Part shown: in pieces, positions 1 to 64,000 of the stretch
Layout of the letters: each line of letters starts with the position of its first letter
How positions within the stretch are numbered: position 1 is the stretch's first letter
Origin: Paenibacillus sp. Soil787
GTDB lineage: Bacteria > Bacillota > Bacilli > Paenibacillales > NBRC-103111
NCBI RefSeq assembly: GCF_001429545.1
Contig: NZ_LMSP01000001.1
Location: forward strand, 415,189 to 479,188
DNA: 64,000 nt
Reading direction: 5' to 3'
The notes under the pieces: generated by a model
The model's database searches: none
What the model saw: the letters and a program-made list of their open reading frames with translations, nothing else
What the model was told of the DNA's origin: nothing
Position numbers and translations under genes: made by a program

Positions 1-323
1 AACAAGGAAGCACAGTCCCAGTGAAATTCCAGCTAACGGACGCTTTAAATCAATACGTATCCAATTTAAGTGCATCAATAAAAGTCACATACTTGTCAGC
101 TGATGTAGATGGAACAGATATTGAAGATGTGATCTCGACTGACGCCTCCACAGGAACGCTTTTCCGTAATGATAATACAGTTAATCAATATATCTTTAAT
201 TTGAGCACCAAAAATCTGGAAGCTGGGAAATATCAAGTTGAAGTTGTATTACCTTCAACCTATACACTTGTTTCAACAGCTCCTCTTAAAATTACATTCA
301 GTTTGAGATCTAAAATAGGATGA
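1..323 (+). CDS. C-terminal end of a PxKF-domain surface/secreted protein (partial)
   Basis: The reading frame is open from base 3 to the TGA at 321-323, so the gene begins outside the window. The visible residues start GSTVPVKFQLTDA and continue with a beta-rich stretch containing LFRNDNTVNQYIFNLSTKNL and EAGKYQVEVVLP. This is the pattern of the PxKF module found at the C-terminus of large secreted or cell-surface proteins of Paenibacillus and relatives. No sortase motif is present; the protein ends in SLRSKIG. An in-frame internal GTG/ATG start is not credible because the PxKF motif itself lies upstream of any such start. The function of the whole protein cannot be told from this fragment. 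Confidence 0.75.
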   Translation, partial: QGSTVPVKFQLTDALNQYVSNLSASIKVTYLSADVDGTDIEDVISTDASTGTLFRNDNTVNQYIFNLSTKNLEAGKYQVEVVLPSTYTLVSTAPLKITFSLRSKIG

Positions 324-400
324 TTGAATAAGTTAAATAAAATCACCAGCCTCGTTTTTTTTCAAGGCTGATTGATTAACCCCCGGCGTAGAGACCGTCT

Positions 401-440
401 GGCGTCCACTATACTTTTCACAAAAGTACAGTGGACACCT
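401..440. repeat. Long imperfect hairpin, first of a pair
   Basis: The arms GGCGTCCACTATACTTTT and AAAAGTACAGTGGACACC pair with only two mismatches around a tiny loop. No T-run follows, so it is not a classical terminator. The core GTCCAC/GTGGAC recurs in the terminator-like hairpin at 524-560. Confidence 0.7.
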
Positions 441-523
441 TGGGCAGTAACGATGATCCTCCGAGTTCTAAATGGGAACCTTGATCTCGGTCTGAATCTG
501 TAAAAGAGCTATTAAGTAAGAAT

Positions 524-568
524 CTACGGTGGACGCTGTGAAAAACGGTGTCCACCGTAGTTTTATTT
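524..568 (+). terminator. Perfect 11-bp hairpin followed by T-rich run
   Basis: CTACGGTGGAC (524-534) pairs perfectly with GTCCACCGTAG (550-560) and is followed by TTTTATTT. It has the form of a rho-independent terminator on the plus strand. It lies 200 bases past the end of the PxKF gene, so which transcript it ends is unclear. Confidence 0.7.
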
Positions 569-1172
569 CTGGCTAAAAATCAGGGCTCGATTCCAGTATC
601 AATAAAGAATTTTGCTTCAAAGGTTATTCAGTGTAAATATTTAGTTAATTCCAAATATTACCATACTGTGAGTTTTGCTGTAAAGAGAAAGTAATGAGTT
701 TGCACATACAGGTAAAATATATACACATACATAAAGCAACTTTTTATATATACTCTATGGTTATATAGAGGTGCCGTCTCGAATGGTATGCGCATCCAAT
801 TACTATAATTCTAAGCGCACCCGACAACCAATAGGATGCAGTGAATACGAAGTACAGCATGGCAATTTTGTCTTTCTTGTTAGTAAGCGATTTCATTTAA
901 CTGGTTCGTAATGAAGTTTGAAAAACAACATGCACCGATGCATGAAATGGGGAAATGGAAGTTGCCACACCATCCCAATTAACCAAATGCGAGGTGCATT
1001 TTCATATGTATACAGCTTGATTGTATAATTCTGTCTATCATGAAAAAAATGCGTATATACCTCAAAAAAGAAAGGTGCAATAATTACAATTCTATATGTT
1101 TGGTCAATATGGGTTACATAACTTGAAGGTGGGGAAAGAGAGATCACACAGAAGAAGACGACTGAAGAAGGA

Positions 1173-2594
1173 TTGCAAGAAAACGAGGAGCGGTATCGGG
1201 CACTGGTTGAATGTTCGCCTGAACCCATCGTCGTTTATTCCAAATCTCGCATTTCGTATGCGAATGCCGCCGCCTCTCGGCTCATCGGAGCAGAAACTCC
1301 CGAAATCCTTATCGGAGAACGAGTGCTGCATTTCATACATCCGGGATTTACGGAAATGGCGAAGCTGACTCACATGTTGCTACTAGAAGGCAAAGCCTCA
1401 GAGGTGATAGAGATCAAGCTCGTTCGTTTGGACGGTAAAGCCGTAGATGTCGAGCTTCGAGCGGTTCCCGTTAAATTTCACGGGACTTCGTTCATTCTAT
1501 TATTTTTCAGAGATATAACGGATCGTAAACGGGCTGAGGCCAAGCTTATCGAAAGCGAGACACGATTCCAAAGGTTGTTGCAGTTATCGCCCGATCCCGT
1601 TATTTTGCACTGTAACGGCGTCATCCAGATTGTCAATGATATCGGTATCAGGTTCTTTAGAGCGAATAGCAGCCAAGAATTCATCGGCCGTTCTATTTTT
1701 GAGTTTTTCTCGCCGGAAGATCACCCGAAGATCGCAAGCCGAATGAATCAAGCTATTCATAGCGATGGTTTTTTGGGATTTCAAAGTTACAGGATGAAAG
1801 TGCTTGACGGGACCGAGCTCGATGTTGAAATATCATCGGTCTATGTAGATGAACAATTGGGATCTCCGATTTTTCAGAGCGTTGTCAGAGATATGACAGA
1901 GAGAAAGAATACGGAAGAATACGTACGGACTTCAGAGAAGCTTTCGATTATCGGTAAGCTCGCCGCCGGGATTGCCCATGAAATTCGCAATCCGTTAACA
2001 TCGCTCAAGGGTTTCGCGCAAATTCTCAAAGCTATAAATACGAAATATATCGACATTATGTTGGAGGAACTGGAACGGATCAATTACATCGTGAATGAAT
2101 TTATGACGCTTGCCAAGCCGCACTCGGTAACTTATACAGAAAACGAACTCAGGCCGCTGGTTGTGAGTGTCGTTCGATTGATGCAGCCTCAGGCGCTTCT
2201 GTTTAATGTAGACTTGCAGCTGGAGGCTGAGGCAAATCTGAAGAAAGTCCTTTGTGAACCGAATCAAATCAAACAAGTGATAATGAATATTATTAAAAAT
2301 GCAATCGAATCAATGACGACCGGCGGGGTGGTGAGTATATCGCTGAAACAGAAGGACGAATTCAATGCTCTGATTTGCATTGAGGATCAAGGCGTCGGTA
2401 TTCCGGAGGATCAATTGGCGAAGTTGGGGGAGCCATTTTTTTCAACGAAGGACGATGGGAATGGTTTAGGCATAACGATTTGTCAACAAATTCTTAAAGC
2501 GCATCAAGGCACGTTAACGATTCGAAGCAAACCTAATGTCGGCACAACAGTAGAGGTAGAAATTCAGTGCGATATGAGGGATTATGCGCCATGA
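1173..2594 (+). CDS. PAS-PAS sensor histidine kinase, probably N-terminally truncated
   Basis: This is a soluble orphan kinase of the sporulation-kinase type. Visible domains are PAS 1 (about 5-110, ending FFRDITDRKRAE), PAS 2 (about 120-240, ending VVRDMTERKNTEE), the HisKA dimerisation helix with phospho-acceptor His269 in GIAHEIRNP, and the HATPase domain with N-box NIIKNAIES, G1 box DQGVGIP and F/G2 boxes EPFFSTKDDGNGLG. No membrane segment is visible. The only ordinary start is TTG 1173, with AGGA directly against it, which is poor spacing. In the same frame the sequence is open back to 1122 and reads REITQKKTTEEGLQENEERYR, the linker normally found after a preceding PAS domain. I infer that at least one upstream PAS domain has been lost. 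No response regulator lies beside it; KinA-E type kinases feed Spo0F, so a role in sporulation is possible but not shown. Confidence 0.8.
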   Translation: MQENEERYRALVECSPEPIVVYSKSRISYANAAASRLIGAETPEILIGERVLHFIHPGFTEMAKLTHMLLLEGKASEVIEIKLVRLDGKAVDVELRAVPVKFHGTSFILLFFRDITDRKRAEAKLIESETRFQRLLQLSPDPVILHCNGVIQIVNDIGIRFFRANSSQEFIGRSIFEFFSPEDHPKIASRMNQAIHSDGFLGFQSYRMKVLDGTELDVEISSVYVDEQLGSPIFQSVVRDMTERKNTEEYVRTSEKLSIIGKLAAGIAHEIRNPLTSLKGFAQILKAINTKYIDIMLEELERINYIVNEFMTLAKPHSVTYTENELRPLVVSVVRLMQPQALLFNVDLQLEAEANLKKVLCEPNQIKQVIMNIIKNAIESMTTGGVVSISLKQKDEFNALICIEDQGVGIPEDQLAKLGEPFFSTKDDGNGLGITICQQILKAHQGTLTIRSKPNVGTTVEVEIQCDMRDYAP

Positions 2595-2698
2595 ACCTTG
2601 CGGCACGCGGCTTACAAGGTTAAATTGGAATTCTGCATATGACTAAAATAATGTTTATATACGTCAGAAAAGCGTTGTACTAATATAAAACACGTGAA

Positions 2699-2716
2699 TG
2701 TTAAGCGCTTTCAACA
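2699..2716. promoter_or_regulatory. cre-like (CcpA) site before sugar locus 1
   Basis: TGTTAAGCGCTTTCAACA; on the minus strand TGAAAGCGCTTAACA, which follows the cre consensus except for one extra base in the right half. It lies just downstream of a possible -10 (TAATAT near 2684) and about 28 bases before the binding-protein start, a position suited to catabolite repression. The site was found by eye and is not proven. Confidence 0.45.
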
Positions 2717-2743
2717 ATCAGTCTACAAAGGAGAGGGTCTTAG

Positions 2744-4369
2744 ATGAAGAAGAAAGTATCGTCTTTCATCGCACTCAGCATGCTTGCTTCAGTTATGATG
2801 ACAGGCTGCAGTAGCGACAAGGATGCAGGCAAAGGGGCGGATTCGTCCCAGAAGTCGCCAAATGTACAGTCCGTGGAATTTCCTCTAAAGGAAAAAGTGA
2901 AGTATTCTTTCGTACAAAGCAGAAGCGACGGTTTTAAACCCTATCAAACATTGACGGCCTGGAACGAGCAGTATGAGAAGAAATCCAACGTCCAGATTGA
3001 ATGGCAGGATTGGGGCACAGGAGATGCGTATAAGCAAAAAAGCAAGCTGGCCTTTGCCAGCGGCGATCTGCCGGACGCACTCTATGGAGGCTTTGTCATT
3101 GATGGCAATGAATACACGAATTACGGTTCTCAGGGCTTGCTTATTCCTATGGAAAAGATGATCAATAAGGATATCATGCCCAATTTGACAAAATTGATAG
3201 AAAAAAACCCAGATTTGCTTAAGCAAATGACAGCTCCTGACGGACATGTTTATGGCTTGCCTGCGTATCAAGAAGCCACGACCAATACCAATGATACCAT
3301 ACTATACAACAGGCTTTGGCTTGATAAACTGGGTTTGAAGATTCCAACCACAACGGATGAATTCTACGAATACCTGAAAGCGATCAAGGCGTCGAAGGAT
3401 TTAAACGGCAACGGCAAGGACGACGAAATTCCTTTTACCTTCCGTTTTGGTACGAATGGAACAGTAGATAAAATAAATGGAATTTCTTCCTTGATTGGTT
3501 TTACCGGACTCGTCCTGCCTCAAAATTGGGTTGATGTCAAAGATGGAAAAGTCATTTTTGTACCCGGTCAGCCGGAATATAAAGAGGCCATGAAATACCT
3601 GAATAAATTAGCGTCCGAAGGACTGATCGACAAAGAAGCTTTTACTATGGATGGCTCCGCATACACCGCTAAGCTCACAAGTAAAGTTCCGTCTGTAGGT
3701 GTCGCTATTGGCTGGTCAACAGCACAATTTAATACGCCAATTGGCAGCGATGTGTTTGTTTATGGACCTCCGCTTAAAGGTCCGGATGGCAAGCAACGGT
3801 GGGCGAAAAGGGTAACGCCTGCGAATTTCAATATTGCTTTTGCGATTACCAACAAGGCGAAAAACCCGGAAATCTTGTTGAAATGGGCAGACTTGCATTA
3901 CGATACGGATGCATCCATACAAAATTTGAATGGCTCCTACGATAAATACCTGAAAAAACTGGATAACGGGGTGTTCGAAGAAATATTGAAGCCGGACGGG
4001 AAACAATTTACAGGAGTTGAAAAATCGGTAGATTCACCTGTGAATTTCTCCTTATACGCTATACTTGCGCAAGATTTTAAATGGAGTAAAAAATCAGCCG
4101 CCACGATATCCAAGGAAGAAGCGGAAAAGATATATGGCCCCTACTTCCAAAAAGAAGTTTATTTTAATCCTTTCATGGATCAAAAGGACTCGGAACGTTA
4201 CACCATTGTTGGCAACGATATCGGGCAATATGTAACCAAAATGACGGCAAAGTGGATCTATAGCGGCGGGGTTGAAGCCGATTGGAATGAATACGTGAAC
4301 CAGTTGAAAAAACTCGGGATGGATGATTTTGTGAAAATTGACCAGAAGGCCTATGACAGAACGAAATAG
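2744..4369 (+). CDS. Extracellular solute-binding lipoprotein of a CUT1-type sugar ABC importer
   Basis: This is the membrane-anchored receptor that would capture an oligosaccharide and hand it to the two permeases encoded next. The N-terminus is a lipoprotein signal with lipobox MTGC (Cys22) followed by a Ser/Asp/Lys-rich linker. At 541 residues it is of the long LplA-like class usual in Paenibacillus. The body contains family signatures such as NVQIEWQDWGTGDAYKQK, FASGDLPDALYGG and a Ca-loop-like DLNGNGKDDEIPF (about residues 220-232). AAGGAG lies 10 bases before the ATG. A strong hairpin at 4386-4428 separates it from the permeases and probably lets it be made in excess. No ATPase gene is nearby, so a shared MsmK/MsmX-type ATPase is expected (family knowledge). 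The ligand is unknown; the lyase downstream suggests a uronic-acid oligosaccharide. Confidence 0.9.
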   Translation: MKKKVSSFIALSMLASVMMTGCSSDKDAGKGADSSQKSPNVQSVEFPLKEKVKYSFVQSRSDGFKPYQTLTAWNEQYEKKSNVQIEWQDWGTGDAYKQKSKLAFASGDLPDALYGGFVIDGNEYTNYGSQGLLIPMEKMINKDIMPNLTKLIEKNPDLLKQMTAPDGHVYGLPAYQEATTNTNDTILYNRLWLDKLGLKIPTTTDEFYEYLKAIKASKDLNGNGKDDEIPFTFRFGTNGTVDKINGISSLIGFTGLVLPQNWVDVKDGKVIFVPGQPEYKEAMKYLNKLASEGLIDKEAFTMDGSAYTAKLTSKVPSVGVAIGWSTAQFNTPIGSDVFVYGPPLKGPDGKQRWAKRVTPANFNIAFAITNKAKNPEILLKWADLHYDTDASIQNLNGSYDKYLKKLDNGVFEEILKPDGKQFTGVEKSVDSPVNFSLYAILAQDFKWSKKSAATISKEEAEKIYGPYFQKEVYFNPFMDQKDSERYTIVGNDIGQYVTKMTAKWIYSGGVEADWNEYVNQLKKLGMDDFVKIDQKAYDRTK

Positions 4370-4385
4370 TCCTATATAGAAGTGT

Positions 4386-4428
4386 AACAAGGCAGTTTTA
4401 AGCTTTCAAAAGCTTCAACTGCCTTGTT
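4386..4428 (+). terminator. Intra-operon hairpin between binding protein and permeases
   Basis: AACAAGGCAGTT (4386-4397) pairs perfectly with AACTGCCTTGTT (4417-4428), with a further AAGCTTT/AAAGCTT pairing inside. Only a few T residues follow, so partial read-through or mRNA stabilisation of the upstream gene is likely rather than complete termination. Confidence 0.8.
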
Positions 4429-4481
4429 ATAGCATATTGGAAGTTACTATCACGCACTCTCGATGAAGGAGATGGACCGTT

Positions 4482-5453
4482 GTGGAAATTGCAAAATTGG
4501 CATCAAAGAATCATGTGAAAACAGAGGAATACCCGCAAGTCACAACGAAAAGGCTTCTAAAAAAAGTATTCTCTCGCGATTATCAGTTATACTTTTTGTG
4601 CCTTCCTGCACTTATATACATCATCCTATTCGATTATGTTCCCATGTATGGAATCCAGCTGGCGTTCAAAGATTTTATGATTTCAAAGGGCATATGGGGC
4701 AGTCCTTGGGTAGGATTTAAGCATTTTGAAAGATTTTTTGAATCGTACCAGTTCATGGCGGTGTTAAAAAATACGCTCGGCGTAAGTGTCTATGAATTGG
4801 TTGCAGGTTTTCCAATACCTATTATACTTGCATTGCTGTTAAATCAGGTGAGAAGCCAACGTTTCAAAAAGATTGTTCAAACGGTCACTTATGCGCCGCA
4901 TTTTATATCAGTCGTGGTTCTCTCCAGCATGCTGATCATATTTTTATCACCCAGTATCGGTGTGGTCAACAATATTATCACTGCTTTTGGAGGAGAAAAA
5001 ATCAACTTTATGGCGCGTCCGGATTTGTGGAAGAGCATCTTTGTATGGTCAGGCATTTGGCAGAATGCCGGGTGGGGAACCATTATTTATATTGCTGCCC
5101 TATCGTCGATAAGCCCTGAATTATACGAAGCTGCAAAAGTGGATGGGGCCAGCAAGTTTCAGATCATCCGGCATGTAGATATTCCGGGAATTTCGCAAAC
5201 GATGGTCATTTTGTTTATTCTTGGAATTGGGCATGTCATGAATGTAGGTTTCCAGAAAGCCTACTTGCTGCAAAATGCTCTAAATATTGATGCATCTGAA
5301 GTTATTTCAACCTATGTATACAAGATTGGTATTGAAGGCAATCAGTTCAGCTATTCAACGGCCATTGGTCTTTTCAGTACGGTTATCAATATTATATTGC
5401 TGGTCAGCGCAAACCGTATTGCTAAAAAATTGAGCGGTTCCAGTCTCTGGTAG
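4482..5453 (+). CDS. LplB-type sugar ABC transporter permease
   Basis: This is the first membrane subunit of the locus 1 importer. It is 323 residues long with about six transmembrane helices (first near LYFLCLPALIYIILFDYV). The binding-protein-dependent permease EAA loop that docks the ATPase is visible as EAAKVDGASKFQIIRHVDIP. The C-terminus SANRIAKKLSGSSLW is typical of LplB-like proteins. The start is GTG 4482 with AAGGAG ten bases upstream; a frame-shifted ATG at 4463 gives a different, unrelated protein. It is followed 18 bases later by the partner permease. Confidence 0.9.
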   Translation: MEIAKLASKNHVKTEEYPQVTTKRLLKKVFSRDYQLYFLCLPALIYIILFDYVPMYGIQLAFKDFMISKGIWGSPWVGFKHFERFFESYQFMAVLKNTLGVSVYELVAGFPIPIILALLLNQVRSQRFKKIVQTVTYAPHFISVVVLSSMLIIFLSPSIGVVNNIITAFGGEKINFMARPDLWKSIFVWSGIWQNAGWGTIIYIAALSSISPELYEAAKVDGASKFQIIRHVDIPGISQTMVILFILGIGHVMNVGFQKAYLLQNALNIDASEVISTYVYKIGIEGNQFSYSTAIGLFSTVINIILLVSANRIAKKLSGSSLW

Positions 5454-5471
5454 GAAAGGAGTGTGGCGACG

Positions 5472-6362
5472 ATGAAAACAATTAAAAGATCCAAAGAGGA
5501 TCTCATATTTGATATGATTAATTATTCTGTGCTTGGATTTTTCCTGCTTATCGTTTTATACCCTTTATATTTCGTTGTCATAGCTTCCATATCGAATCCA
5601 AATGATGTGGTCAGCGGAAATGTCTTTGTGCTCCCCAAAGGCATTACTCTGGAAGGGTATGAAAGAATATTTCGGGATACAAGGATTTGGACGGGATATG
5701 GCAATACCCTTTTATATACGGTGGCAGGAACTACGCTCAATGTTATATTGACCATGATGATTGCCTTCCCTTTATCCCGCAAATATTTCTCGGGGCGCAA
5801 ATGGATTATGATCATACTTATGATCACAATGTACTTTAGCGGAGGTTTAATTCCGCATTATTTGTTGGTCAAGAGTCTGGGGCTTCGCGACACAGCGATG
5901 GCGATGATTATCCTCGGCGCGGTCGGGGTGTTTAACATCATCATCACACGTACCTTTCTTGAATCCAATATTTCGGAAGAACTGGAACAGGCGGCCGCTA
6001 TTGACGGATGCTCGCCCTTTAGGTTTTTTATAACAATGGTACTTCCTTTGTCCAAGGCCGTGATGGCCGTATTGGCTCTTTACTATGGCGTGGGACATTG
6101 GAATGATTATTTTAAGGCGATGATATTTTTAAATAGCTCAGAGAAGTTTCCGCTCCAGTTAATCTTAAGATCAATCCTGATCCAGTCACAGAATATGTCT
6201 GCCATGACCGAAGATATTACATTGGTTGAGGAAACCCGAATTATTGCAGAGCAGATCAAATATGGCGTCATAATTGTGGCAAGCGTTCCGATGCTGCTCT
6301 TGTATCCTTTTCTTCAGAGGTACTTTATCAAAGGAGTTATGGTTGGATCTATAAAAGGCTAA
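5472..6362 (+). CDS. YtcP/LplC-type sugar ABC transporter permease
   Basis: This is the second membrane subunit of the importer (296 residues from ATG 5472). It shows about six hydrophobic helices, the typical opening NYSVLGFFLLIVLYPLYFVV, the EAA loop EQAAAIDGCSPFRFFITMVLP and the usual end FIKGVMVGSIKG. A GTG at 5463 is in frame, but the ribosome site AAAGGAG (5455-5461) is correctly spaced only from ATG 5472. It is co-transcribed with the preceding permease and the following lyase gene. Confidence 0.9.
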   Translation: MKTIKRSKEDLIFDMINYSVLGFFLLIVLYPLYFVVIASISNPNDVVSGNVFVLPKGITLEGYERIFRDTRIWTGYGNTLLYTVAGTTLNVILTMMIAFPLSRKYFSGRKWIMIILMITMYFSGGLIPHYLLVKSLGLRDTAMAMIILGAVGVFNIIITRTFLESNISEELEQAAAIDGCSPFRFFITMVLPLSKAVMAVLALYYGVGHWNDYFKAMIFLNSSEKFPLQLILRSILIQSQNMSAMTEDITLVEETRIIAEQIKYGVIIVASVPMLLLYPFLQRYFIKGVMVGSIKG

Positions 6363-6382
6363 GACTTCGAGGGGGTATTTTT

Positions 6383-8848
6383 ATGAATTTAGATATCGAC
6401 TTAAATGCTGATCTGATCCCTGAGTCTTACTGGCGTAGTGCCTGGGCATGCAGTGAATGTGTGCATCAACCAAACGTCAATACGGCCCTTATGCATGTAA
6501 TCAAGATGCAAGCTTTAGAGGAATTACGAAAGCAATTGGCTTACACTCCATTTCGTTCAAAAGTCTATATGGAATTTAATCAGCGTGACCATTATATTTC
6601 ACAGTTAACAGAAGAGGGCCGCTTTATAGATTTGAGCGATTCTTTCAAGGACTTGAATGTTGCTATCCTGCGGCTTGCGACGATTGCTGAACCCTTTCAT
6701 TGGTCCCGCGAAAAACCGCTGCAGGATGAAAATTTGAAATCCAGGATTTTTAAAGGCGTTTCTTATTATTGCAAAATGGAAGCGGACAGGGAGGATACGG
6801 GGGCTACCCGATTTCACGGCTCTGTTTTTGCTATCCCTGTTGCTGCTGTGAATCTGTTTTTTTTCTTTCTTGACGATATGGAAGCGGTAGAAAAGGTAAC
6901 AATGGAAGACCCGCTGACAAGGGAAGTACATAAGCAACTGAGCCGATGTGCGCTACAGGCATGGACATTGCCGCTTCGCGGTGATCATACCGACAGCCAC
7001 CCGATCAGTCCTGAGCGGTTCCGACAGCATGTCTGGTGGGTGGGAGGGAATGCGCTGACCTATCGTCCTTCCTTTTATGCGGCAGTGGTGCTTCAATCCG
7101 TAGAAATGATAGATACCATGACTCATGTTGTTAGCCATATTTTTACGCCGACTTCTCATACCAACAGTAACGTATCTTTTTGGAATGAAGGGATATGCGC
7201 CGACGGCTTCGGTTGGGGGCATGGTCCGCAAGCCTACAACAGCGGCTATCCAAAAGACGGCATACTGAGTGGTTTGAATATCATCAAGGAATTGAAAGGA
7301 ACACCATGGGAAGAAGAGATCACTTGCGGTAATATGGATTGGCTGATCAACTTTATTCGCGGTCTCAGTTGGAGTCATTACAAGGGCTGGGACGCACCGA
7401 TGCAGTCTAGGCATATTTTTACAAGGAAGATGAAAGATGACGTCAGCTATATTTATGATTTAGCACAATTACTGATAGAAAATTTCAGTTATTTGTTAAC
7501 GGAAGAACAGTTGAAAGAAATGAACGATCTTCTTGATTATAAAGATATCCAAAGGATGGACGGGTATCCTTCAGGTTACTACAAAGGAGTGCGCTACTTC
7601 TGGAACAATGATGATTTAATCAAGAAAACGGATAAGCTGTATTTCTATTTGAATATGGCTTCAAATCGTTGCGACGGTGTAGAATTCGCCCATATTATGG
7701 CAGATAAGCTTAATCTATTTACAGCGGATGGTTCCTATGTCATAGCAAGAGACGGCACTGAATGGGCTGAAAGCAAAGGGGCCTGGGAACTTGCTTCTTT
7801 ACCTGGCATAACAGCCCGCTATATAGAAACTGCAAAGCTTGTGCCCGCAACCAACTGGTCTGGTTATAACAGTATTCATCCTTACGCGGGAGGAGTCGCC
7901 CGCAATGATAACGGCGCCGCAGGATTTATCTTTGAAAAAGTTGATCAGAAGAGTGTTGATGGAGCCGGTGTTATCCATGAGGATGGCAGTAATGAAATCT
8001 TCGGTGTGAAGGCGTACAAGAGTTATTTTATTATGGAAGATACGATTGTCTGCCTAGGCGCGGGGATATCTGATTATCGGCCGGAATTGGGCAGCGAGAT
8101 ACGGACCTCGATCAATCAGACGAAATGGGCAACGGATATTTTGTATCATACGGCAGGGAGTCCTTCGATAGAGACTTTCGGAATGGACAATAATGGTGTA
8201 AAGGTAACACTTAAAGGGTACGAATCCAGCAGTAAGGATATTCCTTGGGTCAAGCAGGATGGCATCCTTTATGCGGTGCTTCCTGAGCATACGTCCGGGG
8301 AAGTCGTCATGCTGGCAGAGGAAAGGATAACGCACTGGGAACTGCTCAACTTTTCAAATAGCCAGGCAGACAATGAGCTGTGCCCGATATTCCAAATTTG
8401 GGTGAATCATGGACAGGCGCCTGCCCAGAGCAAGTATTCGTATCTCATGTATGCAGGCGATCAGAAGCCGCAGTCGTATCTGGCTTCAAATCCTGTTCAA
8501 ATCATTTCCAACACAACCAAACTGCAAGCTGTGGCCAATAACAACAATAGCTTGATTCAGGCTGTATTCTTTGATCATGAAACTACATGTATAACAGAGT
8601 CATTGAAGATGAAAGTTTCCAAACCTGCTGTAGTCATGTTGGAACAAGAGGGAGACAAGCTGTTTATTACGGCAAGCGACCCTTATCAGGATGTAAATTT
8701 GGATGAACTCATCATTTACTTGACCATTCCGCTTGTTGGTGTAGGGATTACCATTGACAATGAATGGCATGCAGTTCCAATCAAAATGCCTGGAATTCCT
8801 GTTGTCGGCAAGCCGAATACGGTCGTTGTCAATATAATTGCTGTCTAA
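6383..8848 (+). CDS. Polysaccharide lyase family 8-like protein, no signal peptide
   Basis: It resembles the hyaluronate/chondroitin/xanthan lyase family, which cleaves uronic-acid-containing chains by beta-elimination. The N-terminal half is helical, and the catalytic segment NEGICADGFGWGHGPQAYNS (about 270-287) carries the candidate His280 and Tyr285; SRHIFTRK downstream resembles the family arginine segment. The C-terminal half is a beta-sandwich with the PL8 signature YFIMEDTIVCLGAGI and HTSGEVVMLAEERI. At 821 residues the length suits the family. Unlike most family members it begins MNLDIDLNADLIPESYW, with no signal peptide, so it should act in the cytoplasm on imported oligosaccharides. 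The ribosome site is GAGGGGG before ATG 6383. The exact substrate is not known, and the first catalytic Asn was not identified with certainty. Confidence 0.72.
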   Translation: MNLDIDLNADLIPESYWRSAWACSECVHQPNVNTALMHVIKMQALEELRKQLAYTPFRSKVYMEFNQRDHYISQLTEEGRFIDLSDSFKDLNVAILRLATIAEPFHWSREKPLQDENLKSRIFKGVSYYCKMEADREDTGATRFHGSVFAIPVAAVNLFFFFLDDMEAVEKVTMEDPLTREVHKQLSRCALQAWTLPLRGDHTDSHPISPERFRQHVWWVGGNALTYRPSFYAAVVLQSVEMIDTMTHVVSHIFTPTSHTNSNVSFWNEGICADGFGWGHGPQAYNSGYPKDGILSGLNIIKELKGTPWEEEITCGNMDWLINFIRGLSWSHYKGWDAPMQSRHIFTRKMKDDVSYIYDLAQLLIENFSYLLTEEQLKEMNDLLDYKDIQRMDGYPSGYYKGVRYFWNNDDLIKKTDKLYFYLNMASNRCDGVEFAHIMADKLNLFTADGSYVIARDGTEWAESKGAWELASLPGITARYIETAKLVPATNWSGYNSIHPYAGGVARNDNGAAGFIFEKVDQKSVDGAGVIHEDGSNEIFGVKAYKSYFIMEDTIVCLGAGISDYRPELGSEIRTSINQTKWATDILYHTAGSPSIETFGMDNNGVKVTLKGYESSSKDIPWVKQDGILYAVLPEHTSGEVVMLAEERITHWELLNFSNSQADNELCPIFQIWVNHGQAPAQSKYSYLMYAGDQKPQSYLASNPVQIISNTTKLQAVANNNNSLIQAVFFDHETTCITESLKMKVSKPAVVMLEQEGDKLFITASDPYQDVNLDELIIYLTIPLVGVGITIDNEWHAVPIKMPGIPVVGKPNTVVVNIIAV

Positions 8849-8934
8849 TGTCATTATTTTATTTATTTACATCATAATGTTTCCTTGGCAAACCCTGTAA
8901 AGTTGTATTAGGATTTCCTATGGGGGCTGAAGTG

Positions 8935-11121
8935 ATGAAATCTTACATACAGGAAAAAGCTTTATTTTTTAAATATCTGATGTCTTATGTCATTATTTTA
9001 TTTATTTGCATTGCAATTATGGTATTTTTTGTAAATAACCAATTCATAGGTGTACTTAAGGACGAGTTAATTGCCAATAACGCAAATACGTTAAATCGTG
9101 TCATGTATATCGTAGACGCCAATATTAAGCAATTTGATAGCATACAAACCCATATTCAAATGAACAGGAGCTTAAATCCCTATTACGGTTTGAATGATCC
9201 GAATCTTGCTATCGATGCGCAGCGTGAACTTGGCAAATATTTGGTTTCGAACAGCCTAATTAAAGACATGATGGTCTATTTTCGAGGCGATTCGTTTATT
9301 TACTCCAGCACAAGCTCGTATTCTATACCGTTATTTATTAATCAAGCATTTAGATACAGTTCTTGGAATGAAGAGGATTTTAAAAGAGATATCAATTCGC
9401 TAAAGGTTCCAAAAGTACGTTCTGCCGAGGATGTTATCAAGTATGATCGTGAGCAGTCAAGAATTGTAACTTTTATTTTCCCCATTTCCAGTTTCGGCGT
9501 TGACGCCAAAACAACGGTTCTTTTTTTGGTGGATGAGCAGTTTTTTACCAAAATTATTAAAGACAATTTTGGCGGATATCATTCAAGTATTATGATTCTG
9601 GATAAGAATAATCAAGTTATTACCGCTTCTAATAATGCTATTCGTTTATCGGCGGATCGTCTTATCGAGTATCTCGGCAGCAACGAGAATCATTTTACCC
9701 AAACGGTTTCAGTGGACAATCAGAAGATGTTCATGTCTGTATTGAAGTCTAATGAAACGGGCTGGAAATACATTTCTTTTACTCCTGTTAATGAAGTTCT
9801 GAAAAAGACGGATGGCATCCAGGTTGATTTTATTCTCGTAGTGATCCTGCTTTTAGTGATTGGAAGTATTGTCATCTATTTCAACATGCGAACCAACTAT
9901 AAACCGGTAAAAAATACGATCGATTATCTTTCCAATCAGAATAAAAGTTTAATATCCAGTACCCGAATCGCTTCCAAGGACTTTATTCTGGATAGTCTTC
10001 TCAAGGGGCGGATTCATACGCCGGATGATCTAAAGCAGCAGGGGGAGCCCTTTGCGATATCTTTTAGAAATCCGCTTCATTTGGTGATCATTGTTCTCTT
10101 GCATACACCTCATTCCATAAAATCTCAGGCTGTTCCGGAGTTGTTGGATCAATTTGAAAGCACGGTCAACCTTTTTTTCAATGGGTATGTCAGGGAACAT
10201 TTGGATCAAAAGAAAATGGTGTGTATTTTGTCTCTGGATGAGATTCAATCGGAATGTCTTATGGCGGAGCTTGACGCTTTTCAAATTCATTTGAAAGAAG
10301 CTATAAGTATTCAAACAACAATTGGGGTTGGCAACGTATACGAGGATGTTAAAATTATTCCGCAATCCTATGTGGAAGCCTCTGCCGCTCTTGATTACCG
10401 TTTAGTGAAAGGGAATGGCGGCATTATTTTCAATGACGAATTATCCAATCAGGATGATTCGTTGGACTCCTATCCGCATAAAGAGCTTGATATTTTGAAA
10501 AGCTTGATCAAACAGGGCAATGACCTGGAAATTGAATATGCGTTGAACAATATCATCAATTATATGAAAACTTGCAATACCCCTCTTTTTGTTGCAAGAG
10601 GGCTTTGCTTTGATATCTTGAACATTGTCTGGCGGACTTTTGCAGAAGTTAACAAGGAGCTTTTGCTTCCTAAAGGCGAATATCCGAATGCCTCTATGCT
10701 TGCTGAATTTGAGACGATTGAAGAACTTACAAACCTTGTTAAAAACTTTTGTTCCCATATATGTACGTCTATCCGCGAGAGTAAAGCCGTAAAGGATCAA
10801 AGCCTTATCAATGATGCGGCCTCCTATATTCAAAGCTATTTTGCGGATTGTGATTTCTCTATTCAAAATATGGCTGACCATTTCGGAATGACACTTACGA
10901 ACTTAAGCCAGTACTTCAAAAATCAGACCGGACAAACGATTATTGAATATACAACGAATTTAAGGATGAATAAGGCGAAAGAACTGTTACTGTCAAGTGA
11001 TTCAAACCTTAATGAAATATCCATTCAGGTAGGCTATTTGAATTCCTCCAGCTTCATACGCCGATTCAAACAGATAACCGGATTGACTCCCGGACAGTAT
11101 GTGAAGGAAAAAAAGAAATAG
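8935..11121 (+). CDS. Membrane-anchored AraC-family transcriptional regulator (sensor type)
   Basis: This is a one-component sensor. A transmembrane helix near the N-terminus (YLMSYVIILFICIAIMVFFV) and a second one around residues 297-318 (FILVVILLLVIGSIVIYF) enclose an extracellular dCache-like domain. The C-terminal ~100 residues form two helix-turn-helix motifs (SIQNMADHFGMTLTNLSQYF and LNEISIQVGYLNSSSFIRRF) ending LTPGQYVKE, which is diagnostic of AraC/XylS. Such proteins in Paenibacillus usually regulate the neighbouring sugar importer. ATG 8935 follows GGGGG with good spacing; ATG 8920 (five residues longer) is an alternative. It lies between the lyase and the BNR_4 gene and so is probably part of the same system. 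Confidence 0.85.
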   Translation: MKSYIQEKALFFKYLMSYVIILFICIAIMVFFVNNQFIGVLKDELIANNANTLNRVMYIVDANIKQFDSIQTHIQMNRSLNPYYGLNDPNLAIDAQRELGKYLVSNSLIKDMMVYFRGDSFIYSSTSSYSIPLFINQAFRYSSWNEEDFKRDINSLKVPKVRSAEDVIKYDREQSRIVTFIFPISSFGVDAKTTVLFLVDEQFFTKIIKDNFGGYHSSIMILDKNNQVITASNNAIRLSADRLIEYLGSNENHFTQTVSVDNQKMFMSVLKSNETGWKYISFTPVNEVLKKTDGIQVDFILVVILLLVIGSIVIYFNMRTNYKPVKNTIDYLSNQNKSLISSTRIASKDFILDSLLKGRIHTPDDLKQQGEPFAISFRNPLHLVIIVLLHTPHSIKSQAVPELLDQFESTVNLFFNGYVREHLDQKKMVCILSLDEIQSECLMAELDAFQIHLKEAISIQTTIGVGNVYEDVKIIPQSYVEASAALDYRLVKGNGGIIFNDELSNQDDSLDSYPHKELDILKSLIKQGNDLEIEYALNNIINYMKTCNTPLFVARGLCFDILNIVWRTFAEVNKELLLPKGEYPNASMLAEFETIEELTNLVKNFCSHICTSIRESKAVKDQSLINDAASYIQSYFADCDFSIQNMADHFGMTLTNLSQYFKNQTGQTIIEYTTNLRMNKAKELLLSSDSNLNEISIQVGYLNSSSFIRRFKQITGLTPGQYVKEKKK

Positions 11122-11142
11122 ATCATATTGGAGAGTAGCATC

Positions 11143-12393
11143 ATGCAGATTAAACCTTATCAAATCGCGGTAAACGGTAGCTTTGGATGTCAAAGACCGA
11201 TAGGAGCTGGTTATTTCGACCCCAATTGCAATCAAACGTTTGTCGCCTGGAATGGGCCGGAAATGGATGTATATGTAAGAAGCTTCCATCATGATGATCA
11301 TGTGTGGGGGCAGAGTATCAAAGTTATCGCCAACGGCATGACAGGTACCTGGGATTATCACAATTACCCCGGTATGGTGCAAGCTCCTGACGGCAGACCG
11401 TTGATTTTTTATGCTAGGCACTCTCAGGAATTGTATCAGCTCGCTGCCCCGGAGCCGCATTCATTATCGGGCGAATGGACCCGCAAAACCATCAGCGATG
11501 ATCGGAACTGTTACCCTGCGCCAGTTGTCGTAGGGGATAAGATCTATGTCTTTTATTCGTGCAATGACGATAACCGTTATCCCTATCGGACTTACCGTTT
11601 CATCCGCTCTAGCGACTGCGGGGCTACTTGGTCCGAGCCGGTTACCATTATCGACAGCGGCAAGAACGATTCGGATAAATTCGACGAGGTTTATGCATTC
11701 GGAACGGTGTACGAGCCGGGGAACGGGGATCACCAAGGCAAAGTCCACTTGACGTGGTCCATGTGGGGCGGACCAAAGGGGCACGCCAGAGAAGGGCGCG
11801 GCTGTTTCTTTGCTTCCTTCGATCCGTCGAACGATCGAATGTACAGCGCAGATGGAACGGACCTTGGCACATGCATCGACTTTGATCATATGATGGGAAA
11901 ATGTTTGATCGAAACCGCGGAGCCCGCCGACGATTTCAGCCATACCATTTTATGCCCTGTAACGGCTGTCGATCCCCTCACAGGAGCGCCTGTCGTCGCT
12001 TATGGCTACAGGGATCACAACCGGCCTAAGGGTGTAGTTCACGCAGCCAGATGGTCCGGCGGGCAATGGTCGATTCAAACGATTGATGATACAACCTGCG
12101 AATTCAGGGACATGGAGCTGAATCCCTCGGATGGCAGGCTGAGGATCGCTCTTTTGTCCGGAAACATGCTGGTCGTCCGGCAATCGTGCGACGGGGGTAT
12201 CACTTGGCTTCATGAAGGAAATACCGAAATTCCTTTTGATAATGGGGCATATTATGCGCCTTACACGAATTTTATCAAAAACCACAAGCCGGAGGTTCAA
12301 TTGCTTCTTGGACAAATCAATTGGGGGGAGGCCTTTTCGGACTACTCTGGTAAATGGTCCATTTACACGGTGGGACTGCCTTGCCAGGCGTAA
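11143..12393 (+). CDS. BNR_4-type beta-propeller protein (lyase or glycosidase candidate)
   Basis: The sequence has the repeated propeller pattern of the BNR_4 family: DYHNYPGMVQAPDGRPLIFY, ARHS, a Tyr-Arg-Thr-Tyr strand and SSDCGATWSEPV, an Asp-box. Known members of this fold include ulvan lyases (PL24/PL25) and the rhamnosidase family GH145, which use His/Tyr/Arg residues. Here His, Tyr and Arg occur at the comparable places (WDYHNYPG, DRNCYPAP, YRTYRFIR). No signal peptide is seen, so it is probably cytoplasmic. GGAGAG precedes ATG 11143; a TTG five codons upstream lacks a ribosome site. Twenty-one bases separate it from the regulator gene. With the PL8-like lyase it suggests degradation of a uronic-acid- or rhamnose-containing polysaccharide; the precise activity is inferred only. 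Confidence 0.7.
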   Translation: MQIKPYQIAVNGSFGCQRPIGAGYFDPNCNQTFVAWNGPEMDVYVRSFHHDDHVWGQSIKVIANGMTGTWDYHNYPGMVQAPDGRPLIFYARHSQELYQLAAPEPHSLSGEWTRKTISDDRNCYPAPVVVGDKIYVFYSCNDDNRYPYRTYRFIRSSDCGATWSEPVTIIDSGKNDSDKFDEVYAFGTVYEPGNGDHQGKVHLTWSMWGGPKGHAREGRGCFFASFDPSNDRMYSADGTDLGTCIDFDHMMGKCLIETAEPADDFSHTILCPVTAVDPLTGAPVVAYGYRDHNRPKGVVHAARWSGGQWSIQTIDDTTCEFRDMELNPSDGRLRIALLSGNMLVVRQSCDGGITWLHEGNTEIPFDNGAYYAPYTNFIKNHKPEVQLLLGQINWGEAFSDYSGKWSIYTVGLPCQA

Positions 12394-12465
12394 TCTTCAA
12401 AAGTCGTTGAAAATTAGTCCGCTGGTAGACGAGAGGTAATACTTAGAGCAATACAAAAATTCAGA

Positions 12466-12500
12466 CAAGCCTGCAGCGTAATCAGCCGCAGGCTTGCTTT
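12466..12500. terminator. Bidirectional terminator between convergent genes
   Basis: CAAGCCTGC (12466-12474) pairs with GCAGGCTTG (12488-12496) and is followed by CTTTCGTT. It separates the end of locus 1 from the end of the minus-strand germination operon. Confidence 0.75.
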
Positions 12501-12502
12501 CG

Positions 12503-13603
12503 TTAGTCCAAAATGCCGGTATTAAGAATCCTAATCTTAACTTTTGGCTTAATACTGATCTTCGGATACTGCTTTCGCCAGTTCAATCCTTCGAACAGCT
12601 TCGGATGATAGGCAGCCACCTCATGCCCTAGCTGCAAATAATCGCAATTGGCCTTCTGCAAGGTTGCAATCACGTTAGTTGCCTTTGTAGTTATATCAGC
12701 TGCGATTTCGTTTTCCAGCTTTGTGAGCATTTTCTTCGTGTGTTTCTTATAATCTTCATGTCCTTCCTCGACTAATTTAAGATCCAGTTTTAACGAGATT
12801 TCAATTTCGCGGAGGTTGTCACCATTAGAGATAATATGGAAATTCTGTTTGGCATTCTGTATTAGAACCGTATAATTCTTTTCGTCAGTTTTACTAATAA
12901 TCGGCTGGTTTCTACCCCTAGCGCCATTCATTAGATAGGCTATCTGGGTATCCTCATCATTTAGATTTACTCCGGTATACTTCCCGTCGCTAAACAAAGA
13001 AGTACCTGCAAGGCGAGCCCCATTCTCATAAGGCTCGAACCGATTGAGCACGAAGTCGTTAATGAACTCGGCTCCACCGAGTATATAGTGGACTACTTTG
13101 TTTGAAGGAATTCTTCCTCTCCGTTTTTCCTCATCCAATAAGCCTACCAGAAATTCCGATAAGGTCTGTTCTTTAATTTTCTCCTTAGACAGCAGCTTCG
13201 ATAGATCGCCGTCATACACGGCTAAATAGCCATACAACGGATTGGCTATAAATTGACCGGTCATATCTAGATAGCTCAGCGGCTGATCTTTAGCGAATCT
13301 GGTGCTAATTAGAAACAACCTGGTCTCGAGTGCAGCAAGGTTGCCAGGCATTTCCTTGTATGTCTTAGCCGCGGCGTCATAGAGGTTATCGCCCTTTGAC
13401 GCAATGTGTAAGTTTTTCGGCTTGCCTCCTCCCTGAGCAACTTGTTGGAGAGAGGAAATCACATAGTCTACCTTGATTTCCTTGCTGTCACCCTCGAAAT
13501 CGATTCCGATAACGTCAACAAAAAGCATCTTCTTCAGCTGAACCTGATCCCAGCATCCTGTCAGCAGCAGGCAGATGATTAGCGCTGCAATCACTCTCTT
13601 CAT
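12503..13603 (-). CDS. Ger(x)C family spore germination lipoprotein (C subunit)
   Basis: This is the C subunit of a GerA-type germinant receptor, located in the spore inner membrane. It begins MKRVIAALIICLLLTGCWDQ, a lipoprotein signal with Cys17 and the highly typical CWD motif, followed by the N-terminal GerAC domain (MLFVDVIGIDFEGDSKEIKV) and the C-terminal GerAC domain rich in Lys/Glu (LKLVEEGHEDYKKHTKKMLTKL). At 366 residues it is of usual length. It overlaps the B gene by 4 bases and is the last gene of a minus-strand A-B-C operon. Such receptors are normally transcribed by sigma G in the forespore (family knowledge). Confidence 0.92.
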   Translation of the reverse strand: MKRVIAALIICLLLTGCWDQVQLKKMLFVDVIGIDFEGDSKEIKVDYVISSLQQVAQGGGKPKNLHIASKGDNLYDAAAKTYKEMPGNLAALETRLFLISTRFAKDQPLSYLDMTGQFIANPLYGYLAVYDGDLSKLLSKEKIKEQTLSEFLVGLLDEEKRRGRIPSNKVVHYILGGAEFINDFVLNRFEPYENGARLAGTSLFSDGKYTGVNLNDEDTQIAYLMNGARGRNQPIISKTDEKNYTVLIQNAKQNFHIISNGDNLREIEISLKLDLKLVEEGHEDYKKHTKKMLTKLENEIAADITTKATNVIATLQKANCDYLQLGHEVAAYHPKLFEGLNWRKQYPKISIKPKVKIRILNTGILD

Positions 13604-14700
13604 ATGCCGCTCCTCCCGGTGCCTCGCAGCTTGGAAATCAAGAGCAGGATGAGTGGCAGAATGGCGATCATAATGATCGACAGTTTGTCCTGAATCGAGG
13701 AAAACTGCAAAATGGCACTACGCTTGGTCAGGAAAAAACCTCCTATGAAACAAACGCATACAATCGCCCATACCCAAATATGCTGCTTGCCCAAGCCCTG
13801 ACTGCGTAGATGAAGGAAGGCTTTAGCGGCCAAAAAGAAATACACATAGATCGTTGTCGATATAATGCATACATAGAAGATGAGGAACAATATGTCAATG
13901 CTCTGCAGCGTCTCAACTTGATAGCTCTTTAATATAAAAATGATCGGTTCCGGAATAACCTTGAGCTGTGCCAAGCTGAACTTCATTGAGCAGATCAGGC
14001 AGACCGTGACATCGTACACGACTGTGCAGGCGTTCGCAAGCGATATCGTTAGAAGCAGCTTCTTTTTGCTTTGGGTCTTTACATACGGGTAGGCATAAAG
14101 GAGCAGATCATACCCGACAAAAGCGCTAAATGAAACATATGCTCCCTTCATAACCGGATACCAGCCGTCGGGTAAAACCGGCAGTAAGTTTCTTACGTCA
14201 AGTCCGTAAATTCCACTAAGAACGATCAGCATAAAACTAATGAAATAGTAGAAAATAAAGGTTTGCGATACATAAGCAAGCTTCTTCAGCGTTGACGTTG
14301 CCGCATAGCCGCACACAATAAGAAGCATAAGAATGATTACCCACCTAGGCGTCAGCAAAAATACCCATCTTTTTATGATGTCGGTATAAAGCAATGTTAG
14401 CAAGAGTCCGGAAATGGCGTAATAGCATCCATACAATAATTTGATGCAAGCTCCAATCGGTTTGCCTACAATTAGTGGGAGATAGGCATAGAAATTCCGT
14501 GCCGGATATCGGCTGCCAAGCCACCAAATCAGCACGATGCCTACTTGTGCGGCCAGTCCGCTTAGCAAAACAGCCAGCCAAGCATCATGCCCGGAAACCT
14601 CGGCCTCTGCATGGGGAAGAGATATTATTTCCGTTCCAAGCTGCATCATGATCACGAGCGAGATCAGCTGTCTTCCGGTGATGTTTTCTTCCTTTTTCAA
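13600..14700 (-). CDS. GerAB-type endospore germination permease (B subunit)
   Basis: This is an integral membrane subunit of the APC superfamily that binds germinants. It is 366 residues with about ten hydrophobic helices, beginning KKEENITGRQLISLVIMM. The frame is open further upstream (to 14865), but that part overlaps the A gene and lacks family similarity. The start chosen is TTG 14700, whose last bases overlap the A-gene stop (TTGA, 14700-14697), a normal sign of translational coupling, and the resulting length fits the family exactly. It also overlaps the C gene by 4 bases. Confidence 0.88.
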   Translation of the reverse strand: MKKEENITGRQLISLVIMMQLGTEIISLPHAEAEVSGHDAWLAVLLSGLAAQVGIVLIWWLGSRYPARNFYAYLPLIVGKPIGACIKLLYGCYYAISGLLLTLLYTDIIKRWVFLLTPRWVIILMLLIVCGYAATSTLKKLAYVSQTFIFYYFISFMLIVLSGIYGLDVRNLLPVLPDGWYPVMKGAYVSFSAFVGYDLLLYAYPYVKTQSKKKLLLTISLANACTVVYDVTVCLICSMKFSLAQLKVIPEPIIFILKSYQVETLQSIDILFLIFYVCIISTTIYVYFFLAAKAFLHLRSQGLGKQHIWVWAIVCVCFIGGFFLTKRSAILQFSSIQDKLSIIMIAILPLILLLISKLRGTGRSGI

Positions 14701-16136
14701 CGTTTCCAACTCCTTGGATTCCGCATCCTTGTTCGATTGCTCGGCGCCGTTCCTTCCGGCCGCTTGCGCAAGCTCCAAATCGGTGCGCGAAACAGCGTAT
14801 CCTTCACATCGCTCAAGGAGAAGGGCGGCGAATAGTAAGGGAGTCCCATCGTATTCATTTGACACAAATGTATAAAAATTATCATGAAGAAGAAGGCGAG
14901 GCCAAATAGACCGAAATACGAGGAAAGTATGAGCGCAGGATAGCTTAGCAGGCGAACTGCGCTGCTCATCTCGTACGAAGGCATGATAAAGGAGGCCAGG
15001 CCCGTTAAAGCGGCAACGATAACCATTGTATTGGAAACCAAATTTGACTGCACGACCACTGTTCCGATTACAATACCGCCAACTACGCCGATCGTTTGGC
15101 CGACGGGACTCGCCAGCCGAACAGTCGCTTCTCTTAAAATCTCAAGCATGATCATCATCGAAAGCGCCTCGAATACCGGAGGAAACGTGACGTATTTCAG
15201 TGAGCTCTGCAGCGTATTGACGAAATTGATCGGCAGCAGCTGCGGATTAAAGGCACTGACCGCCACATATATGGCAGGCAGGCCAATCGTAATAAAAAAG
15301 GAGCAGATACGCAAAAGCCGAAAGAATGAGCCTAACAGCCAACCTATTTGGTAATCATCTGGGCTATGGAAAAAAGACCAGAACGTTACCGGCAGGATGA
15401 TCGTGTCTGGTGACCCTGCAGTTCCGAGGACGACCTTCCCCTCCATCAAATAGGCACGTGCGCGGTCAGGCCTTTCCGTTATGAGCAGTTGTGGAAACAG
15501 GCTGAATTTCTTCTCTCGGATTAACTCATCGATAAATCCAGGCGCCTCGACATAGTCAATGTCAATGCTTCTGAGTCTTCTGTCCATTTCCTCTATGATC
15601 GCCGTATTCGCAATCGACTTTATGTACATGACAGCCACCCTCGTTTGCGAGAGCCGCCCTATCGTATACGTTTTTACGACGAACTCCGTAGAGTTGATTA
15701 GCTTGCGCATCAGATTGATATTTGTATCTAAATTTTCAATGAACGCTTCGTTCGCACCGCGTAAAACCCGCTCATTGGTCGGGATATTGATGGAGCGCTC
15801 CTTCTTTAAATCCACCCCGAGCAGGTAAAGCCAGCTCTCTCCGCCGCGATGCAACACGGCTTTGCCGTCCAGTATTGCTTGAGCCGCTTCCTCGAATAGC
15901 TCGGTTTCAGCATAGTCGAGAATTGACACGACGTCGCGGACCGCGTCCTTCGGACGGAGAAGCAGCGGCTTCAGAATAAAATCTTGAACGTGGGAGGAAT
16001 CAATCAACGTGTCGAAATAATACAGCCTATACTCCGTTCCCCCAATGTACAGCTGTTTCGATTGAAAGTCGCTTTGTTCTGCGAAAAGCTGTTTGAAATA
16101 TTGCTCTGTAGCTTCAATCGATGGACTTAGCTTCAC
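14697..16136 (-). CDS. GerA-type spore germination protein (A subunit)
   Basis: This is the A subunit of the germinant receptor, 479 residues. It has an N-terminal soluble domain (IGGTEYRLYYFDTLIDSSHV, VLRGANEAFIENLDTNINLM), then the conserved family segments GRLSQTRVAVMYI and FPQLLITERPDRA. A C-terminal membrane domain of about five helices contains PVGQTIGVVGGIVIGTVVVQ. The start is GTG 16136 with a strong GGAGGGAGG ribosome site. It is the first gene of the minus-strand A-B-C operon. The Arg/Asn-rich tail overlaps the start of the B gene. Confidence 0.92.
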   Translation of the reverse strand: MKLSPSIEATEQYFKQLFAEQSDFQSKQLYIGGTEYRLYYFDTLIDSSHVQDFILKPLLLRPKDAVRDVVSILDYAETELFEEAAQAILDGKAVLHRGGESWLYLLGVDLKKERSINIPTNERVLRGANEAFIENLDTNINLMRKLINSTEFVVKTYTIGRLSQTRVAVMYIKSIANTAIIEEMDRRLRSIDIDYVEAPGFIDELIREKKFSLFPQLLITERPDRARAYLMEGKVVLGTAGSPDTIILPVTFWSFFHSPDDYQIGWLLGSFFRLLRICSFFITIGLPAIYVAVSAFNPQLLPINFVNTLQSSLKYVTFPPVFEALSMMIMLEILREATVRLASPVGQTIGVVGGIVIGTVVVQSNLVSNTMVIVAALTGLASFIMPSYEMSSAVRLLSYPALILSSYFGLFGLAFFFMIIFIHLCQMNTMGLPYYSPPFSLSDVKDTLFRAPIWSLRKRPEGTAPSNRTRMRNPRSWKR

Positions 16137-16253
16137 ACGTTTTTCCTCCCTCCATCACCGATTTCCTTAATTTATCCAATAAATTTCAAAAATATGTAAA
16201 GGCTATTTGCATAGGCAAACGTCAACGATTGCAAAGCTGATTCTCCAACCTAT

Positions 16254-16282
16254 TATAATGGCCGTTAGGATTACCGCGATTC
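16254..16282 (-). promoter_or_regulatory. Possible sigma-G promoter of germination operon 1
   Basis: On the minus strand GAATC is followed 17 bases later by CATTATA, which matches the sigma-G -10 consensus CATnnTA but has one mismatch in the -35 (GnATR). It would leave a leader of about 110 bases before the GerA start. This is a weak call. Confidence 0.3.
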
Positions 16283-16390
16283 TATCAACCATGGACGAGT
16301 TATGGGCTTCAAGATGACTAAATGTAGGTATAGTTAAAATTATGTATGAATAACACTAATAAAAAATTCATTTATCAGGAGAGTGCAACC

Positions 16391-17278
16391 ATGGAAACAG
16401 GTATGAACACGAGAAAGGGCTCGCCGTTAGTCAAAAGCATGAATGTAGGAGTCGGAGTTGTAGTAGTTCTAGTATTAGGGTTCTCCATGTTTAGCACAGT
16501 GGAGAATGGGCATATTGGGTTTCGTAAAACATTGGGAAGCGTAAGTTCAACCCCTTTAGAACCGGGACCTCACTGGAAATGGCCTTTCATAACAAGCATC
16601 ATAACTGTGAATACTCAGGTGGCCAAAGCTGAATCAGACGCTGCTGCTTCATCAAAAGACTTACAGCCTGTACACAGTCACGTTGCTGTTAACTATACAA
16701 TCGACAAAGGATCTGCCTATGATTTGTTGAAGGATGTAGGAACAGACTTCGACTCAAAAGTAATCAGCCCACACGTACAAGAAATCTTTAAGGAAGTTAC
16801 GGCTAAGTACAGTGCAGAGGAATTAATTTCGAAGCGAGAGCAAGTAGCTTTAGAAACAAATGATCTGCTGAAGAAATCGTTGAATGGTTATCATATTGAC
16901 GTCAAAGATATTTCCATCGTAAACTTTACTTTCTCGGATGCATTTAATCAATCCATTGAACAAAAGCAGATTGCGGCTCAGAATGCGATGAAAGCTCAGA
17001 ACGATTTAGAAAAGGCAAAGATCGATGCGCAACAAAGTGTAGTAAAAGCTGAAGCCGACGCTAAAGTAGCTAAAGCTAAAGCGGATGCAGATCTGTATGT
17101 CGCTCAACAGCAAGCAAAAGGTAATGAAGAGTTAGCAAAATCCATTACTTCGAACCTAGTAGATTATCAATTTCTTAAAGTATGGAAGGGTGACGTTCCA
17201 GATGCTTGGGGTAATGGATCTTTGATTAATATGTTACCTAGCAAAACTCCTGTTGCTGCCGATCCTTCTAAGAAGTAA
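16391..17278 (+). CDS. Prohibitin/SPFH-domain membrane protein
   Basis: There is one N-terminal transmembrane helix (MNVGVGVVVVLVLGFSMF), then an SPFH/Band 7 domain (VENGHIGFRKTLGSVSSTPLEPG ... KDISIVNFTFSDAFNQSIE). A long charged coiled coil rich in Ala/Lys follows (KAQNDLEKAKIDAQQSVVKA). These features match prohibitin-like and HflC/HflK-like scaffolds that form ring assemblies and affect membrane proteases or membrane organisation. The start chosen is ATG 16391, preceded by AGGAG at 16377-16381; an in-frame ATG at 16346 lacks a ribosome site. It is a single-gene unit closed by a terminator. Its role in this organism is unknown. Confidence 0.85.
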   Translation: METGMNTRKGSPLVKSMNVGVGVVVVLVLGFSMFSTVENGHIGFRKTLGSVSSTPLEPGPHWKWPFITSIITVNTQVAKAESDAAASSKDLQPVHSHVAVNYTIDKGSAYDLLKDVGTDFDSKVISPHVQEIFKEVTAKYSAEELISKREQVALETNDLLKKSLNGYHIDVKDISIVNFTFSDAFNQSIEQKQIAAQNAMKAQNDLEKAKIDAQQSVVKAEADAKVAKAKADADLYVAQQQAKGNEELAKSITSNLVDYQFLKVWKGDVPDAWGNGSLINMLPSKTPVAADPSKK

Positions 17279-17329
17279 TTAATAATTGGTAATCGACTGA
17301 CTCTCACTGGATATTGACCAACTATAAAG

Positions 17330-17374
17330 AGACAACCTTAGCGGTCCCTATGGGGATCAGAAGGTTGTCTTTTA
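17330..17374. terminator. Bidirectional terminator
   Basis: AGACAACCTT (17330-17339) pairs with AAGGTTGTCT (17361-17370) and is followed by TTTT. On the other strand the hairpin is followed by a T/C-rich run. It serves the prohibitin gene and the convergent arabinofuranosidase gene. Confidence 0.85.
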
Positions 17375-17387
17375 ATAGTTTTGATAG

Positions 17388-19055
<1,668 letters not shown>

Positions 19056-19958
19056 ATGTATTTATCAACGGATTCGGAATCGCTTCAGGTCTACGAAGCA
19101 TTGGCGAGCGAGGTGCGGCTGCAGATTATTGATTTATTATATACAAAAGAGATGCATATTAAAGAATTGGCTTCTGAGCTTTACCTAAGCAGTGCAATTG
19201 TCAGTACGCACGTTACCAAACTGCAGAAAGCAGGGCTCGTAAGCTATAAAATGAAAAGGGTTAACGGCGGGACCTATAAGTATTGTTCGTTGTCAACGGA
19301 GTACCTGCAAATAAAATTATCCCGTTCTTCTATGTTGAAAAGAAAATTCGTAGAGGTTGCTATGCCTGTCGGCCAATACACGGATTTCGCGGCTTCCCCT
19401 ACGTGTGGAATTGCAACAACAGAAAAGATGATCGGTTATTACGATAATCCGACCTATTTTTTGGATCCTGAACGCGTTCATGCAGGCATTTTGTGGTTTG
19501 CTAGAGGGTTTGTCGAATATAAATTACCCAACTATCTCTTCAAAGATCAAATCGTACAAGAAATTGAAATCTCCATGGAAATCGGTTCCGAAGCTCCCCA
19601 TATTAATGAAAACTGGCCTTCGGACATCCGATTTACAATCAATGATAAATTACTGGGAATGTGGACGAGTCCCGGAGATTTTGGTCGAATGAGAGGTAGA
19701 TTGTCACCAGATTGGTGGCATTCTGACGTCAATCAATACGGATTAATGAAAGTACTTCGAATAAATGCAAACGGTACATTCATAGATGGGCAGCAAATTT
19801 CGGATGTCACGATCAAGGATGTACAATGGGATAGCACGCAGTGGACATTGCGAATAAGTGCTGAAGATACCTCTCGAGGTCGAGGAGGTTTAACCTTATT
19901 CGGCAAGGGTTTCGGCAACTACGATCAAGACATCTTAATTCGAAGTTATTACGAGTGA
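19056..19958 (+). CDS. ArsR-like winged-helix regulator with a large C-terminal domain
   Basis: Residues about 8-85 form an ArsR-type winged helix (YEALASEVRLQIIDLLYTKE, IKELASELYLSSAIVSTHVT, LQKAGLVSYKMKR). The remaining ~210 residues are not part of ordinary ArsR proteins, which are about 100 residues long. They look beta-rich with many aromatic residues (GILWFARGFVEYKLPNYLF, SPGDFGRMRGRLSPDWWHSD, GRGGLTLFGKGFGNYDQD), suggestive of a ligand- or sugar-binding domain. It is divergent from abfA and 40 bases upstream of a YesN/YesM pair, so a role in controlling arabinose-polymer use is likely (inference). The ribosome site before ATG 19056 is weak. I do not recognise a characterised homologue. 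Confidence 0.75.
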   Translation: MYLSTDSESLQVYEALASEVRLQIIDLLYTKEMHIKELASELYLSSAIVSTHVTKLQKAGLVSYKMKRVNGGTYKYCSLSTEYLQIKLSRSSMLKRKFVEVAMPVGQYTDFAASPTCGIATTEKMIGYYDNPTYFLDPERVHAGILWFARGFVEYKLPNYLFKDQIVQEIEISMEIGSEAPHINENWPSDIRFTINDKLLGMWTSPGDFGRMRGRLSPDWWHSDVNQYGLMKVLRINANGTFIDGQQISDVTIKDVQWDSTQWTLRISAEDTSRGRGGLTLFGKGFGNYDQDILIRSYYE

Positions 19959-19998
19959 TTTGAGGAAGGTAATAGAAATTTATTGCGGAGGTAAAGGG

Positions 19999-21576
19999 AT
20001 GGCACGTTCTTGTCGTGTACTTATTGTAGATGATGAAATTTTAGTCAGACAGGGTATCAAGCACTTGTTGTATTGGGAACAAGAGGGGTTTCAGATCGTT
20101 GGAGAAGCTTCCAACGGCAAGGAAGCTCTTGAACAAATAGAGCGGTTGCAGCCGCAAATCGTTATTACGGATATCGTGATGCCTGTTATGGGAGGAGCGG
20201 AGCTTACTCGTGTGATAAAGTCGCAGTTTCCGGAAATTGAAGTGATCATCTTAAGTAGTTTTGGCGAGTTTGATTATGTGAGGTCCACCTTTCAAAGCGG
20301 GGTTGCTGATTATATATTAAAGCCAAAGCTTGAAGCTGAGCAGCTGCTCGACATATTGAAGCGCACCGCGCGTAAGATTCCCTCTTTAAAGCTGGAAGAG
20401 TCAAATGACGATGGCAGCTTGTCCATTAAGGGTGTCATCGATAAGCTTATTTCCGGTTATGAGGTTGATGACGATTTTAAAGATATCACCGCTGCTTTTC
20501 CATATCCAAGTTACATCCTGCTGGGAGCTGATCTCAAGCAATTGCCGAGCAAGAGCAAGGATCAATATACCGCTTCACAATGCATGGCGAAAATTGCTGC
20601 TGAGTTGGATAGCGGCTTCGATCAGGCGGTTTATTATCCCGTTCCCACTGATCCTAACATGGTTGTTATGCTGGTAAACATGGACAAGAGCGAGTGGGAT
20701 CGATTCACATTTATCGTTCGGAAGCTTGCCGCTTGGACTAGGAATCAGCAGCTGGAGATTGGCTGGACAGTCGGTGAGGTATTTAGCGATTTGAGACTGC
20801 TCGGCACGAACTTTAGGGAGGGGTTCCTGAAAATAAACGCCTATCGCTTTTTTTTACCTACCTCCAACAATTTAGTTGTATATGGGGAACTGCCGAAACA
20901 TACTGAAGAGGTTGCGAAATTTAATATGACTCGCTTTACCGAACTAATGAATCGACAACAGTTCGAAGAGGCCTTCCATGAGTTATTGGGGTATGTGCAA
21001 GCCGCGTCAAAGCATTATCAAACGGATGTGTTTGAGTTCAAGTCCTTTTTGGGAAACATCATTTTTAATATAACAATTGTGCTTGGGCGTTTGGAATTGG
21101 ATATGAAGAACTTGGAAGAAGCGAAATATGTTTATTTCAAATCGATAGGCGAAGCGTCGCATGTCAGCGAAGCGATCAGGCTTCTTGAGACATTTATTCA
21201 GGAAACAAACGCTGTTATAAAAACGAAGCGGTCAACGAGTGGAAATCCCAATATGACGATGCTTCTTGATTATATCCACCAGCATTACGCTGAGCCACTC
21301 AGCCTAACGGAAATAGCTAAGCATTTTCATTTTAATCCTTCTTATTTGTCGAGTTATTTCACATCGCATAATAAAGAAGGCTTCAGCGAATATTTGAACA
21401 AGATTAGAGTCGAGAAAGCAGCGGATTTGCTGGAACAGGATTCCGCATCTATATCCGAAATTAGCGAAAAAGTAGGTTATTCGGACCATAGTTATTTTAC
21501 AAAAGTTTTCAAGAAATTAACGGGCATGTCACCGAGCCACTACAAAAAACTTCATCTCAACAAGAAAAGGAACTAG
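19999..21576 (+). CDS. YesN-like response regulator with AraC-type DNA-binding domain
   Basis: The N-terminal receiver domain starts CRVLIVDDEILVRQGIKHLL, with phosphorylation site Asp58 in VITDIVMP and the conserved Lys in YILKPKL. A middle region of ~290 residues follows. The C-terminal AraC helix-turn-helix pair (LTEIAKHFHFNPSYLSSYF and ISEISEKVGYSDHSYFTKVF) ends KLTGMSPSHYKK. The start is ATG 19999, seven bases after GGAGG; a longer in-frame start at 19960 lacks a ribosome site. The histidine kinase gene follows after only three bases. Together they should sense an extracellular sugar and activate the importer operon at 23542. Confidence 0.9.
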   Translation: MARSCRVLIVDDEILVRQGIKHLLYWEQEGFQIVGEASNGKEALEQIERLQPQIVITDIVMPVMGGAELTRVIKSQFPEIEVIILSSFGEFDYVRSTFQSGVADYILKPKLEAEQLLDILKRTARKIPSLKLEESNDDGSLSIKGVIDKLISGYEVDDDFKDITAAFPYPSYILLGADLKQLPSKSKDQYTASQCMAKIAAELDSGFDQAVYYPVPTDPNMVVMLVNMDKSEWDRFTFIVRKLAAWTRNQQLEIGWTVGEVFSDLRLLGTNFREGFLKINAYRFFLPTSNNLVVYGELPKHTEEVAKFNMTRFTELMNRQQFEEAFHELLGYVQAASKHYQTDVFEFKSFLGNIIFNITIVLGRLELDMKNLEEAKYVYFKSIGEASHVSEAIRLLETFIQETNAVIKTKRSTSGNPNMTMLLDYIHQHYAEPLSLTEIAKHFHFNPSYLSSYFTSHNKEGFSEYLNKIRVEKAADLLEQDSASISEISEKVGYSDHSYFTKVFKKLTGMSPSHYKKLHLNKKRN

Positions 21577-21579
21577 GTT

Positions 21580-23355
21580 ATGAGGAGACTTCTGGACAAA
21601 TTTAAATATCACAGTCTTTTTATTAAAATGTTTATCGTCACGGTGGTTAGTATTATTTCCGTGTCACTCCTCACTTCACTTGTCACGATTCAAATGTCGG
21701 AGCGGCTCTTCATGAATACATTCAGTATTACGAACTCAAAAATCATTAGCCAGATTCAAGCGAATTTCGAATCGTTCAATTATTCTATCGTTACGGCATC
21801 GAATAATGTGCTGCAGAACGGCACGATAAAAGAGTTTCTGACGAATACGGATATGGACACACTTTCTGCTGTGCAAAGTCAGTATGAGGCTAGCCAGCAG
21901 ATGAAACGGATTCAGTCTACTGTAGCAGCCTACCCAGTTACAATTACGATCAGTGGAATGAATGGGAAAAGCCACTCGACGGACAGCTATTATTGGCCGA
22001 GCTCATTGGAAAAGCTGAGAAAGAGCATGTTAACCGTCAATACCCTTGTCGCGCCAAAGCGGCTTATCTATCAATTGGATAAAGACAGCATAACCAATTC
22101 GTCTGAAGCTGACCCAGTGATTGTCGCTTCTAGGGCACTTATGGAGAGAACGAGCGGCAATCCATATGGTGTTCTTTATTTTGCCATACGTGAAAGTGAC
22201 TTTAAGCGGTTCTTCACGAACTTCACAAGCGATGGCAACGACGTTATTATATTGGATCGTTCGGGCAATGTCGTATCGAGTAACCGCCAAGAATTAATCG
22301 GAGAAGAGGCGCATGATTTACTTGGCTATGCAAAAGAAATGGAACAAAAAAAAATAAATGTCAAAGATGTAAGTGTAATGGGGAAAAATAGTCTAGTGCT
22401 TTCGGAATACCTTCCTACGTATGATTTTTATCTAGTCAATCTCATTGATAAACAAATGGTGCTTAGCCAGATGGTCGATGTCAAAAGGGTTGCGCTTATC
22501 TGTATGGCTATCGTGTTCGCAGCTCTGCTTATTGTATTTCTTATTTCCAGACGTTTAACAAAGTCATTGACCCTGCTAGCCAGACAAATGTCGGGCATTA
22601 CGGAAAATAATTTCGATAATTATATCACGGTTACTGGCAGCTACGAAATCAAGGAGCTCGGACATGCCTACAATTACATGCTGGATGAGCTTAACGATTA
22701 TATAAAGAAGCTGATTCAGACACAGAAGGACCAGCGTAACGCGGAGCTATCCGCTCTGCAAATGCAGATTAACCCGCATTTTCTATACAATACTTTGGCA
22801 TCCGTGAAAATTTTGGTCCAGCAGGGGAATAAGGAGAAAGCCGCCGCGACCATCAACTCCCTTATCTCCCTTCTACAGAATACGGTCAGCAACATTAGTG
22901 AAACGATAACCGTTGAGGAAGAACTGGTTAATTTGAAAAATTATGTCTTTATTAATCACGTGCGTTACGGTGAGCAGATCAAAGTTGATTATTTTATAGC
23001 CGAAGATTGTATGTCTTATCATGTTCCCAAGCTCATCATCCAGCCTTTTATCGAAAATGCCTTTTTTCATGCTTTTCATGAAAGGAACGAAGGGTACATT
23101 TATGTACTGGTATCTCGCGAGGCCAATGCGCTGGTCTGCGAGGTCATCGACAACGGCATTGGAATGAAAGGCTTTGATCATGGGAATAATTCGCAGAGCT
23201 CCGTTAGCAGCAGCCGTTTTTTCTCCGGTATTGGAATTCGAAATGTACATGACCGTGTATCACTGCTTTATGGAGAGGAATTCGGCGTTACCATTGTGAG
23301 TAACATCGGCGAGGGAACGAGAGTGAAAATAAAGCTTCCACTCCTTCATACCTAA
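21580..23355 (+). CDS. YesM-like sensor histidine kinase
   Basis: This is a membrane sensor with two transmembrane helices (about 15-35 and about 305-325, ALICMAIVFAALLIVFLIS) enclosing an extracellular dCache-like domain. After the second helix come a HAMP segment and the LytS/YesM-type His_kinase domain with phospho-acceptor His400 in QINPHFLYNTL. The HATPase domain has IIQPFIENAFFHAF, VIDNGIGM and GIGIRNVHDR. It is the partner of the preceding response regulator, with which it is translationally close (3 bases). AGGAACTAGG-like sequence precedes the ATG. Confidence 0.9.
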   Translation: MRRLLDKFKYHSLFIKMFIVTVVSIISVSLLTSLVTIQMSERLFMNTFSITNSKIISQIQANFESFNYSIVTASNNVLQNGTIKEFLTNTDMDTLSAVQSQYEASQQMKRIQSTVAAYPVTITISGMNGKSHSTDSYYWPSSLEKLRKSMLTVNTLVAPKRLIYQLDKDSITNSSEADPVIVASRALMERTSGNPYGVLYFAIRESDFKRFFTNFTSDGNDVIILDRSGNVVSSNRQELIGEEAHDLLGYAKEMEQKKINVKDVSVMGKNSLVLSEYLPTYDFYLVNLIDKQMVLSQMVDVKRVALICMAIVFAALLIVFLISRRLTKSLTLLARQMSGITENNFDNYITVTGSYEIKELGHAYNYMLDELNDYIKKLIQTQKDQRNAELSALQMQINPHFLYNTLASVKILVQQGNKEKAAATINSLISLLQNTVSNISETITVEEELVNLKNYVFINHVRYGEQIKVDYFIAEDCMSYHVPKLIIQPFIENAFFHAFHERNEGYIYVLVSREANALVCEVIDNGIGMKGFDHGNNSQSSVSSSRFFSGIGIRNVHDRVSLLYGEEFGVTIVSNIGEGTRVKIKLPLLHT

Positions 23356-23470
23356 AAAAAATACCAATAAACAAATTATTTGCTATTCACATAATAAACC
23401 AATAGAAAGCAAACAATAGAATGACAAATCCACACAAATATATTACTAACGGATCATTTTAACGAATTGT

Positions 23471-23504
23471 TATAATGATTATTGTTAGCCGGCAAACGCT
23501 TTCA
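23471..23504. promoter_or_regulatory. Promoter -10 and cre-like site of the locus 2 importer
   Basis: TATAAT is at 23471-23476 without a good -35, as expected for an activated promoter. Fifteen bases downstream, 23491-23504 reads TGAAAGCGTTTGCC on the minus strand. With its flanking T this matches the cre consensus WTGNAANCGNWNNCA at all but the last position. Activation by the YesN-like regulator plus repression by CcpA is the simplest reading. Confidence 0.55.
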
Positions 23505-23541
23505 ATACTAATTTACAGTAATTTAAAGGGGCTGAATTTTT

Positions 23542-24855
23542 GTGAAAAAAGTACTCGCCATTCTATTGGCCAGCTTAGTACTATTGACGGCATGCGCGAG
23601 CAAAGGGAATAATGTGCCGAATACGGGTGGAAAAACCGCTGAAGCTACGCCAGCAGCTGCGAAGGAAATTACAGTATGGGCGTGGGATAAAGTATTTAAT
23701 ATTGGTGCTATGGAGCGTGCAAAAGCGGCTTACGATGCGAAAAATCCCAATTCCGGTTTGAAGATCAACATTGTGGAAAACGCGCAAGCCGATATCATTC
23801 AGAAATTGAACGCAGGTTTGAATGCAGGTACGACAAAAAGCTTGCCGACAATTGTATTAATCGAAGATTATCGTGCACAAAGCTTCCTGCAAGCTTATCC
23901 TGATTCGTTCTTTGAATTAACAAATGTGATTAAACCGACTGATTTCGCCGATTACAAAATTGGACCTACAAGTGTAAATGGCAAACAATATGGCGTTCCA
24001 TTTGATTCCGGCGTTGCTGGATTGTTTGTAAGAAAAGATTACTTAGAGCAAGCGGGTTACAAGGTTGAGGATCTGCAGGATATCGACTGGAAGAAATTGA
24101 TTGAGATCGGTAAAGCGGTGAAAGCCAAAACAGGCAAACAACTGCTAACGCAAGATCCGAACGATCTTGGGCTTATTCGCATGATGATTCAGTCCGCAGG
24201 CTCTTGGTATTTAAAAGAAGACGGAAAGACGCCTAACTTGGCAGGTAATGCGGCCTTGAAGGAAGCGGCTGAAACCTATAAAGAAATAATGAAAGCGGAC
24301 ATTGTGAAGGCCACATCGGATTGGAGCCAATTCGTTGGCGCATTCAACAGTGGCGATGTAGCTACGATTCCAACCGGTAACTGGATTACGGCTTCGGTTA
24401 AAAAAGAAGCGTCGCAGTCCGGCAAATGGGCTGTCGTTCCGTTCCCCAAACTGACAAACAACCCAAAATCCGTCCATGCATCGAACCTTGGCGGCAGCTC
24501 GTGGTACGTCATGAACGTCGATGGAAAAGAAGCTGCGGCAGATTTCTTGAAACAAACATTTGGGTCTGACGTTGACTTGTATCAGAAGCTTGTTACAGAG
24601 ATTGGTGCAATCGGTACGTTGAAAGCTGCGGCATCCGGACCGGCATATACGCAAGCTGACGAATTCTTCGGTGGTCAAAAAGTAATTGCCGATTTCGCCA
24701 AATGGACAGAGCAAATTCCAAAAGTGAACTATGGTTTGCATACGTATGCGATTGAAGATATCCTTGTCGTCCAAATGCAAAATTATTTAAAAGGTGCGGA
24801 TATCGACAAAGTGTTAAGCGACGCTCAAGCTCAAGCAGAAACACAAGTTAAATAA
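23542..24855 (+). CDS. Extracellular sugar-binding lipoprotein (CUT1, GanS/MalE-like)
   Basis: This is the binding protein of the locus 2 importer. The signal MKKVLAILLASLVLLTACAS has a lipobox with Cys at about 18. The body (437 residues) shows the usual MalE-fold landmarks KEITVWAWDKVFNIGAMERA, GLNAGTTKSLPTIVLIEDY, GKQYGVPFDSGVAGLFVRKD and KWAVVPFPKLT. The start is GTG 23542 behind AAAGGGG. It is followed by two permeases and a beta-galactosidase, an arrangement like the ganSPQ-ganA galactan system, so a galactose- or arabinose-containing oligosaccharide is the likely ligand. Confidence 0.9.
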   Translation: MKKVLAILLASLVLLTACASKGNNVPNTGGKTAEATPAAAKEITVWAWDKVFNIGAMERAKAAYDAKNPNSGLKINIVENAQADIIQKLNAGLNAGTTKSLPTIVLIEDYRAQSFLQAYPDSFFELTNVIKPTDFADYKIGPTSVNGKQYGVPFDSGVAGLFVRKDYLEQAGYKVEDLQDIDWKKLIEIGKAVKAKTGKQLLTQDPNDLGLIRMMIQSAGSWYLKEDGKTPNLAGNAALKEAAETYKEIMKADIVKATSDWSQFVGAFNSGDVATIPTGNWITASVKKEASQSGKWAVVPFPKLTNNPKSVHASNLGGSSWYVMNVDGKEAAADFLKQTFGSDVDLYQKLVTEIGAIGTLKAAASGPAYTQADEFFGGQKVIADFAKWTEQIPKVNYGLHTYAIEDILVVQMQNYLKGADIDKVLSDAQAQAETQVK

Positions 24856-24984
24856 TGTAGATTATACGGCCATTCATAAAACCTGGGGCTTCGCCTTCTC
24901 CTGATTCCTATGTTAACGTTCCGGTTGCAGGAGTTGGAGGAAGTTCCATGGTTTTATTTCCGTAAAGAAAGGGGTTAGGCTAAC

Positions 24985-25881
24985 GTGAAAGCAGCGAGGC
25001 CTGGCGTAAATATTCGCACAAGAGCTAACTTGACTGGTTGGATGTTTATTATCCTGGCGGTCATCATGATTGCAACGTTCTATTTCTATCCCATGATTCA
25101 AGCTCTTCTATTATCATTTAAATCGGGTAAGGGAATGAATTTATCCTTCGTCGGCTTCAATAACTACGCTCGTCTGTTTAGCGATAAAACGTTTATAACC
25201 GCGGTTAAGAACACGTTTATTTATTTGATTATCCAGGTTCCACTGATGATTGTTCTTGCTATGTTTATCTCTGTGCTATTGAATGACAGTAAGTTGAAAT
25301 TGAAAGGCTTTTTCCGTACGGCGATTTTCTTGCCGGCTGTTACCTCGCTTGTAGCGTATTCCGTTATTTTTAAATATTTGTTTGCAACGGAGGGCTTGGT
25401 TAATAAACTTCTGATCAAGATTCATCTTATTGCAGGCCCGATTCAATGGATCACGGATCCGTTCTGGGCGAAAGTGACGGTTATTCTTGCAATCACATGG
25501 CGCTGGACAGGCTATAATATGATCTTCTACTTGTCCGCGCTTCAAAATATCGATCAATCGATTTACGAGGCTGCCAAAATTGATGGAGCTTCATCAACGA
25601 GACAGTTTTTTGGAATAACAATGCCACTGCTCAAGCCCATCATTTTATTTACTTCCATTACATCGACAATTGGTACGCTGCAGTTGTTTGATGAAGTTGT
25701 TAACATTACGAAGGGCGGACCGGGGAACGCGTCGATGTCCATTTCCCAGTACATTTACAACTTATCCTTTAAATATTCAGCGGATTTCGGATATGCGGCA
25801 ACCGTGTCGTATTCCATCGTGATTATGATCATTATATTGGCATTTATTCAGTTTAAAGCAGCGGGTGATAATAATGGATAA
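24985..25881 (+). CDS. CUT1 sugar ABC transporter permease (GanP/MalF-like)
   Basis: 298 residues with about six transmembrane helices, first LTGWMFIILAVIMIATFYFYP, and the ATPase-docking EAA loop EAAKIDGASSTRQFFGITMP. The start is GTG 24985, preceded by AAAGGGG at 24967-24973. It overlaps the next permease gene by eight bases. It pairs with that permease to form the membrane channel of the locus 2 importer. Confidence 0.9.
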   Translation: MKAARPGVNIRTRANLTGWMFIILAVIMIATFYFYPMIQALLLSFKSGKGMNLSFVGFNNYARLFSDKTFITAVKNTFIYLIIQVPLMIVLAMFISVLLNDSKLKLKGFFRTAIFLPAVTSLVAYSVIFKYLFATEGLVNKLLIKIHLIAGPIQWITDPFWAKVTVILAITWRWTGYNMIFYLSALQNIDQSIYEAAKIDGASSTRQFFGITMPLLKPIILFTSITSTIGTLQLFDEVVNITKGGPGNASMSISQYIYNLSFKYSADFGYAATVSYSIVIMIIILAFIQFKAAGDNNG

Positions 25882-26698
25882 ATGGAAACGTGTCTTTATT
25901 TATATATTTCTGAGTGTCGCTGCGTTTATTTCCATATTTCCGTTTCTATGGATGATAATCAGCGCTACCAATAAGTCGGCCGATGTGACGAAGGGAAGAT
26001 TACTTCCCGGAAGCCACCTAGTGGAAAATATAACAAACTTGTTTAGTTCCGTAGATTTTCTGCCAGCCTTGCTGAGCTCCGCAAAAATTTCGATTACAAC
26101 GACTGTGCTGGCCATGTTAATCGGCTCCTTAGCTGGGTACGGCTTTGAAATTTATAGAAGTAAGGCGAAGGACGTCGTATTTAACATTCTATTGCTGTCG
26201 ATGATGATTCCGTTCGCGGCTATCATGGTACCGTTGTTTCAAATGTTCGGCGGTATCTCGCGCGTTATTCCATTTATCGGGCTGGATACCGTGTCCGGCG
26301 TTGTTCTGCCGACATTCACCACGGCCTTTCTTATTTTCTTCTTCCGTCAAAATACGAAGATGTTTCCGAGGGAACTCTTGGAGGCCGGCCGAATTGACGG
26401 GCTGAACGAATTAAGTCTATTCTTCCGTATTTTCATGCCAACGATGAAGACGACATACGCCGCAGCGGGCATCATTACGTTCATGTCAAGCTGGAACAAC
26501 TATTTATGGCCGCTCATCGTTCTGCAATCGCCGGAGAAGAAAACAATACCTATGCTGATATCGAATTTGGGATCAAGCTATTCACCAGATTATGGGATTA
26601 TTATGATGGCTATCGTGATTTCGACGATTCCGACTGCGCTCGTCTTCTTCCTCATGCAGAAGCATTTTGTAGCAGGTATGACAGGCTCGGTGAAATAG
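25874..26698 (+). CDS. CUT1 sugar ABC transporter permease (GanQ/MalG-like)
   Basis: Second channel subunit, 274 residues from ATG 25874, which overlaps the stop of the preceding gene (ATGGATAA). It has six hydrophobic helices, the EAA loop EAGRIDGLNELSLFFRIFMP and the typical end MQKHFVAGMTGSVK. A GTG three codons upstream is an alternative start with no better ribosome site. No ATPase gene is present, so a shared MsmK/MsmX-type ATPase is expected. Confidence 0.9.
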   Translation: MDKWKRVFIYIFLSVAAFISIFPFLWMIISATNKSADVTKGRLLPGSHLVENITNLFSSVDFLPALLSSAKISITTTVLAMLIGSLAGYGFEIYRSKAKDVVFNILLLSMMIPFAAIMVPLFQMFGGISRVIPFIGLDTVSGVVLPTFTTAFLIFFFRQNTKMFPRELLEAGRIDGLNELSLFFRIFMPTMKTTYAAAGIITFMSSWNNYLWPLIVLQSPEKKTIPMLISNLGSSYSPDYGIIMMAIVISTIPTALVFFLMQKHFVAGMTGSVK

Positions 26699-26709
26699 AA
26701 AAAACAAGT

Positions 26710-26745
26710 CAGGTGATTACGCATACAGCGCATATCACCTGGCTT
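26710..26745 (+). terminator. Attenuator-like hairpin between permease and lacZ
   Basis: CAGGTGAT (26710-26717) pairs with ATCACCTG (26734-26741), followed by GCTTTT. It lies between the last permease gene and the beta-galactosidase ribosome site and may reduce, but not abolish, read-through. Confidence 0.65.
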
Positions 26746-26772
26746 TTAAATAACTTTACGGGGGAAAATGTA

Positions 26773-29700
26773 ATGAAATTGACGAAGCCAAACCTAAGCT
26801 GGCTTACAGATGTAGGAGTATTTGCTGTGAACCGTCTGCCGGCGCATTCCGATCACCGTTATTATAAAACGTTAGAGGAAGCAGAAGCAACAGCGCCGAT
26901 GTCGCTGCGGCATGGCCTGAACGGCAGTTGGAAATTCAACTACTCCGTGAAGCCTGCTGACCGTCCCGAGTTGTTCCACCAGCTCGATTACGAGTGCGAC
27001 AGTTGGCGTCAAATTGAAGTGCCAGGCCACATTCAATTGCAGGGTTACGGAAAGCCGCAGTATGTAAATACGATGTATCCATGGGATGGACATCACGATA
27101 TTCGTCCGCCAGCTATTCCGGAAAATGATAATCCGGTCGGCAGTTATGTGAAGTACTTCACACTGCCTGATCATATGAAGGGCAGGCCCGTCTACATATC
27201 GTTTCAGGGTGTGGAGTCAGCCTTTTACTTGTGGTTGAACGGTGAATTTGTCGGCTATAGCGAAGACAGCTTCACACCGGCGGAATTCGACCTGACGCCG
27301 TTCCTGCAGGAAGGTGAGAATAAGCTTGCTGTAGAGGTGTATCAAAGAAGCACAGGCAGCTGGCTGGAAGATCAAGATTTCTGGCGATTCTCAGGTATTT
27401 TCCGCGATGTTTATTTATATACCCTACCGAGCATTCACGTTCGCGATCTTTTTGTCCATACTGATCTGGATGCTGCATATGCGAATGGCAGCCTTCGTGC
27501 GGATTTGAAGCTGTCGAGCATGCAGTCAGCTAGCTTCTTGCTCGAATTGAAGGACGCGGCAGGGCATACTGTTGCGACGGCTCGCTCCGAAGTGTCCACC
27601 ATCGAAGCTATATCGTTGTCTATCGATGCTGGACAAGTTACTCCTTGGAGTGCAGAGAAGCCGTATTTGTACGATCTATACGTCAGCGTATATGATCAAG
27701 AGGGCACGCTTGTTGAGGTTATTTCGCAGAAGGTCGGCTTCCGCAAATTTGAAATGATCAATAAAATTATGCACCTTAACGGCAAACGAATCGTCTTCAA
27801 GGGCGTGAACCGTCATGAATTCAACAGCCGCAGAGGGCGGGCCATTACGAAGGAAGATATGTTGTGGGATATTGCTACGCTAAAACGCAACAACTTAAAT
27901 GCCGTCCGGACGTCACACTATCCGAATCAGTCGTTATGGTACGAATTGTGTGACATCTATGGAATCTATGTCATTGATGAGATGAATTTGGAAACACATG
28001 GTTCATGGCAGAAGATGGGCGCAGTAGAGCCGTCTTGGAATATTCCAGCGAATAAGCCGGAATGGCAAGATATCGTGATGGACCGGGCGATTTCGATGGT
28101 CGAGCGCGATAAGAACCATCCTTCTATTCTGATCTGGTCGGTCGGTAACGAAGCCTATGCGGGTGAAGTCCTGCTGAACGTGTCCAACTATTTCCGGAAG
28201 ATGGATCCTAGCCGGCTTGTTCACTATGAAGGGGTTTTTCATAACCGCAAGTATAACGATACGAGCGATATGGAGAGCCGCATGTATGCGAAGCCGGCAG
28301 ACATTGAGGTCTATTTGAACGATAACCCGCAGAAGCCTTATATAAGCTGTGAGTATATGCACGCGATGGGTAATTCGGTAGGCGGCATGCATAAATATAC
28401 AGAGCTTGAACAGAAATATGCCATGTATCAAGGTGGCTTTATCTGGGATTATATCGATCAGGTGATCGTCAAGAAAGATCGTTACGGCAAAGAGTTTCTC
28501 GCATTCGGCGGCGATTTTGGCGACCGCGCCACGGACTATAATTTCTGCACGAACGGTATCGTTTACGCGGACCGCAAGGTGTCGCCAAAGATGCAGGAAG
28601 TGAAGTTCTTGTACCAGAACATCAAGCTTGCGCCAGATCGCCAAGGTGTGAAGGTGACGAACGAGAACCTGTTCGAAGGTACGGATGCCTATGATCTAGT
28701 CGTTGTTCTTCATCTTGAAGGCAAGGAGATATTCCGAGGCAAGAGGCATATCGACATTCCGGCGCAAAGCGAGGCTCATGTGCCGCTTGAGCTGCCGTCT
28801 GTTGATGAGCCAGGTGAGTATGTCGTACATGCGTCGCTCAATTTAAAGGAGAGCACTCTATGGGCAGAAGCCGGCTATGAGGTTTCGTTCGGACAATACG
28901 TATTTCTGGTTGATGATCTGGCTTCGTCTGCACAACCTGAAGGATCATTCAGAGTCGTGGATGGCGATGTAAACATAGGGGTTCATGGACGAGATTTTAG
29001 TATCATGTTCTCGAAGCAGGCGGGAAGCCTGATTTCACTGAACTATGCCGGCCGAGAGATGATCGCCATTCCGCCAGCGCCGTTATTCTGGCGTGCGACA
29101 ACGGATAACGATAAAGGATTCTCGCTTGGCTTTGACTCAGGTGCTTGGTACGCGGCCAGCTTAACGCGCAAATGTATCGGCGTCGAATTGACGGAGCAAG
29201 CGGGAAGCGTAACAGTAACGTTTCAATACAAGCTTAGCATCAGCGCGGACGTTCTAGTGACGGTTGCATACACGGTGTATGCCGACGGCAGTTTGAACGT
29301 CAAATCTCGTTACGATGGAGCAACTGGTCTTCCGAACCTGCCGATATTCGCGTTGTCGTTCAAGGTTCCAGCTGATTATTTCCATTTGGATTGGTACGCG
29401 ATGGGACCGGAGGAGAACTATATCGATCGTGCCTTCGGAGCTAGGCTTGGGGTGTTCAAGAATGACGCTGCTGATAATGTGTCTGGATATGTCGTACCGC
29501 AAGAGTCGGGGAACCGTACAGGCGTCCGCCGTGTGAACATTACGAACAACGATGGCCACGGGATTCGCATAACCGCACCGGCTGCTCAGCCGGTGGAATG
29601 TAACATTTCACCGTTTACGGCATTTGAGTTGGAAAATGCCTACCATCATTACGAGCTGCCGAACGTTCATTACACGGTCGTCACGGTAGCGGGCAGACAG

Positions 29701-29805
29701 ATGGGCGTAGGCGGTGACGACAGCTGGGGAGCGCCGGTACATGATGAGTATCTGATCAAAGCCGATCAAGACCTAGCGTTCGAATTCAATATTCACCGGC
29801 TATGA
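26773..29805 (+). CDS. lacZ: Beta-galactosidase, glycoside hydrolase family 2
   Basis: 1010-residue LacZ-type enzyme hydrolysing terminal beta-galactosides in the cytoplasm (no signal peptide). The domains follow the LacZ order: N-terminal sugar-binding jelly roll (WRQIEVPGHIQLQGYGKPQY, DFWRFSGIFRDVYLY), Ig-like domain, TIM barrel with FKGVNRHEFNSRRGRAI, acid/base Glu460 (SVGNEA) and nucleophile Glu527 (SCEYMHAMGNS), then the large C-terminal beta-galactosidase domain (FWRATTDNDKG, YAMGPEENYIDRAFG). The true start is ATG 26773 behind GGGGGA; the frame is open for another 89 codons upstream, but that part overlaps the permease gene and is not LacZ-like. As part of the importer operon it should cut imported galacto-oligosaccharides. 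Confidence 0.95.
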   Translation: MKLTKPNLSWLTDVGVFAVNRLPAHSDHRYYKTLEEAEATAPMSLRHGLNGSWKFNYSVKPADRPELFHQLDYECDSWRQIEVPGHIQLQGYGKPQYVNTMYPWDGHHDIRPPAIPENDNPVGSYVKYFTLPDHMKGRPVYISFQGVESAFYLWLNGEFVGYSEDSFTPAEFDLTPFLQEGENKLAVEVYQRSTGSWLEDQDFWRFSGIFRDVYLYTLPSIHVRDLFVHTDLDAAYANGSLRADLKLSSMQSASFLLELKDAAGHTVATARSEVSTIEAISLSIDAGQVTPWSAEKPYLYDLYVSVYDQEGTLVEVISQKVGFRKFEMINKIMHLNGKRIVFKGVNRHEFNSRRGRAITKEDMLWDIATLKRNNLNAVRTSHYPNQSLWYELCDIYGIYVIDEMNLETHGSWQKMGAVEPSWNIPANKPEWQDIVMDRAISMVERDKNHPSILIWSVGNEAYAGEVLLNVSNYFRKMDPSRLVHYEGVFHNRKYNDTSDMESRMYAKPADIEVYLNDNPQKPYISCEYMHAMGNSVGGMHKYTELEQKYAMYQGGFIWDYIDQVIVKKDRYGKEFLAFGGDFGDRATDYNFCTNGIVYADRKVSPKMQEVKFLYQNIKLAPDRQGVKVTNENLFEGTDAYDLVVVLHLEGKEIFRGKRHIDIPAQSEAHVPLELPSVDEPGEYVVHASLNLKESTLWAEAGYEVSFGQYVFLVDDLASSAQPEGSFRVVDGDVNIGVHGRDFSIMFSKQAGSLISLNYAGREMIAIPPAPLFWRATTDNDKGFSLGFDSGAWYAASLTRKCIGVELTEQAGSVTVTFQYKLSISADVLVTVAYTVYADGSLNVKSRYDGATGLPNLPIFALSFKVPADYFHLDWYAMGPEENYIDRAFGARLGVFKNDAADNVSGYVVPQESGNRTGVRRVNITNNDGHGIRITAPAAQPVECNISPFTAFELENAYHHYELPNVHYTVVTVAGRQMGVGGDDSWGAPVHDEYLIKADQDLAFEFNIHRL

Positions 29806-29843
29806 TGGCTCTAATCGATGTGCTTTGAACGGTGAAAACAAAG

Positions 29844-29888
29844 AAAAGTGGTTGAGTGGGGACAGATGATCCCTCTCAACCACTTTTT
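29844..29888 (+). terminator. Terminator after lacZ
   Basis: AAAAGTGGTTGAG (29844-29856) pairs with CTCAACCACTTTT (29875-29887) and ends in TTTTT, a strong rho-independent terminator closing the locus 2 operon. Confidence 0.9.
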
Positions 29889-29918
29889 CAATTCCGTAGC
29901 TTTGTTGTTCTCAAATAG

Positions 29919-29948
29919 GGATAATTAACTCTTTTCCAAGACATTCTA
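29919..29948 (+). promoter_or_regulatory. Sigma-G (forespore) promoter match
   Basis: GGATA (29919-29923), an 18-base spacer, then CATTCTA (29942-29948). This fits the sigma-G consensus GnATR-N18-CATnnTA at every fixed position. It lies immediately upstream of the GerA-type gene, exactly where forespore expression is expected. The predicted transcription start near 29956 also favours GTG 29985 over GTG 29961 as the translation start. Confidence 0.7.
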
Positions 29949-29984
29949 TAAATAGCAAAAGTGTCAATGGAAGGATTTTATACA

Positions 29985-31517
29985 GTGACGACATGGCTAC
30001 GGAAATGGTTTGTGAGCAGTCCGCCCCTTATGGTTGAAGATAAAAATATTCTGGAAAAGGAAGTTGTAACGTCTAATATCGAACAAAACGAAGCCTTTGT
30101 GAAACAAATGTTTCTCGGATGCTCGGATTTGGTTTGCCACAACATTTATGAGGTTGACGGGAAGGTCCAGCGATTAATTGTCTATCTTGAAACTTTAACT
30201 GGCGAAAAAAAATTGAGCGAGCTTGTCTTAAAACCATATAAACGGAGTGCTGAAGAATCGGAAACATGGGATAGCGAGTCAATTCCTGTCGTTAAATCAG
30301 TAACGTCGTCGAATTGGGCGGATATCGTCAAACTTATGCTGCGCGGGTATGCCATCGTGTTTACTGCTGGTGAAGCGAGTGCCGTTTGTATTCCAGTAAA
30401 TAACTTGGTTCATCGGAGCATCGAAGAACCTTCGTCGGAACCGGTTATCCGTGGTCCCAAAGAGGGATTCATCGAAAGGCAATCCGTGAATGTAGGGCTG
30501 TTGCGCAACTATATTCGTACTCCTCGTCTGAAAACGGAAGCCTTCACCGTAGGCGAGATTACGGAAACTAGTGTATTAGTGACTTATATCGAAGGACTTG
30601 CCGATGAATCGGTCGTTAACCAGGTACGAGATAAAATCGCCTCTATCCAGATTGATGGTGTATTAGAGAGTGGTTACATTCAGGAAATGATGCGGCAAGA
30701 CAATCCATTCCCCCTTTTTCCAACGTTTCAAGTCACAGAACGGCCTGATGTCGTAGCAGGGGGACTATTAGAAGGTAGAGTAGCAATTCTGGTCGATAAT
30801 ACCCCTTTCGTTCTTGTTGTTCCAGTTACTTTTTGGACCGGTATGCAGGCAAGCGAAGATTACTATCTAAGTTACCCGATAGCTACTTTCGTGCGGTGGA
30901 TCCGATTTATTTTCTTGTTTATTGTTGTCTTTGCCCCTTCTTTTTTTGTAGCGGTGACCACGTATCATCAGGAAATGATACCCACCAGTTTATTGTTGAG
31001 CATCGCCTCCGCTCGGGAACCGGTGCCATTGCCGATTATGATAGAAGTCTTGTTGATGGAAATCATGTTTGAAGCTTTACGCGAGGCCGGGCTTCGTTTA
31101 CCAAGAACGATAGGGCAGACAGTAAGCATCGTCGGTGTGCTGGTCATCGGGCAGGCGGCCGTACAGGCGGGCATTATTTCGGCTCCCACCGTTATCGTCG
31201 TATCTACGACAGGTATTGCCGCCTTTGTTATCCCGCGATTTAATTTTGCCAATGGGATCCGTTTGCTTCGGTTTCCGATCATCTTCTTGGCGGGATCGCT
31301 GGGATTATACGGTATAGCGCTCGGTTTTTTGGGAATTTTACTCCACGTTGTGCATTTGAAATCTTTCGGAGTTCCCTATTTTACACCGGTGGCTCCCTTT
31401 TCCATAAGAGCGCTTAAAGATGCTTGGCTCCGGTTTCCCCGAAAAAATGGCGTCGGCCTATCCGCACCCACTTACGAAAGTGCTACTAAAGCGCAACAGC
31501 GTGAAGGAGGAGAATAG
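29985..31517 (+). CDS. GerA-type spore germination protein (A subunit, locus 2)
   Basis: A subunit of a second germinant receptor. It has an N-terminal soluble domain (NEAFVKQMFLGCSDLVCHNI), the segment GPKEGFIERQSVNVGLLRNY typical of GerA proteins (GxxEGFxE), and FPTFQVTERPDVVAGGLLEG. The membrane domain has about five helices including LRLPRTIGQTVSIVGVLVIG. The start chosen is GTG 29985, with AAGGA at 29971-29975; a GTG at 29961 and ATG at 29967 are in frame but sit at the predicted transcript start. It is followed directly by a GerC gene. Confidence 0.92.
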   Translation: MTTWLRKWFVSSPPLMVEDKNILEKEVVTSNIEQNEAFVKQMFLGCSDLVCHNIYEVDGKVQRLIVYLETLTGEKKLSELVLKPYKRSAEESETWDSESIPVVKSVTSSNWADIVKLMLRGYAIVFTAGEASAVCIPVNNLVHRSIEEPSSEPVIRGPKEGFIERQSVNVGLLRNYIRTPRLKTEAFTVGEITETSVLVTYIEGLADESVVNQVRDKIASIQIDGVLESGYIQEMMRQDNPFPLFPTFQVTERPDVVAGGLLEGRVAILVDNTPFVLVVPVTFWTGMQASEDYYLSYPIATFVRWIRFIFLFIVVFAPSFFVAVTTYHQEMIPTSLLLSIASAREPVPLPIMIEVLLMEIMFEALREAGLRLPRTIGQTVSIVGVLVIGQAAVQAGIISAPTVIVVSTTGIAAFVIPRFNFANGIRLLRFPIIFLAGSLGLYGIALGFLGILLHVVHLKSFGVPYFTPVAPFSIRALKDAWLRFPRKNGVGLSAPTYESATKAQQREGGE

Positions 31518-32699
31518 TTGAAACGATGGTTACGAATCGGGATTTTATTGATTCCACTGGTCATTACAGGCTGTTGGGATCGCATGGAAATCAATGATAT
31601 CGGTTTGGTTATGGGAACGGGGCTGGACTTGTTGGAAGACGGTAACATACGGGCGACACTTCAGATTTCTGTGCCTTCCCCATCCTCGCAAACTACCGGA
31701 GGAAGCTCTAAAGAAGGGGACAGATTCTTTCTGATTTCAGAGGTTGGGAAAAGTTTGTCAGATCTTGAACAAAAGCTTCAGCAAAAAATGTCTAGAACGC
31801 TTTTCTTTTCGCATCGCAGTGTTATATTAATCGGGGAATCTTTGGCCAGACATGGCATTAACGACATTCTGGACTCTTTCAGCCGCCAACCGCGGAACCG
31901 GTTAAAAACGTACATATTTGTTGTCAGAGGAATGAAAGCTGAGGATTTGCTGCAAGTCCCTTACCCCTATGAACTGGTTCCCGCGGAAGCCTTGAAAGAA
32001 ATGCAAATTATGAGGGGCGATGGCGTATCCACTACGCTGCGGGATTTTTTGATAGCCTCAGCGAGTGAGGGAATATATCCGGCGGTCGGTGTTTTGGAGC
32101 CGACTCATTTTTTTAGCTCGTCGCAAAAAGATAAGGACGAACTATTTCGTATGAAAGGTACCGCAATTTTTAAATCGTCTGCATTGGTCGGCTTTTTGAA
32201 TAATGAGGAAACGCACGCTTTTCTCTGGTTTAAGAAAAACAAGAAGACGGATAAAATCGTTGCCATTCTGCCTGAAGGAAAGGGGAATGCGGGTTATATT
32301 TTAACGAGCAGCGAAGTCATAATTGAACCGAATATGAAAGGAAATCATCTTCAATTTCATGTCGGTATAAAAGGAACGGGAAATCTGGTTGAAAACAATT
32401 CCCGGCTCGACGTAAGCCAACCGAACAACCATAAGCTTATCAAAAAGGCGTTGGAAAATCAGGTTGAACATGATTTGAAGGTGTTCTTGCGTAAAATACA
32501 AACCCAATACAAAACGGATATCGTAGGCTTTGGCCAGCAATTGCAAAGAAAAGATCCACAAAAGTGGCGGATCGTAGAGGAACAATGGGATAGGTATTTT
32601 GCAGCGGCTGAAATTTCCGTATCCGTGAACCTCACCATCAGCAATACAGGAGTTGTCGGCCCTTCCTTGCAATTGAAAGAAAAGGAGATTATAAAGTGA
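31518..32699 (+). CDS. Ger(x)C family spore germination lipoprotein (C subunit, locus 2)
   Basis: 393 residues. It starts with TTG 31518 immediately after the A-gene stop, behind GGAGGAG. The signal MKRWLRIGILLIPLVITGCW carries the lipobox ITGC and the typical CWDRMEINDIGLVMGTGLD. Further Ger(x)C landmarks are KMSRTLFFSHRSVILIGESL, FSRQPRNRLKTYIFVVRG and MKGTAIFKSSALVGFLNNEE. It overlaps the next small gene by four bases (GTGA), indicating coupling. Confidence 0.92.
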   Translation: MKRWLRIGILLIPLVITGCWDRMEINDIGLVMGTGLDLLEDGNIRATLQISVPSPSSQTTGGSSKEGDRFFLISEVGKSLSDLEQKLQQKMSRTLFFSHRSVILIGESLARHGINDILDSFSRQPRNRLKTYIFVVRGMKAEDLLQVPYPYELVPAEALKEMQIMRGDGVSTTLRDFLIASASEGIYPAVGVLEPTHFFSSSQKDKDELFRMKGTAIFKSSALVGFLNNEETHAFLWFKKNKKTDKIVAILPEGKGNAGYILTSSEVIIEPNMKGNHLQFHVGIKGTGNLVENNSRLDVSQPNNHKLIKKALENQVEHDLKVFLRKIQTQYKTDIVGFGQQLQRKDPQKWRIVEEQWDRYFAAAEISVSVNLTISNTGVVGPSLQLKEKEIIK

Positions 32700-32929
32700 A
32701 ACTTGTCATGTCTACAGGATATGTATTGTGTATTTGCGCGTATACTTTATTTCAATTTCGTCGTTTATGGGGGAGTAATGAGAAGCGGGAGGCTTGGATT
32801 TATGCACTAATTATGACCGTAACCGCTATCATTGGCGCGCTTCTAATAGCGGGCGTGGAACTACCTAGCCTTGTCGTTCCTTACAAATTGCTATTCGAAC
32901 CCCTGGGGAAAATGATTTTATCCCCATAG
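32696..32929 (+). CDS. Small two-helix membrane protein, candidate GerD-type subunit of the receptor
   Basis: 77 residues with two hydrophobic helices (MSTGYVLCICAYTLFQF and IYALIMTVTAIIGALLIAGV) joined by a charged loop RRLWGSNEKREAW. The start is GTG 32696, overlapping the GerC stop as GTGA, so it is translated with the receptor operon. Some Bacillus receptor operons (for example gerU/gerVB of B. megaterium) carry a small two-helix D subunit of about this size that modulates germination. Position, size and topology fit, but no sequence comparison could be made. Its 3' end overlaps the convergent B gene by 12 bases. Confidence 0.6.
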   Translation: MKLVMSTGYVLCICAYTLFQFRRLWGSNEKREAWIYALIMTVTAIIGALLIAGVELPSLVVPYKLLFEPLGKMILSP

Positions 32930-34018
32930 CTTTGCGGTTTTTATTTTGAGAGTATCAACGGCAAGCAATATCAACGGGAGCAGGCTTTGCGTAAAGAGTG
33001 CCAATATTGGATAGGTGAAAGTAATCCAGGCTTGAAATTCAGCTTCATTTTTGAAAATCCAGACTGAGCCGACAGCGGATAACAGAGTTACCGGCACAAC
33101 GGATTTTCGATAATTTGACGTGCCGAACAACTGGCTTGTACTTATGCAAAACATATAGAGCAGCATCGAAATCTTAATGAAAATCCCAAAAATCCATATG
33201 GCAATCGCAATCGCCTCCAACCTTTCCACGGGTCCGATGATTCCAATATATTGGATGACTTTCAAAAAAGCGAATTTCATACGAGGCGTTATCGGACCGA
33301 ACATCATAATGGTAACGATGTCGATAGCTATGATCAACAGGACAACCCCTCCCATTGCCGATAACAAACTCATTCGGACATTTTGCGGCTTTTCGTTTAA
33401 ATATGGGAAGAACCATCCCAAAAAAAAGAATTGGCTCATCCAGGCGGACGGAACCACTGCGCCCTTAAGTACCGGAAGCATTCCCTCCGCTAAAAACGGG
33501 GTCAAGCGGGCCAGTTCAACATCCCGGAAAGAGAAAATGAAGACAGGGATCAGTAGGACGATGATAATGAAAACAATCACTTCATTGCACCTGGCGATAG
33601 CTTCTACTCCTGCCAGTACGGCCAAGCAGGACAATAACAAAATGGAGACGATCAGAGCCAAAGAGGGAGTATTCATCAGAAGGATGGTGTTAAGAAAACC
33701 GGCATGCTCGTTTACAGTGCTGGAAATAAAGAAAAATAAATAATAAGTCAAATAAAATCCTAATATTTTGCCCGCCCAGTTCCCACAAATCTTGACAGTG
33801 TATTGCATGATCGATTGACCGGGATAACGTTTGGACAGAGCGGTCAGTACCCAGATGTTCACGACTCCCGTAAGCGAAGCTGGAAAAATAGACAGCCAGG
33901 CATTCTGCTTGGCGATAGATACCATAATTCCAGGTACAGATAAAATGAGCGTAGAAACAATAAAGGTGAAAAAAAGTAAGCTTAACTGATTTCCGGATAT
34001 TTTTCCGCTTAATTGCAC
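32918..34018 (-). CDS. GerAB-type endospore germination permease (B subunit, locus 2, convergent)
   Basis: 366 residues, about ten transmembrane helices, beginning MQLSGKISGNQLSLLFFTFI and containing the family pattern KRYPGQSIMQYTVKI and ALIVSILLLSCLAVLAGVEA. It is encoded on the minus strand, convergent with and overlapping the A-C-small gene operon by 12 bases, instead of lying between A and C as in most receptor loci. It should be the B partner of the same receptor. The start is GTG 34018; AAGG lies about 11 bases upstream. No clear sigma-G promoter was found upstream of it. Confidence 0.87.
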   Translation of the reverse strand: MQLSGKISGNQLSLLFFTFIVSTLILSVPGIMVSIAKQNAWLSIFPASLTGVVNIWVLTALSKRYPGQSIMQYTVKICGNWAGKILGFYLTYYLFFFISSTVNEHAGFLNTILLMNTPSLALIVSILLLSCLAVLAGVEAIARCNEVIVFIIIVLLIPVFIFSFRDVELARLTPFLAEGMLPVLKGAVVPSAWMSQFFFLGWFFPYLNEKPQNVRMSLLSAMGGVVLLIIAIDIVTIMMFGPITPRMKFAFLKVIQYIGIIGPVERLEAIAIAIWIFGIFIKISMLLYMFCISTSQLFGTSNYRKSVVPVTLLSAVGSVWIFKNEAEFQAWITFTYPILALFTQSLLPLILLAVDTLKIKTAKLWG

Positions 34019-34234
34019 TCTATTTTCACAACCTTTATGCGTAGTTGATATCTCCCTATTTTATCCTTAGTTAACTTGTTTAAACAAAATAAATACACTT
34101 TTCCTAAAGTAACGATTCAAAAAGTTAAGGCTGGGAAGGCAGGCAAGATACATTGGTGCTTCTGCCATGAACGCGGGTAAGGGGCATAAGGCAAAGACAT
34201 CATGTTCTTGTCAACAACAACCGGTTTCAGATGT

Positions 34235-34278
34235 AAAAAGACGACACTCTTAAGTTTCTTAAGAGGCCGTCTTTTTTT
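34235..34278. terminator. Terminator downstream of pspA
   Basis: AAAAAGACG..CTCTTAAG (34235-34254) pairs with CTTAAGAG..CGTCTTTTT (34258-34278). Both strands end in T-runs. It terminates the minus-strand pspA transcript. Confidence 0.85.
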
Positions 34279-34291
34279 GGTACTATTATTG

Positions 34292-34972
34292 TCAGGTAGA
34301 TAATATAACCTGCTTTCTCTCAGCTTTAAGCCGCTCCAGTTCCTGCTGAACCTCGTTCTTGATAAGGCTATTCGTTCCAGCCGAGGCGGGATTGTGATAA
34401 AATCGATCGACCTGAGAGTCTGCGGCGGCTCTCGCTTCCATCTGCCATACCTGTTCCTCCATTCTGGAAAAACCTTTTCGAATGGCATCCGTATCTACGG
34501 AAGCGACGACACGGTTCAGGTCTCGCATAGCCCGAGCGCCATTTGCTCTGGACATTAGAAACCACTTTTGGCTTTGCAGCTCGTCATACAGCGCCTTCGA
34601 AGAATGAAGCGTTTCTTGCAGTATGGCGATTTGCTGCTTCACGGTTTGATACTGCTCTCGATACATGAGGAGCCTATTTTCGCAAATGAGCTTTTCTTCT
34701 ATAGCGAGCTGTGCGATCGTTTCATCATCCCGATCGAGGGCTAGATTTGCTTGTCGGACACGTTTACCGATGAGCTGCTCAAGCTCGCTGATTAACGCAT
34801 CAAAATTGCGCTCTGCTATCAACTGATTCGTGAGCGCGTTCTTAGCGGTAGCGATTTGTTCCTCCAGATCTCTAAGGTACTGCTTGATCATGTAGATCGG
34901 ATTTTCCATTTTATCGAGCATTTCATTGATATCGGCCAATGCAATGTCTTTTACTCTTTTAAAAATTCCCAT
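34292..34972 (-). CDS. pspA: PspA/IM30 family protein
   Basis: 226 residues predicted almost entirely helical/coiled coil: MGIFKRVKDIALADINEMLD, MENPIYMIKQYLRDLEEQIA, then ENRLLMYREQYQTVKQQIAI and SAGTNSLIKNEVQQELERLK. This is the ESCRT-III-like phage-shock family that binds and stabilises damaged cytoplasmic membrane. GGAGGAG precedes ATG 34972. Its start overlaps the small membrane protein gene upstream by 14 bases, so the two are co-expressed. Confidence 0.92.
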   Translation of the reverse strand: MGIFKRVKDIALADINEMLDKMENPIYMIKQYLRDLEEQIATAKNALTNQLIAERNFDALISELEQLIGKRVRQANLALDRDDETIAQLAIEEKLICENRLLMYREQYQTVKQQIAILQETLHSSKALYDELQSQKWFLMSRANGARAMRDLNRVVASVDTDAIRKGFSRMEEQVWQMEARAAADSQVDRFYHNPASAGTNSLIKNEVQQELERLKAERKQVILST

Positions 34973-35264
34973 TTGTTTTCTCCTCCTTGTGAATGTTGCG
35001 TTCCCATTCGTCTAACATGCTCGCCCTGTGACTTAAGGGCATTTGATAGTAAACCGGCGGCGTGGCAGCATCGATTTTTGTAAACCCGTTATTCTGCTTA
35101 TGTGTTCGAAATCTTCTCCACAATAAATATCCAATGAAAACAATGACAAGCATCAATACGATGCTCAGAAGTGGCGATCCATGAAAGCCATGGTGTATAC
35201 CTTCATAGGAACTGCCTCTGAATTGGTGCCAGTATTCCGAGCCGCTTATATGCCTTTCTCCCAT
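34959..35264 (-). CDS. Small single-pass membrane protein coupled to PspA
   Basis: 101 residues. A hydrophilic His/Gly-rich N-terminus (GSSYEGIHHGFHGSP) is followed by one transmembrane helix (LLSIVLMLVIVFIGYLLW) and a basic/hydrophilic tail (HRASMLDEWERNIHKEE). GGAAGGA lies seven bases before ATG 35264. The 14-base overlap with pspA suggests a membrane partner or anchor for PspA. No known family was recognised by eye. Confidence 0.7.
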   Translation of the reverse strand: MGERHISGSEYWHQFRGSSYEGIHHGFHGSPLLSIVLMLVIVFIGYLLWRRFRTHKQNNGFTKIDAATPPVYYQMPLSHRASMLDEWERNIHKEEKTNGNF

Positions 35265-35459
35265 CTCTCATTCCTTCCTCTCTATGGTTTGTCTTACATT
35301 TAGAAGTATAGGCTTGATTTCTTAAGGACAAGTTAAAGCCAACTGAATCATAATTGAAAGGTTGCTGAAAATACGCTGAATGTACGTTCCGGAAAAAATA
35401 CGTTTTCAATGCTTCCAAAAGTAAAGAAGGTTTTCATTCTTGCTTTTTTTTATTGCCTA

Positions 35460-35501
35460 TTTACATGACATAACGTCTTAGTGTACTATTACGTTAATAC
35501 A
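35460..35501 (+). promoter_or_regulatory. Promoter and candidate YtrA-type operator of the ABC operon
   Basis: TTTACA (35460-35465), an 18-base spacer and TACTAT (35484-35489) form a sigma-A-like promoter. An inverted repeat TGTACTAT..TTAATACA (35482-35501) covers the -10, a usual place for a repressor such as the GntR/YtrA protein encoded in this operon. The ribosome site AAGGAGAG follows before 35537. Confidence 0.55.
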
Positions 35502-35536
35502 ATATTTGTTTCTTTTATTAAGAAGGAGAGATTTGG

Positions 35537-36277
35537 ATGAGGGCATGGGTAGCTTTATTAAAAAAAGATTTTAAATTAACAAGAACCGTATTTTTCGTAG
35601 GACTTGTCATGAATTTATTGATTGTCTTGTTGACGTTATATATGGAGATGAAAGCAGATCATACCTTACTTATTTTCATACCCTTAGCAGTTGCTGTTGT
35701 TTTACATATTTTATATGTTCCGATGATTGTCTTTATCAGTTTGAGAACAGAGGCAAATCAGCTGCATCTATGGCTGCATAATCCCGGGCCAGCATCTAGT
35801 TTGTTAATTAGTAAGATACTGAACGGGTTGTTGATGCTCATTATTTCACTAGTGATGTTATATGTGATGTCTGGATTGCTAATCATACCCAAGTTCAACT
35901 TAATTGAAGCGTATTGGACGGATGCTTGGACATCGGGAATAATCATATTTCTTCATATTATTATCATTTCTATCATAATTGGCGTTTGGGTGTTATTTCT
36001 TTGGGCGCTATACCAATCCCTTAAATTCTCCATCGGGCGTTGGAGTTGGTTAGTCGTTATTGGGGCAGTTATCATACCTTATTGGATAGATGTCCTATTG
36101 GAATCCACTAAACTGTATAGTTTAGTAACGAAATGGGGGAGTATGACCTATCATTTTCCTACGTTTTCAATACAACCCATACAAACATATGCAGGAGAAT
36201 ATTTGTATACCTTCATGATCATCATTGGATTATTCTTTCTGAGCGCGTGGATCGTTGACAATAAAGTTGAGGTGTAG
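35537..36277 (+). CDS. ABC-2-like membrane subunit
   Basis: 246 residues with about six hydrophobic helices (FVGLVMNLLIVLLTLYMEM, LLIFIPLAVAVVLHILYVPM, IIFLHIIIISIIIGVWVLFL). The opening MRAWVALLKKDFKLTRTVFF and close spacing to a GntR regulator (2 bases) and an ATPase gene identify it as the membrane part of a YtrA-type ABC system. Related systems respond to cell-wall antibiotics; the substrate here is unknown. Confidence 0.8.
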   Translation: MRAWVALLKKDFKLTRTVFFVGLVMNLLIVLLTLYMEMKADHTLLIFIPLAVAVVLHILYVPMIVFISLRTEANQLHLWLHNPGPASSLLISKILNGLLMLIISLVMLYVMSGLLIIPKFNLIEAYWTDAWTSGIIIFLHIIIISIIIGVWVLFLWALYQSLKFSIGRWSWLVVIGAVIIPYWIDVLLESTKLYSLVTKWGSMTYHFPTFSIQPIQTYAGEYLYTFMIIIGLFFLSAWIVDNKVEV

Positions 36278-36279
36278 GA

Positions 36280-36645
36280 ATGGAAGAATTTAATGCTTCA
36301 AAGCCTATATATTTGCAATTAGCGGATCGAATCAATCGGCAGATTGTTAGCAAAGAATTGAAGGCAGGTGAGAAGCTTCCCTCTGTCCGAGAAATGGGTG
36401 TCAAATACAATGTTAATCCAAACACAATTCAGCGTACTTACAGTGAATTGGAGCGTGAGGGTATCCTGGAAACGAAAAGAGGTCAAGGTACATTTGTCAC
36501 GGAACAAGAGGATCGCTTGGTTCAACAACGTGAAATTTTAAAAAATGAGCAGATCCTATCATTTATCCAGGTGATGAAGGAAATGGGATTCAGCTCGCAT
36601 GAAATCATATCAGGGCTCCAGGATCACTTAAGCAAGTTTGATTGA
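36280..36645 (+). CDS. GntR-family regulator, YtrA subfamily
   Basis: 121 residues: winged helix PIYLQLADRINRQIVSKELK, EKLPSVREMGVKYNVNPNTI and GILETKRGQGTFVTEQEDRL, then a short helical tail without the large effector domain of other GntR families. This is the YtrA pattern, whose members repress their own ABC operon. It lies between the membrane and ATPase genes. Confidence 0.9.
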   Translation: MEEFNASKPIYLQLADRINRQIVSKELKAGEKLPSVREMGVKYNVNPNTIQRTYSELEREGILETKRGQGTFVTEQEDRLVQQREILKNEQILSFIQVMKEMGFSSHEIISGLQDHLSKFD

Positions 36646-36664
36646 AAAAAAGGAGATGAGTAAT

Positions 36665-37354
36665 TTGATTCAATTGACGAATGTTTCTAAAAAATATGTT
36701 AAGCAGCCCGTACTCCATAACATTTCAGTCACTTTGCCCGTAGGTAAAATTATTGGCATTGTGGGTGAAAACGGCAGTGGGAAGTCAACGCTATTGAGAC
36801 TCATTTCTGGACTGTCGCTTCCAACGAGTGGGAGGGTAACCGTAAATGGAGAGACTGCCAATCGAAGAATCAGCAAAGTGGTCTCTTATTTATCGGAGCT
36901 TGGTTCTTTTTATTCTATATTCACAGTACGTGAAGCGATGGATTTTCAGGCTTCCCAATATACGGACTTTAACATGGCCAAAGCGGAAGAAATCATGAAG
37001 TTTATGCAGCTGGAGCCTCATATGAAAATCAAAGATCTCTCGAAAGGAAATCGTGGTCGATTAAAAATCATGCTTACTTTGGCCAGAGAAGTACCCTACA
37101 TCCTAATGGATGAACCGTTGTCCGGACTTGACCCCATGGTACGAGAATCTATCGTTAAAGGAATGATTTCTTATGTTGACTTGGAATCTCAGACCCTCAT
37201 CATGACAAGCCATGAGATTACAGAAATTGAATCATTACTGGACTGCTTCATTGCGATCAAAGGCGGATCATTACTTAGAATGGCTGATGTGGATGAATTA
37301 CATGAATCAGAGGGTCTTGGTATCACGGATTGGATGAAGAAGAATTATGTCTAA
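36665..37354 (+). CDS. ABC transporter ATP-binding protein
   Basis: 229 residues with Walker A GENGSGKST, signature segment DLSKGNRGRLKI (a variant of LSGGQ, as is common in this subfamily), Walker B YILMDEPLSGLDP and the switch His in MTSHEI. The start chosen is TTG 36665 nine bases after AAAGGAG; an in-frame TTG 36638 and ATG 36656 have no usable ribosome site. It pairs with the membrane protein at 35537. Confidence 0.92.
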   Translation: MIQLTNVSKKYVKQPVLHNISVTLPVGKIIGIVGENGSGKSTLLRLISGLSLPTSGRVTVNGETANRRISKVVSYLSELGSFYSIFTVREAMDFQASQYTDFNMAKAEEIMKFMQLEPHMKIKDLSKGNRGRLKIMLTLAREVPYILMDEPLSGLDPMVRESIVKGMISYVDLESQTLIMTSHEITEIESLLDCFIAIKGGSLLRMADVDELHESEGLGITDWMKKNYV

Positions 37355-37372
37355 TAATCATTGGGAGGTAGA

Positions 37373-37774
37373 ATGAACGAGGTCTCATTGTTTCGTCTTT
37401 ATTTGCTGAGGGCGCTGTACCTTCTTATCGTCGTGGGGCTCGGAATCGTGGTATGGCCTGGAGTCATCCACCACGAAAAGCCATGGGAACTTATGGAAGG
37501 AGTGGTCCAATGCATGCTGGCGGCCTTTTCGGCTCTGTCAGTTCTGGGGTTGCGGTATCCGCTGCAAATGCTGCCGTTGCTTCTGTGGGAATTGTTGTGG
37601 AAGTCGATATGGCTTATTGTTGTTGCGCTCCCACTGTGGACCTCCGGTCAAATGGACGAGTCAACCTTGGCGATAGCCTTAGAATGCTTGATAGTCGTGA
37701 TTTTTCCTTTCATCATCCCTTGGCGCTTTGTGTTTGCGCACTATGCGAAGAAGCACGGAGATCGGTGGCGCTGA
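37373..37774 (+). CDS. Four-helix membrane protein, unknown function
   Basis: 133 residues. Four hydrophobic helices (LYLLRALYLLIVVGLGIVVW, CMLAAFSALSVLGLRYPLQM, LLWKSIWLIVVALPLW, IALECLIVVIFPFIIPWRFV) and a short basic tail. ATG 37373 is preceded by GGGAGG at close spacing. It lies 18 bases after the ATPase gene and may be part of the same operon. No function can be assigned. Confidence 0.7.
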   Translation: MNEVSLFRLYLLRALYLLIVVGLGIVVWPGVIHHEKPWELMEGVVQCMLAAFSALSVLGLRYPLQMLPLLLWELLWKSIWLIVVALPLWTSGQMDESTLAIALECLIVVIFPFIIPWRFVFAHYAKKHGDRWR

Positions 37775-37855
37775 GGGAAGATAGACAGCGCAGCCCATGG
37801 TCTGGGAACGTGGTCATTGCTGTAAGGAATTAAATTCAAAAAAGGAGATAAATAA

Positions 37856-38542
37856 ATGAATACTAATAAAAAGAGCGCATTAATTGTAGGAGTACTGTTT
37901 ATACTTGCAGCGGTTACGGCGATAATTGGTCTTATTTTATACGATCCTATCCTAAATGGTCCGGACTACCTGATGAAGGGCTCTGAACATGCCAACCAAG
38001 TGATACTGGGAGCGCTTATGGAGTTAATTCTTGTCGTTTCAGCGGTTGGTACTGCAACTACAATGTTTCCAATTTTAAGAAAATATAATGAAACGATTGC
38101 TCTTTGGCATGTTTGCTTCAGGTTCCTTGAAGCCATTATTATTACTATTGGTATAATCAGCGTACTGTCTCTGTTGACCTTAAGCCGGGAGTTTGCAGCA
38201 GCAGCGGCTCCGGATACCGCCTCTTTTCAAGCTTCGGGTATCGTATTAAAAGCCATACATGACTGGACCTTTCTGCTTGGGCCACTTTTCATGCTGGGCA
38301 TCAACACGATGATGTACAGTTATATATTTTATAAATCCAAGCTCGTACCCAGGTTTATTCCCATCTTGGGTATGACAGGGGCAACACTTGTATTTACTTG
38401 TGCCTTGTTAGTCATGTTCGGTGTCATTCAACAAGTTTCTTTTTGGGGTGCTGTTTTGGCGCTGCCAGTAGCAGCTAATGAAATGATTCTCGCGGTATGG
38501 CTCATCGTTAAAGGATTCAATCAACGAGTTCTGCAACAATAA
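37856..38542 (+). CDS. DUF4386-type membrane protein
   Basis: 228 residues, about six hydrophobic helices, beginning KSALIVGVLFILAAVTAIIG and containing the family-typical FRFLEAIIITIGIISVLSLL and SKLVPRFIPILGMTGATLVF. AAAGGAGAT precedes ATG 37856. It is a single gene closed by a terminator. The family has no established role. Confidence 0.8.
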   Translation: MNTNKKSALIVGVLFILAAVTAIIGLILYDPILNGPDYLMKGSEHANQVILGALMELILVVSAVGTATTMFPILRKYNETIALWHVCFRFLEAIIITIGIISVLSLLTLSREFAAAAAPDTASFQASGIVLKAIHDWTFLLGPLFMLGINTMMYSYIFYKSKLVPRFIPILGMTGATLVFTCALLVMFGVIQQVSFWGAVLALPVAANEMILAVWLIVKGFNQRVLQQ

Positions 38543-38580
38543 AAATTGGCTCATAAATAATAACAATTGCGAATGCAAAT

Positions 38581-38608
38581 AAACCCCGGGGGCAGCCTCG
38601 GGGTTTTG
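38581..38608 (+). terminator. Terminator after DUF4386 gene
   Basis: AAACCCCG (38581-38588) pairs with CGGGGTTT (38599-38606), followed by TTG. GC-rich stem directly downstream of the gene. Confidence 0.75.
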
Positions 38609-38640
38609 TTGGAGATTTTATGATGTAGAAGCTGATCTAA

Positions 38641-38811
38641 GTTGTTATCCCGCATTTTGGCGGCGATCCGACAAGCACAATCGTGCAGCAGGAATACGAG
38701 AAGGAAATAGAGAAGTACATGGGAGCCAAAGTGAATATTGAATGAACGCGCATCCCGTGGGGCGAGTATAAAGAGAAAGATATCGCGAATCATACGAACG
38801 GTGAAATTTAG
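38641..38811 (+). pseudogene. Remnant of a sugar ABC solute-binding protein gene
   Basis: In one frame this stretch reads VVIPHFGGDPTSTIVQ, QEYEKEIEKYMGAKVNIE, a TGA, then TRIPWGEYKEKDIANHT and a TAG. VxIE-W-xIPWGEYKEK is the hallmark of long Paenibacillus sugar-binding proteins (compare NVQIEWQDWGTGDAYKQK in the gene at 2744), and the TGA sits exactly where the conserved Trp (TGG) belongs. No signal peptide precedes it and nothing follows it. It is a 57-codon fossil, directly upstream of the GH95-like gene, where a transporter operon probably once stood. Confidence 0.7.
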
Positions 38812-38842
38812 GAGTGTCTGCTTATGCGGGGAGGTAAATAGG

Positions 38843-41093
38843 ATGAACAAGCATGATCTGATATTCGATCAGCCGATCACAAGATGGGACGAGGCGCTGC
38901 CGCTTGGCAACGGATTAACGGGATGCCTCCTGTGGGGAAATGGGAAGCCGCTTCGGTTCAGCCTGGACCGCGGCGATTTGTGGGATTTGCGGCTGACGCC
39001 GGAGGTGCTGGACGCCGGGTTCACCTATGCGGGAATGATCGAATGTGTTCGGCGCGGTGACCAGGAAGGGCTGCTCAGCCGATTTGACAGCATCTACGAA
39101 AAATATCCGGTACCCAACCAAGCTTCCGGCCGGTCGGCTGGAGCTGCATTTTGGGAGGCCGGCGGATCATATGAGGAGCCATCTCGCAATCCGCGAGGCA
39201 TGCGCGCATGTCGATATGGCTTTCGGCGATCGTATTGTTAAGGTGACTAGTTACCTGCATGCAGTTAACGGCCTCGGCTATATCAAAATAACCGGCGCTG
39301 CTTTTAAGGAAGGACGGCTGGACATCGTACCGCCCGATTACGCCGGTGCACTACTGAATCATACGGCAGACCCCGTTTTCCATACGAGCCTAACCCGGCT
39401 CGGCTACCCGGCCGCCACAATGCATGAGGAAGGAGATGTCCGCTGGTTTTATCAGCGAACATGCCAAGAACTTGAATATGCCATTCTTGTAGCCGAACGG
39501 CAAACGGCGAATAACCATTGGGAAGCGGTCTATACGATCGCTGCGAACCATGACGGCGAGCAGTGGCTGGAGAATGCCAAACGGAAGGTTATTAATGCGC
39601 TGGACGCCGGGTTTGACGCCGCATTCCAAGATCATTGCGCGTGGTGGGGACGCTATTGGGGCAAGAGCTCGATCGCTTTGCCGGACGCGGAAGCGGAGAA
39701 GATGTGGTACTTGAACAACTACCTGTTCGCATCCTGCTCGCGCAAAGGCTCTCCGCCAATGCCGCTGCAAGGGGTGTGGACGGCGGACGAAGGCCAGCTC
39801 CCCCCATGGAAAGGCGACTACCATCACGACTTGAATACGCAGCTCAGCTACTGGCACTATTTGAAAGCGAATCATCTGGAAGAAGGGGAGAGCTTCCTCG
39901 ACTTCTTGTGGGACTTGCGACCGGAGGCGAAGCGGTTCGCGCAAAGCTTCTTTGATGCTCCGGGCATCAATCTTCCATCTGTCATGACGCTTACCGGCGG
40001 TGCGATGGGCGGATGGCCGATGTATAGTATGAGCATTACGAACCACATTTGGGTATGTCAGGCGTTCGACCATTACTGGCTATATACGGGCAACGGCGAT
40101 TTCTTGCGCAACAAAGCATACGTGTACTTCAAGGAAACGGCGGACTGCTTGCAGCGCTGGCTGACTCTGGGAGAAGACGGCAAGCTGCGTCTGCCAGTAT
40201 CGAGCTCGCCGGAGATTCACGACAATTCGCTCAAAGCATGGCTGGAGCCGATCAGCAACTACGATTTGGCGCTCCTTATTTATTTGTTCAGGCGATTGCA
40301 CGATATGGCAGAAAGGCTCGCTTATGCCGCTGAAGCGGAAAGATGGGCGGATCTGCTGGGCAAACTCCCGGAGCTTGCCGTTAACGAGCGTAACGTGCTG
40401 ATGGTCAATAAGGAAGAATGCCTCATGGAAAGCCACCGACATATGTCTCATATGATGGCCATTTATCCGCTGCAGCTGCTTGACCGACGTGGTTCGGAGC
40501 GGGATCGCAAGATTGCCGATGCGACGATCGCTAATCTGGAAGTGCTCGGTAAGGGCCAATGGGTCGGCTATTCGTTTGCTTGGGCGGCTGCTATGTACGC
40601 GCAGCAGGGTAACGGAGAAGCAGCGATTTATCATCTGCAGCAAATGTGGCAGTACACATGCTCGCCGAATGGGTTCCATCTGAATGGTGATTATAAAAAG
40701 GCGGGCGTTTGCATGTTTCATTACCGTCCATTCACGCTCGAAGGCAACTTTGCCGCCATTTCCGCACTTCAGGAAATGCTGCTGCATACGGACGGCGGGA
40801 CGATTCGAGCGTTTCCGGCGATTCCCCGGAAATGGGCGGCAAATGACGTCGAGTTCCGCGATTTCCGCGGGGAGATGGGCGTACTCGTCTCGGCGCGATG
40901 GCGTGCAAACCGACTCGACTATGTGGAACTGAATGCTGAACGCAGCGGTTTTTTCCGAGTGCAGAACGATTTCGCGAGCGAAAGACTGCAAATTCGGATC
41001 GACGATAACATGGAGGAGCTCGTTTGCGGAATGAAAGACATTTTGACAATCTCTTTGCAAGCAGGGGAGTCCTGCATGATTACCGAGTTGTAA
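38843..41093 (+). pseudogene. GH95-like glycoside hydrolase with a frameshift
   Basis: The first part (38843 to about 39109, MNKHDLIFDQPITRWDEALP, LGNGLTGCLLWGNGKPLRFS) and the second part (from about 39110, PTKLPAGRLELHFGRPA to the TAA at 41093) are in different frames and join seamlessly if one G is removed at 39109-39110 (CCGGTACCC). The combined protein, about 750 residues, resembles family 95 (alpha-L-fucosidase/galactosidase): QGVWTADEGQLPPWKGDYHHDLNTQ, SSSPEIHDNS (candidate catalytic Glu), HRHMSHMMAIYPLQLLD and GYSFAWAAAMYAQQG. No signal peptide is seen, so it would be cytoplasmic. GGGGAGG precedes ATG 38843. The second part is long and well conserved, so the shift may be recent or a sequencing error. 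Confidence 0.75.
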
Positions 41094-41198
41094 CATCCTA
41101 GTTTGATTTTCTCCATGAAGGTCAAAATTTTGCATACATTGGATAGAATCGTTCCTAGCGCAAAGGTAAGGGATTCCGTTATAGTATGGATGTATATC

Positions 41199-41253
41199 GC
41201 ATACCTTGACAAACGCACTCGTCCCTGAAGGACGACGGAGTCGTTTATCCTTG
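41199..41253. repeat. Intergenic hairpin repeat, copy 1 (short)
   Basis: GCATACCTTGAC, AACGCACTCGTCC, TGAAGGACGACGGAGTCG, TTTATCCTTG. This copy matches the second half of copies 2 and 3 and lies 30 bases before the isomerase gene. The core GTCC-N5-GGAC forms a hairpin extended by AAACG/CGTTT. Confidence 0.8.
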
Positions 41254-41283
41254 AGTTGCTTCAATATTCTATGAAAGCGAGTG

Positions 41284-42057
41284 ATGAAAATGAAAATAGC
41301 AGCACAGCTCTATACAATAAGGGATTATCTGAAAACTCCCGAGGATATCTCGATCAGTCTTAGAAAGGTTAAACAAATCGGTTATAACGCCATTCAAGTT
41401 TCAGGAATAGGTCCTATCGGCAATAGTGAATTGAAAGAAATCGCAGACCGGGAGCAACTGACCATCTGTGCGACCCACATTCCATATGCGGATTTAACTA
41501 ACAATTTGGATGCTGTTATTGAAAAGCATAAGATTTGGGATTGCAAATATGTGGGATTAGGAGGTATGCCGGCGGAATATCGCAACAGCCAAGAAGGATA
41601 TGTGACTTTCGCCAAAGAAGCAACGGACATTGGAAGAAAATTAAAGCAGGCAGGATTGCAATTCTTTTATCATAACCATTCTTTTGAGTTCGCCAAATTT
41701 GGCGGGAAAACCGGGTTGGAAATCCTCATGGAGGAGACAGACCCTGAAGCTATGGAATTCTTACTTGATCTCTACTGGGTACAATCTGGAGGAGCGGATC
41801 CGATAGAATGGATAAACAAATTGAAAGGAAGAATGAAACTTGTTCATTTGAAAGATTTTGCAGTCACGAGTGATATGGAGCAGCGATTTGCCGAGATTGG
41901 CGAAGGTAATATGAATTACATCCGGATTTTGGAGGCATGTAAACAGGTTAGTGTTGAATGGGCTCCGGTTGAACAAGACGACTGTTATGGCCGCAATCCA
42001 TTTGAATGCTTGGCGACCAGCTTCAATTATTTGAGGAACCTTGGTGTGGATGTTTAA
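41284..42057 (+). CDS. Sugar phosphate isomerase/epimerase-type TIM-barrel protein
   Basis: About 257 residues of the AP-endonuclease-2-like xylose isomerase superfamily. Metal-ligand segments expected for the fold are visible: ATHIPYADL, FYHNHSFEF, LLDLYWVQSGGADP, LVHLKDF and EQDDC near the end. Such enzymes isomerise, epimerise or otherwise convert sugars released by neighbouring hydrolases. GTG 41281, ATG 41284 and ATG 41290 are all possible starts; none has a strong ribosome site. The substrate is unknown. Confidence 0.8.
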   Translation: MKMKIAAQLYTIRDYLKTPEDISISLRKVKQIGYNAIQVSGIGPIGNSELKEIADREQLTICATHIPYADLTNNLDAVIEKHKIWDCKYVGLGGMPAEYRNSQEGYVTFAKEATDIGRKLKQAGLQFFYHNHSFEFAKFGGKTGLEILMEETDPEAMEFLLDLYWVQSGGADPIEWINKLKGRMKLVHLKDFAVTSDMEQRFAEIGEGNMNYIRILEACKQVSVEWAPVEQDDCYGRNPFECLATSFNYLRNLGVDV

Positions 42058-42124
42058 TAATACCCGCAATTTGTACATGGCAAAAAAAGAGCCTTGCATG
42101 CGACAAGCGTTTTCGGTTAGAGTG

Positions 42125-42144
42125 TATAATTGTGAACGCTTACA
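42125..42144. promoter_or_regulatory. -10 box and cre site before the membrane AraC gene
   Basis: TATAAT (42125-42130) is followed directly by TGTGAACGCTTACA (42131-42144). On the minus strand, with the flanking T, this is TTGTAAGCGTTCACA, a full match to the cre consensus WTGNAANCGNWNNCA. CcpA bound here would block transcription of the sensor gene. No good -35 was seen. Confidence 0.65.
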
Positions 42145-42162
42145 AAGTGAGGGGGCAACGAT

Positions 42163-44472
42163 TTGAATCGGCTGTCTTTGTTTACCAAACAGAAGAAATC
42201 CATGCTGCGGAGAATGATTACGGTCTCATTATTTATTTCTATTGTACCAACGGTTATTACCGGACTAGGCAGCTACCTCTATTCCTCGTCTGTTGTAGAG
42301 ACCGAAGTGAATAAGGCCAATTATCAATTTCTGAAAACTGCTTCCGATAATGTCGATAATAAGCTGCAGACGATTCAGATTAATCTGCTGCAATTACTGA
42401 ATACACCTTATTTTTTGTCCGACTATAATGAGAATTTAAGTGCCGATCAGATAGACTTCTTCAGTAAAGTGTGCAAGACCCTTGGGGCTTTCCAAAATAC
42501 AAACAAAGATTTGCGAGAGCTAGCGCTCTATATCCCCGGTATTGCGTATATGTCTCCGACAAGTGGAGTCATTCGTCCAGACGGCTTATTTTCTCGTGAA
42601 AAGCTCGATAATGAATTAAAGAAAGATTACAGGCTGCGCTGGTTGGAAGAAACGTTCCCTGTGACGTCCTATGCTGAGAAGAGTAGAGGGATTACGCTGA
42701 TGAACAAGTTTCCGCTTGTCAGCAGCGATCCAATTGGACTCGTTCTAGCGTCAGTAGATTCGAGTCTAATTCGCGATATCATCGGGGATTCGACCGTCTA
42801 TAAAGGACAGTTCATGTTCGTGGTGAACGAGAATGGAGGAGTAGTAGCTACATCCTCAGAGCTAATGCAGCCGACTAACTTCTATGAGCACATCCTGAAG
42901 GCGGCTGATGCCCAGTCGAAGTATAATTTTACCTGGAACGACACTACTTATCTGGTTACAGGTATCACTTCGAATTACAGCCATTGGAAATATATCGATG
43001 TTATTCCGGTAAAAGAGTTGCGCGCAAAATCGAGAGGCATCGCGTTCATGACGATGGGAATTGTATTCTTTTTCCTGCTTGTCGGCGTTATCGTGTCGTT
43101 CTTGGGAAGTCGGAGGATCTATCGTCCCGTTGAGCGCTTGCTGACGAGCATGAAAGGAGAATCCCATACGGAATTTGATACCGACGAAATGGGCTTCGTT
43201 CATCGCAGTTGGCTGGATTTGAAACATACGGCTTCACAATTGGAGAACGAGTTGTCACAACAACTGCCAATCATTCGCGAGACGTTCGTACTGCAGCTGC
43301 TTCAAGGCCAGTTTGCCCATTATACCGCTGTGCAGATGAACGAGCTGCTCAGACGGTACCGGCTTCCGGAGCAAGCAGAGTTTGCCGTTATTGCAATAGC
43401 CATTGACATGAATGCGAATCAGAAAGGGAAGTTCCGTGACAATGACAAGGAACTCATACTGTTCGCCATGAAAAACATTATCGATGAGCTTTCTTCAGAG
43501 TGCGGCTGGCAAGGTGTTACGGTTAGCGTTTTGAACGATAGTCTTGTTACATGGATATGGAGCGTTCCGGATGCTCATAGGTGGGACAAGGAGGAGCCCG
43601 ATTTTTTCATATTTGCTGACAGGATGAGGGAAGCGCTCGCTAATTTTGTGCATCTCCCCGTGACGGCCGGTCTAAGCGGGACCGCTTATGAAGTGAAGGA
43701 GCTGCCGGAGATGTACCGCCAAGCGATGTTCGCGCTCGAATCACGTATCATTGTTGGGAGAAATAAAGTACTTCGGGACGAGGGGGCAAGCGTTAGCGAA
43801 GGCATCTATCCAGTCGAACTGGAACAGCATTACGAGAATTCACTGAAACTCGGCAATCAAGAGGAAGCGGAGCGGATGTTGAACGATTTCTCGGTTGCGG
43901 TCAAAAGGCTGGCGGGATCACCAGAAGGTGTGCTTCTCTATTACAATCAGCTGCTGGCCGCTACGCTGCGTACCGCCTACGCATTGCACGTGGAGCCGAA
44001 ACAACTGTTCGGACAAGATGATCCATACTCCTATATCCGTAAATTGAAAAGCATGGAGGACATCAACAAATGGTTCGTAACCGCCTTGATAGCGCCAATT
44101 ATCGCTGCCGTTCAGGGGAATCGCCACGGGGAATATGAGCTCATGGTGAAGACAGCCGTCCATTATATTCACGACAATTACAATCGGGATATTTCACTCG
44201 AAGAGTGTGCAGATCATTGCGGTGTCAGCACATTTCAGCTCAGTAAATGGTTTAAAAAAATGCAGCAGACCGTCTTCATTGACTATTTGACGGATTACCG
44301 TATCCAGAAAGCGAAGCAAATCTTATTGGAGACCGATTTACCTGTTAACGAGGTTTCCAGTTTAGTCGGGTATCAACGGCAAAATTTCATGCGCGTCTTT
44401 AAGAAGTTGGTCGGCATCACACCCGGACAGTACCGGGAATCGGTACAAAAACCTCATTCGTTAGAGCCATAA
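42163..44472 (+). CDS. Membrane-anchored AraC-family transcriptional regulator (sensor type)
   Basis: 769 residues. The N-terminal helix (MITVSLFISIVPTVITGLGS) and a second helix near 290-312 (IAFMTMGIVFFFLLVGVIVS) enclose a dCache-like extracellular domain. A long cytoplasmic linker leads to the C-terminal AraC pair of helix-turn-helices (ISLEECADHCGVSTFQLSKW and VNEVSSLVGYQRQNFMRVFK) and the typical ITPGQYRES. The start is TTG 42163, with GAGGGGGC upstream. Placed just before the GH101/importer genes, it is the best candidate for the factor acting on the paired promoters at 44705 and 50575 (inference). Confidence 0.87.
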   Translation: MNRLSLFTKQKKSMLRRMITVSLFISIVPTVITGLGSYLYSSSVVETEVNKANYQFLKTASDNVDNKLQTIQINLLQLLNTPYFLSDYNENLSADQIDFFSKVCKTLGAFQNTNKDLRELALYIPGIAYMSPTSGVIRPDGLFSREKLDNELKKDYRLRWLEETFPVTSYAEKSRGITLMNKFPLVSSDPIGLVLASVDSSLIRDIIGDSTVYKGQFMFVVNENGGVVATSSELMQPTNFYEHILKAADAQSKYNFTWNDTTYLVTGITSNYSHWKYIDVIPVKELRAKSRGIAFMTMGIVFFFLLVGVIVSFLGSRRIYRPVERLLTSMKGESHTEFDTDEMGFVHRSWLDLKHTASQLENELSQQLPIIRETFVLQLLQGQFAHYTAVQMNELLRRYRLPEQAEFAVIAIAIDMNANQKGKFRDNDKELILFAMKNIIDELSSECGWQGVTVSVLNDSLVTWIWSVPDAHRWDKEEPDFFIFADRMREALANFVHLPVTAGLSGTAYEVKELPEMYRQAMFALESRIIVGRNKVLRDEGASVSEGIYPVELEQHYENSLKLGNQEEAERMLNDFSVAVKRLAGSPEGVLLYYNQLLAATLRTAYALHVEPKQLFGQDDPYSYIRKLKSMEDINKWFVTALIAPIIAAVQGNRHGEYELMVKTAVHYIHDNYNRDISLEECADHCGVSTFQLSKWFKKMQQTVFIDYLTDYRIQKAKQILLETDLPVNEVSSLVGYQRQNFMRVFKKLVGITPGQYRESVQKPHSLEP

Positions 44473-44520
44473 TGATTTTGAAGGGGACTATTCGGTGGCG
44501 GACATGTTCGTGTTCCATAA

Positions 44521-44564
44521 AAAGGTATGCTCACGGGTACGAAGCCCTGGAGCGTATCTTTTTT
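44521..44564 (+). terminator. Terminator after the membrane AraC gene
   Basis: AAAGGTATGCTC (44521-44532) pairs with GAGCGTATCTTT (44550-44561), with G-T wobbles and an inner GGG/CCC, and is followed by TTTT. Confidence 0.8.
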
Positions 44565-44567
44565 AGT

Positions 44568-44656
44568 AGATAAGCGTATAAGTTTTATACTTTTGCTTCG
44601 CATCTACCTTGACCAACGCGCTCGTCCCTGAAGGACGACGGAGTCGTTTATCCTTG
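44568..44656. repeat. Intergenic hairpin repeat, copy 2
   Basis: Nearly identical over ~89 bases to copy 3 at 54264. It contains GTATAAGTTTTATAC (a hairpin), TTTGCTTCGCATCTA, CTTGACCAACGCGCTCGTCC, TGAAGGACGACGGAGTCG and TTTATCCTTG. It begins directly behind a terminator, as does copy 3. Confidence 0.9.
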
Positions 44657-44704
44657 CATAATAGACCAAGTAATCGCACTTCTGACTGGGTCCTCCAGCT
44701 ACAT

Positions 44705-44802
44705 GCAAAAATTGCGACAATAGTGCAATAGTAGAATTCTACACATGAAAGAAGACGTGCAACAATTGCGCCTTGTAGGATACAATATTTTGATTGTATA
44801 TT
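44705..44802 (+). promoter_or_regulatory. Promoter module A with two GCAA-N3-TTGC palindromes (upstream of GH101)
   Basis: Palindromes GCAAAAATTGC (44705-44715) and GCAACAATTGC (44759-44769) precede a promoter TTGTAG (44773-44778), 18-base spacer, TATATT (44797-44802). The second palindrome ends 3 bases before the -35. The same arrangement, including the 3-base gap, the 18-base spacer and TATATT, is found in module B at 50575. A further TTGC-N9-GCAA pair overlaps the first palindrome. The layout suits an activator contacting RNA polymerase. Confidence 0.65.
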
Positions 44803-44843
44803 ACGTTTAGTTTCTTAGCTCAAGTAACAAGAGGTGATGAAAG

Positions 44844-44861
44844 ATGACGGATTTCGTGTAA
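44844..44861 (+). other. Five-codon stub resembling the start of the downstream permease
   Basis: Behind AACAAGAGGTGATGA, which recurs upstream of the permease at 50730, sits ATG ACG GAT TTC GTG TAA (MTDFV). The permease begins ATG ACA TTA TTC TTA (MTLFL). It is either a leader peptide or, more likely, the truncated beginning of a permease copy left in front of the GH101 gene. Confidence 0.5.
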
Positions 44862-44885
44862 ATATCCACATTTCATTGATTGATC

Positions 44886-44899
44886 TGAAAGCGCTTTAA
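44886..44899. promoter_or_regulatory. cre-like (CcpA) site in the GH101 leader
   Basis: TGAAAGCGCTTTAA differs from the cre core (TGAAARCGYTTWCA) at one position. It lies 33 bases before the GH101 start and downstream of module A, a roadblock position for CcpA. Confidence 0.55.
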
Positions 44900-44931
44900 A
44901 GATATGGAGGAGCAGATGGAGGTTTCTAATT

Positions 44932-47900
44932 ATGTCAAACAGGAGTAAATTTATTCAAAAGAGTTTAGGAAGAAAATGTAAGATGATCATGCTGACGCTT
45001 TTGTTTTTCTTGGCACAATTTTACTCATTCAGTAATCTATCGTTTCTTGGCGAGACGACAGTGCTGGCAGCAAGTCAGGCCACCATTCAGTCAACTAGTA
45101 TGAGCGTGACCGTGGACGACGCTTTTCCCAGAATTGTTCAATACCAATGGCTCAGGGCTGGTGCGTCTCAAAATGCCGTATTTTACGGAAATGAAGACAC
45201 GATGAATCAGGTTAAAATCAACGGTACAACTTACACACCAACGGTAACAAGTGTTAAAACAGGAGACACGATAACCTATACACTGAACATTTCAAGTATT
45301 GGGGTAACAATGACTTTGTATTTCAAAGTTACCGACAACATCGTCGAATTCAAGGTAAGCGATATTGCCGAAAACGGCGCGACGAAAGTAATGACCTTTG
45401 AAATTCCGAACCAAAACCTGATATCCATCCGTGATGATCAGGCTGGTGCACAGGAAACAGGGGTTGATGTCAAGGGTTCCGTCAATTACGATGATAATTC
45501 CAAGGAAGAATACAACACATTATCTACTAAGGCAGTTGACGCAAACCCGGTGGCAAAATCTTATCTTATTCTGAATACCGACAAGCTTGCAGCAACTATG
45601 TATAATAACGCCATTAATACGACGCCGACCACAGGGAGCAAGATTCTGGGCGACAAGTTTGAAACCAGATACTACTACCAGACGGTGAGCAAGACCTCGT
45701 ATAAGAGAATGGGTGCATGGAATAATGCTTGGACTTACAGAGAAGTGCCAACGGAGATTATGGAATTGCCATATGCCAAAATCACCATTACACCAGATAT
45801 AAATAATGACAGTAAAGTAGACTGGCAGGATGGCGCCATTGCATACAGGCAGATTATGAAAATTCCATATGGTGCAGACACAATTAAAAAGAGCTTTGCC
45901 GGTATTGCATATACCCGTGGAAGTCTTGCCCAGTGGCCCTTCCTGAGGACACTCGATATGGTCAAGAAGATAAACCTGTATACTGACGGCTTCGGACAGT
46001 TCTTGGAATATAAGGGACATCAGGCTGAAGGCCATGATTCAAATCACCCTGACTACGGAATCAACATCAATAAGAGAGCAGGGGGTCTGACTGATCTTAA
46101 TTATTTTGTGAATGAGGCTGCTAAATATAACACTAGCGTAGGGGTACATATCAATGCTACTGAGGCTTATCCGGAAGCGCAATACTACAGTGAAGGTCTT
46201 CTCAGACAGCCGCACGCGCCCGGTTGGAATTCCCTGGACCAGGCGTACCTTATTGACCAGTACAAAGATGCCACTAATTTGGGGAGTCATGGATTGGCTG
46301 ACAGGCTCGCAGAGCTTAAATCAAATGTTCCAGGCCTGAAGTGGGTTTATGTTGATGTGTATTATTTTCAGGGATATCCAGAGTGGAAGCTGGGAACAGA
46401 ATTAAATAAAAACGGTTGGGCTGTGGGCACGGAATTCCAGGGGGCACTTGAAGACTATGCTGTATGGAATCATGTGCCGCAGATGAAGAGCCAAGTAGTC
46501 AGGTTTATGAAGAACGGCGTTGCAGATTCCTTCGGTTTCAACCCTATGCTGCTGAAATCAAGGCATGCAGGCTCCATGGGTTACGGGGACGACGGCAACG
46601 ACGACCAAGGTAATAATACCGGCTTGATAAGCCAAATGAAAATATTCTTTACCAACAATCTGCTGATGAAGTATATGCAGAACTTTGACATTATGAAGTG
46701 GACAAACAACAGGATCGATTTCACTAACAATGTATATGTCAAAGAAACAACGCCAGAGCCTAATCCGGTAGTTGAGTTATACAAGGACAATAAAAAGATT
46801 GCTGCTTATCAGAACAATTATGATACTTCAACCTATAACATAAGCAACGTAAGTGCCAAAGTGTTCATCCCTTGGGATCCCCAGAGTGAGACCAAGATCT
46901 ACCACTATAACACGGCCGGAGGAAGCACGACCTGGGACCTTCCGGACAGTTGGTCTGGGATGGACAAGGTGAAGCTGTATCAATTATCCGATACGGGCAA
47001 AACATTTGTGAAGGACCTGGGTGTAACGAACGGTCAAGTAACGATTGACGCAACTGCGAATACGCCCTATGTCATCTACAAAAGTGAGCAAACCAACCCT
47101 GTAATGACTTGGGGAGAAGGCGGATTTGTGAAAGATCCTGGTTTTGACAGCCACGACTTATCGCCCGCAACCTCAGCGTGGACTATAGCGTCTACTAGTG
47201 GTAGCACAAGCCATATTCAAATATCGAACAGCAACGTTGGTGAGACCTATCTGAATGTGAACGGAAACAATGGTGCGGATGCGACATTGAGCCAGACCCT
47301 AACAGGGCTGACCCCGGGCAAGACCTATCAACTTTCTGCTTGGATGGAGGTTAATGGAAGGACTGGAACGATCGGTGTTAACAACTATGGTGGATCTGAA
47401 GTTACGAACACTATGGAAAAATCGGAACTTACAAACCAGTATTATAACACGCTAAGGTATAGTCGTAATAACATGCAGAGAATTAAGTTGGAATTTACCG
47501 TTCCCTCCAATCACACTAGTGCAGACATTTATTTCAAGGCAAATGCAGGGACTTCTGCATCTTATATGTACCTTGATGACGTGCGTATTGTAGAAATGAA
47601 TACCACGCCATTTGGAAGTCACTATTTCTTCGAAGACTTTGAGAGCAATGACGAAGGCATAGGACCTTTTGTACAGACTAAGCTGGTCGGTCGCATTCAC
47701 AGATCGGAGTTTCATAATGGTTTTACGACCGATACGATCAACGGTAATTATTCATTGAAGATGAGGCAGACCACTTCAACTGAAACAGGCGAATACATGA
47801 GGACTGTGCCGTACAACGTCAAACTGCAGCCCAATACCCTGTATAAGATGAGCTTTAATTATCAGCTTGGTCAGATAAACAGTGGAGCCTATTCTGTTGC

Positions 47901-50511
47901 TGTCAAAGGAAACAACGGTGCAATCACTTTGTCCAATGTGCCAATTCCTGCATCAGTCAACGGCTCCGCATATTCAACATTTACTAAGACATTTTTAACT
48001 GGTAACTATGAGGATGCCTACGTTTCTTTTATAAAGAACGGGGGAGGCATGATTGACTTTGTCATTGATGACTTTGCGATTGACGTTTTACCCTCACTGC
48101 CTCCTTTGGCTGTACCAACAGGGTTAAAAGCGACTGCTTTAAGCCCATCCCAGATTAGCGTAAGCTGGAATGAGGCGGATTTAGCAACCGAATATGATCT
48201 GGAAGTAGATGGCCAAGTAGTAACACCTGCTGTCTCTCCTTACATGCATTCCGGGTTGGCTCTCAATTCTACGCATACCTATCGAGTAAGGGCAAAGAAT
48301 ACGACGGAGACAACGGATTGGAGCGCACCTGTTAGCGCTGCGTCATTGAATGCGATTTCAATCGTTGCAGCAGCGGATGCATATGTACGTGATGGCGGAT
48401 CAGCAAATACGAACTTTGGTGCTGATCAAACAGCTCTCGTCAAGTTTGATGCAGTCGGCTATAACCGTGAGGCCTTCTACAAATTTAACTTGGAGCGTAT
48501 ACCAGCCAATGTGACCAGCGCAAAGATTAAGCTATATCCAACGACGGCTGGTGCTGTATCGCCGGGGATTAATGTCGAGCAAGTCCAGAATAATTGGAGC
48601 GAGTCTGCCATAACTTGGAACAATAAGCCATCCGTATTAGGGGCTAAATTGAATGCAAGTCCTATTATGCCTGATCTTAACACTGCATTTGTCATTGATG
48701 TGACGAATATGGCCAAGAGTGCGCTGGCTAGCCAAGATAAAAACATATCCATAAAATTAACGAATGCACTCCTGAGAGGCGGTTCTTCCGATAGTCAGTT
48801 CGCGACTAAGGAAAATAGTATAGCGCAATACTGGCCTGTAGTGGAGTATAACGCACCAGGAAGCATTAGAGGCAAGGTTGTAGACAGCAGTAATATGCCA
48901 GTTTCAGGCGCAACCGTGACAGCATCTGTCACCAGTTCCGTGTATGGTTCAGTTTATACAGCGGCGGACGGAACATATGCCATAACGGATATACCTTCAG
49001 GCTCCAGCTATTCCGTAACGGTAAGTAAAACGGGATACTTGGATGCGTCACGCACGAATGTTATTGTGCCGATGGGAGACGTTGCAATAATTGATATGAC
49101 ACTTACATCACCAATTAGCCTGCCATCAAACAACGCAGATCTGAAAGGGCTGAGCTTGTCGAGCGGACAATTGAATCCGGCATTTGCAGCGGAAACGACA
49201 TCGTACACGGCGAATGTGGGCAACGATGTGAGCAGCATAACAATAATGGCGTCTGTTTATGATGCGAATGCGACGTTGATGGTAAGCGGACAGCAGGCTG
49301 CGAGTGGCCAAGCAAGCGAACCGATCAGCCTGCAAGCAGGCAGCAATACGATCAATATTGTCGTGACGGCTCAAGACTTAACGACGAAAACGTATGCGTT
49401 GACCGTGATCCGCGAGTCTGCTCCTCCGTCAACGCCGATTCTGGACAATATCGTATCCGGTAACGGAAAGCTTACCTTGAATTGGACGCAATCAACAGGA
49501 GCAACTGGTTATAAAGTCAAATACGGAACAGCCAGCGGTTTGTATACGTCATCGGTCGATGCTGGCAATGTTTCCAGCACTACCATTGAGGGACTTCAAA
49601 ATGGAGTAACCTATTATTTCGCCATCAGCGCCTATAACTCAGGTGGAGAAAGCGGTAATTCCGACGAAAGGATTGGAGCACCAGATGGCATTCCTCCTTC
49701 AACCGAAGCAACTTTGGACGGAGTGAAAGGCACTGGTGATTGGTATACTTCAGATGTATCTGTAAAGCTTGAATCTCAAGACGATAATTCTGGTCCAGCT
49801 TCTACAGAATATTCATTGAATGTCATCCTTGGTTCGAGCGTCTTGCAGTCGACCTATGGATTCGTGCCTTATACGGCTCCACTCGTACTAAGCGATGGAA
49901 CTTATCAGGTTCAGTATCGATCGACGGACCGTGCTGGAAATGTTGAAACTCCTAAAACGATGACGGTCAATATCGATCAGACAGCACCAACAACGGTGCT
50001 CACTGCAAATGGCAGCCCATTAGTGAATGGGGCAACATTCCAAGATAACGAATTGCTAACGCTAGTTATCCAATCTGAGGATCCATTGTCTGGAGTAGCT
50101 TCACAAACGATAACCATCGATGGAGGAGAGACTTCAGCGGAACAGAAAATTGTGAATTGGGAAGGTCAACTAGGCAACCATGTGATTCAAGCAGTTGTGA
50201 CCGACCGGGCTGGAAATCGTACGCTAACCACGATTAGTGTGAACGTTACGACAAGTGCAAATGCTTTGCAGCAGCTTATCGCAAAATTTATGGCATCAGG
50301 CGAAATAAACGGATCGCTCGGGACACAAATTACAAACAAATTTACTCAGTCTCTAGACCAATTAAGCAAGGGCCATAATGATCAAGCAATTAAGCATATG
50401 GAGGATGTGTTGAAGCAAATCGAGAAAGCGAATCAAGGTGAAATTTCAGCCTATGCGAAACAAATTTTTATAATAGATGCCAATAGCATTATTGTAGATT
50501 GGTCCAAATAA
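44932..50511 (+). CDS. Secreted multidomain endo-alpha-N-acetylgalactosaminidase, family GH101
   Basis: Family GH101 releases Gal-beta-1,3-GalNAc disaccharides from serine/threonine of mucin-type glycoproteins. A signal peptide (about residues 17-46) is followed by an N-terminal beta-sandwich and the GH101 barrel (about 300-590) with clear landmarks: KGHQAEGHDSNHPDYGI, KRAGGLTDLNYF, VGVHINATEAYPEAQYYSEG, YVDVYY with nucleophile candidate Asp475, and GWAVGTEF with acid/base candidate Glu501. Downstream (approximate): CBM-like beta-sandwiches 715-890 and 905-1050, fibronectin III 1060-1140, DNRLRE/CBM96-like 1142-1310, carboxypeptidase-regulatory-like 1311-1394, cadherin-like 1395-1497, fibronectin III 1498-1587, OmpL47-type Ig-like 1588-1773, FIMAH 1775-1859. 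No sortase motif. GGAGG precedes ATG 44932. Such enzymes are best known from gut and pathogenic bacteria. The following importer may take up the released sugar. Confidence 0.88.
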   Translation: MSNRSKFIQKSLGRKCKMIMLTLLFFLAQFYSFSNLSFLGETTVLAASQATIQSTSMSVTVDDAFPRIVQYQWLRAGASQNAVFYGNEDTMNQVKINGTTYTPTVTSVKTGDTITYTLNISSIGVTMTLYFKVTDNIVEFKVSDIAENGATKVMTFEIPNQNLISIRDDQAGAQETGVDVKGSVNYDDNSKEEYNTLSTKAVDANPVAKSYLILNTDKLAATMYNNAINTTPTTGSKILGDKFETRYYYQTVSKTSYKRMGAWNNAWTYREVPTEIMELPYAKITITPDINNDSKVDWQDGAIAYRQIMKIPYGADTIKKSFAGIAYTRGSLAQWPFLRTLDMVKKINLYTDGFGQFLEYKGHQAEGHDSNHPDYGININKRAGGLTDLNYFVNEAAKYNTSVGVHINATEAYPEAQYYSEGLLRQPHAPGWNSLDQAYLIDQYKDATNLGSHGLADRLAELKSNVPGLKWVYVDVYYFQGYPEWKLGTELNKNGWAVGTEFQGALEDYAVWNHVPQMKSQVVRFMKNGVADSFGFNPMLLKSRHAGSMGYGDDGNDDQGNNTGLISQMKIFFTNNLLMKYMQNFDIMKWTNNRIDFTNNVYVKETTPEPNPVVELYKDNKKIAAYQNNYDTSTYNISNVSAKVFIPWDPQSETKIYHYNTAGGSTTWDLPDSWSGMDKVKLYQLSDTGKTFVKDLGVTNGQVTIDATANTPYVIYKSEQTNPVMTWGEGGFVKDPGFDSHDLSPATSAWTIASTSGSTSHIQISNSNVGETYLNVNGNNGADATLSQTLTGLTPGKTYQLSAWMEVNGRTGTIGVNNYGGSEVTNTMEKSELTNQYYNTLRYSRNNMQRIKLEFTVPSNHTSADIYFKANAGTSASYMYLDDVRIVEMNTTPFGSHYFFEDFESNDEGIGPFVQTKLVGRIHRSEFHNGFTTDTINGNYSLKMRQTTSTETGEYMRTVPYNVKLQPNTLYKMSFNYQLGQINSGAYSVAVKGNNGAITLSNVPIPASVNGSAYSTFTKTFLTGNYEDAYVSFIKNGGGMIDFVIDDFAIDVLPSLPPLAVPTGLKATALSPSQISVSWNEADLATEYDLEVDGQVVTPAVSPYMHSGLALNSTHTYRVRAKNTTETTDWSAPVSAASLNAISIVAAADAYVRDGGSANTNFGADQTALVKFDAVGYNREAFYKFNLERIPANVTSAKIKLYPTTAGAVSPGINVEQVQNNWSESAITWNNKPSVLGAKLNASPIMPDLNTAFVIDVTNMAKSALASQDKNISIKLTNALLRGGSSDSQFATKENSIAQYWPVVEYNAPGSIRGKVVDSSNMPVSGATVTASVTSSVYGSVYTAADGTYAITDIPSGSSYSVTVSKTGYLDASRTNVIVPMGDVAIIDMTLTSPISLPSNNADLKGLSLSSGQLNPAFAAETTSYTANVGNDVSSITIMASVYDANATLMVSGQQAASGQASEPISLQAGSNTINIVVTAQDLTTKTYALTVIRESAPPSTPILDNIVSGNGKLTLNWTQSTGATGYKVKYGTASGLYTSSVDAGNVSSTTIEGLQNGVTYYFAISAYNSGGESGNSDERIGAPDGIPPSTEATLDGVKGTGDWYTSDVSVKLESQDDNSGPASTEYSLNVILGSSVLQSTYGFVPYTAPLVLSDGTYQVQYRSTDRAGNVETPKTMTVNIDQTAPTTVLTANGSPLVNGATFQDNELLTLVIQSEDPLSGVASQTITIDGGETSAEQKIVNWEGQLGNHVIQAVVTDRAGNRTLTTISVNVTTSANALQQLIAKFMASGEINGSLGTQITNKFTQSLDQLSKGHNDQAIKHMEDVLKQIEKANQGEISAYAKQIFIIDANSIIVDWSK

Positions 50512-50515
50512 TTCC

Positions 50516-50561
50516 AATAAGAACGCGGTCAGGAGCCATCGCTCTTGATCGCGTTCTTATT
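50516..50561 (+). terminator. Terminator after the GH101 gene
   Basis: AATAAGAACGCG (50516-50527) pairs with CGCGTTCTTATT (50550-50561). It separates the GH101 gene from the importer, which has its own promoter module B. Confidence 0.85.
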
Positions 50562-50574
50562 ACTTATTTCTTCC

Positions 50575-50685
50575 GCAAAAAATGCGACAATTGCCCGTTC
50601 GCAGCATTCCGTGAACCGTCCGAAGCGCTGCCGAGCTCCTCGCAATAATTGCGCCTTGTTTGTTACAGAAGATCAATCGTATATT
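50575..50685 (+). promoter_or_regulatory. Promoter module B with two GCAA-N3-TTGC palindromes (upstream of the importer)
   Basis: GCAAAAAATGC (50575-50585, one mismatch) and GCAATAATTGC (50642-50652, extended to CGCAATAATTGCG) precede TTGTTT (50656-50661), an 18-base spacer and TATATT (50680-50685). The gap between second palindrome and -35 is 3 bases (GCC), as in module A. The two modules share further sequence down to the ribosome site AACAAGAGGTGATGA. Confidence 0.65.
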
Positions 50686-50729
50686 TCGATTATGAAATCT
50701 GCGCAAGTCGCAACAAGAGGTGATGACAT

Positions 50730-51647
50730 ATGACATTATTCTTAAAGGATTGGGCTGTAGCCCTAAAAAGAGATAGGTATTTATATCTGCTTATGGCGCC
50801 AGGCATTTTGTTCTTTCTCATCTTCAAATACGGTTCGATGTGGGGGCTGACGCTGGCGTTCCAAAACTATTCTCCATTCCTCGGTTTCTGGAAGAGCGAA
50901 TGGGTCGGCTTCAAGTATTTCATTGATTTCCTGACGAATCCCGACTTCTTTAAACTACTGAGGAACACGATGGCGATTAGTTTCCTGAACATCCTGTTCT
51001 TTTTCCCGGCGCCGATCATTCTGGCTCTCATGCTCAACGAAGTACGGCGCTTAAAGTTCAAGAAGCTTGTACAAACGGCGATATATCTGCCCCATTTCGT
51101 TTCTTGGGTTGTCATCGCGGGGATATGCTTCATCCTGCTTAGCAAGTCGTCCGGCGTTGTGAATGGGCTGATTGCGGACATGGGCGGGACGAAAATCGAT
51201 TTTCTGACGAACGCCAATACGTTTTGGCTTTTGCTGACCGCGCAAAGCATTTGGAAGGATGCCGGATATGGCACCATTATTTTCTTGGCGGCGCTGACGA
51301 GCATCAATCCCGAACAATATGAAGCGGCGGAAATCGACGGAGCAAGCCGCTGGAAGCAGTTGCTGTATATCACGCTTCCGGGCATTAAGTCAACGATTGT
51401 GGTGCTGCTCATCCTTCGATTGGGGACGGTTATGGACGTCGGCTTCGAGCAGGTATATCTGATGAATAGCGCGCCTGTAGAAAGTATAGGCGACGTCTTC
51501 GATACTTACGCATACCGCGTTGGGGTCCAGCAGGGCCGGTTCAGCTTCGCCGTTGCTGCAGGCATGTTCAAATCGGTCGTAGGTTTAATCTTGGTGGTTG
51601 CAGCAAACCGCATCGCTAAGAAAATGGGAGAGGAAGGGGTATACTAG
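50730..51647 (+). CDS. LplB-type sugar ABC transporter permease
   Basis: First channel subunit of the locus 3 importer, 305 residues. The first helix is YLYLLMAPGILFFLIFKYGS, the EAA loop is EAAEIDGASRWKQLLYITLP and the C-terminus is AANRIAKKMGEEGVY, as in LplB-like proteins. The ribosome site GAGGTG lies nine bases before ATG 50730. It is immediately followed by the YtcP-type gene. Confidence 0.92.
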   Translation: MTLFLKDWAVALKRDRYLYLLMAPGILFFLIFKYGSMWGLTLAFQNYSPFLGFWKSEWVGFKYFIDFLTNPDFFKLLRNTMAISFLNILFFFPAPIILALMLNEVRRLKFKKLVQTAIYLPHFVSWVVIAGICFILLSKSSGVVNGLIADMGGTKIDFLTNANTFWLLLTAQSIWKDAGYGTIIFLAALTSINPEQYEAAEIDGASRWKQLLYITLPGIKSTIVVLLILRLGTVMDVGFEQVYLMNSAPVESIGDVFDTYAYRVGVQQGRFSFAVAAGMFKSVVGLILVVAANRIAKKMGEEGVY

Positions 51648-51648
51648 C

Positions 51649-52509
51649 ATGAAACATTCCTCCAAATGGTTAGACGTTGTTATCTATACGGCGCTGTTTC
51701 TATTTTCCGTATCTACGGTAGTGCCTTTCATCTATATCACGATCGTATCCTTCACGGATCCGCATGAATTTATAACGACACCAGTTATGTTGTTTCCACA
51801 TTCATGGAGTATTGCATCATATCGCTACATCTTGTCGTCCAATCAATTCGTGAATTCACTGCTACTCACAACGGCATTAACCATTGTAGGCACGGTCTGT
51901 GCGCTGCTGGTGACCTCCGGATTAGCGTACGGCTTATCGCGCAGAAGGCTAAAAGGCCGCAATTTTATCCTCACGGCTATCCTGTTCACGATGCTGTTTA
52001 ATCCCGGCATCATGCCTAACTATTTGCTGATCCGGAATCTAGGCCTCTTGAACAGCTTTTGGGCACTAGTCCTGCCAGGCTTGGCGACTGCCTTCTATGT
52101 ATTACTGATGAAAAGCTTCTTTCAAGACGTGCCAGCCGAGCTTGAGGAATCAGGTAAAATCGATGGCTGCTCGGATGTCGGTATCTTTTTCCGGATCATA
52201 CTTCCGATCTCGCTCCCAGTTATCGCTGCTTTCAGTTTGTTTTACGGCGTTGGCTACTGGAACACTTATTTTGGTGGTGTGTTGTACATCAATAAGGACA
52301 CGCTGCGGCCACTCCAAGTCGTCTTGCAGCAAATGCTGTCCGCAAGCTCTGCCGGAGCTGATTACGGAGAATCATCGGGAGCGGTTGTACCCACCGAAAC
52401 CGTGAAAATGGCAGCCGTTGTCCTTGCAGCTGTTCCTATTGTCATGGTCTATCCGTTTCTTCAGAAATATTTTGTGAAAGGCTTGACGCTTGGCTCGGTG
52501 AAGGGCTAA
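51649..52509 (+). CDS. YtcP-type sugar ABC transporter permease
   Basis: Second channel subunit, 286 residues from ATG 51649, behind AGGAAGGGG. Helices include VVIYTALFLFSVSTVVPFIY; the EAA loop is EESGKIDGCSDVGIFFRIIL and the end is KYFVKGLTLGSVKG. The frame is open 17 codons further upstream, but that overlaps the preceding gene and is not part of the family. Confidence 0.92.
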   Translation: MKHSSKWLDVVIYTALFLFSVSTVVPFIYITIVSFTDPHEFITTPVMLFPHSWSIASYRYILSSNQFVNSLLLTTALTIVGTVCALLVTSGLAYGLSRRRLKGRNFILTAILFTMLFNPGIMPNYLLIRNLGLLNSFWALVLPGLATAFYVLLMKSFFQDVPAELEESGKIDGCSDVGIFFRIILPISLPVIAAFSLFYGVGYWNTYFGGVLYINKDTLRPLQVVLQQMLSASSAGADYGESSGAVVPTETVKMAAVVLAAVPIVMVYPFLQKYFVKGLTLGSVKG

Positions 52510-52622
52510 GGCAGATGTCCTTTGAAGGGGGGATGCCGTTCTTAGGCATGGTTCAATAAGGTTGAGTGTTTTTTAGAGGAAATTAATAACGCAGTACAAA
52601 AATAGCTTAGGGGGAACAATCA

Positions 52623-54188
52623 ATGAAAAAACATTTTAACATGGTAGGTCTTACTGCTACAGCGGCGTTGTTAATACTTACAACTGCTTGCGGAAGCGGT
52701 ACGGACAAAAAAGCGGATTCGACACAACCGTCAGCTACAAAAGAGGCAGCTAAGGCGCTTACTGAAATTACGATCATCGCACCTACTTACAATGATGTGC
52801 CTAAGAATGATTTGGAAGCGATTGGGCAAGTCAACCAGAAACTCAATGTTAAAATCAATGCTTCATATGTCCCTTCTAATAACTACGACGACAAAGTCAA
52901 CGTCATGCTCTCGTCCAACGACTTACCGGATTTGACGGTTGTATGGGACATTACGAAGCAAAATTGGACGCAAGCGCTTCAGCAAGGTGCTTTCTGGGAT
53001 TTGACGCCTTATATCAAGAACTACCCGAATTTATCCAAAATTGACGCAGGCATATATAGCGCTCTTTCGTTTAACGGCAAAACGATGGGTGTACCGCGAG
53101 TCAGACCGCAGGATGGTCATGAGTCATTGATTATTCGTAAAGACTGGCTGGATAAATTAGGCTTGCAGGTACCAAAGACAACGGACGACATGTATAAAGT
53201 CATGGAGGCGTTTACTAAGAACGATCCGGATGGCGATGGCAAGCCTGATACTTACGGTTTTGCATCGTATTCTACTCCTGGGCCTCAAACTTACTTATTT
53301 TCGATGTTCGGTTCCTCTACGGCCGGGGGTATTTCGCAAGGATGGGCGAAGGACAGCTCAGATAAATTGATTCCGGCTTTCACAACTCCACAAATGAAAA
53401 CAGCTCTTACTTATTGGAGCAAAGCATTCAAGGAAGGCTTAATTGTACCTGATTACCCGGTCATGAAAGCACAGCAGTTAAAGGATATGTTCATCCAGGG
53501 CAAAATCGGTATGTACATCGGAAACATTGTCGACATTTACAATTCTCCAAACATGATTAAAGAACTGCAGAAGACGAATCCCAAAGCAGATGCTGTAGCA
53601 TATGAGCTTCCTGTTGCCCCGGATGGCAAACATTACTATGAACGTAGTTCAGGGAATTTCGGACAATTGATGATCAACAAGAAAGTTCCTGAGGACAAAA
53701 TGAAGAAAATTTTGGAACTCATGGATTACGGCAACACGCTAGAAGGTTGGAAACAAATCAATTATGGCGTCAAGGATAAAGACTATACAGATACGAACAT
53801 TCCAACGATTGTCGTTCAAACAGATGCGGGTAAGGCGAATCAGTATCCAAACCCGGGTCAATGGATCCCTAGCTACTTTAACAAATATGCAAGAGCCGAG
53901 AATGGAGATATGTCACCTGAAATCATTAAATATGATCATGATCTCGTTGACAGCATTAACAAGAATTCTATTCTGGATCCAGCCACAGGGATTAATACAC
54001 CAACAAATGCAGAGAAGGGCGCTGACTTCCTCAAGAAAATTTATGACAATGAAATTAATACGCTTGTAGGCAAAAACAGTTTGGAAGATTGGGACAAATT
54101 CGTTAAATCGATGCTTGACGATGCTTCCTACCAGAAGCTCGCCAAAGAAGTGAACGACGCCTATAAAGCGAAAACTGGCGGCAAATAA
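52623..54188 (+). CDS. Extracellular sugar-binding lipoprotein (LplA-like)
   Basis: 521 residues; lipoprotein signal MKKHFNMVGLTATAALLILT with lipobox TTAC. Landmarks of the long binding-protein family are NYDDKVNVMLSSNDLPDLTV, DGHESLIIRKDWLDKLGLQV and KNDPDGDGKPDTYGFASY (Ca-binding-like loop). GGGGG precedes ATG 52623. It completes the locus 3 importer; the likely ligand is a glycan fragment released by GH101 or handled by the heparinase-like lyase. Confidence 0.92.
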   Translation: MKKHFNMVGLTATAALLILTTACGSGTDKKADSTQPSATKEAAKALTEITIIAPTYNDVPKNDLEAIGQVNQKLNVKINASYVPSNNYDDKVNVMLSSNDLPDLTVVWDITKQNWTQALQQGAFWDLTPYIKNYPNLSKIDAGIYSALSFNGKTMGVPRVRPQDGHESLIIRKDWLDKLGLQVPKTTDDMYKVMEAFTKNDPDGDGKPDTYGFASYSTPGPQTYLFSMFGSSTAGGISQGWAKDSSDKLIPAFTTPQMKTALTYWSKAFKEGLIVPDYPVMKAQQLKDMFIQGKIGMYIGNIVDIYNSPNMIKELQKTNPKADAVAYELPVAPDGKHYYERSSGNFGQLMINKKVPEDKMKKILELMDYGNTLEGWKQINYGVKDKDYTDTNIPTIVVQTDAGKANQYPNPGQWIPSYFNKYARAENGDMSPEIIKYDHDLVDSINKNSILDPATGINTPTNAEKGADFLKKIYDNEINTLVGKNSLEDWDKFVKSMLDDASYQKLAKEVNDAYKAKTGGK

Positions 54189-54231
54189 GTACGATAAACT
54201 ACGCAATAATAGCGATTTGCATATGACGGCG

Positions 54232-54260
54232 GGTGCGGTGTTTACCGTGCCTTTTTTTTT
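54232..54260 (+). terminator. Terminator after the locus 3 importer
   Basis: GGTGCGGT (54232-54239) pairs (with two G-T wobbles) with ACCGTGCC (54244-54251), followed by nine T residues. Confidence 0.8.
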
Positions 54261-54263
54261 ATT

Positions 54264-54354
54264 AGATAAAAAAGTATAAGTTTTATACTTTTGCTTCGCA
54301 TCTAACTTGACAAACGCGCTCGTCCCAGAAGGACGACGGAATCGTTTATCCTTG
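54264..54354. repeat. Intergenic hairpin repeat, copy 3
   Basis: ~91 bases nearly identical to copy 2: AGATAA, AGTATAAGTTTTATACT, TTTGCTTCGCATCTA, CTTGACAAACGCGCTCGTCC, GAAGGACGACGGAATCG, TTTATCCTTG. It starts 3 bases after the T-run of the preceding terminator and ends 43 bases before the lyase start. Confidence 0.9.
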
Positions 54355-54397
54355 TTTGGATGCGTATAATTTGAATCTCAAAGGAAGAGTGAATAAT

Positions 54398-56266
54398 ATG
54401 CTTGTGGAGCGATATGCGAATGATATTTCCAGACTAATAACTGCTTATGGAAACTATCATCCTTACCCAAAGGTTGAGAATAGAGAAATATGGGATTTAA
54501 TTCCCAGTTCCATCCAAAAACATTGGATTTCTAAGGGAGAAACTCACCTTGGCTTTTCATGGCCGGCAATTACGGCTGTAGATTACATGGAATATTCAAA
54601 AAATGGAAATGTTGTCCGATTTCAGAACAAATATGAGGAACGCAGGATTGCACTCACTTCCTTAGTTCTTGCAGAATGTATGGAGGGAGCAGGCCGCTTT
54701 ACCGATCAGATCATGAATGGGATCTGGACCATATGCGAAGAATCCTCCTGGGTAATTCCCGCTCATATGGTAATTTCCAAAGCAAGTTCATCCGACTGTA
54801 TACCTAATATTTCCGACCAATACATCGATTTGTTTGCCTCGGAGACGGCCAGTTTAATGGCAACAACACATTACCTTTTGCAAAAACCGCTGGATGCAGT
54901 TAGTCCCAATATATGCGGTCGAATTCGTATGGAAATGAAGCGCCGCATTTTTGATCCATATCTGGAACGCAACGACTTGTGGTGGATGGGGCTGCAAACG
55001 AATCGTAAAATGAACAACTGGAATCCGTGGATCAACTCCAACTGTCTTTCTGCTTTCCTTCTGCTGGAGAGAAGCGATGAGCGTCGTTATCGGGCAATAG
55101 AAAAGGTCATGCGCACCCTTGATCGGTATATCGGCGATTGCAGTACGGACGGTGGATGCGATGAAGGTCCGGTTTACTGGGATCGTGCCGGCGGGGCATT
55201 GTTTGACTGCCTGGAACTATTTTACGAAGCTTCCCAAGGCAAGATGAACTTGTATAATGAGCCATTGATTAAAGAAATCGGACGCTACTTATACAGAGTT
55301 CACATTGACGATACCAACTTTGTCAACTTTGCCGATAGCAGCGCTAAATTTGAAATAGCAGCTGATATCGCGTATCGATACGGATTTAGGATTGGGGATC
55401 GGCAATTGATAAGATTGGCGTCATCTGCGTACCAAACGAACAAACCGCCGCTCTCTAGATGGCTGACGCTGCATCGCATGATACCTTCCTTTTTTCTGGA
55501 TGACAAAATTATAGGGAAAAAAGAAACGCCCCCATTTGTTCGCGATGCATGGCTGAACAGTATCCAAGTTATGACAGCGAGGGAACAAGAAGGCTCCAGC
55601 CGTGGTTTGTATCTGGCCGTTAAAGGGGGCCATAACGATGAGAGCCATAATCATAATGATATCGGTCATTTCCTTGTATATTCGGACGGGAGCCCTTTTC
55701 TTATTGATATCGGTGTCGAAACGTATACCGCCAAGACGTTTAGTTTACAGCGTTACGAAATTTGGACGATGAAGTCCGCCTATCACAATGTACCCCTAGT
55801 AAACGGGATTCAGCAGCAGGCGGGAAGTGCCTTCAAAGCAAGTGAAGTAAGCTACCGGAGCGAAGATGAATTAGCGCAAATCTCGATGAACATTGCCGGT
55901 TCGTATCCTCAAGAGTCAGGATTGGGCACGTGGAAACGCACGTTCAACTTTCATCGAAATGAAGAAGCATATATCGAGATCGTGGACGATTTTGAACTCA
56001 GTCAAGAAACCGATGCTATTCAGCTGAATTTGATAACCCCGGACATGCCTCAAATTGAAAATACAGGAACGATCCTGCTGCGGAATGCGGCAGGCGAGCA
56101 ATTACGGATCGATTATGACGGAAGCCAACTGATTGCATACTTCGAAGAAATCACTCTAACCGATGAAAAATTACAGGTTGTTTGGGGTGAGTTTCTTTAT
56201 AGAATAACTCTGAAGGCAAAGTTTCCTGTCAATGCTTCTGTGTGGACAATGAACATTAGGAAGTGA
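54398..56266 (+). CDS. Heparinase II/III-like polysaccharide lyase, no signal peptide
   Basis: 622 residues. The helical N-terminal domain contains NLLWWMGL-like LERNDLWWMGLQTNRKMNNW and WNPWINSN; the C-terminal beta-sandwich carries the heparinase II/III signature GGHNDESHNHNDIGHFLVYS with the expected His residues. Related proteins cleave uronic-acid polysaccharides, though many members have unknown substrates. No signal peptide, so it acts inside on imported fragments. AAAGGAAG lies ten bases before ATG 54398; an in-frame ATG at 54356 lacks a ribosome site and begins in the flank of repeat copy 3. Confidence 0.82.
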   Translation: MLVERYANDISRLITAYGNYHPYPKVENREIWDLIPSSIQKHWISKGETHLGFSWPAITAVDYMEYSKNGNVVRFQNKYEERRIALTSLVLAECMEGAGRFTDQIMNGIWTICEESSWVIPAHMVISKASSSDCIPNISDQYIDLFASETASLMATTHYLLQKPLDAVSPNICGRIRMEMKRRIFDPYLERNDLWWMGLQTNRKMNNWNPWINSNCLSAFLLLERSDERRYRAIEKVMRTLDRYIGDCSTDGGCDEGPVYWDRAGGALFDCLELFYEASQGKMNLYNEPLIKEIGRYLYRVHIDDTNFVNFADSSAKFEIAADIAYRYGFRIGDRQLIRLASSAYQTNKPPLSRWLTLHRMIPSFFLDDKIIGKKETPPFVRDAWLNSIQVMTAREQEGSSRGLYLAVKGGHNDESHNHNDIGHFLVYSDGSPFLIDIGVETYTAKTFSLQRYEIWTMKSAYHNVPLVNGIQQQAGSAFKASEVSYRSEDELAQISMNIAGSYPQESGLGTWKRTFNFHRNEEAYIEIVDDFELSQETDAIQLNLITPDMPQIENTGTILLRNAAGEQLRIDYDGSQLIAYFEEITLTDEKLQVVWGEFLYRITLKAKFPVNASVWTMNIRK

Positions 56267-56433
56267 TATGTAATCCCGTTGTCTGGAATAATCGATTAGT
56301 AAATTACGAGATGTAGGCGTAGTGAAATCGGCCAATCTTTCAATTTTGGGTCTTTTCGGAGAATTAGGATTGAACTGGATGCCACTGCCATGTAAGATAA
56401 AGCACATACAGTAGCAAGATGAAAGGTGCATCT

Positions 56434-57687
56434 ATGTGGACGTACACCGTTAATTTAGTTCGTGATTTATCTCCTGGCGTGAAGCGGTTCATCGCGACCG
56501 AAAGCTTGTTTGGCATCGGGGTGGGCATCTTAGGCCTCATCCTTAATTTACATCTCTTAGACCTCGGCTTCTCCAAAAGCGACATCGGCAGAATAACGTC
56601 GATGGGGGCGCTGACAATTGGCCTGGCCAGTCTGCCGGCAGGTTTCATCGTGAAGCACGTTGGGCGCAAAACGATGCTCGTCACCGGCATGCTTCTGGCA
56701 TTCCTGTCGCTCGTGCTCTTTGGCTTCGGAACCAGCCTTGGTACGGTTACCGCAGCGCAGCTCATCTGGTCACTCGGCATTACAGCAATCGTGAACTCTG
56801 AAATTCAGTTGATCTTCCAATATTGCCGAAGCAAGAAAGAAGAGACTAGCGCGTATTCGTTGCTGTTCGCCGTATTTACATTTTTTACTGGCCTCGGCAC
56901 ATGGCTCGGCGGTTACCTGCCGGTTTGGCTGCCTGGGCATACCACATTGTACCAGTTTGCATTCTTCGTTGCCGGCGGATGTCTGGCGCTCTCTGGTATA
57001 TTACGGGGATTGCTGCTTCCGTCTACACATGCAAGGGTGAAAAACGCTGCGGCAGATGATATGAGCGGTGTTCAATCAGCGAAGCCTTCGGACCGGCCGA
57101 AGAGAGGGAATACGATGTATTTTCTGCTGCTGCTTTCGTTGCTTATTTTCAACTCCGGCTTTACGTTCGGGCTGCTTAGCCCGTTCCTGAACGTCATCCT
57201 GAAATTCCGATTTCAGATGGAGGACGGCAACATATCGGGTTTGCTCGCTTTATCCGGATTTTTCTTCTTTCTCGGCTCGATCGTTATGCCTTATGTTGTA
57301 GAGAGATGGGGCAGCCGCAAGACGTTCGTGTTCCTGTTTCTGTATAACATGTTTGTCGTGGCGCTGATGGCGCTCGCTATGCCGGCCTCCGTATTTGCGG
57401 TACTGCTGCTTATTCGCGGGACGGGCTTCACGATGTTAAACAACCTGATGGACAGCGAATGCATGTCAGCTGTCGCCGAAGAAGAACGCAACTTGTTCGC
57501 AGTCATGCGGACGGTATCGCGCAGCATCGGCAATACGATCGCCTCTTACTGGGCGGGATATATTTTGGCTGGAAATCATTATTCGCTGCCCTTCCTTCTT
57601 ACGGCGGTTGCCATACTGGCGGGCTATGCCGTTTATGCGTGGTTCGTGCAGGGCATGCTGGATCGGAGACTGCAAGGACAGTCTTGA
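56434..57687 (+). CDS. MFS transporter
   Basis: About 417 residues with twelve hydrophobic helices. The helix 2-3 loop motif is ASLPAGFIVKHVGRKTMLVT, a typical major facilitator signature, and a basic central loop (KPSDRPKRGNT) separates the two halves. ATG 56434 follows AAAGGTG; ATG 56419 is an alternative without ribosome site. It could export or import a sugar or drug; context (after the lyase) gives only a hint of sugar use. Confidence 0.85.
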   Translation: MWTYTVNLVRDLSPGVKRFIATESLFGIGVGILGLILNLHLLDLGFSKSDIGRITSMGALTIGLASLPAGFIVKHVGRKTMLVTGMLLAFLSLVLFGFGTSLGTVTAAQLIWSLGITAIVNSEIQLIFQYCRSKKEETSAYSLLFAVFTFFTGLGTWLGGYLPVWLPGHTTLYQFAFFVAGGCLALSGILRGLLLPSTHARVKNAAADDMSGVQSAKPSDRPKRGNTMYFLLLLSLLIFNSGFTFGLLSPFLNVILKFRFQMEDGNISGLLALSGFFFFLGSIVMPYVVERWGSRKTFVFLFLYNMFVVALMALAMPASVFAVLLLIRGTGFTMLNNLMDSECMSAVAEEERNLFAVMRTVSRSIGNTIASYWAGYILAGNHYSLPFLLTAVAILAGYAVYAWFVQGMLDRRLQGQS

Positions 57688-57859
57688 CGTGGACGTGAAA
57701 GTCATTGGGCTGGAAAAAACGGGTACCATCACTAATGTTAAAGCTAAGGGAGACCTGGGTTGTCTGCCGCAAAATTTCCGTCCACTTTCAAGATATCGTT
57801 CGTCCAATCGATATTCTCGCTTGAATGATGTTGTAGAAAGTGCAACATTTACTGTCTAG
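57683..57859 (+). pseudogene. Possible remnant of a glycoside hydrolase coding sequence
   Basis: Overlapping and following the MFS stop, one frame reads VDVKVIGLEKTGTITNVKAK then GDLGC before losing sense. This resembles a beta-sandwich segment seen in C-terminal parts of some GH2-type enzymes. It has no start and no ribosome site. It may be a fossil of a deleted gene, comparable with the binding-protein remnant at 38641. This is a tentative call. Confidence 0.3.
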
Positions 57860-57970
57860 ATCCCGCTTATCTCCCCTCAATGTTGCATAATGTGTAACAA
57901 TTAAGCCCGATTCAGGCGGTTTTGCAACAAAAGGGCTCAAAATGTTGTACGAAATGCAACTTCAAGTTGC
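57828..57970. promoter_or_regulatory. Cluster of ATGTTG-N9-YAAC palindromes upstream of the phosphoesterase
   Basis: Three sites share ATGTTG, nine bases, then CAAC or TAAC: 57828-57848, 57880-57900 and 57942-57962. The first and third agree at 17 of 21 positions. TTGCAACAA (57922-57930) and a perfect GCAACTT-CA-AGTTGC hairpin (57956-57970... second arm ends 57970) lie among them. They occupy the gap before the Tat-exported phosphoesterase gene and look like operators for one regulator. Confidence 0.5.
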
Positions 57971-58092
57971 AAAATAGCCTTCATAGATTAATAGATTTAC
58001 ATAACCTTTAGATCGAATTAATACACATCACACATTTTTTAGATAGATTAGGAGTGTGGTTATCTCAATAAATAGTAGGAGGTATCTGTTCG

Positions 58093-59313
58093 ATGAGCCT
58101 TGATGAAACAAGTAAGAGCATGAGCAGGAGGGATTTTATTAAAGTCGGAGGGGCAGGTGCGCTGGCGATCACGCTCGGATCGGCGGGTGTTCCCGCCGAA
58201 TTGTTTGGCGGAGGAAAGGTACAAGCCGCAACCAACGACAATGTGAAGCTGCAATTCAACAACGACGGAAAGTTCAAAATCGTCCAGTTCAACGACATGC
58301 AGGACGACGAGCATATCGATCGGCGGACCGTAGAGCTGATGGAGAAAGTGCTCGATGCTGAAAAGCCGGATGTTGTCGTCCTTAACGGCGACAACATTAG
58401 CTCGGGCTGCAATACGGCGATAGAGATGAAGCAGGCAATGAACAACATTGCCCAGCCAATGGAGCAGCGCGGAATCAAGTGGGCTGTAACCTTTGGGAAT
58501 CACGACGAAGACTCGACTCCGAGCGGTGGTCTGGGCGAAGAGGATATGCTGCAATTTTATATGGCGTACAAATATAATGTGAACCAGCCCGGAGAACGAG
58601 GGATTACCGGGACGGGGAATACCAACCTGTTGATCCAGTCCTCCAAAGGGTCGAAGGCGGCCTTCAACCTCTGGCTGCTGGATAGTGGAAGGTATGCGCC
58701 CCATACGATAGCTGGGCAAGACTTCGAAGGATATCCGGTCTGGGACTGGCTGCGGTTCGATCAAGTAGCATGGTATTACGAAACCTCCAAAAAGCTGGAG
58801 GAGAAACAGGGTTATAAAGTGCCTTCGCTTATGTTCATTCATATCCCTCTCTGGGAGCACCGATTCATGTGGTACGCAAGCGCGGACGGAAGGTCCGAGG
58901 CTGACCATGCAAGGGCCGTCGGCAAGCACCAGATTGTGGGGGAACGGAACGAAGATGAATGCCCTGGTCCGATCAATAGTGGCATGTTCTCAGCAATTCA
59001 GGCCAGAGGCGATGTCAAGGGCATCTTTTGCGGCCATGATCATGTCAATACGTATCACGGCAACTACTATGGCGTGTTATTGGGCTATGCCGGAAGCACG
59101 GGCTTCGGCGCTTACGGTTTGCCCGGCGCAGATCGGAATCGTCTGCGTGGCGCCCGGGTATTCCAGCTCGACGAACACGCCGAGAACGTTCTTGTTAATA
59201 CCTTTATGGTGTTCGCCAAGGACTACGGCATCGATCTTACCGCGAACGACCAAAGTGCGGAGCCCGCTCCGATCCCGGAAAACAAGAAGCAGGAGAAGAT
59301 TATGAAGTCTTAG
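58093..59313 (+). CDS. Tat-exported metallophosphoesterase
   Basis: 406 residues. A twin-arginine signal (MSRRDFIKVGGAGALAITLG, ending GKVQAA near residue 46) targets it across the membrane in folded form. The calcineurin-like phosphoesterase motifs are in order: FNDMQDDEH, VVLNGDN, TFGNHDED, MFIHIPLWE and CGHDHVN, giving the usual two-metal site. It resembles purple-acid-phosphatase-29/Dcr2-type enzymes. AGGAGG precedes ATG 58093. Substrate unknown; extracellular phosphate-ester release is likely. Confidence 0.88.
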   Translation: MSLDETSKSMSRRDFIKVGGAGALAITLGSAGVPAELFGGGKVQAATNDNVKLQFNNDGKFKIVQFNDMQDDEHIDRRTVELMEKVLDAEKPDVVVLNGDNISSGCNTAIEMKQAMNNIAQPMEQRGIKWAVTFGNHDEDSTPSGGLGEEDMLQFYMAYKYNVNQPGERGITGTGNTNLLIQSSKGSKAAFNLWLLDSGRYAPHTIAGQDFEGYPVWDWLRFDQVAWYYETSKKLEEKQGYKVPSLMFIHIPLWEHRFMWYASADGRSEADHARAVGKHQIVGERNEDECPGPINSGMFSAIQARGDVKGIFCGHDHVNTYHGNYYGVLLGYAGSTGFGAYGLPGADRNRLRGARVFQLDEHAENVLVNTFMVFAKDYGIDLTANDQSAEPAPIPENKKQEKIMKS

Positions 59314-59397
59314 CCACGCGATGTGGCTAGCGCACAAGACATCCGTTGAGTCGAGTACGTATGAGAGACTGCTTGAACACGAAGTGCAACCATAACA

Positions 59398-59423
59398 AAG
59401 AGCTGTCCCTCGGGACAGCTCTT
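59398..59423. terminator. Strong hairpin after the phosphoesterase gene
   Basis: AAGAGCTGTCCC (59398-59409) pairs perfectly with GGGACAGCTCTT (59412-59423). The T-run after it is poor (CCGTTTATA), so termination is likely but not certain. Confidence 0.65.
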
Positions 59424-59486
59424 CCGTTTATACCCTGGCATCATTCTTATCATTTTTATATTGGGCCTGATAACTTTATAGAAATG

Positions 59487-59524
59487 AACCACCTTGCGAC
59501 TAATAATCACAGGGTGGTTTTTTT
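59487..59524 (+). terminator. Second terminator in the same gap
   Basis: AACCACC (59487-59493) pairs with GGTGGTT (59513-59519), continuing into seven T residues. Confidence 0.75.
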
Positions 59525-59591
59525 ATATGCTTTTTTATGTGCTAAAATATGCATCAATGTCTGCCAAACAACAGGCTTCGAACGATTAGAA

Positions 59592-60692
59592 CTATTGCTT
59601 TAGCCAAGCATTGCTGAGAAGCATAGCGCCGCGAGTTGATTCGGTTTCAGCCAAGTCATTAAGCATGACAAAGTCGTGGATAATGCCTCGAAAGCGCACT
59701 GAAGTTACCGGAATCCCTGCTTGTCTAAGCTTGTTGGCGTAAGCCTCTCCCTCATCTCGTAATACGTCATCTTCACCATTAATGATTAGTGCTTTAGGAA
59801 GCCCTTTTAGTTGCTCTACAGAAGCTCGAAGTGGAGAGGCATAAATTTCTTCTCTTTGCTTCGGATTAGGCGCGTATTGGTCCCAGAACCATTGCATCGT
59901 ATCGCGCCGGAGGTAGTAACCGGTAGCGAACTGATGATACGAAGGCGTATCGAACGCAGCATCAGTTACTGGATAAAAAAGCAGCTGCTTCTCGATTTTC
60001 GGACCCTTGCGATCTTTGGCAAGCAGTGTAATTGCTGCTGTGATATTCCCTCCGACACTATCGCCGGCTACCGTAATTTTATTCTCATTCATCCCGTACT
60101 TCTTGCCGTTTTTAGCCACCCAATCTAAGACCGTGTACACTTCTTCTAGGGCAACCGGATATTTGGCTTCTGGTGAAAGACTATAATTTGGGAAAACGAC
60201 GGCTGATTGTGAACCTACTGCAAGCTCACGTATAAGCCGATCATGCGTATGTGCGTTACCCAATACCCAACCGCCCCCATGAGTATACAGAATGATGGGG
60301 AGATTTTTTGGTGCGTTTTTCGGTTTTATGATCCGTATGGAAACCTTTCCGGTAGGTCCGCCCGGGATCGTTAGATCTTGTATATCCACAGGAGGCTTTT
60401 TAACTGGAGCGGATTGAAGTTTATCAAGAGCCTCACGGGCTTTTACCGGCCCAAGATCAAACGGATAAGGTGGGTTAGCGGTTTCTTCTACAAACTTCTG
60501 AGCTGCCGGTTCAAGGATAATTTCGTTCTGCTTGACGGGTTGTTGTGAAGATTGTGAATCATTGTTAATTTGTACTTGAGTTGGATTAGCTAGAGATGTT
60601 TTTACTCCATTTGAATTCAATGGACTACAGCCAGCGGCTACAAGCAAGAAAGTTAAGCTGGTTGCTGCTAATGTTATTCCTTTTTTATTCAT
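59592..60692 (-). CDS. Alpha/beta hydrolase, hormone-sensitive-lipase-type lipoprotein esterase
   Basis: 366 residues. It has a lipoprotein signal (SLTFLLVAAGCSPLNSNG) with lipobox VAAGC, so it is anchored outside the membrane. The catalytic core has the oxyanion motif YTHGGGWVLG, nucleophile Ser in VAGDSVGGN, Asp in GEDDVLRDEG and His in RGIIHDFVML. This is the pattern of HSL-type carboxylesterases acting on small esters. It is a single minus-strand gene ending shortly after the terminator at 59524. Confidence 0.9.
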   Translation of the reverse strand: MNKKGITLAATSLTFLLVAAGCSPLNSNGVKTSLANPTQVQINNDSQSSQQPVKQNEIILEPAAQKFVEETANPPYPFDLGPVKAREALDKLQSAPVKKPPVDIQDLTIPGGPTGKVSIRIIKPKNAPKNLPIILYTHGGGWVLGNAHTHDRLIRELAVGSQSAVVFPNYSLSPEAKYPVALEEVYTVLDWVAKNGKKYGMNENKITVAGDSVGGNITAAITLLAKDRKGPKIEKQLLFYPVTDAAFDTPSYHQFATGYYLRRDTMQWFWDQYAPNPKQREEIYASPLRASVEQLKGLPKALIINGEDDVLRDEGEAYANKLRQAGIPVTSVRFRGIIHDFVMLNDLAETESTRGAMLLSNAWLKQ

Positions 60693-60862
60693 GATTGACT
60701 CCTCTAATTAATGTTATTTTTCATTAATATTTCCAGAATCAAATATTCTTATGTGGTACCTCAGAAGGTTTGAACCACAAAGAGGGGGTAAACTGAGGAC
60801 GATAGCTTGAATAATCGTTATACTTGTAAAAGTAGGAAAATCATATAGAAGATTGGAGATAT

Positions 60863-61780
60863 ATGGCACTTATGGACTTCGAAACGATTTATCGCACGTA
60901 TAAGCATCTACTATTCTCAGTAGGTTACCGGATGCTAGGCTCAGTGTCTGACGCGGAAGATATGGTGCAGGATCTTTTTACATCTCTTAAAACGTTAGAT
61001 ACGGATAACATCAACAACCTGAAATCATATTTAGTCAAAATGATGACCAATCGCTGCCTGAATTACTTGAACTCGGCTAGCAAGCAAAGAGAAATTTACG
61101 TTGGAGCTTGGCTGCCCGAACCGCTGATTATGGTAAACAACCATGATCCCATGGGACAGGTCGTTCAAGACGAAACCATTTCCTATGCTTTCCTTGTACT
61201 GCTGCAAGAGTTATCATCTGTGGAGAGAGCTGTCTTCGTGCTGAGAGAAGTGCTTGGCTATGAGTACGGCGAGGTCGCAGAAATGCTAAATAAAACGGAA
61301 ATCAATTGCCGTAAAATCTATAGTCGAGCAAAAGTGAAGGTTAACCAAGGAAAGGAACGGAATTTGGGGGAACTTGGGGAATCAGAACCACTTGTAAAGA
61401 AATTTTTGTATGCTGTCCATACGGGGAATTTTAAAGATTTTGTCTCCTTGCTGACCGATGATGCCGTACTGATTTCAGATGGCGGGGGAAAAAGACGAGC
61501 AGCTCTCAAAACCATTTTCGGCAAGCAACGCATATTGGCTTTCTTCGCAGGTATTGCAGCAAAAGGTTCGCTGCAAGGGAAATGGCTTCCAATTCTCATT
61601 AACGGTCAAACCGGTCTTGTACTCGTAAAGGATCAAATCGCTGATATCGTCATCTGCTTTGATATGGATGCGAATCAGTTGCAAGCAAATCAGGTTTTTC
61701 AGATTTTGAATCCAGATAAACTTCAACATATATCTTCAGTGCTGGATTGTCACAAATCTCCGGACTTATTTGTCTTATAG
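60863..61780 (+). CDS. ECF41-type RNA polymerase sigma factor with SnoaL-like C-terminal domain
   Basis: 305 residues. Region 2 (FETIYRTYKHLLFSVGYRML, DAEDMVQDLF), the ECF41 linker motif WLPEP (in GAWLPEPLIM), region 4 (YEYGEVAEMLNKTEINCRKI), then a SnoaL-like domain carrying the ECF41 DGGG motif (ISDGGGKRRAAL). In this group the C-terminal extension replaces an anti-sigma factor and tunes activity. The neighbouring AhpD-like gene is the usual genomic partner. No TGTCACA-N16-CGTC promoter, typical of the group, was seen directly upstream. Confidence 0.92.
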   Translation: MALMDFETIYRTYKHLLFSVGYRMLGSVSDAEDMVQDLFTSLKTLDTDNINNLKSYLVKMMTNRCLNYLNSASKQREIYVGAWLPEPLIMVNNHDPMGQVVQDETISYAFLVLLQELSSVERAVFVLREVLGYEYGEVAEMLNKTEINCRKIYSRAKVKVNQGKERNLGELGESEPLVKKFLYAVHTGNFKDFVSLLTDDAVLISDGGGKRRAALKTIFGKQRILAFFAGIAAKGSLQGKWLPILINGQTGLVLVKDQIADIVICFDMDANQLQANQVFQILNPDKLQHISSVLDCHKSPDLFVL

Positions 61781-61817
61781 AGGTAAGTATAAAATAGTCG
61801 TAATGGAGGAGATTCAC

Positions 61818-62261
61818 ATGGAAGTCAGATTAACGTATAGTCAAGTAAATCCAGAAGCATTGCAAACGATGCTGAAACTGGAAGGCTTTATTAAAACAAG
61901 CGGTTTAGATGCAAAGTTATATGAGCTTATCAAAATAAGAGCGTCACAAATCAACGGTTGCGCTTATTGTATCGACATGCATACAAGAGATTTGCGGAAC
62001 ATGGGTGAAACCGAGCAAAGGATTAATTTGCTCACTGCATGGCGTGAAGCTCCATTTTATTCCGATAAAGAAAGAGCATTGCTGGAGTTGACAGAAACGG
62101 TAACCCGAATCTCGGAGAATGGTGTACCACAAGCCGTTTATGAGAAAGTGCGGGAGCATTTTGACGAAAAGGAATTTGTGACGCTTATCATGGCGATCAA
62201 TACGATTAATGCTTGGAACCGCATTGCCATTTCTACCGGAATGTTCCCTGATGCCAGGTAA
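61818..62261 (+). CDS. Carboxymuconolactone decarboxylase/AhpD-like protein
   Basis: 147 residues. The alkylhydroperoxidase core is clear: INGCAYCIDMHTRDLRNMGE with the CxxC pair (CAYC) and proton-relay His, followed by WREAPFYSDKERALLELTE. These small disulfide-reductase-like proteins help detoxify peroxides or related compounds. ATG 61818 is preceded by GGAGGAG; the frame is open further upstream, but that part overlaps the sigma gene. Its association with an ECF41 sigma factor matches the known COE (carboxymuconolactone/oxidoreductase/epimerase) partner pattern. Confidence 0.9.
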   Translation: MEVRLTYSQVNPEALQTMLKLEGFIKTSGLDAKLYELIKIRASQINGCAYCIDMHTRDLRNMGETEQRINLLTAWREAPFYSDKERALLELTETVTRISENGVPQAVYEKVREHFDEKEFVTLIMAINTINAWNRIAISTGMFPDAR

Positions 62262-62283
62262 CAAGAAAATAGTTTGATTCCTA

Positions 62284-62309
62284 TCCGCCTAAATGGCGGA
62301 TTTTCTTTT
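62284..62309 (+). terminator. Terminator after the AhpD-like gene
   Basis: TCCGCC (62284-62289) pairs with GGCGGA (62295-62300), followed by TTTTCTTTTT. Confidence 0.8.
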
Positions 62310-62361
62310 TATTTGGAATAGATTTCCATCTTTACTTTAATAGGAATAGTTGAAAATTTTG

Positions 62362-62390
62362 TTGACTACGCTCCTTTAAAGGTGTAAAAT
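62362..62390 (+). promoter_or_regulatory. Sigma-A promoter of hutH
   Basis: TTGACT (62362-62367), 17-base spacer, TAAAAT (62385-62390). The predicted transcription start near 62397 leaves a ~200-base leader containing the antitermination element below. Confidence 0.75.
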
Positions 62391-62407
62391 ATTTATTGAG
62401 CTCTATA

Positions 62408-62431
62408 TAGTTATTAGTGAATAGAATGCAG
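62408..62431 (+). promoter_or_regulatory. HutP-type RNA-binding site: four NAG triplets with 4-nt spacers
   Basis: TAG (62408), TAG (62415), TAG (62422) and CAG (62429), each separated by exactly four bases. HutP of Bacillus, with L-histidine and Mg2+, binds NAG triplets spaced in this way and prevents termination. The last triplets overlap the 5' arm of the terminator that follows, the geometry needed for antitermination. No hutP gene lies in the window. Confidence 0.65.
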
Positions 62432-62479
62432 CTTTGAATGAGGGAAGAATTGATTCCTTATCCAAGTGCATTCTTTTTT
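62424..62479 (+). terminator. Leader terminator upstream of hutH
   Basis: GAATGCA (62424-62430) pairs with TGCATTC (62467-62473), followed by TTTTTT (62474-62479). It lies before the hutH start and so should stop transcription unless relieved. Confidence 0.75.
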
Positions 62480-62594
62480 GTTTTTTTGGGAAAGAAACGA
62501 GTTTATGGCAAGGATTTCAATGATGGAAGCATCGGCCTTTAGCCTATAGTCATTAGAAGCCGCTACCTATACTACTAGTAAAGCGGGTGCGGAT

Positions 62595-64000
62595 ATGTTA
62601 ATAACAGAACAGATGAAAGATCAAAACGTGGTATTAGTGGGCGGAGGGGCATTAACGATCGAGCAGGTCGTTCAGGTTGCGCGCTTCAACGCCAAGGTTG
62701 AGTTGCAAGAAGAGAGCATTCGCAAAATGGCGAAGAGCAGAGCCTATGTGGAAAAATTGTTGAGTGAGAAAAAAGTGGTCTACGGCTTGACAACAGGCTT
62801 CGGAAAATTTAGCGACACCTATATTTCCGGCGATGACGCCAAAACCCTTCAGTTGAATCTCATTCGAAGTCACGCTTGCGGAATCGGTATGCCGTTCTCG
62901 ATCGAAATTGCAAGAGCGATTATGCTGCTGCGCGTTAATGCACTCGCGCTCGGTTACTCCGGTATTCGTCCGGAGGTCGTCCAATTGATGGTTGGTATGC
63001 TGAATCAAGGGGTGACGCCTGTCATACCGGAAAAAGGTTCGCTCGGCGCGAGCGGTGATCTGGCTCCGCTTTCTCATTTGGCGCTCGTGCTCGTCGGTGA
63101 AGGAGAAGCTTATTATCGCGGCAATCGGTTCCCGGGCGGCCAGGCCATGAATCTTGCCGGGCTTGTTCCAGTAACCCTGGAGGCAAAAGAGGGATTAGCC
63201 CTTATCAACGGGACGCAAGTCATGACGGCTGTAGGCACATTGGCATGCCGGGATGCCATGAATCTGGCAAACTGGGCCGATTGCACGGTTGCATTAACGT
63301 GCGAAGCGTTGTTCGGTGTCCGGGACGCATTTGATCCTTTAACCCATATTATTCGTCCGCATAAAGGGCAAAGTCAATCTGCAGAAAATATAAGACGGTT
63401 AACCTCTGGGAGCAAATTAATGACGAACCAGGGGGAACGAAGGGTGCAGGATGCCTATTCGTTGCGCTGCGCGCCACAGGTTCACGGGGCAAGCCGCGAT
63501 GCGCTGGCTTATATTGCCGAAAAGCTTGAAATTGAGATCAATTCAGCTACAGATAATCCCTTAATTTTTGTGGATGAGGAGCGAGTGATTTCGGGCGGTA
63601 ATTTTCACGGGCAGCCGATTGCCCTGCCGATGGATCATCTGTCCATCAGCGCATCAGAACTGGCCAATATTTCTGAACGGCGGATAGAAAGATTAGTCAA
63701 TCCTCACTTAAATGAGAACCTTCCGCCTTTCTTAACGAAAAATGGAGGTCTTGAGTCCGGTTTTATGATCGCTCAATATGCAGCCGCAGCAGTCGTTTCC
63801 GAGAATAAGTCGATGGCTCATCCTGCAAGCGTGGATTCCATTCCGTCTTCGGGGAATCAGGAGGATCATGTGAGCATGGGAACTATTGCTGCAAGGAAAG
63901 CGAAGCAAATCGTGGAGAATGCTTATTCCGTTCTCGCCATTGAGCTGTTGTGCGGGGCTCAAGCGGCTGATTTCCGCGATCCGCAGCTACTCGGGCTCGG
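62595..64000 (+). CDS. hutH: Histidine ammonia-lyase (partial, runs off the window)
   Basis: First enzyme of histidine degradation: L-histidine to urocanate plus ammonia. The frame is open from ATG 62595 to the window end (about 468 codons). Family landmarks: YGLTTGFGKFSD, SHACGIG, RVNALALGYSGIRPE, and GASGDLAPLSHLALVLVGEG with the MIO-forming Ala-Ser-Gly at 152-154. Further landmarks are GLALINGTQVMTA, QDAYSLRCAPQVHGA, NSATDNPLIF, GGNFHGQP and SSGNQEDHVSMG. The N-terminus is about ten residues longer than usual; the ribosome site is weak. The antitermination leader upstream indicates induction by histidine. Confidence 0.95.
   Translation, partial: MLITEQMKDQNVVLVGGGALTIEQVVQVARFNAKVELQEESIRKMAKSRAYVEKLLSEKKVVYGLTTGFGKFSDTYISGDDAKTLQLNLIRSHACGIGMPFSIEIARAIMLLRVNALALGYSGIRPEVVQLMVGMLNQGVTPVIPEKGSLGASGDLAPLSHLALVLVGEGEAYYRGNRFPGGQAMNLAGLVPVTLEAKEGLALINGTQVMTAVGTLACRDAMNLANWADCTVALTCEALFGVRDAFDPLTHIIRPHKGQSQSAENIRRLTSGSKLMTNQGERRVQDAYSLRCAPQVHGASRDALAYIAEKLEIEINSATDNPLIFVDEERVISGGNFHGQPIALPMDHLSISASELANISERRIERLVNPHLNENLPPFLTKNGGLESGFMIAQYAAAAVVSENKSMAHPASVDSIPSSGNQEDHVSMGTIAARKAKQIVENAYSVLAIELLCGAQAADFRDPQLLGL

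Follow-up and report, generated by a model that had tools for sequence, protein, structure and literature searches.

GH101 is a family known for removing sugar chains from mucins. In genome surveys, its members are counted among mucin-degrading enzymes (e.g., PMC9120202, in its accessible text). The closest described enzymes for the protein studied here are SpGH101 (S. pneumoniae EngSP; PDB 3ecq and 5a55–5a59) and EngBF (B. longum; 2zxq). According to the accessible part of PMC12550630, K1156, E1253, and D1254 of SpGH101 bind the C3/C4-OH of the -2 Gal of the T antigen; D1254N almost abolishes T-antigen activity, and changes at E1253 and K1156 increase activity on the sialyl-T antigen. The POGases, GH101 enzymes of Actinomycetota with a broad O-glycan range, have an altered lid and many accessory domains; sialylated core 1 is a substrate of those whose lid motif is altered, and most of the GH101 candidates screened alongside were highly active on core 1 (PMC11861894, accessible sections). 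GH129 (NagBb and the 3,6-anhydrogalactosidase ZgGH129) is related in fold, and ZgGH129 provides, judging from entry titles, a precedent for an α-GalNAcase relative that acts on an algal polysaccharide.

Here we describe P0001, a GH101 protein encoded in a 64,000-nucleotide stretch of Paenibacillus sp. Soil787 DNA (the window). Like the POGases, P0001 has an altered lid and many accessory domains. With SpGH101 and EngBF, it has in common the five-domain core and fold (Z 41), the nucleophile, the acid/base, the lid residue W724, and D658, H661, H694, and N696; it differs in its overall sequence (32–33% identity), in having Ser for W726 and in a deletion of the E1253–D1254 loop. On balance, we favor the view that P0001 is a GH101 α-GalNAc-type endo-hydrolase that has been retuned to an acidic glycan and works within an importer/PL33 module, rather than a core-1 O-glycanase.

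Results

P0001 is a multidomain protein with the GH101 core fold

The gene (Table 1) is a single complete open frame of 1859 amino acids, which starts with ATG and has a GGAGG-like site upstream; no tandem DNA repeats were found within it. P0001 has a hydrophobic N-terminal signal-type segment (maximum 15-residue hydropathy 1.89) and a single Cys, and scans for LPxTG and lipobox motifs found neither, in keeping with the secreted, unanchored enzyme proposed in an earlier, sequence-only reading of this DNA. Domains were called with Pfam and NCBIfam models. The core consists of Gal_mutarotas_3 (residues 52–298), GH101 (299–548), GH101_C (576–691), domain 5 (733–878), and GalBD_like (882–1011), with PF12905, PF18080, and PF17451 all above their curated cut-offs (258, 183, and 78.5 bits). 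Beyond core residues 52–1011 lie eight accessory domains, the number that had been estimated: two fn3 domains, a CBM96/DNRLRE module, CarboxypepD_reg (1311–1392), a Cadherin-like domain (1413–1495), two OmpL47-type domains, and, last, FIMAH. The CBM96 module matches 8wab; the founder of CBM96 binds alginate (PMC9971899, accessible text), and alginate binding by the P0001 module is putative. Literature matches for FIMAH concern, by their titles, E. coli. The 7.66-Mb source genome contains three GH101 genes, of which the other two are adjacent to each other on contig C47; one of these two, at C47:15141, is a canonical paralogue.

Table 1. Features of the GH101 locus, in window coordinates
Feature	Position	Strand	Basis
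GH95-like gene, interrupted by a frameshift	38738..41093	+	Sequence matches
Xylose-isomerase-like TIM-barrel protein	41281..42057	+	Pfam; orthologues in the modules of genomes G044 (84%) and G049 (89%)
AraC-type regulator, weak Cache-domain match	42163..44472	+	Pfam
Secreted multidomain GH101-family protein (P0001)	44932..50511	+	Open frame, Pfam/NCBIfam, SpGH101 alignment, structure comparison
Gal_mutarotas_3 and GH101 catalytic domain (residues 52–548; D475, E501)	45085..46575	+	Pfam, SpGH101 alignment
Lid motif GWNSLDQ (residues 431–437)	46222..46242	+	SpGH101 alignment
GH101 beta-sandwich, domain 5 (CBM61-like fold), and GalBD_like	46657..47964	+	Pfam
Loop deletion, SpGH101 E1253–D1254 equivalents (gap after residue 920)	47683..47715	+	Alignment
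CBM96/DNRLRE module (residues 1143–1297)	48358..48822	+	PF24517, 116 bits (cut-off 26)
FIMAH tail (residues 1777–1854)	50260..50493	+	Pfam, 66 bits (cut-off 24.8)
Terminator-like 20-bp stem directly 3′ of the GH101 gene	50516..50561	+	Terminator scan
Two ABC sugar-type permeases (LplB- and YtcP-like in the sequence-only reading)	50730..52509	+	BPD_transp_1
Lipoprotein solute-binding protein (SBP)	52623..54188	+	Closest solved relatives AlgQ1/AlgQ2, 72 bits
PL33-type polysaccharide lyase (Hepar_II_III)	54356..56266	+	Matches to PL33 chains

A phmmer search with the core matched SpGH101 (3ecq) at E 5e-105, far above chance, and EngBF at 2e-99. The structure model of residues 46–1015, built from 40 sequences, has a mean pLDDT of 89.1 and a pTM of 0.91. 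Foldseek gave a TM of 0.85 to both EngBF and SpGH101, and VIA gave a Z of 41.3 to 5a56 (rmsd 2.7 over 907 residues), such that the model has the five-domain GH101 core fold; domain 5 resembles TmCBM61 (Z 16.4). Similarity to GH129 is more distant (Z 18–21, 10% identity), and the whole GH101 core is present in P0001. Thus, the prediction of the barrel, a check that the sequence-only reading had proposed, agrees with its family assignment: P0001 is a GH101 member by sequence, fold, and catalytic residues.

The catalytic residues are kept and the -2 galactose contacts are deleted

Residues of SpGH101 are numbered as the 3ecq chain index plus 36, a conversion checked by hand at W724, D764, E796, D658, H661, H694, N696, and Q868. 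In the alignment, D475 and E501 of P0001, already singled out as the catalytic pair from the sequence, correspond to the nucleophile D764 and the acid/base E796 and are invariant across 40 aligned cores. D369, H372, H406, and N408 align with D658, H661, H694, and N696. Since every -1 contact tested is retained, the sugar at which P0001 cleaves is argued to be still an α-GalNAc.

The remainder of the pocket is different. The lid of P0001 keeps W432, the equivalent of W724, and has S434 in place of W726, such that the two-Trp lid of core-1 enzymes is absent; in a comparison by lid motif, made outside the tree described below, the POGase lid AWGWMNQ keeps both Trp (PMC11861894, accessible sections). 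In place of VEDNRIHLSE of EngBF, P0001 has VGRIHRSE and lacks four residues, such that the equivalents of E1253 and D1254, the acidic pair that binds the -2 Gal, are gone. Also missing or changed are the GWQG tryptophan and the loop that follows the acid/base; relative to canonical Paenibacillaceae GH101s, P0001 shows a gap of 12 columns following the acid/base and an insertion of 7 columns next to the Q868 equivalent. The K1156 position reads as a gap in the P0001 alignment and was given no weight, since a canonical Paenibacillaceae enzyme (L009) has, by our reading of the alignments, Q there. Taken with the losses of W726, E1253, and D1254, these changes mean that the "complete GH101 landmarks" ascribed to the protein do not hold, and its assignment to core-1 (mucin) substrates is not supported. 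The deleted -2 galactose contacts speak for a different next sugar or a different chain length, and since P0001 lacks two tested features of T-antigen enzymes, we do not file it as a core-1 O-glycanase.

It could be argued that P0001 is an ordinary core-1 endo-α-N-acetylgalactosaminidase acting on mucin-type glycoproteins, in which the -2 changes merely loosen specificity, for instance toward substituted core-1 glycans. The intact catalytic pair and -1 contacts would fit, as would the gain of sialyl-T activity in SpGH101 changed at E1253 and K1156 and the action of altered-lid POGases on sialylated core 1; the high core-1 activity of most candidates in the POGase study is our main reason for caution. 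We consider this reading unlikely, given that D1254N alone cost SpGH101 almost all T-antigen activity and that P0001 combines the loss of D1254 with that of E1253 and the second lid Trp.

P0001 belongs to a divergent clade of GH101

The best 80 of 389 GH101 matches, ranked by similarity to P0001, were supplemented with 19 further cores from a draw across the class that found GH101 in 18 of 398 genomes. Over 110 GH101 cores, the W726 column holds W in 101, S in 5, Y in 3, and T in 1, the five Ser being those of P0001 and its orthologues in P. filicis, P. phytorum, P. planticolens, and P. aceris. None of the remaining 105 cores combines Ser at this position with the E1253–D1254 deletion, a further point against an ordinary core-1 enzyme.

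A tree of 108 rows (residues 295–690, with the lid and Q868 loop excluded and L041 and L063 left out) splits 54/54 with an SH-aLRT of 99, as obtained by a quick search with no bootstrap. In the half containing L140, a near-twin of SpGH101 (2309 bits to 3ecq), D1254 is present in all 54 rows, and in the half containing P0001, in 4 of 54 (L057, L058, L101, and L154). As the D1254 column was not used to build the tree, it supports the split independently. Since most of the rows in P0001's half that lack D1254 keep W726, loss of D1254 alone need not abolish O-glycan activity. The P0001 clade consists of five rows (SH-aLRT 99), or seven when L048 and L049 are included (SH-aLRT 100). All five members keep the equivalents of D658, H661, H694, N696, D764, and E796, and all five are changed at N328, Y363, W434, G542, and W551, positions that ≥90% of the 54 canonical cores and ≥85% of the 47 other divergent ones have in common.

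The sisters raise the question of whether P0001 could be a degenerating or inactive GH101 that is retained chiefly for the sake of its binding domains. L048 has lost D658 and H661, and H661 is changed in L049, which means that parts of the clade may be relaxing; the loci of both contain broken lyases, and the GH95-like neighbor of P0001 is itself frameshifted. For P0001, we regard degeneration as very unlikely, as its frame is full-length with all tested catalytic and -1 residues present, and the P. filicis and P. phytorum cores, 89% and 87% identical to that of P0001, have the same residues.

The neighboring genes form an importer and PL33 module

As the sequence-only reading had recognized, an importer composed of two ABC permeases and a lipoprotein SBP lies beside the GH101 gene, and the GH95-like gene is frameshifted: its relative in P. 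phytorum is an intact protein of 764 amino acids, with 92% and 91.5% identity on either side of the break. The "heparinase-like" lyase of that reading is indeed a Hepar_II_III protein, its type being PL33. Along residues 30–622 of 636, it matches four PL33 chains (8r73, 8r75, 8r6z, and 8r70) at ~420 bits, and it keeps the motifs NNWNPW, EGPVYW, and ESHNHND, which hold the PL33 invariant residues N238, Y291, and H444 (numbering assigned from motif spacing). It differs from these PL33 lyases in that no signal peptide was found, its maximum 15-residue hydropathy being 0.15 compared with the value given above for P0001; from its sequence, the lyase is probably cytoplasmic. Known PL33 substrates are hyaluronan, heparosan, chondroitin sulfate, and gellan (PMC11848413, accessible text).

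Elsewhere in the source genome, contig C44 encodes a GH88 that is 70% identical to the GH88 of the G049 module. A search of the genome for GH112 (lacto-N-biose phosphorylase) gave 0 matches, and none was found for AgaS, which extends to the whole genome the earlier remark that no lacto-N-biose phosphorylase or GalNAc catabolic gene is visible. As neither search gave a match, there is no sign of the core-1 route known from bifidobacteria, which was set aside. GH112 occurs in 3 of 104 family genomes and in none of the 48 with a GH101 match. While the missing GH112 weighs against a core-1 enzyme, GH95-like and GH2 genes near the GH101 genes of relatives weigh in its favor.

The AraC, permease, and SBP genes have counterparts 71–91% identical in P. 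filicis, P. phytorum, and G044; the AraC regulator is 71–76% identical in three relatives with a clade GH101 and 73% in G049, and both permeases are 83–92% identical in the modules of relatives. Relative to this set, the GH101 gene is found between AraC and the first of the permeases in the source genome, ahead of AraC in P. phytorum, and behind the SBP in both P. filicis and G044, where it is followed by PL8 and the TIM gene, respectively. In P. aceris and P. planticolens, GH101 follows a non-orthologous transporter set and is accompanied by a PL33 of 60–61% identity. Three places of GH101 relative to the AraC-permease-SBP set, together with the non-orthologous set, indicate that the GH101 link has outlived rearrangement. 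G049 has an orthologous module with no adjacent GH101, containing PL33 (80%), sulfatase, TIM, GH88, and Gfo/Idh genes; its only GH101-domain matches are two weak ones (43 and 30 bits) elsewhere in the genome.

Uronate lyases accompany the clade

To count lyases near GH101, we used 79 loci from the best 80 of the 389 matches, together with the source locus and L049; L063 and L113 are counted among the 79 although they are outside the 108-row tree. Iterated profiles were made from three lyases, two from the P. filicis clade locus and the third from the source locus. Fourteen non-clade loci whose flanks totaled <10 kb were dropped, a rule not applied to the clade in the 7/7 figure. At 7 of 7 extended-clade loci, GH101 has a uronate lyase no more than 10 kb away, compared with 5 of 60 other loci (Fisher p = 9e-7, which, like the values that follow, is indicative and overstates independence, since the clade loci are related by descent and all queries come from clade loci). 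With single sequences as lyase queries, the counts were 7 of 7 for the clade and 4 of 74 for the others. When the same flank rule is applied to both groups, the counts are 5/5 and 5/60 (p = 3e-5). In two clade loci, L049 and L084, the lyase is in pieces; if these are counted as negative, the counts are 5/7 and 5/60 (p = 5e-4). PL8 is also found near GH101 at non-clade loci (L073, L098, L106, and L127) and ~6 kb from the contig C47 GH101 pair of the source genome, a pair outside the association counts. Thus, the association of GH101 with uronate lyases is strong for the P0001 clade, weak elsewhere, and not exclusive. This bears out the link of GH101 to lyase and importer drawn in the sequence-only reading, and lyases at the clade loci are not what a core-1 enzyme would lead one to expect.

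The lyases near the P. filicis GH101 are a HepIII-type lyase, with modest homology (145 bits), and a PL8. Among solved structures, this PL8 matches xanthan lyase 6f2p at 733 bits, chondroitin AC lyase at 423, and hyaluronidase at 365; its best NCBIfam model is the hyaluronate lyase HylB, at 533 bits and below the cut-off of 1350. Heparan or chondroitin as the set substrate was rejected, as the PL8 is nearest to xanthan lyases, the HepIII-type match is modest, and an orthologue of the sulfatase in the related modules was not found in the source genome (best 30% identity). As a rival, we keep the reading in which animal proteoglycans are the target, with PL33, PL8, and HepIII enzymes plus the sulfatase stripping GAG chains and GH101 stripping O-linked GalNAc chains, such as those of keratan-sulfate type II or core 2. 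The hyaluronan, chondroitin, and heparosan activities of PL33 members, the sulfatase and GH88 of related modules, and the lyase pair of P. filicis, including the HylB match of its PL8, could be accommodated; the likeness of that PL8 to xanthan lyases, the lack of conservation of the sulfatase in the source genome, and the species names, none of which by itself suggests an animal source, make proteoglycans a distinctly improbable target. By name alone, clade species suggest plant or soil sources, which also speaks against core-1 glycoproteins.

Discussion

With the mucin-sugar part of the pocket gone and the gene located beside acidic-polysaccharide genes, P0001 probably cuts a different glycan. 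The preferred reading, retuning to an acidic glycan, would have P0001 active, with GalNAc still at -1. Outside the cell, it would serve as a depolymerase that hydrolyzes α-GalNAc-type linkages of a glycan containing uronate. Acidic oligosaccharides could then be imported by the AlgQ-like lipoprotein with the two permeases and degraded by the predicted cytoplasmic PL33, aided by an unsaturated uronyl hydrolase of GH88 type whose gene lies at another place in the genome. Of the glycoprotein- or proteoglycan-degrading system first suggested for this locus, the proteoglycan part is possible, and we infer that an acidic glycan of bacterial or other origin is no less likely.

GH101 is regarded as a family of O-glycanases. 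In one half of the tree, 50 of the 54 rows are without the galactose-binding Asp, and one clade within this half also lacks the second lid Trp and has uronate lyases nearby. Should acidic polysaccharides be what these enzymes cut, annotation as GH101 would overestimate how far mucins are used, and wall polymers or other GalNAc-uronate glycans would gain a class of hydrolases.

What might the acidic glycan be? As the boldest fit, we propose a teichuronic-acid-like polymer. The P0001 clade might be a polysaccharide endo-α-N-acetylgalactosaminidase that has moved from Gal-β1,3-GalNAc-α-Ser/Thr to HexA-β1,3-GalNAc-α1,4-HexA repeats like those in teichuronic-acid-like wall polymers of Gram-positive soil bacteria, a tentative idea that is more doubtful than retuning to an acidic glycan as such. 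The teichuronic-acid-like chain of S. griseus has the repeat ->3)GalNAc-α(1->4)-ManNAc3NAcA-β(1-> (PMC13274773, accessible text); the literature searched yielded no usable structure for Bacillus teichuronic acid, so that the Streptomyces polymer is the one cited, and among its titles and abstract openings no paper on a teichuronic-acid-degrading enzyme was apparent. On such a substrate, the geometry of a -1 GalNAc with a 1,3-linked -2 sugar would be retained, and deletion of E1253 and D1254 would take away two acidic residues that would otherwise face a uronate. Loss of the lid Trp, together with the shorter loop, could also open what is otherwise an occluded pocket into a cleft through which a chain can pass. 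The HexNAc-α1,4-uronate bonds left over would be cleaved by the predicted cytoplasmic PL33 through elimination, the reaction of some PL33 enzymes on heparosan (PMC11848413, accessible text).

Finally, we note that the 20-bp stem directly after the GH101 gene suggests that this gene ends its own transcription unit. The region contains 14 terminator-like sites compared with 13.3 in shuffles, and this stem is by far the longest. A second site of this kind separates the SBP gene from that of PL33, and with stems at both places, the genes may form separate units under shared control.

Sugar loci around the GH101 gene and its relatives

Domain 5 of P0001, the secreted multidomain GH101-family protein of the window, resembles TmCBM61, a galactan-binding module (Z 16.4, rmsd 1.9, 136 residues). 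Approximately 33 kb upstream of the P0001 gene lies a second acidic-glycan locus, which includes a polysaccharide lyase of family PL8, and the window also holds a further sugar locus. The metallophosphoesterase had no match in the compared loci of nine relatives. The broken GH95-like gene has an unbroken counterpart in P. phytorum (L106), where it shares one locus with a canonical GH101.

Features of the window and of related GH101 loci
Feature	Location	Remark
Second acidic-glycan locus	2744-12393	
SBP-like and LplB-like genes	within 2744-12393	
PL8 lyase	6383-8848	member of second acidic-glycan locus
AraC regulator	within 2744-12393	
BNR_4 protein	within 2744-12393	
Further sugar locus	21580-29805	histidine kinase, LacZ-type GH2, permease-like genes
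GH95-like gene	38738-41093	frameshift-broken
GH101 domain 5	47119-47598	P0001 730-889
Metallophosphoesterase	58093-59313	Tat signal; adjoins MFS gene
Two more GH101 genes, same genome	L042 5212-16826; L172 3005-7003	adjoin each other
Gordonibacillus kamchatkensis GH101	L048 8812-13764	named record L084

In the tree, one member of the additional GH101 pair in this genome is canonical and the other sits on a long branch; a PL8 lyase is found about 6 kb from the pair. The G. kamchatkensis GH101 has lost the EGHD motif, and the PL8 gene adjoining it is split, lying in four frames.

Five GH101 loci (L059, L060, L061, L078 and L105) form one clade, with GH29 and sulfatase genes nearby. Since the start of the L060 GH101, judged by eye, lacks an obvious signal peptide and a GH116 gene adjoins it, this enzyme may be intracellular.
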